From Nitrospira sp. (GTDB taxonomy: Bacteria; Nitrospirota; Nitrospiria; Nitrospirales; Nitrospiraceae), in NCBI GenBank assembly GCA_020853775.1, contig JADYYH010000034.1, positions 1 to 49,557 on the forward strand: a DNA stretch of 49,557 nt. The letters run 5' to 3'. The position numbers were made by a program, and so were the translations under genes. Shown piece after piece: positions 1-49,557 of this stretch. The notes under the pieces are model-generated. The model was not told the DNA's origin and searched no databases. It saw only the letters and a program-made list of their open reading frames with translations. Within the stretch, counting starts at the first letter, position 1, and the number at the start of each line of letters is the position of its first letter.

Positions 1-248
1 GCCTCGGCTTCTTCGCTTTCCTCGATGGCCTCTTCGCCTTCAGCGGCCTTCGGGGCGCGTTCGGTCTCAGCAGACTCCACAATCTCAATGTCCATTTCCC
101 CGAACATCGTCATGATCGTGCTGAACTGGTCCGATGACACGACATCGGCCGGCAACGTGCTGTTGAGATCGTCGTAGGTGAGAAAGCCCTTCTCTTTGCC
201 GAGATTGATGAGCTTCTTCACCTCGCCGAGTAATTCTTGTTTCGGCAT
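1..248 (-). CDS. rpoD: RNA polymerase primary sigma factor RpoD, N-terminal part (cut by window edge)
   Basis: Only the first 82 or so codons are present; the gene continues beyond base 1. The translated start (MPKQELLGEVKKLINLGKEK, then GFLTYDDLN) is typical of region 1.1 of a primary sigma factor, the acidic autoinhibitory domain that masks DNA-binding regions until core polymerase is bound. It is followed by a Glu/Ala-rich acidic stretch, as usual for the region 1.1-1.2 linker. The ATG lies 2 bp after the dnaG stop, with an AAGGAG ribosome site inside the end of dnaG, so the two are co-transcribed. This is the dnaG-rpoD part of the classic macromolecular synthesis operon; rpsU, often first, is not present here. 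Regions 2-4 cannot be checked. Confidence 0.9.
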   Translation of the reverse strand, partial: MPKQELLGEVKKLINLGKEKGFLTYDDLNSTLPADVVSSDQFSTIMTMFGEMDIEIVESAETERAPKAAEGEEAIEESEEAE

Positions 249-250
249 AC

Positions 251-2095
251 CTACTCCTTCACCGCAGACGTCAGCGCAGCCGGCATCACGCCGGCCTTCC
301 GAATCCGCATCTCGTTAATCAATCCGTTCAGGCGGTGCACATCCGCTTCACGCCGCTCCCGTTCGGCGGCCTTCAACTCCTGAATCAGGGCCCCCATGGT
401 CCGCTCACGGCCTCTCCGCTCCAGCGTTTCCAAACATCCGGCAATATGTGCCGGGACATCATCATAATGCTGCTCCAGCATCGACAACTCAGACACTAAT
501 GAGCCACAGTTCTCGTCATTGATCAAGGCATCCAGCAGGCCCCGGACGGACACCCGCCCATCCTGCTCAAGATGCTGCATCGCGCATTCAATCAGTCGGC
601 GATAGGCCGGTGCGGAAAAGGCGTCCGGCGACAACTTCCGAAGATCCTCGGCCGACAGACTTCCCTGCACCAAGAGATGTGCCAGATCACGCTCCTCCGG
701 ATTGCCCTTCGGTTTCGACGCCGCCGCAGCGGGCAGGGCCGTGGGCCGGGAAGAAGGCCGGCGTGTCTCCTCGGATGCCAGCGTCGGATAGCGATCAATC
801 AATCGTTGCTGGCTGAGTCCCAACCGTTCCGCAACTAAACGAATCCGTTCCTCTCGCTCGATGGGATGGGCGCTTTTCTGCAGAATCCGTAACACCTCAT
901 CCACAGCGCGGATCCGGTCTTCCACGGTCCCGGACTCAGCCGTCCGCAGACTATGCTCCACGGCAAAATCCAGCAGACTCGGGGCCGCTTCATGTAAAGC
1001 CGTAAACCCTTCGGCGCCGTATTTCCTCACGTACGTATCGGGATCATCTCCCTCCGGAAGCGAGACAACCTTGACGCTCAACCCGCTATTAACGAATAAA
1101 TCCAACGTCCGCAGTGCAGCCCGTACCCCGGCCTGATCGGGATCGAACAGCAGCACAACATTGGAGGCAAAGCGCCTGATCACGGTGATGTGTTCGGCGG
1201 TCAGGGCTGTGCCCAATGTGGCGGCCACATGGCGGATGCCGGCCTGGTGCAACGCCACGGCATCGAAATACCCTTCCACAATGATCAATGTGTGTTGCTG
1301 CCCCGCCGCCTCACGAGCTGCTTCCAGGGCGAACAAGGTCTGCCCCTTCTTAAAGAGCGGCGTCTCGGGGGAGTTCAAATATTTGGGCATCCCCTCGCCG
1401 AGAATACGTCCGCCGAACGCCACGACCCGCTTGCGCAGATCCATGATCGGAAACATGACCCGGGCGCGGAATCGATCGTAGTGGCCTGACACGGCGGCTT
1501 TCTGTTGTCCGCTCTGATCTCGCGGAATGGACAGGCCCGCCGCAACCAGATCCGCAGGGGCGAAGCCCTCTTTCAACATAGCTTTGGTCAATCCATCCCA
1601 CTCCGGCAGGGCATAGCCGATTTGAAACTGCGCCATTGTGTTGTGCTGAATGCCGCGCCCGTCGAGATAAGCACGGGCAGGAGCACCGGCGGTGTTATCC
1701 AGTAACATGCGCTGATAATAGGCCCCGGCCGCAGCATTGAGCCGCTCCAGCCGACCCAGCTGCGTGCGCGCCTCGCTGGAATATCCACCGGCCGACTCCG
1801 GAACATCCACCCCTACCTTGCGGCCCAGATCACGAACAATCTCAGGAAAGCCGGCCCCGGTCAATTTCATCAAAAACGTATACACATTGCCGCCGGCGCC
1901 GCAGCCGAAGCAGTGAAAAATCTGTCGCGAAGAGCTGACCGTAAAGGAGGGAGACTTTTCTTGATGGAACGGACAGAGCCCCTTAAGATTCTGGCCGGCT
2001 CGGGTCAATGCCACGTGTTGACCCACGATCTCCGCGATGTCCACTCGGTCTCTGATTTGGTTGATGACGTCGTCCGAAATCAGGCCTTGGCCCAC
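251..2095 (-). CDS. dnaG: DNA primase DnaG
   Basis: Synthesises RNA primers for replication on templates opened by DnaB helicase. Length is 614 residues, normal for the family. The N-terminal CHC2 zinc finger is intact, with ligands C41, H44, C62 and C65. The TOPRIM catalytic core follows, with the glutamate motif IIVEGYFDAV and the metal-binding DPDQAG motif. The C-terminal part from about residue 440 is low in motif content and should be the helicase-binding domain. The start is GTG at 2095, preceded by GAGG at a suitable distance. It is followed after 2 bp by rpoD. A possible promoter and a 7-bp inverted repeat lie upstream at 2172-2209. The coding frame also produces several long antisense open frames that are not genes. 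Confidence 0.95.
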   Translation of the reverse strand: MGQGLISDDVINQIRDRVDIAEIVGQHVALTRAGQNLKGLCPFHQEKSPSFTVSSSRQIFHCFGCGAGGNVYTFLMKLTGAGFPEIVRDLGRKVGVDVPESAGGYSSEARTQLGRLERLNAAAGAYYQRMLLDNTAGAPARAYLDGRGIQHNTMAQFQIGYALPEWDGLTKAMLKEGFAPADLVAAGLSIPRDQSGQQKAAVSGHYDRFRARVMFPIMDLRKRVVAFGGRILGEGMPKYLNSPETPLFKKGQTLFALEAAREAAGQQHTLIIVEGYFDAVALHQAGIRHVAATLGTALTAEHITVIRRFASNVVLLFDPDQAGVRAALRTLDLFVNSGLSVKVVSLPEGDDPDTYVRKYGAEGFTALHEAAPSLLDFAVEHSLRTAESGTVEDRIRAVDEVLRILQKSAHPIEREERIRLVAERLGLSQQRLIDRYPTLASEETRRPSSRPTALPAAAASKPKGNPEERDLAHLLVQGSLSAEDLRKLSPDAFSAPAYRRLIECAMQHLEQDGRVSVRGLLDALINDENCGSLVSELSMLEQHYDDVPAHIAGCLETLERRGRERTMGALIQELKAAERERREADVHRLNGLINEMRIRKAGVMPAALTSAVKE

Positions 2096-2171
2096 GGCGG
2101 TCCTCGCTTGTGCCCGCAGGGATCCAACCAGGCTGCAGCCGGCTGGAGTGCATTAAGCGCGATTGAAAGTT

Positions 2172-2209
2172 GACCGTTCACCCTAACAAACGGTCTGCAT
2201 AAGTGTCAA
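2172..2209 (-). promoter_or_regulatory. Possible dnaG-rpoD promoter with inverted-repeat operator
   Basis: On the minus strand TTGACA (2209-2204) is followed after 18 bp by TAGGGT (2185-2180), a weak -10. The -10 lies between the arms of a perfect 7-bp inverted repeat, GACCGTT (2172-2178) and AACGGTC (2189-2195), 10 bp apart. The repeat could be a repressor site or a hairpin at the start of the transcript. It sits between the HIT gene and dnaG, so it could also slow read-through from the his run. No T-run follows, so a simple terminator is unlikely. The -10 is poor, which limits confidence. Confidence 0.35.
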
Positions 2210-2226
2210 TCGAGGAGAGGAGCGGA

Positions 2227-2571
2227 TTATCCCGGAGGCCAGGCCATGTGCCTCCCGCCGAGCACATGAAGATGGAGATGAAACACGGTCTGCCCGCTCT
2301 CCGCGCCCGTATTTGTCACAATCCGATAGCCGGATTCAGCCAGGTTTTTCATGCCTGCAATTTTTGAGCAGGTTAACAGGAGATGCCCTAGGAGAGCCTG
2401 GTCTCCCTCTCGACAGTCCTGCACAGCGGCCACATGGCGTTTCGGAATCACCAGGATATGGACCGGAGCCTGGGCATTGATGTCATCGAATGCCAGAACC
2501 TGATCATCCTGGTACACAATTTTGGCCGGAATACCGCCTTCAACAATGCGACAAAAAATACAGTTATCCAC
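2227..2571 (-). CDS. HIT family (Hint-like) nucleotide-binding protein
   Basis: Small cytoplasmic histidine-triad protein of the HINT/PKCI branch; family members hydrolyse adenosine 5'-phosphoramidates and related nucleotide conjugates. The triad H98-x-H100-x-H102 is followed by the branch-typical ending GGRHMAWPPG. The N-terminal CIFCRI with two cysteines matches Hint proteins that bind zinc. I take the GTG at 2571 as start: it gives a normal 114-residue protein beginning at the conserved DNCIFC, and GAGGGGGG sits just upstream. The longer frame back to 2631 is only the antisense-like overlap with hisIE. The start overlaps the hisIE stop by 8 bp, so it is the last gene of the his run. Confidence 0.9.
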   Translation of the reverse strand: MDNCIFCRIVEGGIPAKIVYQDDQVLAFDDINAQAPVHILVIPKRHVAAVQDCREGDQALLGHLLLTCSKIAGMKNLAESGYRIVTNTGAESGQTVFHLHLHVLGGRHMAWPPG

Positions 2572-3262
2572 GCGATCCCCCCTCAGGCGAAGGCCGGATC
2601 CCGGACTTTCCGAAGCGGGTCCCGAGTTCACGGTACACCTCGTTCAGCGTCACATCGTGGTACCCCAGCACCAGCAAGGTGTGAAAGAGCAGATCGGCTG
2701 TCTCGTAGATGATCTCTTCCCGCTTTTGATTCTTTGCGGCAATAATCACTTCCCCCGCCTCTTCAGCAACCTTCTTTAGAATGCGATCGGCTCCGCCCTG
2801 CAATAATTTCGACACATAGGAGTCGGGCTGCGGACTGGCCTTACGCGTCAGAATGGTCTGATACACCCGATCCAAGATCCCCCCACCGGCATCCTGGGTC
2901 TTCTCCTCACTGGCCTGCCCCTCTTCCGTCATCCGGGCGAAAAAGCAGGCACGCTCACCGGTATGGCAGGTCGGCCCGACAGGTTCGGCCTTCACGAGAA
3001 TCGTGTCACGATCACAATCGACAAAGAGATCCTTCACCTTGAGGAAATGCCCGGACGTCTCGCCCTTTTCCCACAACTTCCGGCGAGACCGGCTCCAAAA
3101 GTGAACGGATCTCGTCTGAAGCGTCTTGGCAATGGCCTCCTGATTCATGTACCCGACCATCAACACGGTGCCATCCAGCCAATCTTGAATCACGGCGGGA
3201 ATCAACCCTTGTCCATCAAACGTCATGGTCCGACTCTCTTTCGACATCACATTCTGCTCCAT
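2564..3262 (-). CDS. hisI: Bifunctional phosphoribosyl-AMP cyclohydrolase / phosphoribosyl-ATP pyrophosphatase HisIE
   Basis: Catalyses steps 2 and 3 of histidine synthesis: removal of pyrophosphate from PR-ATP (HisE part) and ring opening of PR-AMP (HisI part). The HisI domain covers about residues 14-111, with the metal-binding DCDRD at 82-86 and cysteines C99 and C106. The HisE domain covers about 129-215, an alpha-helical MazG-like fold with EEAGE at 167-171 and ETAD at 187-190. A loose Glu/Gln/Gly-rich linker joins them. The 232 residues fit the fused form. The ATG at 3262 directly abuts the hisF stop; an internal Met at residue 6 is an alternative start. HIT overlaps its 3' end. Confidence 0.95.
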   Translation of the reverse strand: MEQNVMSKESRTMTFDGQGLIPAVIQDWLDGTVLMVGYMNQEAIAKTLQTRSVHFWSRSRRKLWEKGETSGHFLKVKDLFVDCDRDTILVKAEPVGPTCHTGERACFFARMTEEGQASEEKTQDAGGGILDRVYQTILTRKASPQPDSYVSKLLQGGADRILKKVAEEAGEVIIAAKNQKREEIIYETADLLFHTLLVLGYHDVTLNEVYRELGTRFGKSGIRPSPEGGSRG

Positions 3263-4033
3263 CTAGGCTGGTCCCAGTCGCACCGGAACCCCGCGATCTC
3301 GCAGATATGCCTTGGCTTGCTGAATGGTATGAGTTCGATAGTGAAAGATCGAGGCGGCCAGGACGGCGTCCGCTTTCCCCTTCACCAACCCGTCGTAGAG
3401 GTGCTCCAGGGTCCCCACCCCGCCCGAGGCAATCACTGGAATCGAGAGACGTTCCGAAACCGCCGCAGTCAACGCCAGATCATACCCGTTCTGGCGACCA
3501 TCCTGATCCATGCTGGTCAAGAGGATCTCTCCGGCCCCATACCCTTCCATCCGTTGCGCCCACTCGACGGCGTCCAGGCCGGTTGGTTTTCGTCCACCGT
3601 GGGTGAACACTTCCCAGCGACCCGCCTGACCGGACTGTTTGGCGTCGATCGCCACCACGATGCACTGCGTACCGAATCGCTGGGCAGCCTCGCGAACAAA
3701 TTCCGGCTGCTGCACCGCCGTGGTGTTGATGCTGACTTTGTCGGCCCCGGCATTGAGCAAAGTCCGAATGTCATCCAGCGTACGCACCCCGCCTCCGACC
3801 GTGAGCGGCATAAACACACGAGCGGCGGTTTGCTCCACTACATCGATGATGGTCTTGCGGTTTTCGTGTGAGGCGGTGATATCCAGGAAACACAATTCGT
3901 CCGCGCCTTCGCGATCATAGATGGCAGCCACCTCGACCGGATCACCGGCATCCCGCAAATTCACGAAGCTCACGCCTTTGACGACTCGACCATCCTTCAC
4001 ATCCAAACAGGGAATGATGCGCTTAGTCAGCAT
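3263..4033 (-). CDS. hisF: Imidazole glycerol phosphate synthase cyclase subunit HisF
   Basis: Beta/alpha-barrel subunit that uses ammonia delivered by HisH to turn PRFAR into imidazole glycerol phosphate and AICAR. Length 256 is standard. Catalytic acid/base pair D11 (CLDVKDG) and D130 (VAIDAK) are present, as are the phosphate-binding TVGGGVR and ASGGVG loops. It pairs with HisH at 5580-6188; hisA lies between them in the usual neighbourhood. The start is ATG at 4033. The gap to hisA is 67 bp and hisIE follows with no gap. Confidence 0.96.
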
Positions 4034-4100
4034 AGAGGTTCGTCAAGCGTGACTCGTGAAGCGAGCCGGTTTTATTTTCGTCCAGCCGCATGCAAGATCC

Positions 4101-4826
4101 TCAACGTTTTCCGATGGCTGCAACCGCTGCCGCATAATCCAATTTCCCGTCGTAGAGGGCCTTGCCGACGATGGCCCCCTCCACGCGAGGACCAAGCGCA
4201 TGCACCGCCTGCAGATCTTCCACACGCGTGATGCCACCGGACGCGATGACGGGAAACGACGAACAATCAACGACTTCTCGCAACGCCGTCAGGTTCGGCC
4301 CATTGAGCATTCCATCCCGGGCGATATCGGTGTAAATGACGGCCCCCAGTTCAAGGCCGGCAAGTTCTTTGAGGAGATCGATGGCCTTCGTTTCGGACAC
4401 CGCCGTCCAGCCCTTCACCGCGACCTTCCCGTCTCGCGCGTCGAGTCCCAACAAAATACGCCGAGGGAACTCCTGACAGGCCTGCGCCAGAAACGTTCGA
4501 TCCATAAGGGCAGCCGTGCCGAGCACCACGCGCGCCACACCCGCATGGAGATATCGCCGCACGGTCTCAATGGTCCGGATTCCACCTCCCACCTGCACCT
4601 TCACGCTGACTGTCTTCATGACCGCTTCGATCTGGGGAAGATTCTTCGGCTCCCCATCGACGGCTCCGTTCAGATCGACGACATGAATAAGATCGGCGCC
4701 TTGCTGCTGCCAGCGGCCGGCCACCGAAGGCACGTCCTCTGAGTACACCGTTTCAGCGGCCATGTCGCCCTGCCGCAATCGGACACAGCGGCCGTCTTTG
4801 AGATCAATCGCCGGAATTACACGCAT
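4101..4826 (-). CDS. hisA: ProFAR isomerase HisA
   Basis: Isomerises ProFAR to PRFAR by an Amadori rearrangement, just before the HisHF step. It is a beta/alpha-barrel of 241 residues from the ATG at 4826 (MRVIPAIDLKDG). Catalytic D8 and D129 are present, and the phosphate-binding QVGGGIR and ASGGIT loops are intact. The open frame extends upstream to 4958, but those 44 codons overlap the lipoprotein gene in another frame and lack homology; AGGTGG lies just before 4826. It starts 22 bp after the lipoprotein stop and is followed by hisF. Confidence 0.96.
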   Translation of the reverse strand: MRVIPAIDLKDGRCVRLRQGDMAAETVYSEDVPSVAGRWQQQGADLIHVVDLNGAVDGEPKNLPQIEAVMKTVSVKVQVGGGIRTIETVRRYLHAGVARVVLGTAALMDRTFLAQACQEFPRRILLGLDARDGKVAVKGWTAVSETKAIDLLKELAGLELGAVIYTDIARDGMLNGPNLTALREVVDCSSFPVIASGGITRVEDLQAVHALGPRVEGAIVGKALYDGKLDYAAAVAAIGKR

Positions 4827-4848
4827 GACACCACCTGTCGCAACACGT

Positions 4849-5583
4849 TCATTTTCCCCCGCCTGCTGCGCCGCCATATGGAAACGCATCTGCCAATTCC
4901 TCCGCTCCATAGGCGGCCAACTCCTCGGCAGTGACAAACACGCCATAGCGCTGGACAAAGCCTAAAAAGTCTTCCGTCATCGGCCGCTGCTTTTCATAGT
5001 AGTTGCCCTCCCACAGGACTATGCCGTCGGGCGCTACCAGCTTCACCTCGAATCCCACGGCGGCCGGTGGGTCCGCGCCAAGCCGACTGCCGACTCGTTC
5101 CTGATAGACAAGCACCTTGCCGCTGAGTGCCGCATCGGCTCCGAGTCGTTGAGCAATCTTGTGGGCCGGCATCGTTTCCGTCGCAGTCCCCCCGGAAACT
5201 TCCCGAGCAACCCTTGCCGATTCGTTAGGGGAGAGTAGTTGTAACCCGGATCGGGCCTTGAGTTTTGCCCACATCAGATCGGTGACTTTCTCACCTGCGG
5301 AGGCCGGTACGCGATGAGTCTGGCGCACGGCTTGATCGGTCGTCGGAGGGACCCCGACAGCCATGTCGGACCGTCTTGCGCCGGACGGGACGGGAAACGC
5401 GGGCCCAGACGCCTCGATCGCTTGGGGAGTCGCCATAGTTTCAAACGGAATGAGGGCGATTGTGCGGACCGGATACTTTCCCACCTGCGATGAAGCTTTG
5501 GACGTGACCTTCGTCCCGCTGCAGCCCGCCAGAAGCAGCAACGTCATCGGAATCAATAGAGCCCGCACAGACCGGTCTCTCAC
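4849..5583 (-). CDS. Lipoprotein of unknown function inside the his operon
   Basis: I do not recognise a named family with certainty. The 244-residue product has a lipoprotein signal (basic start, LLIPMTLLLLAGC) with the lipobox Cys at residue 21, so it should be membrane-anchored. The first mature segment, VRTIALIPFE, resembles the start of CsgG/TolB-like lipoproteins, followed by a middle region with MWAKLKARSGLQLLSP and a C-terminal domain ending in an Ala/Gly-rich tail. The start is GTG at 5583, overlapping the hisH stop as GTGA, and hisA follows 22 bp on. The overlap makes translational coupling to hisH likely. Nothing in it suggests histidine chemistry; its place in the operon is unexplained. 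Confidence 0.8.
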   Translation of the reverse strand: MRDRSVRALLIPMTLLLLAGCSGTKVTSKASSQVGKYPVRTIALIPFETMATPQAIEASGPAFPVPSGARRSDMAVGVPPTTDQAVRQTHRVPASAGEKVTDLMWAKLKARSGLQLLSPNESARVAREVSGGTATETMPAHKIAQRLGADAALSGKVLVYQERVGSRLGADPPAAVGFEVKLVAPDGIVLWEGNYYEKQRPMTEDFLGFVQRYGVFVTAEELAAYGAEELADAFPYGGAAGGGK

Positions 5584-6188
5584 GTCCAGGCCCCGAAGTT
5601 CTTGATCACTTGAAGTCCGACAGCTTGGCTTTTTTCAGGATGAAACTGGCAGGCGACGACATTGTCTTTCCACACGGCGGACGCAAAGGACCGCCCGTAC
5701 TCGGTCACGGTGGCGATCACCGAAGACTCAACCGGCTCAACGTAGTAGGAATGCACAAAATAACAATAACTGCCGGTCGCGAGGCCTGCAAACGGAGGGG
5801 CGGATTGCACGATTTGAATCTCGTTCCACCCCATATGTGGCACCTTCAGCGGAGGTTCCAGCACAAATTTCTTCACCCGACCAGGAATGATGCCGAGACC
5901 TGCGTGCACCCCGAACTCTTCACTCTCCGTGAACAGCAATTGCAGCCCCAGGCAGATACCTAGAAAAGGTTTTCCGGATTGAACGGCGGCGTGAATCGGC
6001 GCGATTAATTCGTACCGTTCCAGATTCGCCATGCAATCCCCGAAGGCCCCCACACCGGGCAACACCACGTGACTGGCATCAGCAATGACACGAGCCTCGC
6101 GCGTGACCACCGCTTGATGCCCCATCGCCTCAAAGGCCTTGGAGACACTCCGCAAATTACCCATGCCGTAATCGATGATGGCAATCAT
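5580..6188 (-). CDS. hisH: Imidazole glycerol phosphate synthase glutaminase subunit HisH
   Basis: Class I glutamine amidotransferase that makes ammonia for HisF. The catalytic triad is C79 (LGICLGLQ), H183 and E185 (FHPEKS); the oxyanion-strand motif PGVGAFG is at 44-50. Length 202 from the ATG at 6188 (MIAIIDYGMGN) fits the family; the frame runs 20 codons further upstream without homology. It lies 87 bp after hisB and overlaps the lipoprotein gene by 4 bp. Confidence 0.96.
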   Translation of the reverse strand: MIAIIDYGMGNLRSVSKAFEAMGHQAVVTREARVIADASHVVLPGVGAFGDCMANLERYELIAPIHAAVQSGKPFLGICLGLQLLFTESEEFGVHAGLGIIPGRVKKFVLEPPLKVPHMGWNEIQIVQSAPPFAGLATGSYCYFVHSYYVEPVESSVIATVTEYGRSFASAVWKDNVVACQFHPEKSQAVGLQVIKNFGAWT

Positions 6189-6275
6189 ATATTGCGTTCG
6201 GAGACGGCCCGTGGGGACTTGATGGACGACAGACAGGACGGCAGACACTGCCTCCTATCGCGCCACCGGTTTCAC

Positions 6276-6881
6276 TTAGAGGCTTCCCTTCGTGGAGAGG
6301 ACTGTCCCTGACAAGCGCTCTTCCAACGTGGTGGCTTGATCCAACGCTCGGGCCAACGCCTTGAAGATAGCTTCCATGATGTGGTGCGGATTGCGTCCGT
6401 ATTGGAGATTCACATGCAAATTCAGCCCACCGTGGGTCACAAAGGCCTGAAAAAAATCCTCGAACAGGCCGAGATCGAAGGTCTTAATCTTTCGATCCGG
6501 CAAATTGACGTTGTACACGAGATAGGGACGCCCACTCAGATCAACCGTCACCTGCGCGAGGGTTTCATCCAATGGGACCGAGGCGAATCCGAATCGCTTG
6601 ATCCCCGCCTTTTCACCCAACGCCTGGTGCAGGACCTTCCCCATGACAATCCCGACATCCTCTACGGTGTGGTGTTCGTCGATTTCGATATCGCCCTTGG
6701 CCTGAACCGTCAGGTCGAAGAAACCATGCTTGGCGAGAAGATCGAGCATGTGGTCGAAGAACCGGATGGAGGTGTCGACAGTCCCCTGCCCGGTGCCGTC
6801 CAGACTCCAGTCAACGCGGATATCCGTTTCCTTCGTGGCACGGTGAAGCGAGGCCTGCCTGGGAGCGCCGTTCTTTTTCAT
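6276..6881 (-). CDS. hisB: Imidazoleglycerol-phosphate dehydratase HisB
   Basis: Monofunctional manganese-dependent dehydratase that forms imidazole acetol phosphate. Both metal-binding repeats are present: DEHHTVED in the first half and [12 protein letters not shown] in the second, together with [12 protein letters not shown]. At 201 residues it has no fused histidinol-phosphate phosphatase domain, so that activity (HisN) must come from elsewhere. The ATG at 6881 overlaps the hisD stop by 4 bp (ATGA). Confidence 0.96.
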
Positions 6882-8161
6882 GCGAACCTGCTTTGGGCTG
6901 ATTTGGCATGCGCATCGAAGCCCTCGATATGCGCCAGTCGGACGATATGATCCTTGGCTTTCGTCAACTCTTCCTTGGTGTAATGCACGATGTTGCTCAC
7001 CTTCACGTAATCGCTGACCGACAACGGCGAAAAGAAGCGGGCCGTCGCCCCGGTCGGCAACACGTGGTTCGGACCGGCGACGTAATCCGCGACCGCAGGT
7101 GGCGTGTAGCGGCCCAGGAACAGGGCCCCGGCGTGCCGCACCTGCTCCAAATAATCGAACGGCCGATCAACCGAGAGGGTCAAGTGCTCGGGCGCAATCG
7201 CATTCGCCACCTCAATGGCTTCATCCATGGTAGGAACCACGAATGCCACAAAATGCCGGGCAATCGACTTCGCCGCAATTTTCTCTCGTTGCAAGCCTTT
7301 CAACTGCACCTGAATCAGGCGCACCACTTCTTTGGCCAACGACGCGGAGGTCGTCACGAGATAGACCTGCGCATCTTCGTCATGCTCCGCCTCGCAGAGC
7401 AGATCCGCCGCCACATGTGCCGGCTTGGCGTCATCATCCGCCACCACGAGCAACTCACTGGGACCGGCCACCATATCGATACCGACGGTGCCATAAAGTA
7501 GTCGCTTGGCCGTGGCGACGAAAATATTTCCGGGACCCACAATTTTATCGACCTTGGCGATGGTCTTCGTCCCGAACGCCATCGCGCCGACTGCCTGCAC
7601 ACCGCCCACACGGTAGATTTCATCGACACCAGCGATATCCGCGGCCACCAACAGATAGGGATTGATCTCCCCTTTTGGGGTCGGGGTACACATGACGATA
7701 CGCCGAACACCGGCGACTTTTGCGGGAATCGCGCACATCAGCACCGATGAGGGATAGACGGCCTTGCCGCCCGGCACGTACACACCGACAGCGTCCAGGG
7801 GCGTGACCATTTGACCGAGCGTGGCGTTTTGTTCCTGATACATCCAGGTTTTGGTGCGCTGACGCTCATGGAATTGCCGTACACGTTCCGCGGCATAGCG
7901 CAAAGAGTCTCCCTCATCCTTGCGAATGTGGTAGTAGGCCTCCTTGATCTCTTCGGGGGTTACACGCATGTGATCGAGCTTCAAGGACAGCCGATCGAAC
8001 TTCTTCGTGTACCGGAGGACTGCACGATCTCCGCCCCGCTCCACGGCCTTCAGAATCGTGCGCACGCTCTTCTCCACACCTGCGCCTTGAGTGCGCGCGC
8101 GGGTCACGATTTTTCGCAACGCCTTGTCATACGCCCGATCGGTACTTGCCAGAATGGTCAT
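6878..8161 (-). CDS. hisD: Histidinol dehydrogenase HisD
   Basis: Catalyses the last two oxidations from histidinol to histidine with NAD and a zinc ion. Length 427 is standard. The NAD region (GVYVPGGKA), the VAGPSELLV loop and the conserved GPNHVLPTG near the C-terminus are all present. At the first zinc site the motif reads [11 protein letters not shown], with E257 where the Escherichia coli enzyme has Gln259; the partner histidine is H260. The ATG at 8161 follows the hisG stop by 50 bp, and hisB overlaps the 3' end. Confidence 0.95.
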
Positions 8162-8211
8162 ATCATCTGTCTCGCCGCTTCGACACCCGCCACGAACTCA
8201 TATACTTACAC

Positions 8212-8907
8212 TTAGGCGCGCGATGCTGCCCCGTTGCTATCTTCCACCGCCACCGCGGCGCGCAACCGCTCGATCAACACCGTGAGAGGTTCATGTTTCA
8301 ATTTGAGGCTGGCTCGATTCACAATCAGCCTGGCGGTCGAGTGCGTGATCACCTCAACCTCTGCCAGGTCATGCGCCTTGAGCGTGCTGCCTGTTTCAAC
8401 CAAATCGACGATTCGATCGGCTAATCCGACGATCGGCGCGAGCTCTATAGACCCGTACAATTTCACAATTTCGACCGGCACCCCACGCTGATTGAAATAC
8501 CGCTCGGTTACGTTGGGGTACTTCGTCGCAACCCGAATCTTCGACGACCACCGGTCCGGCGAAGGCTGCCCCTGCAGCGCGGCGACCGAGATTCTACACG
8601 CTCCGACCTTCAAATCCAACGGCTCATAGACGTCGCTGCCCTGCTCCAGTAACACATCTTTGCCCACCACCCCGACATCCGCCGCTCCGTGCTCAACATA
8701 GGTGGGCACATCGGTTGGCCTGACGATCAAGAAGGTGGCATCGTTGGACGAACAGGCAAACACCAACTTACGGCTCTCCGTCGACAGGCCGGGACTATAA
8801 TAGCCGGCTTGCTTCAGCAGGTGCAGCACCGGTCCCAACAACTTGCCCTTGGACAGTGCAATGGTCAGCCCCCGCGACTTCTTGCTGTGCGATTTCGTCG
8901 CCCCCAC
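8212..8907 (-). CDS. hisG: ATP phosphoribosyltransferase catalytic subunit HisG (short form)
   Basis: First enzyme of histidine synthesis, joining ATP and PRPP. The protein has the GLTIALSKGKLLGP start, the VGVVGKDVLLE segment and the PRPP-binding region around VDLVETGSTLKAHDL. It is about 231 residues, without the C-terminal regulatory domain of the long form, so by family rule it should need HisZ as a partner; no hisZ is in the window. Two GTG codons are possible starts: 8913 overlaps the murA stop as GTGA, but AAAGGGG is too close to it, whereas 8907 has about 8 nt spacing and is preferred. The upstream frame to 9411 is murA antisense-frame noise. Confidence 0.92.
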   Translation of the reverse strand: MGATKSHSKKSRGLTIALSKGKLLGPVLHLLKQAGYYSPGLSTESRKLVFACSSNDATFLIVRPTDVPTYVEHGAADVGVVGKDVLLEQGSDVYEPLDLKVGACRISVAALQGQPSPDRWSSKIRVATKYPNVTERYFNQRGVPVEIVKLYGSIELAPIVGLADRIVDLVETGSTLKAHDLAEVEVITHSTARLIVNRASLKLKHEPLTVLIERLRAAVAVEDSNGAASRA

Positions 8908-8909
8908 GG

Positions 8910-10166
8910 TCACTTCCCCTTTCTCCGCTCTACACTGGCGCCCAACGCTCTGAACTTCTCTTCGAGACGCTCGTAGCCTCGATCGAGGTGATAGACCCGC
9001 GAGACTTCCGTCGTCCCCTCGGCGGCGAGCCCGGCCACGATCAGTCCGGCGCTGGCGCGAAGATCCGAGGCCATGACCGGAGCACCTGTTAACCGTTCTT
9101 TGCCCGTAATGACCACCCGGTTTCCTTCGACTCGAATATCCGCTCCCATACGGCGCAACTCCTCCACATGCATGAACCGGCTCTCGAAAATCGTTTCCGT
9201 GACGACGCTGGTCCCTTCGGCTACCGTCATGAGCGCAACAAACTGCGCCTGCATATCCGTGGGAAAACCAGGGTGCGGACTGGTCCGGACATTCGTCCCC
9301 TTCAAGCGCCCGGTGACCTTGAGGCGAATCCGTTCCTTTTCCTCGATCAACTCCACGCCGCTCTCCCGCAGTTTCATCAACAACGGCTCCATGTGCTCCG
9401 GGCGACAGCAATCAATCACCACCTCACCGCCGGTAATGGCGCCGGCGATAAGATACGTGCCCGCCTCAATTCGGTCGGGAATCACGGCATGATCCGCGCC
9501 ATGTAACTCCGTCACACCCTCAATCGTAATCATGTCCGTGCCCGCCCCGGTGATGCGCGCGCCGCGTTTGATGAGAAAGGCTGCCAGATCGGTGATTTCA
9601 GGTTCTTTCGCCGCATTTTCGAGCACCGTAGTTCCCTCGGCCAGGACGGCTGCCATCATGAGGTTCTCAGTACCGGTCACGCTGGGCGTATCGAAGTAAA
9701 TACGAGCTCCTCTCAAACGACGTGCGGTCGCCTTGATATAGCCGTGCTCGATTTCGACGGTCGCGCCCATTTTTTCCAAGCCCGCGAGGTGGAAGTTGAC
9801 CGGGCGAGACCCGATCGCACAACCGCCTGGAAGCGACACCTTCGCCTCACCTAGCCTGGCCACCAGGGGTCCCAGCACTAAGACGGAGGCCCGCATGGTT
9901 CGAACAAGATCGTACGGCGCTTCCGTGGAAGCAATCGCCTGCGCCTGCACAACCGTATGATTCACCTCCTGCGCGACGGAGATGCCCAGCATGCCGAGCA
10001 ACTTCCCCATCGTGAGTACATCGACGACCCGAGGCATATTCGAAAGCACACACTCGCCGCCGCCAAGAATGGTCGACGCGAGAATCGGCAGCGCGGCGTT
10101 TTTCGCCCCGCTGGTGCGCACTTCCCCTCGTAACGGCCTGCCACCCTGGATAATGATTTGGTCCAT
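8910..10166 (-). CDS. murA: UDP-N-acetylglucosamine 1-carboxyvinyltransferase MurA
   Basis: Transfers enolpyruvate from PEP to UDP-GlcNAc, the first committed step of peptidoglycan synthesis, in the cytoplasm. The 418 residues fit the family. The catalytic, fosfomycin-reactive cysteine is present as C116 in [13 protein letters not shown]22 and N23 of SGAKNAALP are also conserved. The ATG at 10166 follows the prmC stop by 5 bp, and hisG begins at its stop, so it is coupled into the prfA-prmC-murA-his transcript. The grouping of MurA with translation-release and histidine genes is common in some phyla and need not be functional. Confidence 0.96.
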
Positions 10167-10171
10167 GAGAA

Positions 10172-11137
10172 TTAAGAAGACGATCTGCTCGTTGCCGTTT
10201 GGATGCTTGGTTGACCGCTCTGAGGATTCCTCCCCTCTTCTTTTTTCTCGAAACAGACCACGCGGTCAATGCCACCTTCGTCCCGCAGAACATCGTAGGT
10301 GCGAAACCATCCGCTTTCCTCGGCCTCGCGGCAGACCGCCGCCGCCTGACCAAGGCCCACTTCCAGCAGCAGCACACCATCCGACTTCAAATAGACGGGA
10401 GCTTGCTGCAGAAGCCGACGATGCACATCCATTCCATCGGGCCCGCCGGCTAACGCCAAATGCGGCTCGAAACATCGCACTTCCGGTTGGAGCGTCACCA
10501 GATCGAGGTCGGGGATATAGGGAGGATTCGACACAATGACGTCAATTTGACTCACGAACCCACACTCGGCCAACGGCGCAAGGAGATCCCCCTGCATACA
10601 TTCAATTCGTGCATCGAGTCCGTGTTGTTCCATATTGGCCTGCGCCACAGCCAATGCATCAGCCGAGGCATCGATCGCCAGCACTCGCGCGTCAGGCAGG
10701 GCCGATGCCACAGACACAGCCAGGCAACCGGACCCGGTTCCCACATCCACCACTATCGCGGCGGGATTCTGCCCGCACCGACGGATCGCCTCTCGAACCA
10801 ATAAGACACTCTCCGGCCGTGGAATAAGGACAGCGGATGTGACACGGAATTCCCGCCCGCAAAACTCCTGCGTACCCAGCAGATACTGCAGCGGCTCACG
10901 GTTGGCCCGCCGTGCGACGAGCGCTAGCACCCTCGCATAGTCCAGCGCCGGCACCGGACGCTCGGCCTTCACCCGCTGCATGAGCGGCGAGAGATGCAGC
11001 ACATGCTCCAACAGCCAGGCAGCCTCCAATGCCGGCTGCTCGATACCGGCCGCATGCAGACTCCGTTCAGCCTCAGCCAGCATGGAACGGATGGTAACTG
11101 CGGAAGTGGCGGCAATGCCGAGCTGCTCCGTACTCAT
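10172..11137 (-). CDS. prmC: Release factor glutamine methyltransferase PrmC (HemK)
   Basis: SAM-dependent N5-glutamine methyltransferase acting on the GGQ glutamine of class I release factors. The SAM-binding motif [12 protein letters not shown] lies around 129-140 and the substrate-glutamine motif NPPY at 204-207; the N-terminal helical domain with EPLQYLLG is present. The C-terminal 20 residues are Ser/Gln-rich. The length of 321 is slightly above average. The ATG at 11137 overlaps the prfA stop (ATGA), directly pairing the enzyme with its substrate gene. Confidence 0.95.
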
Positions 11138-12216
11138 TTCACTTCCAAGGAGGCTACATGTTCATAGTGCGCGCGTAGCGCCTGAACAATCTCTTCCAGA
11201 TCACCCGCCAAGACTTGATCGAGCTTGTGGACCGTCAGGCCGATGCGATGATCGGTCACACGGTTCTGAGGGAAGTTGTAGGTGCGGATCTTTTCGCTTC
11301 GATCACCCGTTCCCACCTGCGATTTCCGGTTTTGTGCGATTTCCGCATCCTGTTTTTCACGCTCAGCTTCGACAATGCGCGCCCGCAAATTCCGCATGGC
11401 TTTGGTTCGATTCTTGAGCTGCGACCGCTCATCCTGGCAGCTGACAACCACACCGGTTGGAATGTGCGTAATGCGGACCGCCGAATAGGTCGTATTGACA
11501 CTCTGCCCGCCCGCACCTGACGAACAAAACGTGTCGATACGCAAATCCTTCGGATCGATATGCACCTCGACTTCATCCACCTCCGGCATGACCGCAACCG
11601 TCACCGTCGAGGTATGAATTCTTCCACTGGCTTCCGTGGTCGGTACCCGCTGCACACGGTGCACTCCGCTTTCGTACCGGAGACGCCCGTACGCGCCCTT
11701 CCCTTCGAGTAGAGCGATCACCTCTCGATAACCACCAATTCCGGTCTCAGACGCATCGACGACTTCTAACTTGAGCCGATTGCGCTCGGCATATTTGAGA
11801 TACATCCGGAACAGATCTCCGGCAAACAGGGCTGCCTCATCCCCACCCGTTCCAGCTCGAATTTCGAGAAACATATTCTTCTCGTCGCGCGGATCCTTCG
11901 GAGTGAGAAAGTCTTTAGCGCGATGCTCGAGATCCAGCACCTGCTGCTGGAGATGGTCACTTTCTTCCGCAAACAGCTGCTTCATGTCCGCCCCTGTCGA
12001 GGCGTCCTGGAGCATGGCAGATACTTCGTCCAGCTGCTTCTTCGCCTCGCAGTAGGCGACAAATTGAAGCGCCGGCTCTTCCAACTCTGTCCGCTCCTTG
12101 TTCAGCTTGTGGATCATCCCCGGCTGATTAAGGACAGACGGATCCATGAGCTGATTGGTCAACTCTTGGAAGCGCGCAGCCATGCCTTCCCACTTCTTGA
12201 TCAGCCCGTCTTCCAT
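11134..12216 (-). CDS. prfA: Peptide chain release factor 1 (RF1)
   Basis: Recognises UAA and UAG in the ribosomal A site and triggers release of the peptide. From the ATG at 12216 it has 360 residues, the usual length. GGQ lies at 236-238 in [11 protein letters not shown]. The codon-reading tripeptide position (PxT, PAT in E. coli) reads PTT at 192-194 in [10 protein letters not shown], which keeps it on the RF1 side rather than RF2 (SPF). No programmed frameshift is present. The frame extends to 12294, but those codons overlap the rpmE terminator. It heads the run to prmC, murA and the his genes. Confidence 0.95.
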
Positions 12217-12250
12217 GTCCCGCCCATTCCGGCCGTAGCCCGCTTTACCC

Positions 12251-12291
12251 CAAAAAACAAGAGACCCTGCCCCAAAAGGAAGCAGGGTCTC
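12251..12291 (-). terminator. Rho-independent terminator after rpmE
   Basis: A 10-bp perfect stem, GAGACCCTGC (12261-12270) with GCAGGGTCTC (12282-12291), and an 11-nt loop. On the minus strand it is followed by a T-rich run (complement of 12252-12260, TTGTTTTTT). It lies 20 bp beyond the rpmE stop and just before prfA, so it separates rho-rpmE from the prfA run. Confidence 0.9.
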
Positions 12292-12311
12292 CATGATGTC
12301 CTGACTGAGGC

Positions 12312-12518
12312 CTACTTATCTTTCTTGGCGTACTTCTTCTTGAACCGTTCGACACGCCCTTCGGTATCGACGATTTTCTGAGTTCCCGTAAAGAAGGGAT
12401 GACACCCGGCACAAATGTCGACCTTGATGTTTCCGATGGTGGATCGCGTCTTGAACGTGTTCCCGCAGGCACAATGCACAGTCGCTTCACGGTAGACTGG
12501 ATGAATTCCCTTTTGCAT
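12312..12518 (-). CDS. rpmE: 50S ribosomal protein L31, zinc-binding type
   Basis: Structural protein of the large ribosomal subunit at the bridge to the small subunit. The 68 residues from ATG at 12518 ([19 protein letters not shown]) carry the four-cysteine zinc site C16, C18, C36, C39, so this is the C-plus form rather than the zinc-free paralogue. The tail is lysine-rich. GGAG lies just upstream. It follows rho by about 100 bp and is closed by the hairpin at 12251-12291. Confidence 0.95.
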
Positions 12519-12618
12519 ACGAGCTCCTCTACTGCCCTTGATTCGTTGACTCGCCCGGTCCTGCTCGCCAGGGTGCACGACTTTACACTGGAGTGCCCCA
12601 CACTGGCAAGCGCGACAC

Positions 12619-13866
12619 CTAACGATTCATGGATTGCAAAAATTCCTGATTGGTTTTGGTGCCGCCGATCTTGTCCATTAAGAACTCCATAGCTTCCATC
12701 GTCCCCAACGGGCTCAACACCTTCCGCAGGATCCACATCTTGTTCAAGCGATCGCGGTCGACCAGCAACTCTTCCTTGCGGGTCCCGGACTGACTGATAT
12801 CGATCGCCGGGAACAAACGCTTGTCGGCCAGGCGACGATCCAAGTGTACTTCCATGTTACCAGTTCCCTTGAATTCTTCGAAGATCACATCGTCCATGCG
12901 GCTGCCGGTATCGATCAGCGCGGTCGCCATGATCGTCAAGCTCCCGCCGTTTTCAATGTTTCTGGCAGCGCCGAAGAATCGTTTCGGACGCTGCAAAGCG
13001 TTGGAATCCAATCCGCCGGAGAGAACCTTTCCGCTGGGAGGGGCAATCGTATTGTATGCCCTGGCCAACCGAGTGATGCTATCGAGGAGGATCACCACAT
13101 CCTTCTTGTGCTCCACCAGCCGCTTCGCCTTTTCCAGCACCATTTCCGCAACCTGAGCATGGCGCTGTGCCGGTTCGTCGAATGTAGAACTGATGACTTC
13201 GGCTTTCACTTGCCGCTGCCAGTCTGTGACTTCTTCAGGTCGCTCATCAATTAACAGGACAATAAGCGTGACTTCCTTGTGATTTTTCAAAATCGCGCGG
13301 GCGATCGCCTGCAGCAGCATGGTTTTTCCGGTTCGCGGCGCGGCGACGATCAGGCCGCGCTGCCCTTTGCCGATCGGCGTCGTGAGATCCATGACACGCG
13401 TGCAGTACTCTTCCCGGTCAAATTCGAGATTGAGGCGCTCTTCAGGATAGAGGGGGGTCAGGTTATCGAACAGGATCTTGTCACGCGCGACTTCAGGATC
13501 CTCATAGTTAACCTTCTCCACCTTGAGCAAAGCGAAATAACGCTCGCTCTCCTTGGGCGGACGTATTTGCCCCGACACAATATCGCCCGTCCGGAGGTTG
13601 AATCGGCGAATCTGTGAGGGGGAGATATAGATATCGTCAGGCCCAGGGAGATAGTTCGAGTCAGGTGCGCGCAGAAACCCAAAACCATCCGGCAAGGTCT
13701 CCAGCACTCCTTCGCCAAACACAACACCGTTTTTCTCAGTCTGTGCTTGGAGAATGGCAAAAATGAGCTCCTGCTTGCGCAAGTTTGCCGCCCCCTCAAT
13801 CTTCAGATCCCGCGCCACCTCATTCAGGTCGGCAATCGACTTCTGCTTGAGTTCCGCGAGATGCAT
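12619..13866 (-). CDS. rho: Transcription termination factor Rho
   Basis: Hexameric RNA-dependent ATPase helicase that ends transcription at C-rich unstructured RNA. The 415 residues show the N-terminal Rho-N helix domain (1-45), the cold-shock-like RNA-binding fold with GFGFLR at 61-66, the Walker A segment within [12 protein letters not shown] (171-182), [13 protein letters not shown], and the Walker B region [17 protein letters not shown] 13866 is preferred over the one 24 bp upstream because AAAGGGG sits 5 nt before it. Upstream is a ~300-nt leader with its own promoter (14178-14206), which fits the autoregulation known for rho in other bacteria. rpmE follows. Confidence 0.96.
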
Positions 13867-14170
13867 AACTTCCCCTTTAACCTGTGTCATACCTCTTCCC
13901 TATCGGGCTCTCAACCCGACAGCTCCCCAAAATGAGAAAAACGATTTAGTGGTCATGAACGAATTCACGGAAGTGATTGTCTAGATGTCGACCTGCTGGT
14001 TGTCTACGGCAGGATGGTTCGATGAAGGTGTTGTCGATTTAGATTTTGCGGAAATGAAAACAACCCACTATTGCACAACTGCCGCTGCACTGCCCTTGGG
14101 AATTTATGCTTGAGATGGGTCTCGGAAGCTGATGCACAGAAGGTAAAGCAATTTCTACAAATCGCGAAGT
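13867..14170 (-). promoter_or_regulatory. Long rho leader (5' untranslated region)
   Basis: From the expected start near 14170 to the rho ATG is about 300 nt with no convincing gene. Just before the first possible ribosome site there is an 8-bp stem (13900-13907 with 13915-13922, one G-U pair). The region is lower in GC than the flanking genes. A leader of this size is consistent with Rho-dependent attenuation of rho itself, as known in E. coli; that role here is inference. Confidence 0.5.
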
Positions 14171-14177
14171 TGAGCTA

Positions 14178-14206
14178 ATTTTAGCGCCGACCCCGAACAT
14201 TGTCAA
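14178..14206 (-). promoter_or_regulatory. Sigma70-type promoter of rho
   Basis: On the minus strand TTGACA (14206-14201) and TAAAAT (14183-14178) are separated by exactly 17 bp, a near-consensus primary-sigma promoter. It points at rho, about 310 bp away. The stretch 14207-14378 beyond it holds no gene that I can support. Confidence 0.75.
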
Positions 14207-14378
14207 TAGATTAACGTCTGATCCGTCGTCCTTCGAACCACAACACACCTTCTTACTAGCCCCACAACGCTCCGACCGTTACATACCAGTCTCCTTAATA
14301 AGTAAACCCCAAGTGTGGACGGGCATCTCGGTTGCAGGCCGTGGAGTGATATGTTAAAGATCGCGCGGGGAAATTTTC

Positions 14379-14792
14379 ATGGCCAAATCAGACAACGACA
14401 CACCGGATCGCATATTTACGTTGGCCGAAGCCAACGAACTCCTCCCTCAACTCAATCAGCGATTTGCCTCGGTACGCCGGGCGAAAACCGTTATCGCGAG
14501 CACGAAGGAGGAGGTGAGCAAAGCCAGCGCGCAGGCCGCGTCAGGCGGCGGAAGCCCCGTTGGAGCGCTCTATATCCGAGCCCTCCACGAGATCAGCGGA
14601 AGCCTTCAGGCGATTCACGAACTCGGCGTGGTCATCAAAGACGTCGATCTCGGGCTATGTGACTTTCCATATAAGCTCGAAGGTCGTGTGGTCTATCTGT
14701 GCTGGAAGTTCGGTGAGGATGAAATTCGATGGTGGCACGAGACTTCCTGTGGATATAAAGATCGCCACCCGCTTGACGAAACCTCTAGCTAG
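14379..14792 (+). CDS. DUF2203 family protein
   Basis: Conserved small protein of unknown function. The 137 residues begin FTLAEANELLPQL, have a helical first half, and end with the family pattern GLCDFPYKLEGRVVYLCWKFGEDEIRWWHE followed by GYKDRHPL. It is predicted cytoplasmic, with no signal or membrane segment. Family members are typically single-domain proteins; no biochemical role is known to me. The ATG follows a GGGGA site. A YCII-like gene lies 18 bp downstream, probably in the same transcript. It is divergent from rho across about 170 bp. Confidence 0.85.
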   Translation: MAKSDNDTPDRIFTLAEANELLPQLNQRFASVRRAKTVIASTKEEVSKASAQAASGGGSPVGALYIRALHEISGSLQAIHELGVVIKDVDLGLCDFPYKLEGRVVYLCWKFGEDEIRWWHETSCGYKDRHPLDETSS

Positions 14793-14810
14793 CAAAGGAC
14801 TGTGCCCTCC

Positions 14811-15098
14811 ATGACATTCGTCATCCTTGGCTTTGATGGGCCCGACGGCCAAGCAAAACGCAAAATTCATCGCACCGCTCATCTGACCGGACTGGAGCCA
14901 TTGAACCGCGCAGGGCGAGTGCTCTTAGCCGGCCCGTTCACTGATCAGGCAGGGAGCCTGATCATCATAGAGGCAGATTCTCTCGAAGAAGCCAAGCGGA
15001 TCGCCCAAGAAGACCCCTACACAGTGCACGGAATTTTCGAACGCGTGGAAGTCCATCCCTTCCAACAGGTACTTCCCGCTTCACAATCGCACACGTAA
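14811..15098 (+). CDS. YCII-related domain protein
   Basis: Small ferredoxin-like alpha+beta barrel protein of the YciI family, about 95 residues. Seen in it: MTFVILGFDGPDG at the start, then RAGRVLLAGPFTDQAGSLIIIEADSLEEAKRIAQEDPY, the hallmark pattern of the family, and a C-terminal strand FERVEVHPFQQV. Some relatives act as dehydrohalogenase-like enzymes but the substrate here is unknown. Start is uncertain between GTG 14802 and ATG 14811; AAAGGA at 14794-14799 serves either, and the ATG matches the usual family start. Confidence 0.85.
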   Translation: MTFVILGFDGPDGQAKRKIHRTAHLTGLEPLNRAGRVLLAGPFTDQAGSLIIIEADSLEEAKRIAQEDPYTVHGIFERVEVHPFQQVLPASQSHT

Positions 15099-15193
15099 TC
15101 AACGTTCTTCAGGGACCCGAGGTGAGTTACTCGCAGCAAGAGTAAGCACCTACGTCCCACTTACACTGGGTAGCGTCCCGCATATTCCTCAGA

Positions 15194-15223
15194 TTGACAA
15201 CCCGAAAGATCGCCACCTATAAT
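15194..15223 (+). promoter_or_regulatory. Consensus sigma70 promoter of the 2-oxoacid oxidoreductase operon
   Basis: TTGACA (15194-15199) and a perfect TATAAT (15218-15223) with an 18-bp spacer. It lies in the 333-bp gap between the YCII gene and the first oxidoreductase gene, giving an untranslated leader of about 200 nt. No other gene or RNA is recognisable in that gap. The strength of the match fits a central-metabolism operon expressed at high level. Confidence 0.8.
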
Positions 15224-15431
15224 GCGCACTTAGCGCCGTTTGTGAAAGCCGAATCACTCTAGTTCAAAAGACCTAACGGCCTTCTCCAGCGCTGGCCCTA
15301 AATTTCCCCAAAGTGGGCCTTCTGCCGTGTTGCAGAGAAACATCGAGAAAGCATAGAGTGACTTGACCCCACGCTTTAACCGAGGGTGTCCCTTCTCCAA
15401 GTTGTTAACCCCCAAAAGAGAGCAGGTTCGA

Positions 15432-16067
15432 ATGACTCAGTATCGCGTGTTACCAGGCCCAGAGCACTTCCTGCCACCGGCAGCAGCCTCCATGGGGATC
15501 TATCTCCCCAATCCAGGCGAGGCACATATCAACGGCGTGATCGTTCCTGAAGAAAAAGCCTACGAAGAAGCGGCACGCCAGTTCCTGATGGCACAGGTAC
15601 CGACCATTTTCCCGGGCCCCTTAGTCTTGTGGGCCTGGAACGAAAAGGCCGCTAAGAAGGCCGCTGCCGTCAGAAAGCTGTACGAAATTTTGAAGGAGTG
15701 CGTTCAGCCCGGGCAGAAACCGATGCTGATTCCTATGCCGGACTATCGTCCCAAGTATCCGAAGATCAATCCCGAAGTGGAAATCAATCCCAACCACCCG
15801 AACCTGACCATCTGGCATAACAAGATTGACTGCTGCATGTTCATCGGGGTGCACTGCCACCAGGCGAATCTGTCGCTTAAGATCATCCGGGGCGGAACGT
15901 CCTGCTATACCGTCGCGATGTGCGCCCAGGCAGGACATGAAGATGCCATGCTCTCCTTTAGAGATGCCTCTGTGGAGAAAATACTCAAGCTCGGCGAATG
16001 GATCCGTAAACTCAAGGGCACGGTCAAACCGCGGCTGACCACAGCAAAGACCAGCGCGTCAAACTAA
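15432..16067 (+). CDS. Fifth (epsilon-like) subunit of five-subunit 2-oxoacid:ferredoxin oxidoreductase
   Basis: The 211-residue product heads the operon and matches in size and position the extra subunit known from the five-subunit enzymes of Hydrogenobacter and Nitrospira; I recall such proteins being annotated as carbon monoxide dehydrogenase beta-subunit-like. It is cytoplasmic. It is cysteine-rich in the second half: C134, C135, C142, C158 and C164, with TIWHNKIDCC and GVHCHQANLSLKIIRGG. Whether these bind a cluster is unknown. The ATG at 15432 is preferred to the upstream in-frame start at 15363, because AGG lies 5-6 nt before it and the extra codons look non-coding. Confidence 0.75.
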   Translation: MTQYRVLPGPEHFLPPAAASMGIYLPNPGEAHINGVIVPEEKAYEEAARQFLMAQVPTIFPGPLVLWAWNEKAAKKAAAVRKLYEILKECVQPGQKPMLIPMPDYRPKYPKINPEVEINPNHPNLTIWHNKIDCCMFIGVHCHQANLSLKIIRGGTSCYTVAMCAQAGHEDAMLSFRDASVEKILKLGEWIRKLKGTVKPRLTTAKTSASN

Positions 16068-16109
16068 GTGGCTTCAAGCACTTCTAACGATTAAAAGGAG
16101 GCCGAGTCC

Positions 16110-17321
16110 ATGGCGGAAATAAAATCCCACATCGGGACACAGAATAAAAAGGGCCAGACGTATACAGATGCGTGGGAGATGATGCACGAGGCCCCTCGCA
16201 ACCCGTCCTTTTATACCGGCAGCGAGGTTATTAAAGAAGCCTTGCGGCGTGCAAGCTGCGACGTGATGATTGCCTATCCCATCACCCCTCAAAGCGAAGC
16301 TGCTGCCCTCATCGGCGAATTATTTGCTGAAGGCTATATCGGCGACTATTTCCGAGGAGAGAGCGAGTTTGCCGTTATGTCCCAATGCGCCGGCGCTGCC
16401 TTTGGTGGCGCACGGGTGTTCACTACGACCGCAGGACCCGGCACAATGCGCGCGATGGAGAACTTTCCTATGTGGGCAGGTGCGCGTCTGCCGATTCAAA
16501 TGATCGTCACGTGTCGCGGCATCAACTCCCCGTTGTCGATTCAGCCGGATACCATTGAGATTTCCTACCTGTTAAATACAGGCATGCTGGTTTGGCATGC
16601 AGAAACGGCACAGGACTTTTTCGATTGGATCCTCAAAGGCTTCATGGTATCGGAAGAGCCGGAAGTGCATTTACCTCTGGCGCTATGCTGCGACGGCTTC
16701 TTCGTGACCCATACGAAAGACGTCGTGAACCTCACTCCAGCAGATATGTGCCTACCACCTTACGATCCCTACCGCTCACCCGTGCCTTGCATGGACATGG
16801 AGTGTCCGCCGGTCAGAATGATGCGTGACCCGTTCATTATGAAGAGCAACTACATCAGTTATGCCACCCACGCTTCATGGCAACAAGAAATTTGGGCGGC
16901 GGTTGAACGCTCGCGCAAACACACCATCAAGTGGATCAATGGCCTGATCGATACGGAAAACACCGATGCTGAGGTCGTGATTGTTGCGTCAGGCACTGCG
17001 GTCTCGCAGGGGCGAGAAGCTATTCGCCTGCTCGAAGACGAAGGCGTGCGTTGCGGACTGGTGAAGGTAAAGTCACTCCGTCCTTGGCCCGGAGAGGAAA
17101 TTCGCGAGGCCACCAAGAATGCGAAACACATTTTTGTGCCCGAGTTTAACGTGACGGGCTGGTTGGCGAAAGAAATCAAAGCCACCATCCCTAACAGCGA
17201 GCGTGTTCATGCCGGCCCGCATGTGTGTGGCGGAATGACAATGCCGCCAGAAATTATTGCCTCAGAGATCAAAGCGGCTCTAGGCTTGCGCTCCGAGTCA
17301 CTCGCTGGAAGAGGTAGCTGA
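16110..17321 (+). CDS. 2-oxoacid:ferredoxin oxidoreductase alpha subunit
   Basis: Carries the pyrimidine-binding and transketolase-C-like domains of the enzyme that interconverts a 2-oxoacid with acyl-CoA, CO2 and reduced ferredoxin. The family motif YPITPQSEAA (55-64) is present, then FTTTAGPGTMRAMENFPMWAGARLP and SPLSIQPD, and the second domain with VIVASGTAVSQGREAIRLL. At 403 residues it matches the alpha subunit of five-subunit enzymes. Pyruvate versus 2-oxoglutarate use cannot be settled from sequence alone; both occur in the reductive TCA cycle of Nitrospira. A strong AGGAGG lies before the ATG. Confidence 0.9.
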   Translation: MAEIKSHIGTQNKKGQTYTDAWEMMHEAPRNPSFYTGSEVIKEALRRASCDVMIAYPITPQSEAAALIGELFAEGYIGDYFRGESEFAVMSQCAGAAFGGARVFTTTAGPGTMRAMENFPMWAGARLPIQMIVTCRGINSPLSIQPDTIEISYLLNTGMLVWHAETAQDFFDWILKGFMVSEEPEVHLPLALCCDGFFVTHTKDVVNLTPADMCLPPYDPYRSPVPCMDMECPPVRMMRDPFIMKSNYISYATHASWQQEIWAAVERSRKHTIKWINGLIDTENTDAEVVIVASGTAVSQGREAIRLLEDEGVRCGLVKVKSLRPWPGEEIREATKNAKHIFVPEFNVTGWLAKEIKATIPNSERVHAGPHVCGGMTMPPEIIASEIKAALGLRSESLAGRGS

Positions 17322-17390
17322 TAGTAGCTGAGTTGTGACACCGTCCATTGAGCCATCATTACGTGATAGACAAGCCTTGAGGAGGCATAC

Positions 17391-18293
17391 ATGAGCAAAG
17401 AGCGAATCAAAATTTCGCCGGACCTATATGACATCATGCCGTCGGACTATCAGGACCTCGTTCAAAGCGCGACCTATGGGAAAGAGGACCGTGGCTGGAA
17501 AGATATTGGAACCTCTAAAGAACTGATTGAGCAGCACTCCTTGTGCGCCGGTTGCCCTGAATCCATGGCCTTTCGCTATATCCTGGCCTCACTCCCAAAC
17601 CCTGAGGATACGGTGATGGTCGGTTCCACAGGCTGCACCAGCCTCGTGTTTCCCATGGTGGCTGTGCACAACATTCACTCCCTCTTTGGCAATCAAAACG
17701 CCATTGCATCCGGGCTGAAGCGAGCCCTGAGCGTGAGATTCCCTGACCGCGTGAAAGACGTAGTCGTCTTGGCAGGCGATGGTGCGACGGTCGATATCGG
17801 CCTGGACATGACCCTGCAAGCCTGGTTCCGCCAGGAAAAGTTCACGACCATCTGTTTCGACAATGAACTGTACGCCAATACCGGTGGCCAGGAGAGCGGC
17901 CTGATGCAAAAAGGCTTCGTTGCCAAAATGGCCCCGGTTGGAAAACTGTTCGACAAAGTCCGTTTGCCTGAAATTGCCCGAGAGTCCGGCTGTCACTACG
18001 TCGTTAACTGCACAGTGAGCAAGCCGTCACTTGTGGAAAAGGTGATTCGGAATTCCGTCCTCATTGCACGTGAAATTGGACCTACGTATATCCAGCTGTA
18101 CACGCCGTGCATCCTTGAAATCGGCAAGAACAGCATGGAAGGCCTCCAGGAAATGCGTGACTCTGAAAAGCCAACTGAGCGATTTGCTTATAAAGAGTAT
18201 GTCAGCGAACCGGCGAAGCAGTTCCTGGCTGAACTAGCTGCTAAGGACAAGGAACGCAAAGCCGCCGCAAAACAGTTAGCGGGAAAAGCTTAA
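17391..18293 (+). CDS. 2-oxoacid:ferredoxin oxidoreductase beta subunit (TPP-binding)
   Basis: Binds thiamine diphosphate and the proximal 4Fe-4S cluster. The TPP/Mg motif is GDGATVDIGLDMTLQAW (129-145) followed by DNELYANTGGQ. The four conserved cluster cysteines of the family map to C52, C55, C82 and C240. At 300 residues it is the usual beta-subunit size; the last 30 are Lys/Ala-rich. AGGAGG lies before the ATG at 17391, 69 bp after the alpha subunit. The gamma gene follows after 17 bp. Confidence 0.93.
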   Translation: MSKERIKISPDLYDIMPSDYQDLVQSATYGKEDRGWKDIGTSKELIEQHSLCAGCPESMAFRYILASLPNPEDTVMVGSTGCTSLVFPMVAVHNIHSLFGNQNAIASGLKRALSVRFPDRVKDVVVLAGDGATVDIGLDMTLQAWFRQEKFTTICFDNELYANTGGQESGLMQKGFVAKMAPVGKLFDKVRLPEIARESGCHYVVNCTVSKPSLVEKVIRNSVLIAREIGPTYIQLYTPCILEIGKNSMEGLQEMRDSEKPTERFAYKEYVSEPAKQFLAELAAKDKERKAAAKQLAGKA

Positions 18294-18310
18294 GGAATCG
18301 GAGGTCGCTC

Positions 18311-19018
18311 ATGATCAAGAAGAGACTCAATATTCGCATGTCCGGGTTGGGTGGGCAAGGCGCCGTGACGGCAGCCCACGTAATGGCCATGGCCGCCAAC
18401 CGAGACGGAAAGTTTTCCATTTCGAATCCATTTTTTGGCGCTGAAAAACGAATGGCTCCCGCAGAAAGTTACTGTCGGATCGGGATTGAGCGGATCTATG
18501 ACCGGGGTGAGTTGGTATTTCCCGATGTGATCGAAGTATTTCATCCTCAAGTTATTACGATGGGCAAGAGCTACACCATGCCCTTCTACTCCGGTGTCAA
18601 AGAGGGGGGGGTTGTCATCATCAACTCGGCCCAGCCTCTCTTGTCAGAAGAAGATATCAATCGCCTCAAGGACCTGAACGTGGCCTTGTTCTACATTGCG
18701 GGAACCGAGCTCGCGATCGAAGTCGCCGGTACCGAGCTCTCGACGAATATGTCGATGATCGGTTCGGTCGCAGGTATTACCAAATGCGTCTCAATGGAAG
18801 CTCTCGACGGCGCCTTGCAAGAACGATTCGGCAAGAAGTTCGTGGCATCCGGTGGTACCGCCTCCTTGGACGAAGCGATCAAGAAGAAGTTCGCCAAGAA
18901 AGAAATGCTATTGGCGAAGAACCTGGCAACAGTCAAGCGAGCCTACGAAATCGCAAGCGAATGGGCTGATAAGAACAAGGTCGAGTTGCGGGTTGGCAAT
19001 CCTGCCGTTGCAGCTTAA
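18311..19018 (+). CDS. 2-oxoacid:ferredoxin oxidoreductase gamma subunit
   Basis: CoA-binding gamma domain of the complex. It starts with the family glycine motif MSGLGGQGAVTAAHVMA and has NPFFGAEKRMAPAESYCRI and the VIINSAQP strand. The 235 residues are slightly longer than the typical 190-residue gamma subunit, with a charged C-terminal helix extension (KKKFAKKEMLLAKNLATVKRAYEIASEW). Cytoplasmic. GGAGG lies before the ATG. Part of the E-A-B-G-D operon, with the ferredoxin-like subunit 23 bp downstream. Confidence 0.92.
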   Translation: MIKKRLNIRMSGLGGQGAVTAAHVMAMAANRDGKFSISNPFFGAEKRMAPAESYCRIGIERIYDRGELVFPDVIEVFHPQVITMGKSYTMPFYSGVKEGGVVIINSAQPLLSEEDINRLKDLNVALFYIAGTELAIEVAGTELSTNMSMIGSVAGITKCVSMEALDGALQERFGKKFVASGGTASLDEAIKKKFAKKEMLLAKNLATVKRAYEIASEWADKNKVELRVGNPAVAA

Positions 19019-19041
19019 CGAGAGAGAAGGAACCACGTCGC

Positions 19042-19320
19042 ATGTATAACGTAGCGCAAGTGATCGACGAGAAGTGCGTGGCCAAGAAGGGCTGCCGCCT
19101 CTGCATCATGTATTGCCCGGAAGCCAACTGCTTGGACCTTAACTCGACCAAAATGGTGGCGGAAGTCACAATTGATCGTTGTAAGGGATGCGAACTTTGT
19201 GTCGTTGTCTGCAACGCCGCCAAACACGAAGCGATTGAGATGCAGGCAGTCAGCGCCACTGGGCAGCTGATGAGCCACAAGGGCGAGTCCGCAGGCCTCG
19301 GGCAAGCCTACCAAGGGTAG
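19042..19320 (+). CDS. 2-oxoacid:ferredoxin oxidoreductase delta subunit (2x[4Fe-4S])
   Basis: Ferredoxin-like electron-transfer subunit of 92 residues. First cysteine set C12, C18, C21, C25 (the latter followed by Pro), second set C47, C50, C53, C57 in CKGCELCVVVC; C30 is an extra cysteine beside the first set. The spacing of the first set (x5 rather than x2 between the first two) departs from the plain CxxCxxCxxxC pattern. The C-terminal 30 residues are a Gly/Ser-rich tail. Last gene of the operon; a strong hairpin terminator follows 16 bp after its stop. Confidence 0.92.
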   Translation: MYNVAQVIDEKCVAKKGCRLCIMYCPEANCLDLNSTKMVAEVTIDRCKGCELCVVVCNAAKHEAIEMQAVSATGQLMSHKGESAGLGQAYQG

Positions 19321-19336
19321 CGAGTCGCGTTGTCGC

Positions 19337-19374
19337 AAGGCCCCATAGCGTTCCACGCTATGGGGCCTTTTCTT
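19337..19374 (+). terminator. Rho-independent terminator of the oxidoreductase operon
   Basis: A 14-bp perfect stem, 19337-19350 with 19356-19369 (core GGCCCCATAGCG), a 5-nt TTCCA loop, then TTCTT. Sits 16 bp after the delta subunit stop and before the small gene at 19398. Confidence 0.92.
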
Positions 19375-19397
19375 GAACTGAGCACTGAGAGGATCCC

Positions 19398-19667
19398 ATG
19401 GAACGTGAAGACAATGTGCTCGATGAACTGCTTCGTGATATCGCCGGCCTGCTGAATGAATATCCCAAGGCGATTGAGCGGCAAGCCGCAGCCATACACG
19501 CCGGAGGAAAAGACCCTGAATTAGCCGAGAAACTCATCAAAGCCGCCGATACGATGCGGGATAGCGGGAATCTCTACCTCACCTGGGCAAAACATTTTGC
19601 CGCGCTGGCGGAAGGAAATACGGACGCCTCATCAGACGAAGACGAGACTGATGATTTCGGCATCTAA
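19398..19667 (+). CDS. Small acidic hypothetical protein
   Basis: I do not recognise a family. The 89-residue product is soluble, largely alpha-helical in appearance (LDELLRDIAGLLNEYPKAIERQAAAI, then LAEKLIKAADTMRDSGNLYLTWAKHFAALA) and ends in a Ser/Asp/Glu-rich acidic tail. GAGAGGATCCC before the ATG is a good ribosome site, which supports it being real. It lies between the oxidoreductase terminator and tRNA-Asn and probably has its own transcript. Confidence 0.7.
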   Translation: MEREDNVLDELLRDIAGLLNEYPKAIERQAAAIHAGGKDPELAEKLIKAADTMRDSGNLYLTWAKHFAALAEGNTDASSDEDETDDFGI

Positions 19668-19695
19668 AAAAGTCTCCCCCTTCTCTCTTTAGTTT

Positions 19696-19704
19696 TGCTA
19701 GAAT
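19696..19704 (+). promoter_or_regulatory. Possible extended -10 element of tRNA-Asn
   Basis: TGCTAGAAT (TG at 19696-19697, TAGAAT at 19699-19704) is an extended -10 about 27 bp before the mature tRNA. No clear -35 is seen, so this is tentative. Confidence 0.35.
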
Positions 19705-19731
19705 GCCGACGATTATCTTGAATCTCTTTGT

Positions 19732-19807
19732 TCCCCGGTAGCTCAGTTGGTAGAGCAGCCGGCTGTTAACCGGCTGGTCGCAGGTTCGAGTCCTGCCCGG
19801 GGAGCCA
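19732..19807 (+). tRNA. tRNA-Asn (anticodon GUU)
   Basis: A 76-nt cloverleaf with encoded CCA. The acceptor arms TCCCCGG (19732-19738) and CCGGGGA (19797-19803) pair fully; discriminator base is G. The anticodon loop CTGTTAA carries GTT at 19765-19767 between stem arms GCCGG and CCGGC. The T-arm has GGTTCGAGTCC. It decodes AAC and AAU. Single tRNA, not in a cluster. Confidence 0.97.
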
Positions 19808-19822
19808 ATCTAGAAATAGAAA

Positions 19823-19851
19823 GGGGGCTGGCGGTATCACCGGCAGCCCCC
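19823..19851. terminator. Hairpin between convergent tRNA-Asn and aldolase gene
   Basis: GGGGGCTG pairs with CAGCCCCC, followed inward by one G-G mismatch and CGG/CCG, with a TATCA loop. On the minus strand a T-rich tract (TTTCTATTTCT) follows, so it best terminates the aldolase gene; on the plus strand it may end the tRNA transcript. Confidence 0.65.
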
Positions 19852-19895
19852 TGCTTTCTCTGCAGCGTTTACGGCCACGCTTGCGCGTTGAGTCG

Positions 19896-20522
19896 TTATC
19901 GACGGGCTAGTCGCGCGCCGACTCCACTTTTCAATACGATTTCACAAATATGATCGAGCCGCTCAATGTGCTCGTAGGCCGCCCATGGATCCGTCGCCAC
20001 GGCGCACACGCCGTGATTCGTTTGCCCCACGATGTCGAATTCCAGGGTCCCGTCTGTTTTCAACCCTAAATATTCCGCTGTCACATCGGCGAGATCACGG
20101 GACAGGGCCGGCAACGCAGCAACCGTTCGCCCAACACGCGTATACCGAGAAATCTCGGGAAATTCAGCACTCATCGCCTGCAAATCAATTCCCGCATACA
20201 TCGCCGCCACGATATGGGTCGCATGAACATGCACAACCGTGCGAGTCTTTTTCGTATCTCGTTGGAGATTCCAATGCATCCACAGTTCACCGGAAGGCTG
20301 CTGCCCGTCCCGTACGCTTGGCACCAATTGGCCGGTTGTGGGGTCAGTCACCACCTCCAATCTCACGACATGTTCGGGATGAACAATGGTTTTCCGCCAT
20401 CCCGACGGTGTGATATACAGGTATTTTCCATCCCGTTTCCGCATGCTGATGTTTCCGTCTCTGGTAGTGATCCAGCCTCGCTCATACACTCGCCTCATCA
20501 CATCGCCGATTGCGGTCAGCAT
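19896..20522 (-). CDS. Class II aldolase/adducin family protein
   Basis: Zinc-dependent aldolase or epimerase fold of the fuculose-phosphate aldolase family, cytoplasmic. Seen: TRDGNISMR at 20-28, the SGE motif with E79, the metal-binding HVHATH with H98 and H100, and a later NHG histidine near 165. The 208 residues match the family. The substrate is not evident; relatives cleave fuculose-1-phosphate or ribulose-5-phosphate, or act as methylthioribulose-phosphate dehydratase. AGGAGGCAGCT precedes the ATG at 20522, a strong ribosome site. It is divergent from the hydrolase gene. The last residues (LKSGVGARLARR) are an ordinary tail. Confidence 0.88.
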   Translation of the reverse strand: MLTAIGDVMRRVYERGWITTRDGNISMRKRDGKYLYITPSGWRKTIVHPEHVVRLEVVTDPTTGQLVPSVRDGQQPSGELWMHWNLQRDTKKTRTVVHVHATHIVAAMYAGIDLQAMSAEFPEISRYTRVGRTVAALPALSRDLADVTAEYLGLKTDGTLEFDIVGQTNHGVCAVATDPWAAYEHIERLDHICEIVLKSGVGARLARR

Positions 20523-20662
20523 AGCTGCCTCCTATGAGAAACAAGGATCCAGCATCTGTTATCGGCTTTTTGCTTCCGGGTCTTGAGCAACACACGATGA
20601 CTCAGAAGGAACGGAAATTGATTTGGGCAGCCCGAGCGAATTTTGGCTATGATACCCAGCCT

Positions 20663-21646
20663 ATGACTCTCCTCGACGCGTTTAACCCTGCGTTGCTGCT
20701 TCGAAACCCACATCTCATGACGCTGATTCCTCGCTATTGGCCTCGTCGGGGATGGAGTGAAAGCCTGCCATCCAGTGAACGTCGTTTCACGACTCAACCA
20801 GGCACCCAACTTCTCGGACTTTGCCATTGGCAGGATGACCCCACAACGGCACCCACCGCCCTCTTGGTTCATGGCCTTGAAGGCTCGGCCGATTCTCACT
20901 ATATGCGTGGGATAGCGGCAAAGGCCTTCTGTGCGGGGTTCAATGTCATTCGGGTGAACCAACGCACCTGCGGGGGTACGGATCACCTGACGCCGACTCT
21001 GTATAACAGCGGACTCAGCAATGACTACCGCGCCATCCTCCACGAATTACGCGAACGCGATGGCCTGAGCCGTATTTGGCTCGTGGGCTACTCGATGGGA
21101 GGCAATCTCGTCCTCAAGGCAGCGGGCGAGCTCCAACGCTCGGACGCAGCCCTTGCAGGGGTGGTGGCCGTCAGTCCTAATATTGATCCCACGCAATGCG
21201 TGGCCGCTCTAGAGGAACCTCGGAACTGGCTCTATCATGCGCACTTCCTTTCGAGCCTCAAAGCGCGAATGCAACGAAAAGCCGCGCTGTTTCCAGGCCA
21301 ATGGAATCTCTCACCGCTGCGATCCATGAAAACGATTACACAGTTCGATGACACCTACACCGCGCGCGACGGAGGATATCGGGATGCTTCGGACTATTAC
21401 AATCGAGCAGGAGCTCGCCACGTATTGTCTGAGATTGCGGTACCGACGTTGATTATCACGGCCGAAGATGACCCGTTTATTCCGGCATCAATATTTAAAA
21501 CGGCAGGGATCAGCACCAATCGCCATATCACCCTGGCGATGCTACGGAACGGCGGACACTGCGGGTTTTTTCAGAAACGCCGGTATGGAGAAGATCGGTT
21601 CTGGGCGGAAAACAGACTTATTGAATGGATCTCTTCGCGGTCATAA
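20663..21646 (+). CDS. YheT-like alpha/beta hydrolase
   Basis: Alpha/beta hydrolase of the YheT/UPF0017 group, putative esterase or lipase of unknown substrate. Seen: LLRNPHLMTLIPRYWPRR near the start, the oxyanion segment LLVHGLEGSADSHYMRG, the nucleophile elbow GYSMGGN, the catalytic acid in TAEDDPFIPAS and histidine in NGGHCGFF. The start is uncertain: in-frame ATGs at 20534, 20597 and 20663 all lack a good ribosome site. I use 20663 because homology begins there and because the 20534 start would lie 11 bp from the divergent aldolase start; TATGAT at 20648-20653 could even make it nearly leaderless. Confidence 0.88.
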   Translation: MTLLDAFNPALLLRNPHLMTLIPRYWPRRGWSESLPSSERRFTTQPGTQLLGLCHWQDDPTTAPTALLVHGLEGSADSHYMRGIAAKAFCAGFNVIRVNQRTCGGTDHLTPTLYNSGLSNDYRAILHELRERDGLSRIWLVGYSMGGNLVLKAAGELQRSDAALAGVVAVSPNIDPTQCVAALEEPRNWLYHAHFLSSLKARMQRKAALFPGQWNLSPLRSMKTITQFDDTYTARDGGYRDASDYYNRAGARHVLSEIAVPTLIITAEDDPFIPASIFKTAGISTNRHITLAMLRNGGHCGFFQKRRYGEDRFWAENRLIEWISSRS

Positions 21647-21753
21647 CTCACTCGGCAAGGTCGACGTCTCACACTTCAAGCCAGATATTTTCAGGAATTG
21701 GGACGAGAGCGAACCAGGCCGATCCCAACATCAGACAGTACGCATTCCTCATC

Positions 21754-24700
21754 TCATGTTCGCGTTTTGATGGGCGGGTCCGGCTTGCTGAACTGGTCTT
21801 CAAACCCCAGATGAGGCCTGGCCAAAAATGCTCCCGCGAGTTTTCGACCATCATCATAGACCGGCTGGGCCGCCTGCCATTCCGCCATGGGCGGGTTTAC
21901 GGGAAGGCTCACCATAAATTTGGTGCCGTGCCCTACGTCACTGAACACTTCCACGTAGCCGCCGTGCTCCTGGACAATTTGGTGGGCAATGGTCAAACCA
22001 AGACCCGTGCCCTCACGTTCGCCGCTCTCGTGCTTCGTGGTATAAAACGGATCAAAAATATGATCCAGATCGTGCGGTTCGATTCCCGGCCCACTATCCT
22101 CCACCTCGATCTGCACCCACGGCTCATTCACAGATTTGACGAGTTTTCGTGTACGGACGGAGAGGCGGCCCCCCTGTTCGTTGCCGATGGCTTCCATCGC
22201 GTTGATAAATAAATTCAGCAGCACCTGTTTGATTTGCTGACGATCCAGCTTGACGTAGGGCAAATCGGGCGCGAGTTCCTTTTGAATGGTGATCGCTTTG
22301 CTGCTCGCCTTCACCTCGATAAAATACAAACAAGAGGACACGACATCGTTCAAGCTCTCCTGTGTCAATTTCGGGGTCATATACCGCGCGTAATCCAGAA
22401 TCTCGTGGACCAACCGTTCAATCCGCTCCACATCCTCACAGACCACCTGACTAAACTGCTCCATGAATTCCACATCATCCCGCCGGTCGGGAGCCAGTTG
22501 AACGAATGTTTTAATGGAGGTCAGCGGATTCCGGATCTCGTGAGCAAATCCTCCGGCCATGGTTTCCAGCGACCGGAGCCGGTCGGTGCGGCGCATCAAC
22601 AACTGAGACCGCCGCAAATCTTCGTACAGCAGGGCGTTATCGATGGCGATCGCCGCATGCTGCGCCAGCGTTTTGAGCAGCGCCAGTTCTTCCGTCGAAT
22701 ACATCCCATGATTTGCACGGCGTCCTAAATTGCAAAAGCCGACAAGCCGTTCCTTGCTGATCAAGGGAATGCACACTTCCGATTCCAAGCTATTCAGCGT
22801 ATCCAGCAGTCGCAGATAGTCGAGATCCGCCTTGTCATATTCGATCTCCTCCCGGACGAGAGCGGTTTCCGTTCGCAATAAAGCTCGCGGGAATTCGCTT
22901 TCCATCTTGATGGGAGGCACGATGACATCTCTCGTCACAAACCCATAGGACGCCGTCAAACTGTACACCCCCTGCTCTTTATCGAGGACATACACTGACG
23001 CGGTTTTGATGTTCATCACACGGGCCAGGGTTTGGACAATTTCCTTCGTGAGTGATTTCAGCTCGAGGATTGCCACCAGGGACTTCGAGAACTGCACCAG
23101 TGTGTCATACGCATCATAGCGCTCACGAAAGAGGGTCTGCCCGATCGCACGCTCGACGCCTTTTTGCAGATTGGCCAACCCACTCGACACAATGACAAAG
23201 AGCCCGAAGAGCACTCCGGCCAGCAGATAGTGGAAGGTGCCGGTGAAAATTCGAATGACCAGCAGAATCATCATGTAGGCCGGAATCAGCCCCGCCAGCT
23301 TGATCGATAACATGACCTTCGGCCTGCTCGGCGCGAAGGAAATATCCATCAATTCATATCGTGCGATGGCATAGGCGACGACCGTGACGGACAGTCCTGC
23401 CAGCAGATAGCCGACCGGATAAAATCCGATGCCGTAATTCTGCAAGAAGTCGAGGGAGGCCGAGAAGCCAAGTACCAACGCTGCGAAGGTATATTTTAAT
23501 TGGGCGCCTAACAGAGGAGCGGAGGACTGATGCAATCGATACCCCTGATAGAGCCGATACACGGTCAGACCGCCGCCCCCCACCATATAGGCGACCAACC
23601 ATGGGTGGAGCACTCCCGCCTTCGGGTACCGGCCCCAGTAATAGAGGTACTGTCCATCCACCACATAGGGCGTGAATAAGAGACTCCAGAATAGGCCGCC
23701 TATGGCGTAGTGCCACAAAATCACCCGATCTGGCGCGGCCCCTCCCGCAAGCCGGTGCGCAAAGTGGTAGGTCAAGGCGGGCAAAAAGACGACGCCGGTG
23801 TAAATCACTCGCACCCAGAACAGGGCTTCCTCGTCATGGGGAGCAGAGAACAGCATGAAGCAGCCGAACAGCCAGAGGCACGCGGCACCGCAGACGGCGC
23901 TAAACACCGTATTAGAGGAGGAGCGCGGATTATTGCTCAGCACCCACAAGGCACAGATCAAAAACAGAGTTCCGGCCAATAAGGGAGGAGTGGAATGCCC
24001 GGTCGCCCGATTGCTAAGAACGGCGCCGATAGACGTCGCCACCACGATAATCGCCAGCACGATGGCATATCCCAGGCCCTTGTTCAGGACGACGCTGATA
24101 TTCATCAGGCGATACCGCACGATCGTATACGCCATCAAGGCGGTATACACCGTGATCAGCACCGTGCCGTAGGGCAGAAGCGGCACACCGTACCAGAGCG
24201 GGAAATTCGTCGCCCCGCCTGTATAGCCAATGACGCTGGCCACCAGCATGTAGGCATATTGATGGCGCCGGATTCCATTGGCATCGCGAAGCGCGACCCC
24301 CACAAGCGAGGTGGCGTAGATCACATACCAGAGAAAGTAGGCGAGAAACGGATGAAAAAATGGGCCGGGAATCGGCCAGAAGGAGAACGACATGGCCGGA
24401 TGCACGCCCGCCACAAACCAGGGCGTCGTATCCGCGAGCAGGAACAGTCCGGCGAGTCCATAGCCGATCTTGAGCGCCTTGGCATGACGCGCCGCAATAT
24501 CGAGAAACGTGACCGTGTGGTGAAAATACAGGATGGGGATGAGCGACGCGCCGGCCATGACCAGACGCAACAGGCTCAGCGCGAGGTCCCTCGACTCCGC
24601 AAGCTGCCACCCGCAGTAAAACACGCTCCAGAACGCGATGCTCAGACAATACAGCCCGTAGATCCGGTTGCGCGCGGCGGCAGGATCCCGGAAATAGACG

Positions 24701-24762
24701 AACATTCCGAGCCCTGTCGCAGCCAACGCATTGACCAGCGCGCTGAGTGCGAGCACTTTCAT
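21754..24762 (-). CDS. Membrane histidine kinase with doubled multi-helix sensor and GAF domain
   Basis: A 1002-residue sensor kinase. Residues about 1-225 form one seven-helix membrane module and about 230-475 a second, each ending in a similar pair of helices followed by ARYELMDIS or VRYRLMNIS, so the sensor looks duplicated. Two more membrane helices lie around 483-530. A GAF domain covers about 555-715, then HisKA with the phospho-acceptor H741 (GGFAHEIRNPLTSIKTF), then the HATPase with N854, DSGPGIEP (889-896) and GTGLGL (918-923). All catalytic boxes are intact. No response regulator is adjacent. The gene starts 33 bp after the PilZ fusion stop and should share its transcript. The layout recalls PrsK-like kinases but with an extra sensor module. 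Confidence 0.9.
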   Translation of the reverse strand: MKVLALSALVNALAATGLGMFVYFRDPAAARNRIYGLYCLSIAFWSVFYCGWQLAESRDLALSLLRLVMAGASLIPILYFHHTVTFLDIAARHAKALKIGYGLAGLFLLADTTPWFVAGVHPAMSFSFWPIPGPFFHPFLAYFLWYVIYATSLVGVALRDANGIRRHQYAYMLVASVIGYTGGATNFPLWYGVPLLPYGTVLITVYTALMAYTIVRYRLMNISVVLNKGLGYAIVLAIIVVATSIGAVLSNRATGHSTPPLLAGTLFLICALWVLSNNPRSSSNTVFSAVCGAACLWLFGCFMLFSAPHDEEALFWVRVIYTGVVFLPALTYHFAHRLAGGAAPDRVILWHYAIGGLFWSLLFTPYVVDGQYLYYWGRYPKAGVLHPWLVAYMVGGGGLTVYRLYQGYRLHQSSAPLLGAQLKYTFAALVLGFSASLDFLQNYGIGFYPVGYLLAGLSVTVVAYAIARYELMDISFAPSRPKVMLSIKLAGLIPAYMMILLVIRIFTGTFHYLLAGVLFGLFVIVSSGLANLQKGVERAIGQTLFRERYDAYDTLVQFSKSLVAILELKSLTKEIVQTLARVMNIKTASVYVLDKEQGVYSLTASYGFVTRDVIVPPIKMESEFPRALLRTETALVREEIEYDKADLDYLRLLDTLNSLESEVCIPLISKERLVGFCNLGRRANHGMYSTEELALLKTLAQHAAIAIDNALLYEDLRRSQLLMRRTDRLRSLETMAGGFAHEIRNPLTSIKTFVQLAPDRRDDVEFMEQFSQVVCEDVERIERLVHEILDYARYMTPKLTQESLNDVVSSCLYFIEVKASSKAITIQKELAPDLPYVKLDRQQIKQVLLNLFINAMEAIGNEQGGRLSVRTRKLVKSVNEPWVQIEVEDSGPGIEPHDLDHIFDPFYTTKHESGEREGTGLGLTIAHQIVQEHGGYVEVFSDVGHGTKFMVSLPVNPPMAEWQAAQPVYDDGRKLAGAFLARPHLGFEDQFSKPDPPIKTRT

Positions 24763-24795
24763 ATCACGTACTCTGGGAGGAGCGGAGCCCTGTCA

Positions 24796-27528
24796 TCATG
24801 CGGCAACCGTGACGTGCGCCAGGCCCTTCTCGGCCACGGCGATCAGCGCTTGATTTCCGAACGTGGAATAAATCCGCGGGCGAGAGACTCCCGCCGCTCG
24901 CAGCAGACTTTCTAATTCCGTCTGATAGTGGAAATGAAACGTGCCTTCGCCTTCGCGTTCCTTGATTCTACCAGAATTGTCCAGCAGGCGACGGCCTTCC
25001 TCGACCTGATCCCTCGTCTGAGCGGTATCCACGAAATTCCGATAAATGGCCGAGAGATCCGCATAGGGTTTCAAATTCGAAATGACCAACCGCCCCTGCG
25101 GCGTCAGCACGCGCAGATATTCGCGCAAGGTAAACAGCGGGTCGCGCACATACCCCAACACCAGGTTGCACACGACGCGATCGAAGGAATGATCGGGAAA
25201 CGGCAGCGCAGATTCCAGATCGGCCTGGCACACGCGCATCGACATGGGCTCATAGGTGCGCAGCCCTTCGTAGAATTGCCCCTGCAGCGTCGCGCCGACC
25301 TGCTCGAAATTGCTCATGGCCTGCGCCAAGGCGGCCGGCACGAAGTCGAGACCGACATAGTCGGGTGAGCGAAAGTCCCCCCGCTTGCCGTATCGCTGCC
25401 GAAAGGCTTGATTCAGCTGCAGGAAGACACCGAAATTTCCGTTCCCGCACCCGGCGTCCAGAATCCGTTCGCCCTGGTGGCAATTGCCCATCAATCGATA
25501 GAGATGATCCATAAGGCGCCAGAAATCGGCCACATTGGGAATCGTTTGAAAGTTCTGCAAATACTCCTGCCAGAAGGCCACGTGATCCGATTTTCCCATC
25601 GGTCGCCGCTGCTTGCTCCGTTCGCGCTCAAGCCGGTTCTGCGCGCCGATTTCACGGTGGGACGGTTCGACCAGCCGTTCCTGACGCCGCGCCGTCCAGA
25701 GTTCCTGTTGGCAACAGGCGGCAATTTGCCGATACACCGCGCGGGACTTCCGTGGGCTTTCTTGCAAGCGATGTAAGGCGCCCGGCACGACGAAGGAGTG
25801 GCGCAGATACGGCCCGATCGCCTCCGTCACACGCTCAATGGAGGCTGGATCAACCCACGCGTCCTGCTCAGCATGAAACAGCACGACCGGAGTCCGTACA
25901 CGCGCGGCATCGCACTGCGTCGTCAGAAGATCGGCATAGTTCCCCTCCACCGCATGCGCCAACCATCGATCGGCATCGATGGTGAGCCCCATGATATTCA
26001 CCACGCCTTTGTGCACACCCGCCAGATGCTCTCCAATCAAATCCTCTTGATGCACGGCCTGCAGCGTATGCCGGACATCCATGATCCCGTTGATGACCGT
26101 CAAGAGGCGTACATGGGGCACCTTGCCGGCCACCTTTAATGCGACACGTCCCGCCAGACTTGTGGCCACAAGGCCGATCGGTCGACCCGGCCATTGATGG
26201 GCGACATGGTCCAACACGGTTTCGAGATCCGCCTCCATGTCCTCCAGGCGGAATTGAGTCACCAAGCCGTCACTTTCACCGACATGGTTCACATTGTCGT
26301 AGCGGACCACGTGGAACCCGTTACCCGCCAGGTAGTAGGCCAGGGGCACATAATCGCGCTTGCTCTCCCCATATCCGGGCGCCAAGACGACAATCGGGGC
26401 ATCAGCCCCCTGCTCAACTCGCGGCCGGTCATGGCAGATCACGATCCGAAGGCCGGAAGGTCGGCGACATTCAGAAAACTCACTGAGCACGGCGGGACTT
26501 CCGGCCGTCGATTCGAGGCTCGGCTGCTGTATCTGTCCCAGCAGATGATCGATGATATCTTCCGCTTCCTTGGCCACCGGAAGAAACCGCACTCCGGCCA
26601 GCACGGAACGCCCAGCCACGGGCACACAGCCGGGTCGGGCGTCAGGTGCAGCCGGTCTGATCCACACGACTTGCCCCACCACCGAACAGGCCGTGGCCGG
26701 CAGTGGGGTGCTCACAGATTCCTGGAAAGCGGCCGACTGCAACCATCGTAATTCGAGTTCCGATCCCAAGAGATCCTCTTCCGCAGATAGCTGAACACAG
26801 GCGCCGTTGGGGGACAGGTCCGTCGTGACGCCGGCGGACAATGGTCGGCCACCCGTATGCGTCCGGAGACTCACTTCGGTGCTCAATCCAACCACGACCC
26901 GCTGCTGGCGCCGTCGCTCTTCCCGCGGACGCTCTGGCCGTCGCACCAACTGCATGGGAACCGGCGGCGCGGGAGCGGGCTGTGGAGAACCCGTATCGAT
27001 GAGGGACTCTTCCCCTTCCTGCACGACCAAGGCGGCTGCCAGGCGCATCTGTCTTGGTGCGGTCGCACCTTGACTGAGGAGTGATGCCACGACCCGTTCG
27101 TCTGCGGCACTTAGGCGGACGAATTGGATGGCCAGGGTCACCGCGGTGTGCGTACGACCGGACACGTGCAGATCCTCAGACGAGCGAATGCCGCACACGA
27201 TGCCGAGGCTGTCCAATCTGCCCTCATCCGGGTTGAAGCTCAACATCATCTGTTGATTCAGCATGGCAGGAATGTCGAACACAAAGTCCATCGACAGCCC
27301 CCCGAGACTGAGGCTCTTGGTGACCCCTTTCCAGGTTTGCCCCTGAAAGAACAACTGAGTAGAGAGGCGAAGCGCAAGACGACGAGACGCGCGTCGTTCG
27401 GCAAGAGACAGTGACCAGGCGTCCTTCGTTTTCTTTCTATCGGCCACCGGAACGTTCAGGCTATCCTCATGCCCGCAGAGAGCAGGTAACGGCTGACTCA
27501 CATTACGCGCAGTGCTATCAGACGACAT
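24796..27528 (-). CDS. PilZ-PilZ-LuxD-like hydrolase-methyltransferase fusion protein
   Basis: A 910-residue four-part protein, no signal or membrane helix. PilZ 1 (about 43-150): RRASRR at 45-50, but SLSLGG where DxSxxG is expected. PilZ 2 (about 198-330): RRRQQR at 205-210 and a full DLSPNG at 238-242, so it should bind c-di-GMP. Hydrolase (about 358-605) resembles LuxD, the acyl-ACP thioesterase of bacterial luminescence: RYDNVNHVGESDG aligns with the LuxD segment, and the presumed triad is S457 (ATSLAGR), D556 (EQDAWV), H586 (GALHRL). Methyltransferase (about 645-905): SAM motif ILDAGCGNGNFG at 689-700, then LPFPDHSFDRVVCNLVLGYV. ATG 27528 has GGGAGG before it. The kinase gene follows after 33 bp. 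Domain calls are firm; the LuxD relation is from remembered sequence. Confidence 0.88.
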   Translation of the reverse strand: MSSDSTARNVSQPLPALCGHEDSLNVPVADRKKTKDAWSLSLAERRASRRLALRLSTQLFFQGQTWKGVTKSLSLGGLSMDFVFDIPAMLNQQMMLSFNPDEGRLDSLGIVCGIRSSEDLHVSGRTHTAVTLAIQFVRLSAADERVVASLLSQGATAPRQMRLAAALVVQEGEESLIDTGSPQPAPAPPVPMQLVRRPERPREERRRQQRVVVGLSTEVSLRTHTGGRPLSAGVTTDLSPNGACVQLSAEEDLLGSELELRWLQSAAFQESVSTPLPATACSVVGQVVWIRPAAPDARPGCVPVAGRSVLAGVRFLPVAKEAEDIIDHLLGQIQQPSLESTAGSPAVLSEFSECRRPSGLRIVICHDRPRVEQGADAPIVVLAPGYGESKRDYVPLAYYLAGNGFHVVRYDNVNHVGESDGLVTQFRLEDMEADLETVLDHVAHQWPGRPIGLVATSLAGRVALKVAGKVPHVRLLTVINGIMDVRHTLQAVHQEDLIGEHLAGVHKGVVNIMGLTIDADRWLAHAVEGNYADLLTTQCDAARVRTPVVLFHAEQDAWVDPASIERVTEAIGPYLRHSFVVPGALHRLQESPRKSRAVYRQIAACCQQELWTARRQERLVEPSHREIGAQNRLERERSKQRRPMGKSDHVAFWQEYLQNFQTIPNVADFWRLMDHLYRLMGNCHQGERILDAGCGNGNFGVFLQLNQAFRQRYGKRGDFRSPDYVGLDFVPAALAQAMSNFEQVGATLQGQFYEGLRTYEPMSMRVCQADLESALPFPDHSFDRVVCNLVLGYVRDPLFTLREYLRVLTPQGRLVISNLKPYADLSAIYRNFVDTAQTRDQVEEGRRLLDNSGRIKEREGEGTFHFHYQTELESLLRAAGVSRPRIYSTFGNQALIAVAEKGLAHVTVAA

Positions 27529-27771
27529 ACATTTCCTCCCGCTAGTTTGAGTCCTGGTGTCGGCCCGGCCACAGCATCGCGCTCAACAATCTGTGGCCAC
27601 CTCGCCCCTTCATGCATCGACCTCCGGGCGAGGCTGGACTCTTGCAAGCGCACGAACGATTCCAAAACAGCGGGAGGATGTCGGATGATCAAAACCAGGA
27701 AGGTTACGCGGCACGCACAGCCTCAGTGTAGGCACACAGCGACTAGCTCACCTGTCTGAGATTCGAAGCTT

Positions 27772-27799
27772 ATTCTAGGGAATTAGACATAATTGTCAA
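27772..27799 (-). promoter_or_regulatory. Promoter of the PilZ-fusion/kinase operon
   Basis: On the minus strand TTGACA (27799-27794), a 16-bp spacer and TAGAAT (27777-27772). It leaves a leader of about 235 nt before the ATG at 27528. The surrounding sequence is AT-rich, unlike the genes around it. Confidence 0.7.
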
Positions 27800-28187
27800 C
27801 TCATCAGCTAAAAAAAGATGCCGCAGCCTACTAGAAATAACTTAGTCGATAGCTGCAGAGCTGAAAGTCCTTGGTCGTGACGCCCACCGCCGCGAGAAAG
27901 AGGGCGAGACCAGTCAGAGCGCTGACGATCGTCATAATGCTGACGGACACACACTCAGGGCGCATACGTAATACCGTATCTCCACCACTCCGCACCAGGA
28001 ACCTAAGAGCCGCCCGGCCTTTTGCCGGAGGCGTAGGCCTCATCTCTTCCGTGGTGCCTCAGACAACCAGCACAGACCCGATAGCCAGCTCATCAGCTTC
28101 ATGGGCCAAGCGATGGTTCGGCGGCCTACGAGAGCGGTTCGGTTGCTTTGAAGGGGGAGTTATGTTACCCACAGGGCTTGAGCCTTC
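27800..28187. other. Intergenic stretch with no supported gene
   Basis: Between the PilZ-operon promoter and the lipoprotein gene I see no convincing gene. One minus-strand frame (stop at 27831, possible ATG at 27935) would give a 34-residue peptide with one hydrophobic segment, MTIVSALTGLALFLAAVGV, but it lacks a ribosome site. A plus-strand ATG at 28162 has GGGGGAG before it but gives only 26 codons. Confidence 0.4.
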
Positions 28188-28601
28188 ATGCTGTCACTCA
28201 TCATGCACACTACTGCCATCCGACTCTACACTGGCCTGCTGAGCCTCCTCATGACCGGCTTTGTGCTGGGCTGCCAGTCCAGCCCGCCCGTCACGGAAGG
28301 GTATCCTCACCAGCAAGCACTCCAGGGGAAAACCCTCCAACAGGTGCTGGCCTGCGCCGGCCCTCCACTGCAGAAGCGGGAAAACGATACCGTGACCATG
28401 CTCCGGTACTACAGAGAGGCGCCGATCCTGGAGGAATCCATGGTGTCGTCGAAGGGAAGCCGGCCGACCGTTCATCACGGCTGCTGGGCGACCGTGATCC
28501 TCCACGATCAGCGGGTCGATCACGTCCGGTACCATTTCGTGCCGAGTTCCATGGACGCGTCCAATGATTGCGAAGAAATCTTTGCGAATTGCCGGAAATG
28601 A
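28188..28601 (+). CDS. Small lipoprotein of unknown function
   Basis: The 137-residue product has a lipoprotein signal with lipobox VLGC (Cys at residue 29, or 24 if the start is the Met at 28203). The mature part contains QQALQGKTLQQVLACAGPPLQKRENDTVTMLRYYREA, similar in layout to small SmpA/BamE-like lipoproteins whose mature part starts with a GKT...V..GPP motif, and four further cysteines including C-terminal CEEIFANCRK. I infer a cell-envelope role only. Its stop overlaps the next start as ATGA, so the two are translationally coupled. Confidence 0.75.
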   Translation: MLSLIMHTTAIRLYTGLLSLLMTGFVLGCQSSPPVTEGYPHQQALQGKTLQQVLACAGPPLQKRENDTVTMLRYYREAPILEESMVSSKGSRPTVHHGCWATVILHDQRVDHVRYHFVPSSMDASNDCEEIFANCRK

Positions 28602-29518
28602 AGACCCGGCGCTCCAATGCTCACACCATTCTGGGCCTGATGTTGCTCGCCTGGTGCCTGCCGGCTGTGACCGACTGGACGGCGCCGGCCTACGGGCTCG
28701 AGAAATATGGCCGTCCACTTCCCTCCATGGACGAACCGGACCACGAAACCCGGAAAGAGGAGGAAACCCTCTTCGGCGGGTACTTCCTGACCGGCGCATT
28801 TGTGAAAAATCCGACCTTTGCCGCCCGCCCAGACAATACCGGTCTGGTCGGCATGCGTCACATGCTGCATCTGGAAACGGACCTCTACAAGCAATACCTC
28901 ACCTTCTATACCGATCAGAACTTTTTCTCGGATCGAACCGACGGGTGGATCAAACTCTCTGAGTGGGACGCCACCTTCGCATTCACCGGCGTGCTGGACC
29001 GGTTCAATTGGCGGCTGCAGTATGAACGCGATGCGCCCCTCGACCGCCGGGGCTTGAAGCAAGCCTATGCCGACGCCCTTGTGACGGCACGGTTTCAAGC
29101 CATTCAGGATTCCACCTGGTGGCGGCGCACCTTTCCACACCAAAATTTCACCGCCTATGCCGGGGCGGGCTGGCTCTTCCACAACAGCCAGTACTTCGCG
29201 CGACCCAACAATACTGGCCGCGCCCTGTTCCGATATGTCGCCCATGCCGACCTGGACGTGTACAAGAACAAGGTTGTGCTTTATGGAGACATGAACCTCT
29301 TTACCGACCGAGAGGCGAGTAATACCCTGAATCCCTCCGAGCTCGACTGGATCGTCGGTATTGCCGTGCGCTGGCGAGATATGGAACTGGCGTTTTATCG
29401 CGAAGAAGACCGGCCGCTGGATCAATCAGGGCTGGTCCAAAAGTACTTTGCGGTGCAATGGCGCTTTGCGTTCGACGTGTCCAAAGGCGCGATGGAGCGA
29501 ATGGGATGGAAACAGTAG
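28598..29518 (+). CDS. Secreted or outer-membrane protein with two internal repeats
   Basis: No named family recognised. The 306-residue product starts at ATG 28598 (MKTRRSNAHTILG), with a signal peptide up to about residue 33. Two halves align: the first contains FAARPDNTG, LETDLYKQYLTFYTDQNFFSDR and YERDAPLDRRGLKQ; the second FARPNNTG, ADLDVYKNKVVLYGDMNLFTDR and YREEDRPLDQSGLVQ. Alternating polar and aromatic residues in each suggest amphipathic beta strands, so a small beta-barrel or periplasmic beta-sandwich is likely. It is coupled by ATGA overlap to the lipoprotein gene, which suggests the two act together in the envelope. It converges on pafA, 7 bp away. Confidence 0.78.
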   Translation: MKTRRSNAHTILGLMLLAWCLPAVTDWTAPAYGLEKYGRPLPSMDEPDHETRKEEETLFGGYFLTGAFVKNPTFAARPDNTGLVGMRHMLHLETDLYKQYLTFYTDQNFFSDRTDGWIKLSEWDATFAFTGVLDRFNWRLQYERDAPLDRRGLKQAYADALVTARFQAIQDSTWWRRTFPHQNFTAYAGAGWLFHNSQYFARPNNTGRALFRYVAHADLDVYKNKVVLYGDMNLFTDREASNTLNPSELDWIVGIAVRWRDMELAFYREEDRPLDQSGLVQKYFAVQWRFAFDVSKGAMERMGWKQ

Positions 29519-29525
29519 GCGGGCA

Positions 29526-31016
29526 CTATCGTCCGCTGAGATGACTCCGCACATCCTGCACATAGGTCTTGAAGGGGTCCGCCATAAAAAACGGCTCGGC
29601 GTCACGTAACTTAAAATTGGACCAGTTGATGATGTACTCGCAGGACAGATGATCACCATAATTGTGCGCGGCCTCCGCTTCGGCTCCGGTCGGGGGCGAC
29701 GCGAGCAGATGCCGGACCAATTCACCCCGGCCGAAGGCCCGCGTGTTGCGAGGCGGATGGTCCTGCGCTAATTGAACGCTCTTGTCCGTCGTCAGGCGAG
29801 GCCCTCGCCCTTCCTCTTCAAGGCCGTAGCAGAGTCCCCGGTCGGGATGGAGGTTGTGGTATTCCAGATCGAGACTCTTCAGCATGGGATCATCCCAGGT
29901 CAGCTGCTCCGCTCCACGGTAGGTTTCCAGCAGCCAGAGTTTCGAAGCCCAATCGATCCGCCCCACGAGTGTTTCATACCCCTGCCGCAGGTCGCTCAGC
30001 ACCGATTCCCATTGTTCCAGTACCCAATCCGTCTCTTCGTCCTGTCCCTTGCAGTGGCGCTGCGCGGCAGCGAGAAACTGCTCTTGAATATCGATGGCGG
30101 ACATCGACTGCCCGGAGTCCAGGCGGACGATCCATTGGCGATCCGGGTCTCGCGAGATCTCCTGCAAGGCCTCGACCGGCTCGCTGATTCCCAATCCACG
30201 GGGAGCCTGCCCGGCTTCGATGAGCTGCAAAACCAATCCTGTCGTGCCCATCTTCAGTGCCGTGGCATACTCGGCCATATTCGAATCGCCGCAGAGGAGA
30301 TGGATGCGGCGGTATTGATTGGGATCCGCCAGCGGTTCATCGCGTGTATTGACGATCGCCCGGTTGTGCTGCACCCACTCGAAGAAATCGTTCACGATAT
30401 AATCGGCCCGCTGCGAGATCTGAAACGGAACAATCGATCGATCCTGCGCATCCCGCAGCCCGGGGCGATGCAAGATGAGCCCGCCGATTTGCACCCATTC
30501 ATTAGGATCACCGGCACAACCGATCCTGCCCGCGCCGGTAAACACCTGGCGGGTGACCAAAAAGGTCACCAGGGGGCCAAGACCACGCCGGGAAAACGGG
30601 AACTGACGGGTGACGAGGTAGTTTTCGTGCGAACCGAACGTGGCGTCGGTTTCGTGATCGATATTGTTCTTGATGAGCGAGACCGTATCTTCCAGCCCCA
30701 GCGCCGTCACGGCCTGCTGAATGATCCGGTCTCCGGCGCGATCGGATGCGACGAGATCCGCCAGCGTCGTGCATTCCGGCGAGGCATATTCCAGATGGCC
30801 CATGTCGATGTAGATCCGCCCGGCATTCGTCAAAAACCCCCCGTTGCCGGGCGGCTCATCATGTCCACGGTGGTGAAGATCGAGGACACCGCGGCGAGCG
30901 GCATGAAAAATGTGATCCCGGATACGCTGCGCCACCCAGGACGGCGAATGGTCAGGCCGATCCTGGTTGACCAGGAGGCCATATTCCGTTTCGATTCCAA
31001 AAATACGATTCAGCAT
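29526..31016 (-). CDS. pafA: UBact/Pup ligase PafA
   Basis: Carboxylate-amine ligase of the glutamine-synthetase-like superfamily that joins the C-terminal glutamate of the modifier to lysines on target proteins. Seen: the start FGIETEYG with Glu9, the catalytic aspartate region RIYIDMGHLEYASPEC (D71), KNNIDH, HENYLVTRQ, ISQRADYI and NTRDEP. The C-terminal domain ends INWSNFKLRDAEPFFMADPFKTYV, matching the PafA ending (VDW..LKL..DPF), and the Dop-specific loop is absent, so this is the ligase rather than the deconjugase. 496 residues. Last gene of the proteasome run, 60 bp after prcA. Confidence 0.92.
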   Translation of the reverse strand: MLNRIFGIETEYGLLVNQDRPDHSPSWVAQRIRDHIFHAARRGVLDLHHRGHDEPPGNGGFLTNAGRIYIDMGHLEYASPECTTLADLVASDRAGDRIIQQAVTALGLEDTVSLIKNNIDHETDATFGSHENYLVTRQFPFSRRGLGPLVTFLVTRQVFTGAGRIGCAGDPNEWVQIGGLILHRPGLRDAQDRSIVPFQISQRADYIVNDFFEWVQHNRAIVNTRDEPLADPNQYRRIHLLCGDSNMAEYATALKMGTTGLVLQLIEAGQAPRGLGISEPVEALQEISRDPDRQWIVRLDSGQSMSAIDIQEQFLAAAQRHCKGQDEETDWVLEQWESVLSDLRQGYETLVGRIDWASKLWLLETYRGAEQLTWDDPMLKSLDLEYHNLHPDRGLCYGLEEEGRGPRLTTDKSVQLAQDHPPRNTRAFGRGELVRHLLASPPTGAEAEAAHNYGDHLSCEYIINWSNFKLRDAEPFFMADPFKTYVQDVRSHLSGR

Positions 31017-31076
31017 GTCAGCACACTATTGATACGGGGCTCCAGGGCCTGCTCGATACCAGGCCGATTTGTTCCG

Positions 31077-31928
31077 TCATACGTCGATAGCACATCGGTG
31101 AGAATCTGAGGCCCGAACGGCCGGAGGCAGCAAGCGGCCTAATTCATCCGCACGCAAGGCCCGGTATTTAGACGAACCAGGACCATTGCGTTCCAGCAGC
31201 ACACATTCCAGCGACTTTTCCGCCACGGTCTGCCGCACATGGGCCAGCAAAGCCGTTGTGTCCGGCAAGGCCTCAGCTGCTGCCTTTTCTCCGGACTCGC
31301 GCACGGACGATAACTCACCCTCTGGATTTCCGGATGACGTTTGCGCCAGAGATCCCACCGCCCACGCGCAGAGGCCGGTTTCTACGGCCTGCGCCAATGG
31401 AGCCTGAGCAAATCCTGGCTGTGCGTCGATATACCGACCCATTTCGATTTGCACGGCGGACGTCGCACCCAATGCTGCCCAGCCGCGCCGCTCTTCAAAA
31501 TTTCCATCATAGTTGATAGTCAGAAACAGGTCTCGTTCCGGCTTCACGCCCAATTCGGCCAGCAGAATTTTGGCGATGAAAGGCGCTTTGTAAATTTCTT
31601 CAAAGGCCTGTTTGATGGTCGGCGCTAACCCGTATTTCATCAGTCGCGCGCCCGTCACATCGGACGGCGATCGATTAAACCCTTCGACATGGGCCATTTC
31701 CAAGAGCGAGAAGCGCAATTTCTCCAGATCGGCCGGATGCCCCATCCCGCCGAGCGCAATGCGATCATAAATCTCATAGAGTTTGGGCGTCCCACGGCTC
31801 ACGGTCAGCATCACAATGCCGCCGGCATAGGCCAACGCCACCACCGGCGAGCCCATCGTAAACTGTTCATCGAGATACTGGCGTCGATTGCCGACCGCCT
31901 CGATCCACCGATAGGGTTCTTCATACAT
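31077..31928 (-). CDS. prcA: 20S proteasome alpha subunit PrcA
   Basis: Forms the outer rings of the proteasome core that gate substrate entry. The 283-residue protein starts MYEEPYRWIEAVGNRRQYLDEQF and has MGSPVVALAYAGGIVMLTVSRGTPKLYEIYDRIALGGMGHPADLEKLR, the alpha-type pattern (the position of the catalytic Thr is not used). The C-terminal 80 residues after about 195 are Ser/Glu/Ala-rich with a final VRASDSHR segment, longer than in actinobacteria. Start ATG 31928 has GGTGACG before it. Located between prcB (67 bp upstream) and pafA (60 bp downstream). Confidence 0.92.
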   Translation of the reverse strand: MYEEPYRWIEAVGNRRQYLDEQFTMGSPVVALAYAGGIVMLTVSRGTPKLYEIYDRIALGGMGHPADLEKLRFSLLEMAHVEGFNRSPSDVTGARLMKYGLAPTIKQAFEEIYKAPFIAKILLAELGVKPERDLFLTINYDGNFEERRGWAALGATSAVQIEMGRYIDAQPGFAQAPLAQAVETGLCAWAVGSLAQTSSGNPEGELSSVRESGEKAAAEALPDTTALLAHVRQTVAEKSLECVLLERNGPGSSKYRALRADELGRLLPPAVRASDSHRCAIDV

Positions 31929-31995
31929 ATCGCGTCACCTTCATCCTGATCATAGAGCCCGTGAGTTCGCGAGCCTTCACGCGACCATCTGTCGG

Positions 31996-32769
31996 CTAGA
32001 GCGCGCGGACGACGTCACGCTCGTACAATTGTTTCAAATTGGTATCTGGAATGGTCTGCACGCCTGCTGCGGTAATGAGTTTCACGACCGGGTAGAGATT
32101 CAGCTCACGATTCACGCCGCCCGTCGCCGAGTCGAACTCCGCCGCGCTGGAGAGTAATCGCAGGGCTTGCACGGTAGCCTGCTCTTCAGGCAAGGCTGCC
32201 AGCGGTTGAGGGCCCCAGGTATTCACATAATGAAGAATGCCCCGGATCGTGGGCGAGCCGGAACCGGACACGGCATACTCCACCGCTTCGAACTCGGCCC
32301 CCAGAATGTCGTAGAAATAGATCTTCGCCGCCTCTTGCTCATGGTCATACCCGGCAAAGACCGGCACCACCGCTCCCGTTCCGGCTAACGCCGCCGGCAC
32401 GTTTTCCTTGAGCAACTTGGACACCGCGCGAAGTTTGCCCTCAAAACTCAGCTCCTGCAGCTGCGTGCGGCGATAGTACTTGAATGAATGTTCCAGCACG
32501 CGCACCATCTCGTAGGCCGTGGCCGGCACACCGGCAATCGCCAGGACACTGTGGCGATCGATCTCCAGCACCTTGTCGGTACGGTCGTACATCACCATGT
32601 TGCCGGCCGTCGCCCGGCGATCCCCCGCGACCAACACTCCGTCCCGATACTTCAGCGCGAGAATCGTCGTGGCGTTCGGGATTTCCATTCCCGCCGAGGC
32701 TGCCACAGGATTGCCGAACTGATACCCCTGCGATTTCAACAGTTGAAAGAAGTCTCCTTGCATCCCCAT
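31996..32769 (-). CDS. prcB: 20S proteasome beta subunit PrcB (catalytic)
   Basis: Forms the inner rings and carries the N-terminal nucleophile threonine freed by autocleavage. The mature start is TTILALKYRDGVLVAGDRRATAGN, with D and K of the catalytic set (GDRR, TDKV) present. The residue before the nucleophile is Ala (IPNA-TTI) where actinobacterial proteins have Gly. The chosen ATG at 32769 gives 257 residues with a 33-residue propeptide; ATGs at 32763, 32817 and 32826 and a TTG at 32856 are in frame and none has a clear ribosome site, so the propeptide length is open. Downstream of UBact, upstream of prcA. Confidence 0.92.
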   Translation of the reverse strand: MGMQGDFFQLLKSQGYQFGNPVAASAGMEIPNATTILALKYRDGVLVAGDRRATAGNMVMYDRTDKVLEIDRHSVLAIAGVPATAYEMVRVLEHSFKYYRRTQLQELSFEGKLRAVSKLLKENVPAALAGTGAVVPVFAGYDHEQEAAKIYFYDILGAEFEAVEYAVSGSGSPTIRGILHYVNTWGPQPLAALPEEQATVQALRLLSSAAEFDSATGGVNRELNLYPVVKLITAAGVQTIPDTNLKQLYERDVVRAL

Positions 32770-32872
32770 ATCATCTTCACCCACGTTTTGAATTCTCAGT
32801 TTTTCGTGTGGTCTCATCGCACCCATGCTGAGCCACGCAACGCTCAGCACTGACAACTCACCATTCTCTAGA

Positions 32873-33070
32873 CTATTCTCCCGTGCGCTGCCGATACCGC
32901 TCCGCCTGCTTGGGATCGACCTTTCGCATCCGCTTCAGCAGATTATCCTTGTCCGGCGAACCGGTATCCGGCCGCCGGGGACCGCCGCCTTCTTCCGATG
33001 GGCCCGACGGTTTCGGCATCGGATCGCCCGGGGCTTCACGACGTTCCGGCATGTTTATATATGGCATCAT
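32873..33070 (-). CDS. ubact: Ubiquitin-like protein modifier UBact (Pup homologue)
   Basis: A 65-residue, highly polar, probably disordered protein that serves as the degradation tag. It is rich in Pro, Gly, Glu, Arg and Lys, and has a charged helix-like C-terminal half (DNLLKRMRKVDPKQAERYRQ) ending in RTGE. The C-terminal residue is already Glu, so no deamidation would be needed before ligation; the penultimate Gly is kept while the third-last is Thr rather than the Gly of Pup. Sequence and locus fit UBact, the Pup-like protein described for Nitrospira and relatives. ATG 33070 has AGGA 6 nt before it. It sits between dop and prcB. Confidence 0.9.
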   Translation of the reverse strand: MMPYINMPERREAPGDPMPKPSGPSEEGGGPRRPDTGSPDKDNLLKRMRKVDPKQAERYRQRTGE

Positions 33071-33090
33071 TCTGCATCCTTTCGTCTAGC

Positions 33091-33209
33091 AGGATGCTGA
33101 AAACGTCCGCCAGCGGCGTTCTCACCTCGTTCAGATCCTCAACGTACCCAGAGGGTACGCCTCGGCCCCTCACTCGGTTCGGCCTTGCTGGACAGCCATT
33201 GAGCATCCT
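33091..33209. repeat. Structured intergenic repeat, copy A
   Basis: 119 bp bounded by a perfect inverted repeat AGGATGCT (33091-33098) / AGCATCCT (33202-33209). Internal hairpin CGTACCC / GGGTACG at 33143-33149 and 33153-33159. It is clearly homologous to the element at 36717-36838 in the opposite orientation, sharing GTCCGCCAGCGGCGTTCTC and CGGCCTTGCTGGAC. It lies between dop and ubact and would be transcribed with them. Confidence 0.85.
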
Positions 33210-33244
33210 GTCACGCTCTTCGTTGTCGTCCAATGCGCTGATGG

Positions 33245-34771
33245 CTACGAGTAGTCTCGCAACTTGCCTGCCCATGCAGCCAGCGCATCGGCAGGAGACG
33301 CTGCGGTTTCGAACAGGCCGGCACAGGCCTGCACGGCTTCCGGGTCGAACAGATCGCCCATCTCCAGCGTACGGCTGCGCAACCCGCCCGCGAACTGCAC
33401 CCGCTCCCATTGCATCCCCGTGATCTGTTCAGGAAACCGCCTGACACACAGTCCGCGCAATCCTCCGCGGGTATCGGAGGGACCCGCCGCGAGCGCCTGT
33501 GCAATGTCACGCTCGGTCGTCATGCGCCACGTCTTTCCTTCGGCTTCGAGGCCGAGAAACAATCCGCGATCGGGGTTCAGATTATGGTATTCCAAATCCA
33601 GGCTGGCGAGCCAGGGATCCTCCCATGCGAGCTGTTCCTCGCGCATGAAGGTTTCTAACAACCAGTGTTTCGTGACCCAATCCAGCTTGCCGACCAGTTG
33701 TGCACGATCCCCCTCGAGCAGCCGCAGGGTGTCATGCCATTCCCGCAGGACCCAATCCGCGTCCGGATCGCTCCCGCTACAGGCCCGGTTGGCCGCATTC
33801 CAGTACTCCGCCTGAATGGCCAAGCCGGTCATCGTCCGGCCATCCTTCAACCGCACGGTCGCCTTGAGATCGAGATCGCGAGATAGTTGCTTGATAGCGG
33901 CCACCGGCTGCTCCAACGCTATCTGCGGAGCCACGCCCCGCTGCAGCATATCCAGCACCAACCTCGTCGTCCCGACCTTGAGCGCAGTGGCGTACTCGCA
34001 GAAGTTGGCGTCTCCCACAATTAAATGCAGCCGCCGATACTTCGCCCGGTCGGCATGGGGTTCGTCGCGCGTATTGAGAATGGGGCGATTGTGCATCGTG
34101 TCCACACCCAGCTCCGCTTCCATAAAATCGGCCCGTTGCGAAAGTTGGAAGGGGCCTGGCACAAAGCCGGATTCCTGGGCTTCCATGCCCACCTTCCCTG
34201 CGCCGGCGAACAATTGGCGGCTGACCAGGAACGGCAAGAGTCCCTGCACTAATTGTGGAAAGGGTAGTGAGCGCGAGACGAGGTAGTTGTCGTGGCAGCC
34301 GTAGCTGTGGCCATGAAAGTCGGTATTGTTTTTGTAGAGTTGTACATGCGCACCGCCCAGCCGCTGATTGCGGCGATCCGCCGCTCGCTGCACAATACGC
34401 TCCCCGGCCCGGTCATGCGCCAGGAGATCCTTGAGCGTTCGACATTCGGGAGTCGAGTATTCCGGGTGCGTGTGGTCGTTGTAAAACCGCGCGCCGTTCG
34501 GCAGGACCAAATCGCTCTTCATCTCATGGAACGAATAGGGACGATGGGCATCCACCTTGGCGAAGTCGTCTTCCTCCTTGTCCTGCTGCAGACCGGAGAC
34601 GCGGAAGCCGCGCGCATCCTCGTGCGGATCTTCGCCCCGGTAATCCCACCGCCGCTCGAAATCACCGGACAGATGGGCGCGCACCAACTCCATCGATTCC
34701 TCGACCGGATCGACCGCATCGAGATCCTCCCTGGTGATGCCGTATTCTGTTTCAATCCCGAAGAGATGCAT
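33245..34771 (-). CDS. dop: Depupylase/deamidase Dop (UBact deconjugase)
   Basis: Paralogue of PafA that cleaves the modifier-lysine isopeptide bond (and in actinobacteria also deamidates Pup). Seen: FGIETEYG at 4-11, then the Dop-specific insertion around 40-88 with RWDYRGEDPHEDARGFRVSG, matching the Dop loop of actinobacterial proteins; the catalytic aspartate D99 in RFYNDHTHPEYSTPEC; YKNNTDFHG, HDNYLVSRS and LSQRADFMEAELG. 508 residues. With UBact ending in Glu the deamidase role is likely redundant, leaving deconjugation. ARC lies 36 bp upstream; a repeat and ubact follow. Confidence 0.92.
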   Translation of the reverse strand: MHLFGIETEYGITREDLDAVDPVEESMELVRAHLSGDFERRWDYRGEDPHEDARGFRVSGLQQDKEEDDFAKVDAHRPYSFHEMKSDLVLPNGARFYNDHTHPEYSTPECRTLKDLLAHDRAGERIVQRAADRRNQRLGGAHVQLYKNNTDFHGHSYGCHDNYLVSRSLPFPQLVQGLLPFLVSRQLFAGAGKVGMEAQESGFVPGPFQLSQRADFMEAELGVDTMHNRPILNTRDEPHADRAKYRRLHLIVGDANFCEYATALKVGTTRLVLDMLQRGVAPQIALEQPVAAIKQLSRDLDLKATVRLKDGRTMTGLAIQAEYWNAANRACSGSDPDADWVLREWHDTLRLLEGDRAQLVGKLDWVTKHWLLETFMREEQLAWEDPWLASLDLEYHNLNPDRGLFLGLEAEGKTWRMTTERDIAQALAAGPSDTRGGLRGLCVRRFPEQITGMQWERVQFAGGLRSRTLEMGDLFDPEAVQACAGLFETAASPADALAAWAGKLRDYS

Positions 34772-34807
34772 AACGTGATGCGTGGGGTGCCCCTTCTCGT
34801 TCCAGCC

Positions 34808-36559
34808 TCAGATAATCTGGTTCACCAACTGCTCCTCCGTCGGCCTACCGCGACGGAACGACGACACGCCCACCACCTGCTCAGGATGATGGTCCAACAA
34901 CTTCAACCATTCTTCCGCCGCATCGTCGGGAGGTAACATCTCGCCTTCCCGATATTCCTCCTGCACGGCATCGAGCAGATCTTGCGCACGAACGCCGTCG
35001 CCGGCCGCGGCGCCGGTTTGCGCCACCGCCCGCTCGATTGCCTTTTCCTTTGCCCGCTGGACGATGGCAGACAGAATGGCCCCGCTGACAAGATCCCCGC
35101 GATACAGCACCTTGTTCTGCCCGTTTCGCAAGCGGATGGACAGGACACGATTCTGGTCGGTCCGCGAAAAGAGACTCTCGACCACCTGCTCGATGACCGC
35201 GCGGCGCGCCGCGTCGTGCGATTGACGATGTTGCTCGAGCAACGCGGGATCGAGCGGGAGTGTGGCGGTCAGATACACGGACAAAATTTCCACGGCGGCC
35301 TCTCGCGTCGGGCGCGCCACTTTGATCTTCCGATCGATCCGGCCCGGCCGCAGCACCGCGGGATCGATCAAATCCGGCCGGTTAGAAGCCAGAATAATCA
35401 CCACATCCTGCAACGACTCGATCCCGTCCATTTCCGCGCAGAACATCGGCACCAACGTATTGTTGATGTTGAACGACCGCATCGATCGTCTGGTGCCTAA
35501 CACCGACTCCGCTTCATCGATGAAAATAAACGGCAGTGCCCCTTCTTTGCGTCTCGTACGCGCTTTGGCAAAGAGGTCACGCACGATCCGCTCGGACTCG
35601 CCCAGCCACATATTCAGAATTTCCGGGCCCTTGATATGGAGGAACGCTCCGCTCGTCACCGGAGGATTTTTCCTGTGGCCCTCTGGAGAGGCCTGCTCCT
35701 GAGACGCTCGTACCAATTGCGATAAACTCGCCGCTGCCGCCTGGCCGATCATCGTCTTGCCGCATCCGGGAGGACCGTACAGCAGAAACCCCTTCGGCTG
35801 CGTAAATTGATATTTCGTGAAGGTGTCGGCATGGAGCAGGGGATATTCGATCGCCTTGCGGATGGCCTCGATGGCCTGATGCTGCCCACCGATCTGTTGC
35901 CAGGTGACATTCGGCACTTCATCCAACAGGTGGGTGCGTGCCTGACGATTCTCAAACTTTTCGATGGCAATCCGGTGGGTGGGTTCAATGCGGACTTCAT
36001 CACCGGCTTTGAGGTCCACGCCCAGCAAATCACTGGACCGTTGAAGAATCAACGCCTGCCGGCCCATATCCTGTTCAAACCGGATACGCCCATCCGGCAA
36101 CACCTCCGCAACCTTCAGCACCGGCCCATTGCGGTCATACTCCAGGGCCTTGATCACCGTATACGCCTCGTTGACCAGAATCTGAGCCCCGATCTTGAGC
36201 TCCTCTGCCGTCAGTCGTGGGTCGATATTGGCGTAATACTCTGCCCCGCCGACCACGATACGGGCTACGCCTTCCGCCGGCACCTCCACGAGCAGGCCCA
36301 CACGGTTGGCCGGTGCCGTGAGCTTCGCGACGACCTCATTGAGCTTTTTCAGTTCCGTATCGCGCCGGTCCTGGACGACCGACTGCGCCGTCACGACATG
36401 GCGCAATTTATAGAGCAGCTTCTGCCGAGGGTCGCCGTCGGGAAAGGCGGCCAGGCATTCATCTATCAATTCAATCGGATCGGCAGGCGTCGAAGCGTCG
36501 CGCGACGGCGACTGAGGTGCCCCAGGGCCAGGCTGATCCGTATTCCGATGGTCACTCAT
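34808..36559 (-). CDS. arc: Proteasome-associated AAA+ ATPase ARC/Mpa
   Basis: Hexameric unfoldase that threads tagged proteins into the proteasome. 583 residues: a helical N-terminal segment for modifier binding (about 28-85), tandem OB-fold region (about 86-205), then one AAA+ module with Walker A GPPGCGKT (262-269), Walker B FIFIDE (344-349) and the PGRID arginine region. The C-terminus is EEQLVNQII; the GQYL-type ending (hydrophobic-Tyr-X) that docks actinobacterial Mpa into the alpha rings is missing. GCCGGAGG precedes the ATG. First gene of the proteasome run. Confidence 0.92.
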   Translation of the reverse strand: MSDHRNTDQPGPGAPQSPSRDASTPADPIELIDECLAAFPDGDPRQKLLYKLRHVVTAQSVVQDRRDTELKKLNEVVAKLTAPANRVGLLVEVPAEGVARIVVGGAEYYANIDPRLTAEELKIGAQILVNEAYTVIKALEYDRNGPVLKVAEVLPDGRIRFEQDMGRQALILQRSSDLLGVDLKAGDEVRIEPTHRIAIEKFENRQARTHLLDEVPNVTWQQIGGQHQAIEAIRKAIEYPLLHADTFTKYQFTQPKGFLLYGPPGCGKTMIGQAAAASLSQLVRASQEQASPEGHRKNPPVTSGAFLHIKGPEILNMWLGESERIVRDLFAKARTRRKEGALPFIFIDEAESVLGTRRSMRSFNINNTLVPMFCAEMDGIESLQDVVIILASNRPDLIDPAVLRPGRIDRKIKVARPTREAAVEILSVYLTATLPLDPALLEQHRQSHDAARRAVIEQVVESLFSRTDQNRVLSIRLRNGQNKVLYRGDLVSGAILSAIVQRAKEKAIERAVAQTGAAAGDGVRAQDLLDAVQEEYREGEMLPPDDAAEEWLKLLDHHPEQVVGVSSFRRGRPTEEQLVNQII

Positions 36560-36716
36560 GGTTATTCCTCCGGCTAACTAAACTCCGGTCATCCTAACAC
36601 AGGGAGCCACACCACTGTCGCCTTAGGTCGCATCGATTATCCAATTGGCGCGCACGTCTGATGATATGAGAAACTTCCGTGAGCGAGGGCTTCACAGTGG
36701 AAACGAGCGCTCCCGC

Positions 36717-36838
36717 AGGAGACTCAAAAAGATCGTCCAGCAAGGCCGAAGCGAGCGAAGAGCCGAGGCGTACTCTCTGCAGTACGTTGAGGCTGTTCGC
36801 GATGCGAGAACGCCGCTGGCGGACTTTTTCAGTCTCCT
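36717..36838. repeat. Structured intergenic repeat, copy B (inverted relative to copy A)
   Basis: 122 bp bounded by the perfect inverted repeat AGGAGACT (36717-36724) / AGTCTCCT (36831-36838), with an internal hairpin CGTACT / AGTACG (36769-36774, 36781-36786). Read on the minus strand it aligns end to end with copy A. The paired ends differ from those of copy A at two positions, yet both remain self-complementary. It lies between arc and the HtrA-like gene; the rest of 36593-36843 holds no gene. Confidence 0.85.
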
Positions 36839-36843
36839 GCCCA

Positions 36844-37971
36844 TCAGTTGACGGCTTGAAGGGTCGCGACGGCCTGCGTCCGGCGATTGCCGCGAGTAAA
36901 CTCGATCGTAACCTGATCACCGACCTTATGTTGTTCCATAAGATCCATTAGGTCGTCGATGGTCTCAACCGGTTTGGCATCCACGGCGACAATAATATCG
37001 CCCAATTCAATACGGCCGCCGGCGGTTTCCCGCGCGCCGTGAAGCCCGATCCGTTCCGCCGCGCTTCCGCGCCCGACCTTTCCGATGATGACACCTTTGA
37101 TACCCCACCGCCGCGCCATGGCATCGGGCACCAACGAAATGCCCAACCCCGGCCTGATCAGCTTTCCATGCTTGATCAATTCCGGCACGATGCGATTGAC
37201 CGTATCGACCGGCACCGCGAAGCCGATCCCGGCAAACGCGCCGCTGGGGCTGACGATCTGCGTGTTCACCCCGATCAAGCGCCCGCCGCTGTCCAGCAAA
37301 GGCCCGCCCGAGTTGCCTGGATTGATGGCCGCATCGGTCTGAATCACTCCCTCGATGGTCCGGTTGCTCATCGATTTGATGGTGCGCCCCAACGCGCTCA
37401 CCACGCCGGTCGTCAAGGTATGATCGAGGCCGAAGGGATTTCCGATCGCCAACACCTTTTGGCCCACCCGTAAGGATTGAGAGTTGCCGATGATGACCGG
37501 CTGGAGTGTGGACTCCGAGGCCTGGATCTGCAGCACCGCAATGTCGTGATCGGGATCAGCCCCGACAACCTTTGCTTTATATTCGGTCCGATCCGCCAGC
37601 GTCACCGTGATCGAATCCGCCCCGTAAATCACATGATAGTTGGTCACAATATGGCCCTGCCGGCTCCAGACGAATCCCGTCCCGGAACCCTGGGGCACTT
37701 CGAACACATTAAACGACCAAGGATCACGCTGCCTCGCCGTATTGGCAATGAACACCACGGACCGCGTGGCCCGGTCGAAAACCGCAATCGTCGCCTGTTC
37801 TTCCGGACTGAGCTCCGTCGGGGCCGCGACTTGCGCCACGGGCACAGGAGAAGTTCCGTCGGCCGCCACCCCGCCGACGGGCGATACCAGTCCTGCTATC
37901 AGGCTCCACCGCAACCCTATGCCCAAACGCCGTACGACAGATTCTTTCCTGCTCACGCTCCCCCGTCGCAT
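36844..37971 (-). CDS. HtrA/DegP-like serine protease
   Basis: Envelope protease of the trypsin-like HtrA family. 375 residues: an N-terminal hydrophobic segment (about 15-37, basic before it) acting as signal peptide or anchor, then the protease domain with triad H113 (VTNYHVI), D143 (PDHDIAVL) and S221 (GNSGGPL), and one C-terminal PDZ domain (about 268-370) for substrate binding. The single PDZ fits the DegS/HhoA type rather than two-PDZ DegP. It starts immediately after the YjbQ-family gene stop (no gap), in the series HD protein, YjbQ, HtrA. Confidence 0.93.
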   Translation of the reverse strand: MRRGSVSRKESVVRRLGIGLRWSLIAGLVSPVGGVAADGTSPVPVAQVAAPTELSPEEQATIAVFDRATRSVVFIANTARQRDPWSFNVFEVPQGSGTGFVWSRQGHIVTNYHVIYGADSITVTLADRTEYKAKVVGADPDHDIAVLQIQASESTLQPVIIGNSQSLRVGQKVLAIGNPFGLDHTLTTGVVSALGRTIKSMSNRTIEGVIQTDAAINPGNSGGPLLDSGGRLIGVNTQIVSPSGAFAGIGFAVPVDTVNRIVPELIKHGKLIRPGLGISLVPDAMARRWGIKGVIIGKVGRGSAAERIGLHGARETAGGRIELGDIIVAVDAKPVETIDDLMDLMEQHKVGDQVTIEFTRGNRRTQAVATLQAVN

Positions 37972-38394
37972 CTATTCACCGATCACTTGCAGCACCAGCT
38001 CTCTGGCTCTGGGGCGCGTATCAAAATCCAACACGACGAGCTGCTGCCAGGTTCCCAATGTCATCGCTCCATCCGTGAAGGGAATCGTGAGCGACTGTCC
38101 CTGGAGTTGTCCGCGCAAATGGCTATGACCATTATCCTCGCCCGCATTGCGCACATTGTGCTGCCAGTGCGGATCGGCGGGAATGAGGCGCTCCCAGAGA
38201 GCTTTTGTATCGGCACGAATGCCGGGCTCATCTTCGACAATCAGCACAGAGGCGGTTGTATGCTTGATGAACACCGTCACGATGCCCGCTCGGAGCTGCG
38301 TTTGCTCAAGCGCCGCCTGTACCTGGCTTGTAATATTTTCCATCCGGCTGTCGCCCTGCATCGGCACTTGAATCGACACGGTCTTGACGGCCAT
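37972..38394 (-). CDS. YjbQ/UPF0047 family protein
   Basis: Small single-domain protein of 140 residues. The family signature is complete: ITSQVQAALEQ, GIVTVFIKHTTASVLIVEDEPG, HNVRNAGEDNGHSHLRGQLQGQSLTIPFTDGAMTLGTWQQLVVLDFDTRPRAREL, including the histidines that build the metal site. Some members have weak thiamine phosphate synthase activity, but the physiological role is not established. Cytoplasmic. It follows the HD-domain gene by 3 bp and abuts the HtrA gene, so the three form one operon. Confidence 0.93.
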   Translation of the reverse strand: MAVKTVSIQVPMQGDSRMENITSQVQAALEQTQLRAGIVTVFIKHTTASVLIVEDEPGIRADTKALWERLIPADPHWQHNVRNAGEDNGHSHLRGQLQGQSLTIPFTDGAMTLGTWQQLVVLDFDTRPRARELVLQVIGE

Positions 38395-38397
38395 CCG

Positions 38398-39270
38398 CTA
38401 CTCCTTACCAGCCTGACGCAAAAATGCCCGTTCTCTCTTTGATAAGGCCCGACCCCTCGCCTGTTCGAGCACGGCATCAAACGCGCCTTCTGCCGCGAGT
38501 TCTCGCAAGGCCTGCACGACAGGACGACTGACGATCCCTTCCTTTTGCAACCCATTGAGATAGAGAAACGCTTCCGCCAGGTCTTCGCGGCGCCGCACAT
38601 AATAATCACGACCACGGCGCTGATTGCTGAACGCTTCGAACTGTTCGCACGCGACGAGGATCTCCGCCAGCTGCCGGACCCAGGGCTGCGCGCCCGCCAA
38701 TTTTTCAGGATAGTAATAGTAGAGCATGATCCGGCCCATCCAGGGCGCCCAGGCCACTCCCAGATCACGCAACCCGGGTTTCACGATACGTAGTCGCGCG
38801 GCCAGACGGCGGGCATAGCCGAGGCGCATTTCCACCTGTTCGCAGGCCCAGGAATCCAGGGTGATGCCGGCCGACTCCATCGCAACTCGATACCGGGCGA
38901 CAAAGGCTTCGGTCTCTCTGCCGTAGCGAGTCTCCGGATGAACGGCTCTCCATTCGCGAGGCCTCGTGGGGATACCCTGGGCGCGGGCCCACGACCAGAT
39001 GCGGCCGAAGAGCGATCGATCGAGTCCGGCCCGGCCCAAGTCATGGAGGAGACAGGCGATCTGATATTGCTTCACGCGCGCCGGGTCGTGTCCCAATCGC
39101 CCGGCCACCGCCGCACACATCCTGGCTGTCCGCACAGCATGGGGGCAGTCATACCCTTTGATCATGCGCCCGGGACGACGCGGATCGGGATAATCGTAGA
39201 ACCGTAACAACGTAGAGGCGAATGCCCGCGGCACCAGCAAGGGAAGGGAGGTATCACGTGTACGTGCCAT
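38398..39270 (-). CDS. HD-domain protein
   Basis: The 290-residue product carries an HD phosphohydrolase-type metal site: H44 (YDCPHAVRTARM) and H76-D77 (ACLLHDLGRAGLD). The remainder, including LGVAWAPWMGRIMLYYYYPEKLAGAQPW and a C-terminal helical tail rich in Arg/Ala/Glu, is not a second recognised domain. Substrate unknown; HD proteins hydrolyse nucleotides or phosphodiesters. It is not an HD-GYP protein. The ATG at 39270 lacks a good ribosome site; the frame extends to 39789 but the upstream part overlaps the opposite-strand gene. First gene of the HD-YjbQ-HtrA set. Confidence 0.82.
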   Translation of the reverse strand: MARTRDTSLPLLVPRAFASTLLRFYDYPDPRRPGRMIKGYDCPHAVRTARMCAAVAGRLGHDPARVKQYQIACLLHDLGRAGLDRSLFGRIWSWARAQGIPTRPREWRAVHPETRYGRETEAFVARYRVAMESAGITLDSWACEQVEMRLGYARRLAARLRIVKPGLRDLGVAWAPWMGRIMLYYYYPEKLAGAQPWVRQLAEILVACEQFEAFSNQRRGRDYYVRRREDLAEAFLYLNGLQKEGIVSRPVVQALRELAAEGAFDAVLEQARGRALSKRERAFLRQAGKE

Positions 39271-39429
39271 GCAGGAGTGATGTACCGGGGGACGGTTGAC
39301 CGCCCGGCAGAATATCGTCCATGAAAAGAACGTGTCAAGCAGACCGCCGCCCAGGGAGAGGATTTCCTCGCACTGACCGCGAGGCTTTGTTATTCTCACG
39401 CGGGGGCCGATCGACCACGGGAGGGAATC

Positions 39430-40050
39430 ATGAGCAGAACTCGGTCCATGCAGATCCTGGCAGCCGGTGCGTGCCTCCTGCTGGCGGAAACAGCCGCGCC
39501 CGTGTTGGCGTCCGATCAACTGGTGGATGTGACCGGCAAGGTGACGCCTTTCGTCACCCTGCGCAGCCGGGACAATTTTTCGAGTGAATATCGCTACGAC
39601 GTGACCGTCCGCAACAGTTCGCCCGATCTCTTTGTGGCTGACAGTCTCATCCTGGTCCTGGATCACATCACCAATACCGCCGGACAGGATCGGGAGAACC
39701 TCACGGGCGAATCCCTTTTGACCAGGATGGAAATCATCGGGCAGGACGGGACCACGGAGGACGGAAAACCCTATTTCCGTATTCCGCAAGGATCAGGCCC
39801 TGATCTCACCCCGAACAGCGAAAGCCTGCCCGTCAGCGTCCGCATCCGAAATCGCGACTACGTCGCCGTGTTTACGCCATCTTTTCGCGTCATGGGGCAG
39901 CGGCGAGAACCGCCAAAACAGAAGTCCCAGGCAGCCGCCGCCGCGGCCGCCGCAGCACCGCACAAAGCGACCACGGATAAACTCATTCAGCTCTTGCTCA
40001 AAAAGGGCCTGATCACGGCGGAAGAGGCACGGACTCTCCTCCAACCATGA
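39430..40050 (+). CDS. Secreted protein with SHOCT-like tail, unknown function
   Basis: 206 residues with a signal peptide (cleavage likely after VLAS, about residue 28). The mature part looks like a beta-sandwich (VTVRNSSPDLFVADSLILVLDHITN, then VSVRIRNRDYVAVFTPSFRVMG). An Ala run of nine and a short C-terminal helix pair (DKLIQLLLKKGLITAEEARTLLQP) resemble SHOCT-type tails. GGGAGGG precedes the ATG. Its stop overlaps the HIT gene start as ATGA. I cannot assign a role. Confidence 0.75.
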   Translation: MSRTRSMQILAAGACLLLAETAAPVLASDQLVDVTGKVTPFVTLRSRDNFSSEYRYDVTVRNSSPDLFVADSLILVLDHITNTAGQDRENLTGESLLTRMEIIGQDGTTEDGKPYFRIPQGSGPDLTPNSESLPVSVRIRNRDYVAVFTPSFRVMGQRREPPKQKSQAAAAAAAAAPHKATTDKLIQLLLKKGLITAEEARTLLQP

Positions 40051-40514
40051 GCGACCATCCTTGCAAGGCTTGTGTCGGCACCTGGCCGAGCCAGGATCAT
40101 TTCATCGCTGATTGCGGTCTCACCAAAGCCTATCTGCACGACGACCAATTCTTTCCCGGCTGGACAGTGCTCGTGCTGAAGCGCCACGCGACCGAACTGT
40201 TCCATCTCTCGCGCGAGGAGCGTAGCACCCTCATCGAAGAAGTCGCCCAGGCGTCCGCCCTGCTCTCCGAGCAATGGCACGCGGTGAAGATCAATTACGA
40301 ACTGCTCGGCAATCAGCTGCCACACATCCATTGGCACCTGATTCCGCGCCTGTCGCAAGACCCGGCCCCGCTCGAGCCGGTGTGGCGCATCACGCATGAG
40401 CCAGTCCGGCTTAAACCCGATGCCCTCGTCACCCTGGTGAACCGTCTCCGGACGATCTGGCCAAGTCGTCAGCAACCAGCGCCATTCAAGCCGTCGTCCA
40501 CCTCAAGGCCATGA
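40047..40514 (+). CDS. HIT domain protein, second copy
   Basis: 155 residues, cytoplasmic histidine-triad nucleotide-binding protein distinct from the Hint at 2227. The triad is H93-I-H95-W-H97 in LPHIHWHLIPR; the start CKACVGTW has a CxxC, and the family strand FPGWTVLVLKRHATELFHLS precedes. The C-terminal 40 residues are Pro/Ser-rich. It is closer to the FHIT/GalT-like bacterial HIT group than to Hint. Overlaps the gene before (ATGA) and the membrane protein after it by 4 bp, so all three are coupled. Confidence 0.88.
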   Translation: MSDHPCKACVGTWPSQDHFIADCGLTKAYLHDDQFFPGWTVLVLKRHATELFHLSREERSTLIEEVAQASALLSEQWHAVKINYELLGNQLPHIHWHLIPRLSQDPAPLEPVWRITHEPVRLKPDALVTLVNRLRTIWPSRQQPAPFKPSSTSRP

Positions 40515-41173
40515 TGCAGCGCTCGCCACGGCCGAACGGGAACAGTCCCCGCACCTTCTTCCAGACATTGATCCGCACCTTGCCTCTGCACGTACTGGTC
40601 ACAACCAGCTTCGTGGGAGGGGCGGCGCTCTTGTACAGCCTCTCCGTCTCAAATCATGGCACCTGGACCATGCTGGGAAGCTGGTCGCTGACGGCCTTGT
40701 ACGTCATCATCGGGCTTGTCGGCGGGACTGTGGCCGGAGTGTTGGACACCGCCCGACAGATGGTGGAGCGGCTGGAGCTAGCCCTCCGTGACCTGGTGCA
40801 TACCTTACCTGCCCTAAACCGGAGCGCAGACACCACGGACCGGGACCTGTCCGCCGTTCGACAGGAATATGAAACCCTTGTCGACCATGCGGTCGCACAA
40901 GCCGGGCGTCGTCTCCGGCTTCCACAGTGGCTTGAACGATTGATTCGCGCCGCGTTGCAGGGCCTCGTGGTCGATCGCTTCATGGCGTCCTGTACCGCAC
41001 GCGGGGTCCACCTCGTCGCCCCTCAGGAATTTCGAAACTGGCTGCTCGCTGAAGGCGTGAGCCTGGGATTCATGCCGGTACTGGATCAATTGGCTTGGTG
41101 GCGCTATCTCCTCTTGGCCAGCTTACTGCTGCTCGCCGCCATTGCGCTGACGCTTGCCTTCCTGACGACGTGA
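40511..41173 (+). CDS. Inner-membrane protein of unknown function
   Basis: 220 residues. Two hydrophobic helices near the N-terminus (about 28-47 and 58-80), a long soluble helical middle (VERLELALRDLVHTLPALNR and later), then a C-terminal helix (about 200-218). No family recognised. The start overlaps the HIT gene end (ATGA), so it is translated with it. No charge pattern or motif points to transport. Confidence 0.72.
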   Translation: MMQRSPRPNGNSPRTFFQTLIRTLPLHVLVTTSFVGGAALLYSLSVSNHGTWTMLGSWSLTALYVIIGLVGGTVAGVLDTARQMVERLELALRDLVHTLPALNRSADTTDRDLSAVRQEYETLVDHAVAQAGRRLRLPQWLERLIRAALQGLVVDRFMASCTARGVHLVAPQEFRNWLLAEGVSLGFMPVLDQLAWWRYLLLASLLLLAAIALTLAFLTT

Positions 41174-41335
41174 ATCGTGATGCTGAGTTGTCCGGCTTGC
41201 GTCGCGGGTTGATTTCATCCGGCGACCCGCTTCCACCCAGTCATGGACAGGGTTCCCCGCGAGATCCCATGGAAATTTCTGGTCATCTATGTGTATATAG
41301 TCGGATACCTTTTACGTGGAGCCCTGCCAGCGCCT

Positions 41336-42679
41336 ATGTGGTTGCAACGCGTTGCCGTCGGACGGTGGTTTCTCATAGCGACAGTGGCATTGCCTCTTCC
41401 GTCCCTCCAGGCCGGTGCGCAAGAAGAGCCCTCTCCCGGTGCGGCCACAGGAACCATTCAAGCAGAAACCTCCGTCACAGAAACGCCCGCCGCTCCGCCG
41501 ACTGACCAGACCCCGCAAGAAGCCGTCCGCGTAGAACCGCTTCTCGGCGAACCTGCCGTGCCAGCGCCGCCACCACCGCTCGCGCCGCCGGCCCAGCCTC
41601 CCCTTACGCCGCTGGAGATTCTGGTGAAGGCCCGGCAAGCGTTGCATATCGAGCCGGATGCCCAAGAGCCGCGGCTCACCCTCGGAAGAACACTGTTCCA
41701 GCTAGGTGATACGGATGGCGCGATCGACGAATACCGGACCGCGCTGCGGTTCCATCCCACCGTCGCGCAGGCCCATCTCGATCTCGGCACCGCGCTCATG
41801 GCCAAGCAGGACTGGCGTACCGCCATGACGGAACTGCAGGAAGCCGTCCGCCTGGATCCGATGCTGGTGCAAGCCCACTACAGCATGGGCACGATCCAAT
41901 ACACACGCGGCAACATCCAGTCGGCCATCAAGGCGTACCAGGAAGCGCTGAGATTGAAACCGGATTTTGCCGAAGCCCGTTACCGCCTGGGGCTCGTGCT
42001 CAAGATGGCCGGCAAAGACAAAGAAGCGGCGCAGGAACTGGAAGCGGCCGCGCTGGCCGGCCTGGCCAAAGCCCAATATTTCCTCGGCAACGCCTATCGC
42101 TCCGGACAAGGTGTCGAGAAGAGCCAAGTCATGGCGATCACCTGGTGGGCGCAGGCCTTCGAACAGGGCTTACCGGAAGCCGCTCAAGCCCTGACGCAAC
42201 TCAGACGGCTGGCAGCCGTCAAAGGCAACCTGCAGACCAAGCAGTCCAAAGCGGCCGCGGAGGCCTTCAAAAACTATTGCGACCAGATCTGGTTAGACTT
42301 TCCCGACCTCGACCGGGACCAGCCCACGGAGACCGTCGGTACCACGTTGCTGAAACAGGGGCGCACGGCGGAAGCGCTCCCGGTGCTGCTCCGTGAAGCC
42401 TACGCCCTCAACGAAATATCCCATGCGACGCTGGTGCAACTCTATGAACAGGGACTCGACGGCCAACTCCCGCCGCATGGCCAATGGATCTTGAGTTACC
42501 TGGAATCCACCGCCGCCGACGGAGCCGTTCCTTCCCGCATGGCGTTGGCCCGTATCTATGGGAAAGGCCTGGGCCTGGCCCCCGATCAGGCCCAGGCCAA
42601 AAGCTATCTGAAGGGTTTGCCGAAGGATGATGTCAAACGCATCCTCGACGAAGTCGCGACTGAGCCTCCCAAGCCGTAA
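41336..42679 (+). CDS. TPR and Sel1 repeat protein, secreted or periplasmic
   Basis: Protein-interaction scaffold. From the Met at 41336 (447 residues) it has a signal peptide ending near AGAQ, a Pro/Ala/Thr-rich linker (with VPAPPPPLAPPAQPP), then tandem TPRs (about 100-240, e.g. AHYSMGTIQYTRGNIQSAIKAYQEALRLKPDFAEA), and Sel1-like repeats (e.g. AKAQYFLGNAYRSGQGVEKSQ and ALARIYGKGLGLAPDQAQAKSY). An in-frame ATG at 41243 would add 31 residues; neither start has a strong ribosome site. It precedes the CHASE2 regulator by about 40 bp in the same direction, so it may feed information to it. Confidence 0.85.
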   Translation: MWLQRVAVGRWFLIATVALPLPSLQAGAQEEPSPGAATGTIQAETSVTETPAAPPTDQTPQEAVRVEPLLGEPAVPAPPPPLAPPAQPPLTPLEILVKARQALHIEPDAQEPRLTLGRTLFQLGDTDGAIDEYRTALRFHPTVAQAHLDLGTALMAKQDWRTAMTELQEAVRLDPMLVQAHYSMGTIQYTRGNIQSAIKAYQEALRLKPDFAEARYRLGLVLKMAGKDKEAAQELEAAALAGLAKAQYFLGNAYRSGQGVEKSQVMAITWWAQAFEQGLPEAAQALTQLRRLAAVKGNLQTKQSKAAAEAFKNYCDQIWLDFPDLDRDQPTETVGTTLLKQGRTAEALPVLLREAYALNEISHATLVQLYEQGLDGQLPPHGQWILSYLESTAADGAVPSRMALARIYGKGLGLAPDQAQAKSYLKGLPKDDVKRILDEVATEPPKP

Positions 42680-42720
42680 GTAGCGCACATTTCCGGAATC
42701 CGGTTCGTCAGCGACTACCC

Positions 42721-45429
42721 ATGCGAATCGCCACCCGCCTGTTCGTCAGGAATATCTGGCTGCAAGCCGCGGTGATGGCGCTGGCCGCGATTGTCCTCAG
42801 TGAGGTCATCTGGACGCCGGCACCGGCCACGTACCAGGCGCTGGAATGGGCGCCGTACGACACCTGGATGCGCCTTCGTGCCAGGCCGGCTCCAGATCCG
42901 CATCTCCTCCTCATCGTCAGAGACCGGGCCAGCGATCAACAGTTCGGCACCGGATCGTGGGACCGTGCGCTTCCGGCAAAACTCGTCACCGCGCTGCATG
43001 ATGCCGGCGCCGCCTCGATCGGCCTGGATATTCCGCTCGACCTTCCCAGCCCGCCCAATCTCGGAGGCGCCGTCAGTGACGCCTTGCTGATTGAAGCGGT
43101 GAAGTCGGCCGGTACCGTTTCTTATCCCGCGATCATGCCTGCCGCCCCGGACCAGGACGCGACCATCTCCCCGCCCTCACCGCCGCCACTTACAACCGGA
43201 AGAAGCACCCTGCATCCGACGCTCGACCCCGATCGCGTGGTCCGCCGGTTGCCCCTCTATCATGGCGAGGGCTCCAGCGAACTTCCGGCCTTGGGATTCG
43301 CATTGGCCACCACCTTCTGGCAAGTTCCACCGAATCAACTCGAACGCCACTCCGGACTGCTGCGGCTACACAATGCGCGGATGCCGGACGGATCAACCCG
43401 CGACCTCACCATTCCCTTGGACCGTCACGGCCGGCTACTCCTCAACGTGGCCGAACATCCGCTTCCTACGGTCGTCGCTTCCACCACGGTGCTGGATCTC
43501 TCCCGCATGATCGACCGGAAAGACACTGACGGCCTGAGCGCCCTGGTCAACGGCAAAGCCGTGATGCTCCTCACTCAACCGCCCCCTCAACCGGAACGCA
43601 CGCTGCCCTCCGGCGAGGAAGCATCGGACATGCTGTTACAGGCCCATCTGCTCCACACGCTGCTGACGCACGACTGGATCCGGAGCCTTTCCGCTCTGCC
43701 ACGAGCCATCGTGACCTTTGCGCTGAGCCTCTCCGTAGCCTGGATGGTCCTTCGTTGGGCGGATTGGAAAGGCCCAGTCCTGGGCGCGAGCATGCTGCTG
43801 CTCTATCTCTGCGCCAGTTGGACAATGCTAGCCACCGCCCATTGGGTCTTGCCGTTCCTCATTCCCGTCACCGCCACGGGGATGATTCTGATCACCGGCA
43901 GCCTCCTGGGCCAGTTGATGGCAACCAGACGCCTGGTGCTGTTGGAGCAGGACATGCTGCAGGTTCAACAGCACCTCGTGGCAGTTCGGGAAGCGCTGGT
44001 CTATCGGGAAACGGCCGTGGAAAGTCTGGAGGAAGATTTGGAATCCGCTCGCGCCGGCATGTCACAGTCGGCCTCCAAAGAGGCCGAATCGAGCCGGCTC
44101 GCTGCAGATCTGCAACTCAGGATTGCCGAGGCCCAAGCGCAGGAAGACGCAACCCGGCAACGGATGGACGCCCTCGAACAGCAGCTACAGCGCATGCGGG
44201 CCGCGACAATTACTACAGAGCCGCTGGGCAACGTCGAGCAGGATGCGCTTCGCCGGGAATGCGAGCAGGCAGGAATGATCACCAGGCACCCTGCGATCCT
44301 CACGATGTTTCGCGATCTGAAGAAAGGCGCACGCACGACCGTCACCGTCCTGATCACCGGCGAGGCGGGAACCGGCAAAGAGCTCTGCGCTCGCGCCGTT
44401 CATCGCGTGAGTCCACGAGCAGCGAAACCCTTCATGGCCGTCAATATGGCGGCCATCTCACCGGAACTGTTTGAAAGCGAACTCTTCGGGCATGTCCGCG
44501 GCAGTTTCACCGGCGCGCATGCCGACCGCAAAGGATTTTTCGAACTGGCGCACCTCGGCACGATCTTCCTCGATGAAATCGGAGACCTGCGCCTTGACCA
44601 TCAGAGCAAACTCCTGCGCGTGTTGCAGGATCGGTCCTTCTATCGCGTGGGCGCCGCAACTCCCACCACTGTCGATGTCCGTATCGTGGCAGCGACCAAC
44701 AAGGATCTGCAGCGCGGGGTCTCTGAAGGCTGGTTTCGTGAAGATCTGTATTTCCGCCTCAAAGGCCTTGTGCTGCACCTGCCGCCGTTGCGGGAGCGTC
44801 GCGACGATATCCCGCTCATCGCAGAGGCCTGTCTCCTTGAAGCTGCGAAACACCACCTGCAGGCATCCATGCGCCTTTCGGAAGAGGCAGTCTCGGCGCT
44901 CATGCAACAATCCTGGCCCGGTAACGTGCGGGAATTGCGGCAGTGCCTGGAGCAGGCCATGGCACTGTCAGACGGTCCCGCCCTCTCCGCGGCGGATCTT
45001 CGCCTGGCTGGTCCACCGCCACGGCCTATCGGGCCATCCGGTGCCGCCCCGCTCCTGCCTGATCCCGCGGGCGACCTCGCCGTCTTGCAGCAATTGCGTC
45101 AACAACGCTTCGACATGCAAGCCACAGCCAAGGCCCTGGGATGGGATCGCAGCACGGTGACCCAACGACTGAAAGGCCTCTGCTTCCAAGCGCTCGTGGA
45201 TTCTGTGGGAGACCAAGCCAAAGCCGCCGCCGCATTGGCCGGAGACCCGTCCCTCCTGCGTACGGTCGAACTGAAATTGACGGACTACTATGGCCACCTC
45301 ATGGAGACCATTACTCCGTTCACCAGCGTGGACGACGCCCTGCTGGACTGTAAGCGACGTTTCAAGAACCTGCCCGAACGCCACTTCAAATCCGTCGAAG
45401 TCTTGGTGCAGCGACATTTCGGGTCATAG
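42721..45429 (+). CDS. CHASE2-domain membrane regulator with sigma54-activator AAA+ domain
   Basis: 902 residues. N-terminal helix (about 12-32), periplasmic CHASE2 domain (about 35-310, starting with APYDTWMRLRARPAPDPHLLLIV), three membrane helices (about 325-400), a coiled coil (about 405-505), then an AAA+ domain with Walker A GEAGTGKE (547-554), Walker B GTIFLDE (613-619) and the sigma54-contact loop reading GSFTGA (594-599) rather than GAFTGA. The C-terminal part has an HTH-like segment (MQATAKALGWDRSTVTQRLKG) and about 75 further residues. No receiver domain, so sensor and transcription activator are in one membrane protein. Targets unknown. Confidence 0.9.
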   Translation: MRIATRLFVRNIWLQAAVMALAAIVLSEVIWTPAPATYQALEWAPYDTWMRLRARPAPDPHLLLIVRDRASDQQFGTGSWDRALPAKLVTALHDAGAASIGLDIPLDLPSPPNLGGAVSDALLIEAVKSAGTVSYPAIMPAAPDQDATISPPSPPPLTTGRSTLHPTLDPDRVVRRLPLYHGEGSSELPALGFALATTFWQVPPNQLERHSGLLRLHNARMPDGSTRDLTIPLDRHGRLLLNVAEHPLPTVVASTTVLDLSRMIDRKDTDGLSALVNGKAVMLLTQPPPQPERTLPSGEEASDMLLQAHLLHTLLTHDWIRSLSALPRAIVTFALSLSVAWMVLRWADWKGPVLGASMLLLYLCASWTMLATAHWVLPFLIPVTATGMILITGSLLGQLMATRRLVLLEQDMLQVQQHLVAVREALVYRETAVESLEEDLESARAGMSQSASKEAESSRLAADLQLRIAEAQAQEDATRQRMDALEQQLQRMRAATITTEPLGNVEQDALRRECEQAGMITRHPAILTMFRDLKKGARTTVTVLITGEAGTGKELCARAVHRVSPRAAKPFMAVNMAAISPELFESELFGHVRGSFTGAHADRKGFFELAHLGTIFLDEIGDLRLDHQSKLLRVLQDRSFYRVGAATPTTVDVRIVAATNKDLQRGVSEGWFREDLYFRLKGLVLHLPPLRERRDDIPLIAEACLLEAAKHHLQASMRLSEEAVSALMQQSWPGNVRELRQCLEQAMALSDGPALSAADLRLAGPPPRPIGPSGAAPLLPDPAGDLAVLQQLRQQRFDMQATAKALGWDRSTVTQRLKGLCFQALVDSVGDQAKAAAALAGDPSLLRTVELKLTDYYGHLMETITPFTSVDDALLDCKRRFKNLPERHFKSVEVLVQRHFGS

Positions 45430-45496
45430 CACAATGGGGTGACTCACCGGTGCTAGCGATTGGTGCTGTCGAAGCGAATAACAGACCGAGAGGTGG

Positions 45497-46579
45497 CTAG
45501 TGTGGTGTCTCAATAGCGGCTTTACAATGCTTGGTCTTCTTCAGAATCTCTTCGACTGTTTTGGTCCATACGAACGGTTTGGGGGTTCGGTTGTTGCGCC
45601 GAATGAACTCTTCGATCGCCGCGACCAGCTCCGGCACACTCGTGAAGACACCTCGTCGAATGTGCTTGCGCGTAATCTCACCGAACCACCGCTCGACGAG
45701 GTTGAGCCATGAGGCACTCGTCGGGGTAAAGTGCAGCTGAAATCGTGGATGGTTCACCAGCCACTTTTTGACATGGGGGTGGTTGTGGGTCCCGTAATTG
45801 TCCAGGCTCACGTGGAGGGCGTGCCCGGGCGGCGTGTCTCGGTCGAGGGTGCGCAGGAACTTCAGAAACTCTTCGTGGCGATGACGCGGATAACAGGTGC
45901 CGATCACAGTGCCGTCGAGCACATTGAGCGCCGCGAACAGGCAGGTAGTCCCATGGCGTTTGTAGTCATGCGTCAGGGTGCCGCATCGGCCCTTCTTCAT
46001 CGGCAAGCCCGGTTGGGTCCGATCCAACGCTTGGACCTGGGATTTTTCATCCACGCACAGCACTAACGCCTTGTCCGGGGGGTTGAGATAGACGCCCACC
46101 ACATCCGTCAACTTCTCCACAAACCGCTTGTCCTTCGACAGCTTGAACGTTTCGATCCGGTGCGGTTGCAAGCCGTGCGCGTCCCAGATCCGCGCCACGC
46201 TGGCATGGCTGACGCCCTGAGCGTGCGCCATGGTCCGCGTACTCCAGTGGGTCGCGTCTGGCGGCGTGGTGTGCAGGGTGGCTTCCACGATGGCTCGGAC
46301 TTTTCGGGGCGACAGGCGTTGGGCACTGGGCCCATGCGGGGCATCCTCGGACAGACCCGACGGTCCCGCTTCGTGGAACCGTTTCCGCCACAGCAGCACG
46401 GTCGGACGCGAGGTCCCCACCTGCTGAGCGATGGCGTTGTTGGAGGCCCCCTCGGCCGCCAGCAGGCAGATCCGCGCCCGCAGAACGACCCGCTGGGGAC
46501 TGGTCTTCGCCCGCATCCACGCCTCCAATGTCTGTTTCTGTTCTCCCGTCATCGGCAACGAGTCGGTTGGTTTCCACAT
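45497..46579 (-). CDS. IS630-family transposase
   Basis: The 360-residue protein (from ATG 46579, MWKPTDSLPMTGEQKQ) has an N-terminal helix-turn-helix (NAIAQQVGTSRPTVLLWRKRF) and a DDE catalytic domain: LVLCVDEKSQVQAL, SLDNYGTHNHPHVKKWL and SWLNLVERWFGEITRK. This matches IS630/Tc1-type transposases that cut and paste at TA. The frame also reads upstream to 46606. It is intact, so the element may still move. It lies inside the matched terminal repeats at 45500-46636; its last codons read into the left end of the element. Confidence 0.92.
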   Translation of the reverse strand: MWKPTDSLPMTGEQKQTLEAWMRAKTSPQRVVLRARICLLAAEGASNNAIAQQVGTSRPTVLLWRKRFHEAGPSGLSEDAPHGPSAQRLSPRKVRAIVEATLHTTPPDATHWSTRTMAHAQGVSHASVARIWDAHGLQPHRIETFKLSKDKRFVEKLTDVVGVYLNPPDKALVLCVDEKSQVQALDRTQPGLPMKKGRCGTLTHDYKRHGTTCLFAALNVLDGTVIGTCYPRHRHEEFLKFLRTLDRDTPPGHALHVSLDNYGTHNHPHVKKWLVNHPRFQLHFTPTSASWLNLVERWFGEITRKHIRRGVFTSVPELVAAIEEFIRRNNRTPKPFVWTKTVEEILKKTKHCKAAIETPH

Positions 46580-46636
46580 ACCCCGGACGATACCAGAACC
46601 TATCACTACTGGAAAGATATTACTGAGACACTACAC
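45500..46636. mobile_element. IS630-family insertion sequence
   Basis: About 1137 bp. Ends are 16-bp inverted repeats with 2 mismatches: GTGTGGTGTCTCAATA at 45500-45515 and the complement of 46621-46636 (GTGTAGTGTCTCAGTA). TA flanks both ends (45498-45499 and 46637-46638), the target duplication typical of the family. Inserted in a non-coding gap after the CHASE2 regulator. Confidence 0.88.
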
Positions 46637-46719
46637 TAGGAAACACATGAATCGGCTGAGGGGAGGGTCATCGCAGGCAAGTCAAAACTCAATTACTGGT
46701 GAGTACCAGGCACCGCGAT

Positions 46720-46917
46720 TTACGCCGCGATCTGTTCAAATGAAAAATGGGGGATGTCGGCTCGATCTCTCGCGTGCTCGATAGTCATCGCGCAAATATT
46801 CCCATCCTTGTCGAGATCGAGTGTCGTATTTTCGTCCAAATCTCTCGTCTCGGCAACATCCGCGACCCTAAATGTAATATGCAGAGTATCGGTATCCTGG
46901 AAGTACTTGATGGTCAT
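46720..46917 (-). CDS. DUF2283 family protein, probable antitoxin-like partner
   Basis: 65 residues, family of small proteins often beside DUF4258 genes. It begins MTIKYFQDTDTLHITFRVADVAETRDLDENTTLDLDKDGNICAMTIEHARDR, typical DUF2283. The start overlaps the DUF4258 gene stop by 4 bp. Predicted cytoplasmic. A toxin-antitoxin role is inference from the pairing; I do not know of direct proof for this pair. Confidence 0.85.
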   Translation of the reverse strand: MTIKYFQDTDTLHITFRVADVAETRDLDENTTLDLDKDGNICAMTIEHARDRADIPHFSFEQIAA

Positions 46918-47150
46918 AGCCTGAAGCTCCCGTCAAAGAAAGCATTATGGATTGTATCGCGATCAGGCAGTAGTACAACCCGCAAAAATCTGTCATCCAT
47001 TTCGTGAATCGGCGCCCACAGACGAACACGCCCATCCGCTTGCACAACGACCTTCACTGGATCCCGAACCACTCGTTCAATCCATTCGTGACGAATAATA
47101 GCACGGTCCGGACGTTGTCGAATGAATTCAAAGTATTTGGTAACCTTCAC
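46914..47150 (-). CDS. DUF4258 family protein, probable toxin-like partner
   Basis: 78 residues with the DUF4258 pattern: EWIERVVRDPVKVVVQADGRVRLWAPIHEMDDRFLRVVLLPDRDTIHNAFFD. The fold is related to RelE/BrnT-like small proteins. It overlaps the DUF2283 gene (ATGA), so the two are co-translated, the usual toxin-antitoxin organisation. Near the IS630 copy, fitting an accessory region. I cannot say whether it is toxic. Confidence 0.82.
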   Translation of the reverse strand: MKVTKYFEFIRQRPDRAIIRHEWIERVVRDPVKVVVQADGRVRLWAPIHEMDDRFLRVVLLPDRDTIHNAFFDGSFRL

Positions 47151-47219
47151 CGTGCTATCGTTGTCCTCTGCCTTTTGCTATTTGTTGCATCCGAGTGTAC
47201 TGAAAAATTCACCGTTTAT

Positions 47220-47390
47220 CTACCGCTCGCCATTCATGAGATCTTGAGATCCTATCGTCGACGGTGTGCCCTCTGGCAGAATACGCCCCCAACCGATCAT
47301 ACCCCTGATCAAGTCGAGGCCACCCCATGTTGCATGGATCAGCCTGATGTCGCCCGTAATGAAATAGAAGCCCTGCTCGGTCGCCGGCAT
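47220..47390 (-). CDS. Small open frame, possibly a gene or remnant
   Basis: 56 codons from ATG 47390: MPATEQGFYFITGDIR, then LIHATWGGLDLIRGMIGWGR. It looks protein-like (several aromatic and glycine residues), but has only a weak ribosome site and no family I recognise. It lies in the 375-bp gap between the DUF4258 gene and the methyltransferase, where nothing else is evident. Confidence 0.3.
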   Translation of the reverse strand: MPATEQGFYFITGDIRLIHATWGGLDLIRGMIGWGRILPEGTPSTIGSQDLMNGER

Positions 47391-47525
47391 AAATTCCAGA
47401 AATACTGAGCAAGAAATGCAGATGCTACAATACGAGATTCAAGTCCTATGATACCCGTCTACGCAATATTTCCGTTAGGATGATTCGGCTCAACGAGAAT
47501 TCGTCGCAGAACAACGCAGAATCGC

Positions 47526-48662
47526 ATGAACAGTATGAGCATGGACGAAACTGGATTGGTGAATTGGACAGAAGCAGGGCAGTCTTGCTCCGCGCAGTGG
47601 CGTTCGGAATGGGGCGCGCCGCCGCCGACCCGCGTGATGATTGCCGACGACAGCATGACTGCCGATGCTGCCCATCGGTTGGCCTGCGAGGGCACGGCAC
47701 TGCTTTGGCGGGGCGACTTCCAGAATGCGCGACAGCTGCTCAATGCCATGGCCAGGCGAGCAGACCGCCATCCCCCGAAGCCCGGCGCGTCTCCCACGGA
47801 GTCTTTTCACTTTCATCGGCAGACGCAATCACGCCGGGCCCGCATCCTCGGCATGTTATTAGTCACGCTAGAGGAGGATTACGCCATCCGCTTGCGCCGC
47901 GCCCCCGACCTCCGGCAAGCCTGCAACGAAGCCTACGGACCTCCTACGGCTCGAGCACTGGTCTCGCTACGGGAATTACTCGGCGTGATCGGTGCGCACG
48001 AATGGCGAAAAAACGGGATCGATGTCCCGGCGCTGGGAGACCGCATCCATCCGCACTACGGGGTGTTTTCGCCGATCCGGAGTGAGTATGTCGCGCTGGT
48101 AGCCGATGCGCCGCTTCCCGCCTGTAGCGTGGCGTTCGATGTGGGAACAGGGACGGGCGTGCTGGCGGCAGTTCTGGCCCGCCGCGGTGTCCCGCGCATT
48201 ATTGCGACCGACCAGGATCCTCGGGCGTTGCTCTGCGCCCGCGAGAATCTTCAACGGCTAGATCTGAGCGATCAGGTGGAGGTGGTCCAGGCCAATCTCT
48301 TTCCAGCAGGCACCGCTCAACTCATCGTCTGTAACCCGCCATGGGTGCCGGCACGGCCCACTTCTCCCCTTGAACAGGCGATCTACGATCCCGAGAGCCG
48401 AATGCTGTATGGATTTCTCAACGAACTGGCCGCCCACTTGGAGCCGGGCGGAGAAGGCTGGCTCTTACTCTCCGATCTCGCCGAACATCTGGCACTGAGA
48501 TCCCGGGCCGAACTGCTGGCCGCATTCGAACAGGCAGGGCTTGTCGTCGTCGGCAGGACCGATATCCGGCCGCACCACCCACGCGCCTCCGATCAGGCGG
48601 ATCCCCTTCGCGCCGCCCGCGCAGCCGAGATCACGTCGCTCTGGCGCCTCAAGGCACGCTGA
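47526..48662 (+). CDS. Class I SAM-dependent methyltransferase, HemK-like
   Basis: 378 residues. The catalytic domain has the SAM motif FDVGTGTGVLAAVLA (about 204-218), acidic strand IATDQDPRALL, and an NPPW motif (about 269-272), which in related enzymes accepts amide, N6-adenine or cytosine substrates. The N-terminal ~180 residues (HRLACEGTALLWRGDFQNARQLLNAM and so on) are helical and not a known domain; NPPW rather than NPPY and the lack of the PrmC EPLQY motif mean it is not a second PrmC. Start uncertain: ATG 47526 has no ribosome site and other in-frame ATGs follow. Orphan gene. Confidence 0.8.
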   Translation: MNSMSMDETGLVNWTEAGQSCSAQWRSEWGAPPPTRVMIADDSMTADAAHRLACEGTALLWRGDFQNARQLLNAMARRADRHPPKPGASPTESFHFHRQTQSRRARILGMLLVTLEEDYAIRLRRAPDLRQACNEAYGPPTARALVSLRELLGVIGAHEWRKNGIDVPALGDRIHPHYGVFSPIRSEYVALVADAPLPACSVAFDVGTGTGVLAAVLARRGVPRIIATDQDPRALLCARENLQRLDLSDQVEVVQANLFPAGTAQLIVCNPPWVPARPTSPLEQAIYDPESRMLYGFLNELAAHLEPGGEGWLLLSDLAEHLALRSRAELLAAFEQAGLVVVGRTDIRPHHPRASDQADPLRAARAAEITSLWRLKAR

Positions 48663-49021
48663 CCGTGGGTTCGCTTTCTGGAGGCCAAGCTCGAAGGAAC
48701 CGGCAACAACAATATCCTCTCTGTTTCCTTTTTCCTCCCCGAACTCTCCACGCAGGAAATCATGCTCTCCCTTGCGCACGAGACTCGCATGCAGTGCTGA
48801 AAGGAATTCGCTGGCCTCGACGCGCCTGATACGAAGGGGATCTTTCGGCCCACGCAAGCGAGGACCAACCAAGCGACCTTGAAAAGGAAGCGGGAGATTA
48901 GGACGATGCGCACAGTGAAGGACAGTGGACCTGTCCCTAGGGGGAGGGTGATAATCAGAAGGGCCGCGTGGGTCTTGCTTCTCCCTCGCTAAAACGCTCC
49001 ACTTCTCCTGTGGGCCACTAT
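48663..49021. other. Intergenic stretch without a supported gene
   Basis: Between the methyltransferase and higA. Several open frames exist on both strands but none has a recognisable product or ribosome site, and I see no tRNA, repeat or strong terminator. Confidence 0.5.
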
Positions 49022-49414
49022 TCAGGCTGAAGTGCGTAAAGGAGCAAGCCGATTAATTTCACTCGCCGTTGCACCACGCATGGCATGCCAGAGATCCCAG
49101 TCCAACTGCAATCCGAGCCAGAAGTCGGCCGACATCCCGAGAACCCGTGCCAAGCGAAGCGCTGTGTCGGATGTGATCGCCCGCTTGCCACGAATGATTT
49201 CATTCAGCCGAGGAAACGAAATTCCCAAACGGGAGGCAAGTTCCGACTGAGTGACGGCAAGTGGTTTCACAAACTCCTCCAACAACATCTCGCCGGGGCG
49301 GGTGGGAGGACGATGACGAGGCAGACGGCGAATGACAAGCTCTTGCGAATGGCCTCGTCGCCCCAGCGTAGCCCGACTCTTAGTGATAGTCCGCGGTTTC
49401 AACCTCGTGAGCAT
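49022..49414 (-). CDS. higA: HigA-type antitoxin
   Basis: 130 residues. A helix-turn-helix of the XRE/HigA type lies at about 54-78 (VTQSELASRLGISFPRLNEIIRGKR) after the family start RPPTRPGEMLLEEFVKPLAV, followed by ALRLARVLGMSADFWLGLQ. The start at 49414 is supported by GGGAGG 6 nt upstream; it adds a ~35-residue basic N-terminal extension not usual in HigA, and it overlaps the higB reading frame by 35 bp. As in other higBA operons the toxin gene comes first and the antitoxin should repress the pair. Confidence 0.9.
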   Translation of the reverse strand: MLTRLKPRTITKSRATLGRRGHSQELVIRRLPRHRPPTRPGEMLLEEFVKPLAVTQSELASRLGISFPRLNEIIRGKRAITSDTALRLARVLGMSADFWLGLQLDWDLWHAMRGATASEINRLAPLRTSA

Positions 49415-49557
49415 CGCCAGCCTCCCATCGGAAACAAATCCGATATTGATCATTGATCCTGATACTATGTTGCCCGCCCCGGTCGCCACGCAACCGTTCC
49501 AGGCAATTTCCCCGTGGCACAGTGAGATCACTGAGGTCTCTGACTCGATTGATCTGA
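49380..49557 (-). CDS. higB: HigB-type RelE-like toxin, C-terminal part (cut by window edge)
   Basis: The final 59 codons before the TAA at 49382. The translation includes INRVRDLSDLTVPRGNCLERLRGD and SIRINDQYRICFRWEAGDAHEVETADYH, the typical HigB/RelE C-terminal pattern with the conserved basic and aromatic residues of the mRNA-cleaving fold. The 5' end lies beyond the window. It overlaps higA in another frame. Confidence 0.88.
   Translation of the reverse strand, partial: QINRVRDLSDLTVPRGNCLERLRGDRGGQHSIRINDQYRICFRWEAGDAHEVETADYH

Follow-up and report, generated by a model that had tools for sequence, protein, structure and literature searches.

A LuxD-like Hydrolase–Methyltransferase Fusion Beside a 7TM Histidine Kinase in Nitrospira: A Candidate Synthase–Receptor Pair

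Organization of the Gene Pair

The window, i.e., the whole stretch of 49,557 nucleotides of a Nitrospira sp. contig that was analysed, carries on its minus strand a gene for a multidomain fusion enzyme followed by a gene for a membrane histidine kinase (Table 1). The original prediction had placed the kinase ATG 33 bp after the fusion stop and a single promoter upstream of both genes, and both claims agree with the present data. The 33-bp gap is constant in 25/25 same-genus loci with both gene ends visible, two of these lengths being inferred across a few unaligned end residues, and the promoter-like box is letter-for-letter identical in 11/11 aligned same-genus loci. Three such promoter-like sites were found against a shuffle mean of 3.3, a test that is blind to the conservation of the box. 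Regarding the leader of the fusion gene, its covariation is weak (6/42 pairs, some of them within a variable helix; fold z −1.8), an Rfam search of it gave nothing reaching a gathering score and no further copies of it were found in the genome; it is possible that this conserved leader is a regulatory RNA or an operator. Neither a receiver domain nor a second histidine kinase was found in the 49.6-kb window, as expected from the earlier statement that no response regulator lies nearby. Judging from the translations, positions 29526-34771 of the window appear to encode a bacterial proteasome cluster, two genes of which are Dop/PafA-like.

Table 1. Features of the gene pair and of the second locus (contig C80, locus L039). 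Positions refer to the window unless a contig is named.
Feature	Position	Strand	Basis and remarks
Kinase gene	21754-24762	minus	ORF call, 1002 aa
HATPase_c catalytic domain (aa 840-956)	21895-22245	minus	Pfam
HisKA / DHp (aa 733-793), phospho-acceptor H741	22384-22566	minus	Pfam
GAF (aa 567-708)	22639-23064	minus	Pfam
7TM module 2 (aa 261-474), divergent duplicate	23341-23982	minus	HisKA_7TM
7TM module 1 (aa 10-222)	24097-24735	minus	HisKA_7TM; aligns with the only module of single-module relatives
Intergenic gap fusion/kinase	24763-24795	minus	33 bp
Fusion gene	24796-27528	minus	ORF call, 910 aa
Class I SAM methyltransferase (aa 684-825)	25054-25479	minus	Pfam; motif D691-x-G-C-G-x-G
LuxD-like acyl hydrolase (aa 368-603)	25720-26427	minus	Pfam; triad S457/D556/H586
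PilZ 2 (~aa 202-330, bounds by eye)	26539-26925	minus	Pfam, two stretches; RxxxR and DxSxxG
PilZ 1 (aa 44-151)	27076-27399	minus	Pfam; RxxxR kept, second motif with S instead of D/N
Long 5′ leader of the fusion gene	27529-27766	minus	43-nt block ~27622-27664 nearly invariant
Sigma-70-like promoter TTGACA-16-TAGAAT	27772-27799	minus	Box match, 11 of 12 matches
Paralogous fusion REC-PAS-PilZ-PilZ-hydrolase-methyltransferase, 1401 aa	L039 6744-10949 (contig C80)
REC-HD protein	L039 13894-15084

The Fusion Enzyme

According to Pfam, the fusion protein is arranged as two PilZ domains, a LuxD-like acyl hydrolase and a SAM methyltransferase. The c-di-GMP receptor motifs of PilZ domains are RxxxR and [DN]xSxxG; those of PilZ 2 are complete in the window protein and partly degenerate in its relatives, and that of PilZ 1 is partly lost. 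These domains, with their partly degenerate motifs, hint that the fusion enzyme may be controlled by c-di-GMP.

The hydrolase matches the Pfam family Acyl_transf_2 (PF02273) at 85.2 bits, with a cut-off of 20.3, and its closest solved relative is the LuxD myristoyl-ACP thioesterase 1tht, by sequence (E 2.7e-17) as well as by fold (Foldseek E 3.4e-17, TMt 0.84), the Ser/Asp/His triad being shared. Besides these similarities, it differs from LuxD in scoring below the cut-off of the equivalog model (NF052253; 81.2 of 420 bits), in its fusion to PilZ and methyltransferase domains and in its pairing with a kinase; luxC or luxE partners were not seen at the locus beside the pair. The methyltransferase matches a known fatty-acid methyltransferase model weakly, at 18 bits. 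The triad and the SAM motif I are invariant across 18/18 aligned fusion members, all of which adjoin a 7TM kinase except the unlinked L068, and L067 is a frame-shift run-together.

The latter was read in genome G306 as one enzyme-kinase polypeptide of 1641 aa; the frame shifts at a run of nine C, and a normal gene end is readable in the other frame. Being the product of a frame shift, this polypeptide was set aside; in L066, the enzyme and kinase genes are separate.

The Kinase and Its Doubled Sensor

The kinase has the order 7TM-7TM-GAF-HisKA-HATPase, and the three domains predicted behind the sensor were all found by Pfam. The sensor itself had been described as two seven-helix modules in a row, and it is a genuine tandem duplication of the 7TM module: each half alone exceeds the gathering score of HisKA_7TM (PF16927; 44.0 and 46.0 bits vs 28.6), the halves align mutually at 25.6% over 219 columns (E 3e-11) and their Smith–Waterman score of 149 lies far above 500 shuffles (mean 40, sd 7, maximum 77). 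However, most relatives carry a single 7TM module and the doubling is confined to some lineages, so that it is a lineage trait rather than a feature of the pair. Since the single module of the relatives aligns to module 1, this one is likely the ancestral module. AlphaFold models it as seven helices with a β hairpin, with mostly good confidence, whereas module 2 is poorly modelled, mostly with pLDDT <50. The kinase core is closest to the AtoS and ZraS models. Regarding the ligand, the accessible portions of the literature assign none to HisKA_7TM and use the term for archaeal and eukaryotic kinases.

Conservation of the Linkage

The fusion family is present in 93/395 genomes of the phylum Nitrospirota (E 1e-20) and the 7TM kinase in 111/395 (E 1e-15), and the hydrolase-methyltransferase gene lies directly upstream of the 7TM-GAF kinase in families f1, f2, f19, f23 and f40. 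Linkage of the pair extends to Verrucomicrobiota and to a single MAG titled Proteobacteria, and across phyla it holds at 32-47% identity. In the Opitutae group, the fusion occurs in 5/236 genomes, and the kinase match starts 9-18 bp past the fusion match in all five. A contig scan of named genomes added at least the Opitutae and one Proteobacteria MAG, and there the next downstream gene is the kinase, provided that the contig extends so far. Among the matches listed (80 loci), relatives that extend over both domains or lie beside the kinase are L092-L102 only, the remaining loci resembling generic methyltransferases by their matched range. Plasmid records gave just partial matches to a generic methyltransferase or to LuxD, which span no more than 41% of the query. 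In one genome (G282), the intact fusion and 7TM kinases are both present and unlinked.

Within the genus, the window-type fusion is found in 26/29 genomes. Conservation of the gene pair in other Nitrospira genomes had been named as a check, and the linkage holds there and beyond the phylum. The 3/3 genus genomes without the window-type fusion, which are 84-93% complete, also lack the 7TM kinase.

A Second Locus and the Candidate Regulator

The same genome encodes on contig C80 a paralogous fusion, a GAF kinase, an NtrC-type regulator and a REC-HD protein. The nucleophile Ser of the paralogous hydrolase is replaced by Asp, the GAF kinase has no transmembrane helices and the regulator is composed of REC-sigma54-HTH_8. 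The REC-HD protein, as read by eye, has GNP in place of the usual GYP of HD-GYP, and its phosphodiesterase activity is uncertain.

The state of the triad is associated with the type of sensor. The intact hydrolase triad stands beside a 7TM kinase in 48 loci, a count holding at least one doublet since L096 is apparently on the same contig as L075, and the triad serine is lost beside a kinase with 0-1 TM segment in 50 loci. No crossed combination was found except L081, which has no hydrolase. An adjacent kinase call is missing for three intact triads, L067 (frame shift), L068 (unlinked) and L094 (contig end), and for two serine-lost hydrolases. Outside this tally are L101, which is cut, L083-L085, which are distant and occur with other kinases, and L034 (G002), which is without the methyltransferase part. 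In the hydrolase tree, from which L033 and L096 were left out, the serine-lost hydrolases fall into one clade, the truncated L101 excepted; the association thus reflects one transition, not 98 independent cases. The C80-type fusion is present in 29/29 genus genomes and is a conserved, apparent pseudo-enzyme. In the class-level relatives L083-L085, distant fusions of hydrolase and methyltransferase whose triad is possibly intact adjoin a kinase of another type, which is HK-REC-HK in L083; none of the three kinases has a 7TM match.

Two lines of observation bear on the partner of the window kinase. In the relatives G252 and G306, a LuxD-type enzyme, 7TM kinase, NtrC and REC-HD are encoded in one row, which recurs in G162 with ketosynthase III replacing the hydrolase, and NtrC directly follows the window-type 7TM kinase in three relatives. 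Moreover, the DHp of the window kinase shares 70% identity with that of the C80 kinase and 78-84% with those of kinases directly trailed by NtrC, and at most 38% with those of 20 other kinases of its genome. On these two grounds, the C80 NtrC-type regulator is probably the best partner candidate of the window kinase, shared with the paralogous kinase.

Enzyme Swapping Beside Related Kinases

The place of the fusion can be taken by other enzymes. Forty further Nitrospirota kinases were picked by hand, mostly from the top of the list and skipping LuxD-methyltransferase neighbours, and in 26 of this non-random sample an acyl, lipid or methyl-transfer enzyme is the next codirectional upstream gene. 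These neighbours comprise KASII, KASIII with PilZ, HMG-CoA reductase with or without PilZ, acyl-ACP-reductase-like proteins, aldehyde dehydrogenase, NAD_binding_4 reductase, FAD oxidoreductase, TENA/haem-oxygenase-like proteins with or without PilZ, 4HBT thioesterase and methyltransferase. Eighteen of them were identified by Pfam tables and eight by BLAST clusters only (L240, L242, L244, L245, L248, L250, L257 and L266), the Pfam scan giving no family for the L248 neighbour. In L239, the TENA counted among the 26 is 593 bp distant, and a fatty acid desaturase adjoins the kinase. The acyl-ACP-reductase-like label rests on TIGR04058 for L220 only, at E 2.5e-23 and under its cut-off, the PigE model scoring higher; the other cases bear it by a Pfam signature or a BLAST cluster common with L220. 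Additional to the 40 are L081, L219, L220, L221 and L222, and L221 has MgtC upstream instead of an acyl enzyme.

No enzyme lies immediately upstream of the other 14 of the 40 kinases, eight of which are second copies from family f2. These second 7TM kinases (L230-L237) have no acyl enzyme upstream, and the next gene in L230 encodes a PAS-kinase-receiver hybrid. As a control, 20 other kinases encoded in the window's genome were inspected, 17 of which have an upstream gene in the same orientation; receivers predominate among the 25 of 48 families listed, which also include a single methyltransferase and a single phosphatidylglycerol lysyltransferase domain.

In the Opitutae group, the 7TM kinase was found in 22/222 genomes, and 20/22 kinases lie directly behind a LuxD-methyltransferase (5), KASII (6) or an ICMT-like protein (9), the remaining two having KASII downstream. 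The ICMT-like identity derives from L301 compared with ICMT 4a2n (E 7e-13), the other eight being assigned by BLAST to L301. The operon of L326 has the order ICMT, 7TM kinase, KASII, second kinase and NtrC.

Phylogeny of the Sensor Module and the Kinase Core

If the sensor recognises the product, then sensor and enzyme are expected to be inherited jointly, even where the core is not. The comparison set consisted of 67 enzyme-linked kinases: of 83 kinases, five without a full core were dropped (L255, L256, L257, L264 and L269), and the trees omit 11 more without an enzyme partner. The 7TM identity corrected for core identity is higher by 0.122 in same-class pairs, and 0/500 label shuffles, which ignore kinship, were as high. 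Likewise, the enzyme labels require 15 changes on the 7TM tree vs 21 on the core tree. The core tree clusters largely by host lineage and places together the f1 kinases linked to LuxD-methyltransferase, KASIII, AAR, HMGR and TENA, whereas on the 7TM tree the kinases linked to LuxD fall together, those from Verrucomicrobiota and the Proteobacteria MAG joining those from five Nitrospirota families; two PilZ-methyltransferase-linked kinases also belong to this group. For the LuxD-linked kinases, the core rejects a single clade (p 3.2e-42) and the 7TM module does not (p 0.14); the KASIII-linked kinases form a clade on the 7TM tree (100/99) that is rejected on the core (p 3.9e-43). The discordance is not significant for single clades of AAR and TENA on the core (p 0.22 and 0.18), the grouping of KASII-linked kinases is not improved on the 7TM tree (4 changes vs 3 on the core) and the ICMT, MT and CrtI labels show no gain on it over the core tree. 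Inheritance of the 7TM module follows the class of the enzyme and not the kinase core, and this is firm for two classes.

Proposed Mechanism and Alternative Explanations

The original prediction was that the kinase senses a membrane-soluble product of the fusion enzyme, as a self-contained make-and-sense pair. Its make-and-sense part is favoured by the linkage across phyla, the swapped acyl enzymes, the sensor phylogeny tracking the enzyme and the intact triad. However, the pair does not seem to be self-contained, because a response regulator is required and is most likely encoded at the second locus. We consider it rather probable that the pair is a synthase and receptor for an acyl-derived, membrane-soluble molecule, with output via the C80 NtrC-type regulator. 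The LuxD-like domain would release a fatty acid by hydrolysis of acyl-ACP, for methylation by the SAM methyltransferase of the same protein; by analogy, the signal molecule would most likely be a fatty-acid methyl ester, its chemistry being deduced from the domains. The 7TM module or modules may sense this product within the membrane, upon which H741 would be phosphorylated and the phosphate passed to the C80 NtrC-type regulator, as suggested by the gene order of relatives and the DHp identity.

The main rival reading is lipid homeostasis, for which DesK/DesR is an example: the kinase would respond to the state of the membrane or to a lipid of the envelope, the enzyme would adjust that lipid, and the product would be no signal. 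The partner enzymes, all of acyl or isoprenoid chemistry or methyl transfer, are compatible with it, as are the desaturase beside the L239 kinase and the NtrC type of the regulator. However, enzymes as diverse as HMG-CoA reductase, KASII, KASIII and the acyl-ACP-reductase-like and ICMT-like proteins are hard to unite as one membrane property, and divergence by enzyme class is seen in the 7TM module and not in the core, which leaves this reading rather unlikely. That the gene order is kept merely through shared promoter use, with no functional coupling, is very improbable: the linkage recurs in more than one phylum despite the divergence of the sequences, fusion and 7TM kinase are lost jointly and few such enzymes neighbour the control kinases, even though more than a third of the further kinases (14/40) have no enzyme directly upstream and the pair is unlinked in one genome.

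It could also be that the enzyme serves a target that is not a ligand, e.g., a lipid-linked component of the envelope (exosortase/PrsK loci being an example), and that the kinase only regulates the enzyme. The AtoS- and ZraS-like core points in this direction, as do the scores to PrsK (TIGR02916; kinase, 147 of 300 bits) and PrsR (C80 regulator, 441 of 502.6 bits), both under their cut-offs; against it stand a genome without exosortase and a sensor module that is inherited jointly with the class of enzyme over different host lineages, and we regard it as improbable. As far as the sources are accessible, PrsK/PrsR of the XrtA/PEP-CTERM system likewise join a GAF-type kinase to an NtrC-type regulator (PMC1569441, PMC9850573), and the present proteins differ from them by the scores given above. 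Exosortase PF09721 had 0 matches in the window's genome, the same search being positive in 1/14 control genomes; on the kinase score and this absence, membership in the PrsK/exosortase system was rejected.

For the preferred synthase–receptor reading, a wider form can be put forward tentatively: HisKA_7TM kinases may be a large and so far unrecognised receptor family for acyl- and isoprenoid-derived signals in Nitrospirota and Verrucomicrobiota, in which synthase and matching 7TM module would travel between lineages as a cassette and be joined to the kinase core of the host.

Comparison with Known Systems

In CqsA/CqsS, LqsA/LqsS and RpfF/RpfC, the gene of an autoinducer synthase adjoins that of its membrane kinase receptor. 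Each of these systems has one enzyme family, whereas here one sensor family occurs with many enzyme families. The closest chemistry would be that of quorum sensing in Ralstonia, where, in the accessible part of the source, the methyltransferase PhcB makes methyl 3-hydroxymyristate or 3-hydroxypalmitate, sensed by the kinase PhcS, and the phcBSR regulators PhcR, PhcQ and ChpA are without a DNA-binding site (PMC11960443). In that operon as here, a SAM methyltransferase gene adjoins a membrane histidine kinase gene, and by analogy a fatty-acid methyl ester would be the product sensed. To the extent that the Phc system is described there, the differences are the fusion of the present methyltransferase to PilZ domains and a LuxD-like hydrolase, the (doubled) HisKA_7TM sensor with GAF and the likely NtrC-type regulator, whose REC-sigma54-HTH_8 composition differs from Phc regulators lacking a DNA-binding site. 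No published description of enzyme-7TM kinase pairs was found in the literature searched, which mostly omits subscription journals, and the accessible parts of PMC8895600, PMC12826045, PMC11960443 and PMC9850573 contain none.

Nitrospira is central to nitrification, and its signals and receptors are little known. If the proposal is true, the ligand class of many orphan kinases could be predicted from gene order, and matched enzyme-sensor pairs would be available for experiments, making the vague question of what HisKA_7TM kinases sense directly testable. Receptors would then be refitted by the joint swap of sensor and synthase, so that one output pathway could be given new chemical words. Regarding the partner enzymes, an unusual architecture was also observed in L219 (10825-12657), where PilZ is fused to HMG-CoA reductase (370 bits), and again in L246.

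Follow-up and report, generated by a model that had tools for sequence, protein, structure and literature searches.

On the reverse strand of the analysed stretch (contig JADYYH010000034.1 of Nitrospira sp., 49,557 nucleotides, hereafter the window), positions 24796-27528 encode a single frame of 910 amino acids that opens with an ATG and has the ribosome-binding site GGGAGG just upstream. Consistent with an initial annotation made from the sequence letters, Pfam recovers four domains within this frame, and the protein is proposed here to be a signal synthase. Two PilZ stretches (Pfam, 7.6e-18) were placed at residues 44-151 (27076-27399) and approximately residues 204-332 (26533-26919), followed by an Acyl_transf_2/LuxD domain, a LuxD-like α/β hydrolase, at residues 368-603 (25720-26427; 6.3e-24). 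The C-terminal domain, a class I SAM-dependent methyltransferase with the motif I sequence LDAGCGNG, spans residues 648-901 (24826-25587), with the Pfam match covering residues 684-825 (1.4e-15).

The next gene on the same strand starts 33 bp past the synthase stop codon and encodes a 1002-aa membrane histidine kinase, the proposed receptor (21754-24762). Two HisKA_7TM domains (24097-24735 and 23341-23982) each pass the PF16927 cut-off (45.6 and 43.5 versus 28.6 bits) and precede a GAF domain (residues 567-708; 22639-23064) and a HisKA and HATPase_c catalytic core (residues 733-956; 21895-22566). Ten hydrophobic segments were counted by a simple hydropathy scan, and a sequence search of the 7TM sensor against the PDB returned no match. 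This kinase is the only protein in the genome with a PF16927 domain, and no response regulator lies beside it within the window. Neither the strand nor the adjoining kinase had featured in the initial annotation.

Elsewhere in the window, a bacterial Pup-proteasome locus occupies 29526-36559 on the reverse strand, consisting of two Pup-ligase-family genes (29526-31016 and 33245-34771), a proteasome subunit (31996-32856), a second, divergent proteasome subunit that falls under the Pfam cut-off (31077-31928) and an Mpa/ARC-type AAA ATPase (34808-36559). The synthase-kinase pair is close to this locus in most Nitrospira genomes examined. On the forward strand, 2-oxoacid:ferredoxin oxidoreductase genes adjoin a CO dehydrogenase/ACS epsilon family gene (15363-19018), and a gene at 42721-45429, located after that of a TPR protein (41243-42679), joins a CHASE2 sensor to a sigma-54 activator domain.

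The fusion is kept in 26 of 29 Nitrospira genomes, which excludes a chance fusion, a frameshift or an assembly join. The gene is full-length in 22 of these, including the genome of the window itself, shortened in two, split by a stop codon in one metagenome-assembled genome (MAG) and located at a contig edge in another genome. Full-length orthologues within the genus share 65-92% identity, and a division of the fusion into separate genes in all relatives was not observed. Interrupted orthologues, one with an in-frame TAG (L021, genome G009) and one cut in two by a TAA (L026/L031, genome G019), represent either MAG error or recent decay.

Assignment of the hydrolase and methyltransferase domains

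The LuxD-type assignment of the hydrolase was borne out by sequence, profile and predicted fold. The LuxD-type segment RYDNVNHVGESDG occupies residues 409-421, and the catalytic triad was confirmed as S457/D556/H586, which is aligned and conserved in all intact homologues. The domain passes the PF02273 gathering cut-off (85.2 versus 20.3 bits), and profile searching places it within the LuxD family rather than an unrelated hydrolase family. The best PDB match was Vibrio harveyi LuxD, a myristoyl-ACP thioesterase (1THT), both by sequence (3.2e-17) and by profile, where it aligned along the full length (9e-37). An AlphaFold model of the hydrolase and methyltransferase (pLDDT 89.8, pTM 0.86) also ranked 1THT first in Foldseek and in VIA-align, the latter with a Z score of 31.4 over 275 residues at 3.1 Å compared to 28.6 for the runner-up.

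What is shared with LuxD is the α/β-hydrolase family, the triad and the RYD..HVG.S.G segment, at approximately 20% identity. LuxD is the best NCBIfam match at 81.2 bits, far under the equivalog cut-off of 420 bits (NF052253). Whereas the partner of LuxD is the LuxC/LuxE fatty-acid reductase, the domain described here is fused to a methyltransferase and partnered by a kinase. No match to LuxC (PF05893) was found in this genome, with weak partial matches only in congeners, and a LuxD orthologue with a lux operon was excluded on the basis of this absence and the sub-cut-off LuxD score. PF02273 domains are present in two proteins of the genome, the 910-aa protein and its paralogue. Given the family and the triad, the LuxD-like domain would use Ser-His-Asp acyl-enzyme chemistry to take an acyl chain off acyl-ACP; LuxD homology, together with the fatty-acid-synthesis neighbours found in Omnitrophota and described below, supports acyl-ACP as the probable substrate.

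The methyltransferase modelled alone adopts a confident fold (pLDDT 90.6), which many unrelated class I methyltransferases, whether O-, N- or C-methylating, match about equally (Z ~19-21). Because these matches are generic, the methyl acceptor is not readable from the fold. The product released by the hydrolase would be methylated by the methyltransferase, most economically to a fatty-acid methyl ester or some other O-methylated acyl compound; the methyl ester itself is predicted only tentatively.

Variable N termini and distribution of the core

Only the second PilZ domain of the window protein carries the full motif pair, as initially annotated, with RRQQR and DLSPNG conforming to RxxxR and (D/N)xSxxG. 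The first domain couples RxxxR to KSLSLGG, with a serine in place of the D/N. Among 21 Nitrospira copies examined, the D/N of the first domain was missing from all 21, and the second domain was degenerate in two congeners (G020 and G021). The N-terminal domains vary: two PilZ domains are present in the window gene, three in L062, and REC or PAS with PilZ in others. The N terminus of one Omnitrophota protein is an SRPBCC/START-like lipid-binding domain and the Verrucomicrobiota proteins have none. This variability makes the hydrolase-methyltransferase the conserved unit and PilZ an add-on, and PilZ was excluded as a defining feature since Omnitrophota, Verrucomicrobiota, L074 and some of family f2 have the core without it.

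The initial proposal that c-di-GMP controls the enzyme is the weaker part of that interpretation. It is weakened by the position of PilZ outside the core, the missing D/N of the first domain in the Nitrospira copies examined and the degenerate second domain of the two congeners. Several relatives that adjoin REC-HD-GYP genes possess canonical motifs in both PilZ domains, making c-di-GMP control plausible. Judged from sequence motifs, such control is plausible but lineage-specific, a Nitrospirota add-on, and for the enzyme in Nitrospira it is given a little less than an even chance.

In a sample of the phylum, 69 of 296 genomes matched at 1e-20, a count that represents an orthologue or the paralogue. 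A pattern-plus-tblastn search of 84,980 species located the core also in Omnitrophota and Verrucomicrobiota (Opitutia, Puniceicoccaceae) and in single MAGs labelled Nitrospinota and Deltaproteobacteria. The core is rare in Verrucomicrobiota, being present in 5 of 195 sampled genomes. The copy from the MAG labelled Nitrospinota (L102) falls inside the Nitrospirota family f2 in the tree, reflecting either horizontal transfer, mislabelling or contamination. A plasmid collection gave partial matches only, one of which, from an E. coli record, is a LuxD-like acyl transferase, with the remainder aligning over the methyltransferase part. In a group of distant homologues (L077-L079) the Ser and Asp align, the His is misplaced by the automatic alignment and the kinase has no 7TM match; these were excluded from the argument.

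Linkage to the 7TM kinase and the degenerate paralogue

At most loci of Nitrospirota, Omnitrophota and Verrucomicrobiota with enough contig, the gene that follows encodes a 7TM kinase, often with an overlap of 1-4 bp, and the pairing extends to other phyla. In Omnitrophota and Verrucomicrobiota the enzyme and kinase genes usually either overlap or are separated by no more than a few bases. In one MAG (M_DeepCast, G307) the enzyme and kinase form a single 1641-aa frame (L064:8383-13308) with the order PilZ-PilZ-hydrolase-MTase-7TM-GAF-HisKA-HATPase. Linkage, rarity and fusion combined are the strongest evidence that the enzyme and kinase serve one pathway, which is regarded as highly probable. 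The occurrence of 7TM kinases in genomes that lack the hydrolase-methyltransferase counts against a synthase and receptor relationship.

The genes surrounding the pair include regulators and, in Omnitrophota, lipid genes. In many Nitrospiraceae the kinase gene precedes those of an NtrC regulator and a REC-HD-GYP protein resembling RpfG; 22 of 85 loci have a REC-HD-GYP gene no more than five genes downstream, compared to nine HD_5 matches in the whole genome, and none lies beside the window gene. In Puniceicoccaceae and the distant L077-L079 group, REC-HK proteins are found in place of NtrC and REC-HD-GYP. One Omnitrophota locus (L132) has the order hydrolase-MTase, 7TM-HK, REC, FabG, two FabF-like genes, an ACP-like frame recognised by eye from its DSMK site, and a FabA/FabZ-like gene. 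A second (L135) has the order acyl-ACP-reductase-like gene, hydrolase-MTase, 7TM-HK, REC, KS, KS, ACP and FabZ, and in a third (L129) REC-HD-GYP, an SDR/FabG-like gene and FabF follow two 7TM kinases. The gene directly before the module in L135 (6328-7899) combines an SRPBCC/START-like domain with the acyl-ACP-reductase-like domain, which scores 140 bits against TIGR04058, below the cut-off.

A paralogue is present in all 29 Nitrospira genomes, mostly as a protein of ~1400 aa in which PAS and PilZ domains accompany a degenerate hydrolase. The nucleophile Ser is replaced by Asp, and the partner kinase is a soluble GAF-HK of 425-450 aa, in every ~1400-aa copy examined; the Asp and His positions are eroded and the SAM motif is often degraded. 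Beside the paralogous kinase of Nitrospira lie an NtrC-type regulator and REC-HD-GYP, and the copies at L032:6744-10949 (G000 contig 80) and L171-L187 combine these two regulators with the Ser to Asp replacement and the soluble GAF-HK. The core of the window kinase is 45% identical to the soluble kinase of the paralogue and may therefore share its regulator.

Loss of the catalytic Ser is coupled to the type of kinase. A 7TM kinase, and never a soluble one, accompanies each of the 83 intact-triad records for which the neighbouring kinase was identified, some genomes being counted twice. Ser losses, usually to Asp, form a single clade in the tree (98/95), within which most partner kinases have no membrane sensor. 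One or a few events are thus implied, and the 83:0 split does not stand for numerous independent losses. Exceptions to the coupled loss are L110, with Ser to Asn and a diverged 7TM kinase, and L081, where a methyltransferase without a recognisable hydrolase adjoins a 7TM kinase. L110 and L108, the latter with Ser to Asp, the Asp and His kept and a soluble kinase, look like intermediates within the Ser-loss clade. That the membrane sensor is mostly lost once catalysis is lost is predicted by a product-receptor pair, although it does not prove one.

A candidate lipid-signal module and alternative explanations

The earlier suggestion of a lipid or fatty-acid signal was strengthened by the 7TM kinase found in several phyla, the fatty-acid-synthesis operon of Omnitrophota and the loss of Ser, mostly together with the sensor. 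We moderately favour a two-gene lipid-signal module in which a fatty-acid-derived signal synthase is paired with a 7TM kinase receptor. The methylated product would partition into the membrane, where the 7TM domains of the next-encoded histidine kinase would sense it, and the kinase would in turn act through a sigma-54 (NtrC-type) response regulator, a REC-HD-GYP response regulator, or both. Sensing of the enzyme's product by the kinase is considered reasonably likely. In Nitrospirota, binding of c-di-GMP by the N-terminal PilZ domains would probably let it adjust signal production. Neither an exporter nor a secreted-signal gene was recognised among the operons examined, and diffusion from cell to cell is for this reason assumed.

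The missing exporter, together with a FadL-type porin that adjoins the module in L128, would also suit a role in membrane-lipid homeostasis, where the enzyme modifies or recycles acyl chains in one cell and the 7TM kinase senses the state of the membrane; LuxD homology and the fatty-acid-synthesis neighbours point to lipid chemistry in this case as well. Such a role is judged unlikely, as a dedicated unit of enzyme and 7TM kinase, once fused and with REC-HD-GYP or REC-HK partners, is closer to known synthase and receptor systems, and its rarity among the sampled Verrucomicrobiota genomes is unlike a housekeeping function. The hydrolase-methyltransferase could alternatively be a cytoplasmic ligand-binding sensory module that works with the kinase, catalysis being secondary. 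The triad-less paralogue clade remains linked to kinase, NtrC and HD-GYP genes, and almost all of its members have Asp at the nucleophile position, a strictness that suggests a retained non-catalytic role in the paralogue; the PilZ, PAS and REC domains found at the N terminus are, moreover, of a kind typical for signalling proteins. For the enzyme of the window this is improbable, since the triad and the SAM motif of the methyltransferase are strictly kept in its clade and all distant clades, showing selection for catalysis in these clades. A c-di-GMP-regulated enzyme for a non-signalling lipid or wall metabolite, its expression merely controlled by the kinase, would be consistent with the N-terminal PilZ domains and with the two-component regulators common in biosynthetic operons, but is very improbable given that the kinase is a near-constant partner, fused once, and that no other biosynthetic gene is conserved across phyla beside the pair except the Omnitrophota fatty-acid-synthesis genes.

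The favoured arrangement of synthase and receptor is comparable to two described systems. In the phcBSRQ fatty-acid-methyl-ester quorum sensing system of Ralstonia, PhcB is described as a methyltransferase only (PMC8578825). As with PhcB and PhcS, a SAM methyltransferase gene is followed directly by a sensor histidine kinase gene, and acyl chemistry would be involved; REC or REC-HK proteins are encoded nearby, the REC-HK layout described for PhcR being found in L138, L155, L156 and L078. The module differs from PhcB/PhcS in the fusion of a thioesterase-type domain to the methyltransferase and in the HisKA_7TM sensor of the kinase. The Rpf/DSF system (RpfF-RpfC-RpfG) consists of an acyl-ACP-derived signal, a membrane kinase and a REC-HD-GYP regulator with c-di-GMP output (PMC13220807). 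The module resembles it in the putative acyl-ACP-derived signal and the membrane kinase; REC-HD-GYP genes occur in some of its loci and beside the paralogue, and not beside the window gene. RpfF has an enoyl-CoA-hydratase (crotonase) fold, whereas the enzyme described here is a LuxD-type hydrolase joined to a methyltransferase, with an NtrC-type regulator usually also present in Nitrospiraceae. By analogy of layout, and with no membership of either system claimed, the module most likely works like PhcB/PhcS and RpfF/RpfC, with parts that may be unrelated to theirs.

Lipid signalling by a synthase and a kinase is already known; the architecture of this synthase, its pairing with the receptor and its phyletic spread were not found in the literature searched. 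A link between LuxD, methyltransferase and PilZ was likewise absent from that literature, outside of which lie most subscription papers. The window kinase belongs with the HisKA_7TM kinases, for which a constant enzyme partner is not known to have been described and for which the titles and abstracts searched gave no ligand assignment. We give close to an even chance to an undescribed class of fatty-acid-derived cell-cell signalling, composed of a bifunctional LuxD-type acyl-ACP thioesterase/methyltransferase synthase and a 7TM histidine kinase receptor in Nitrospira, Verrucomicrobiota and Omnitrophota, linked in Nitrospirota to c-di-GMP by way of PilZ and HD-GYP, with a degenerate paralogue that keeps the signalling context in spite of its lost catalysis. 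If true, this would allow a class of ligand to be suggested for some 7TM histidine kinases and would make a testable signalling system available in the poorly cultured Omnitrophota and Opitutia. The degenerate paralogue is a natural experiment in what stays once the chemistry is lost. Nitrospira, central to nitrification, would possess a lipid signal independent of acyl-homoserine lactones, whose coupling to c-di-GMP would probably tie it to biofilm formation.
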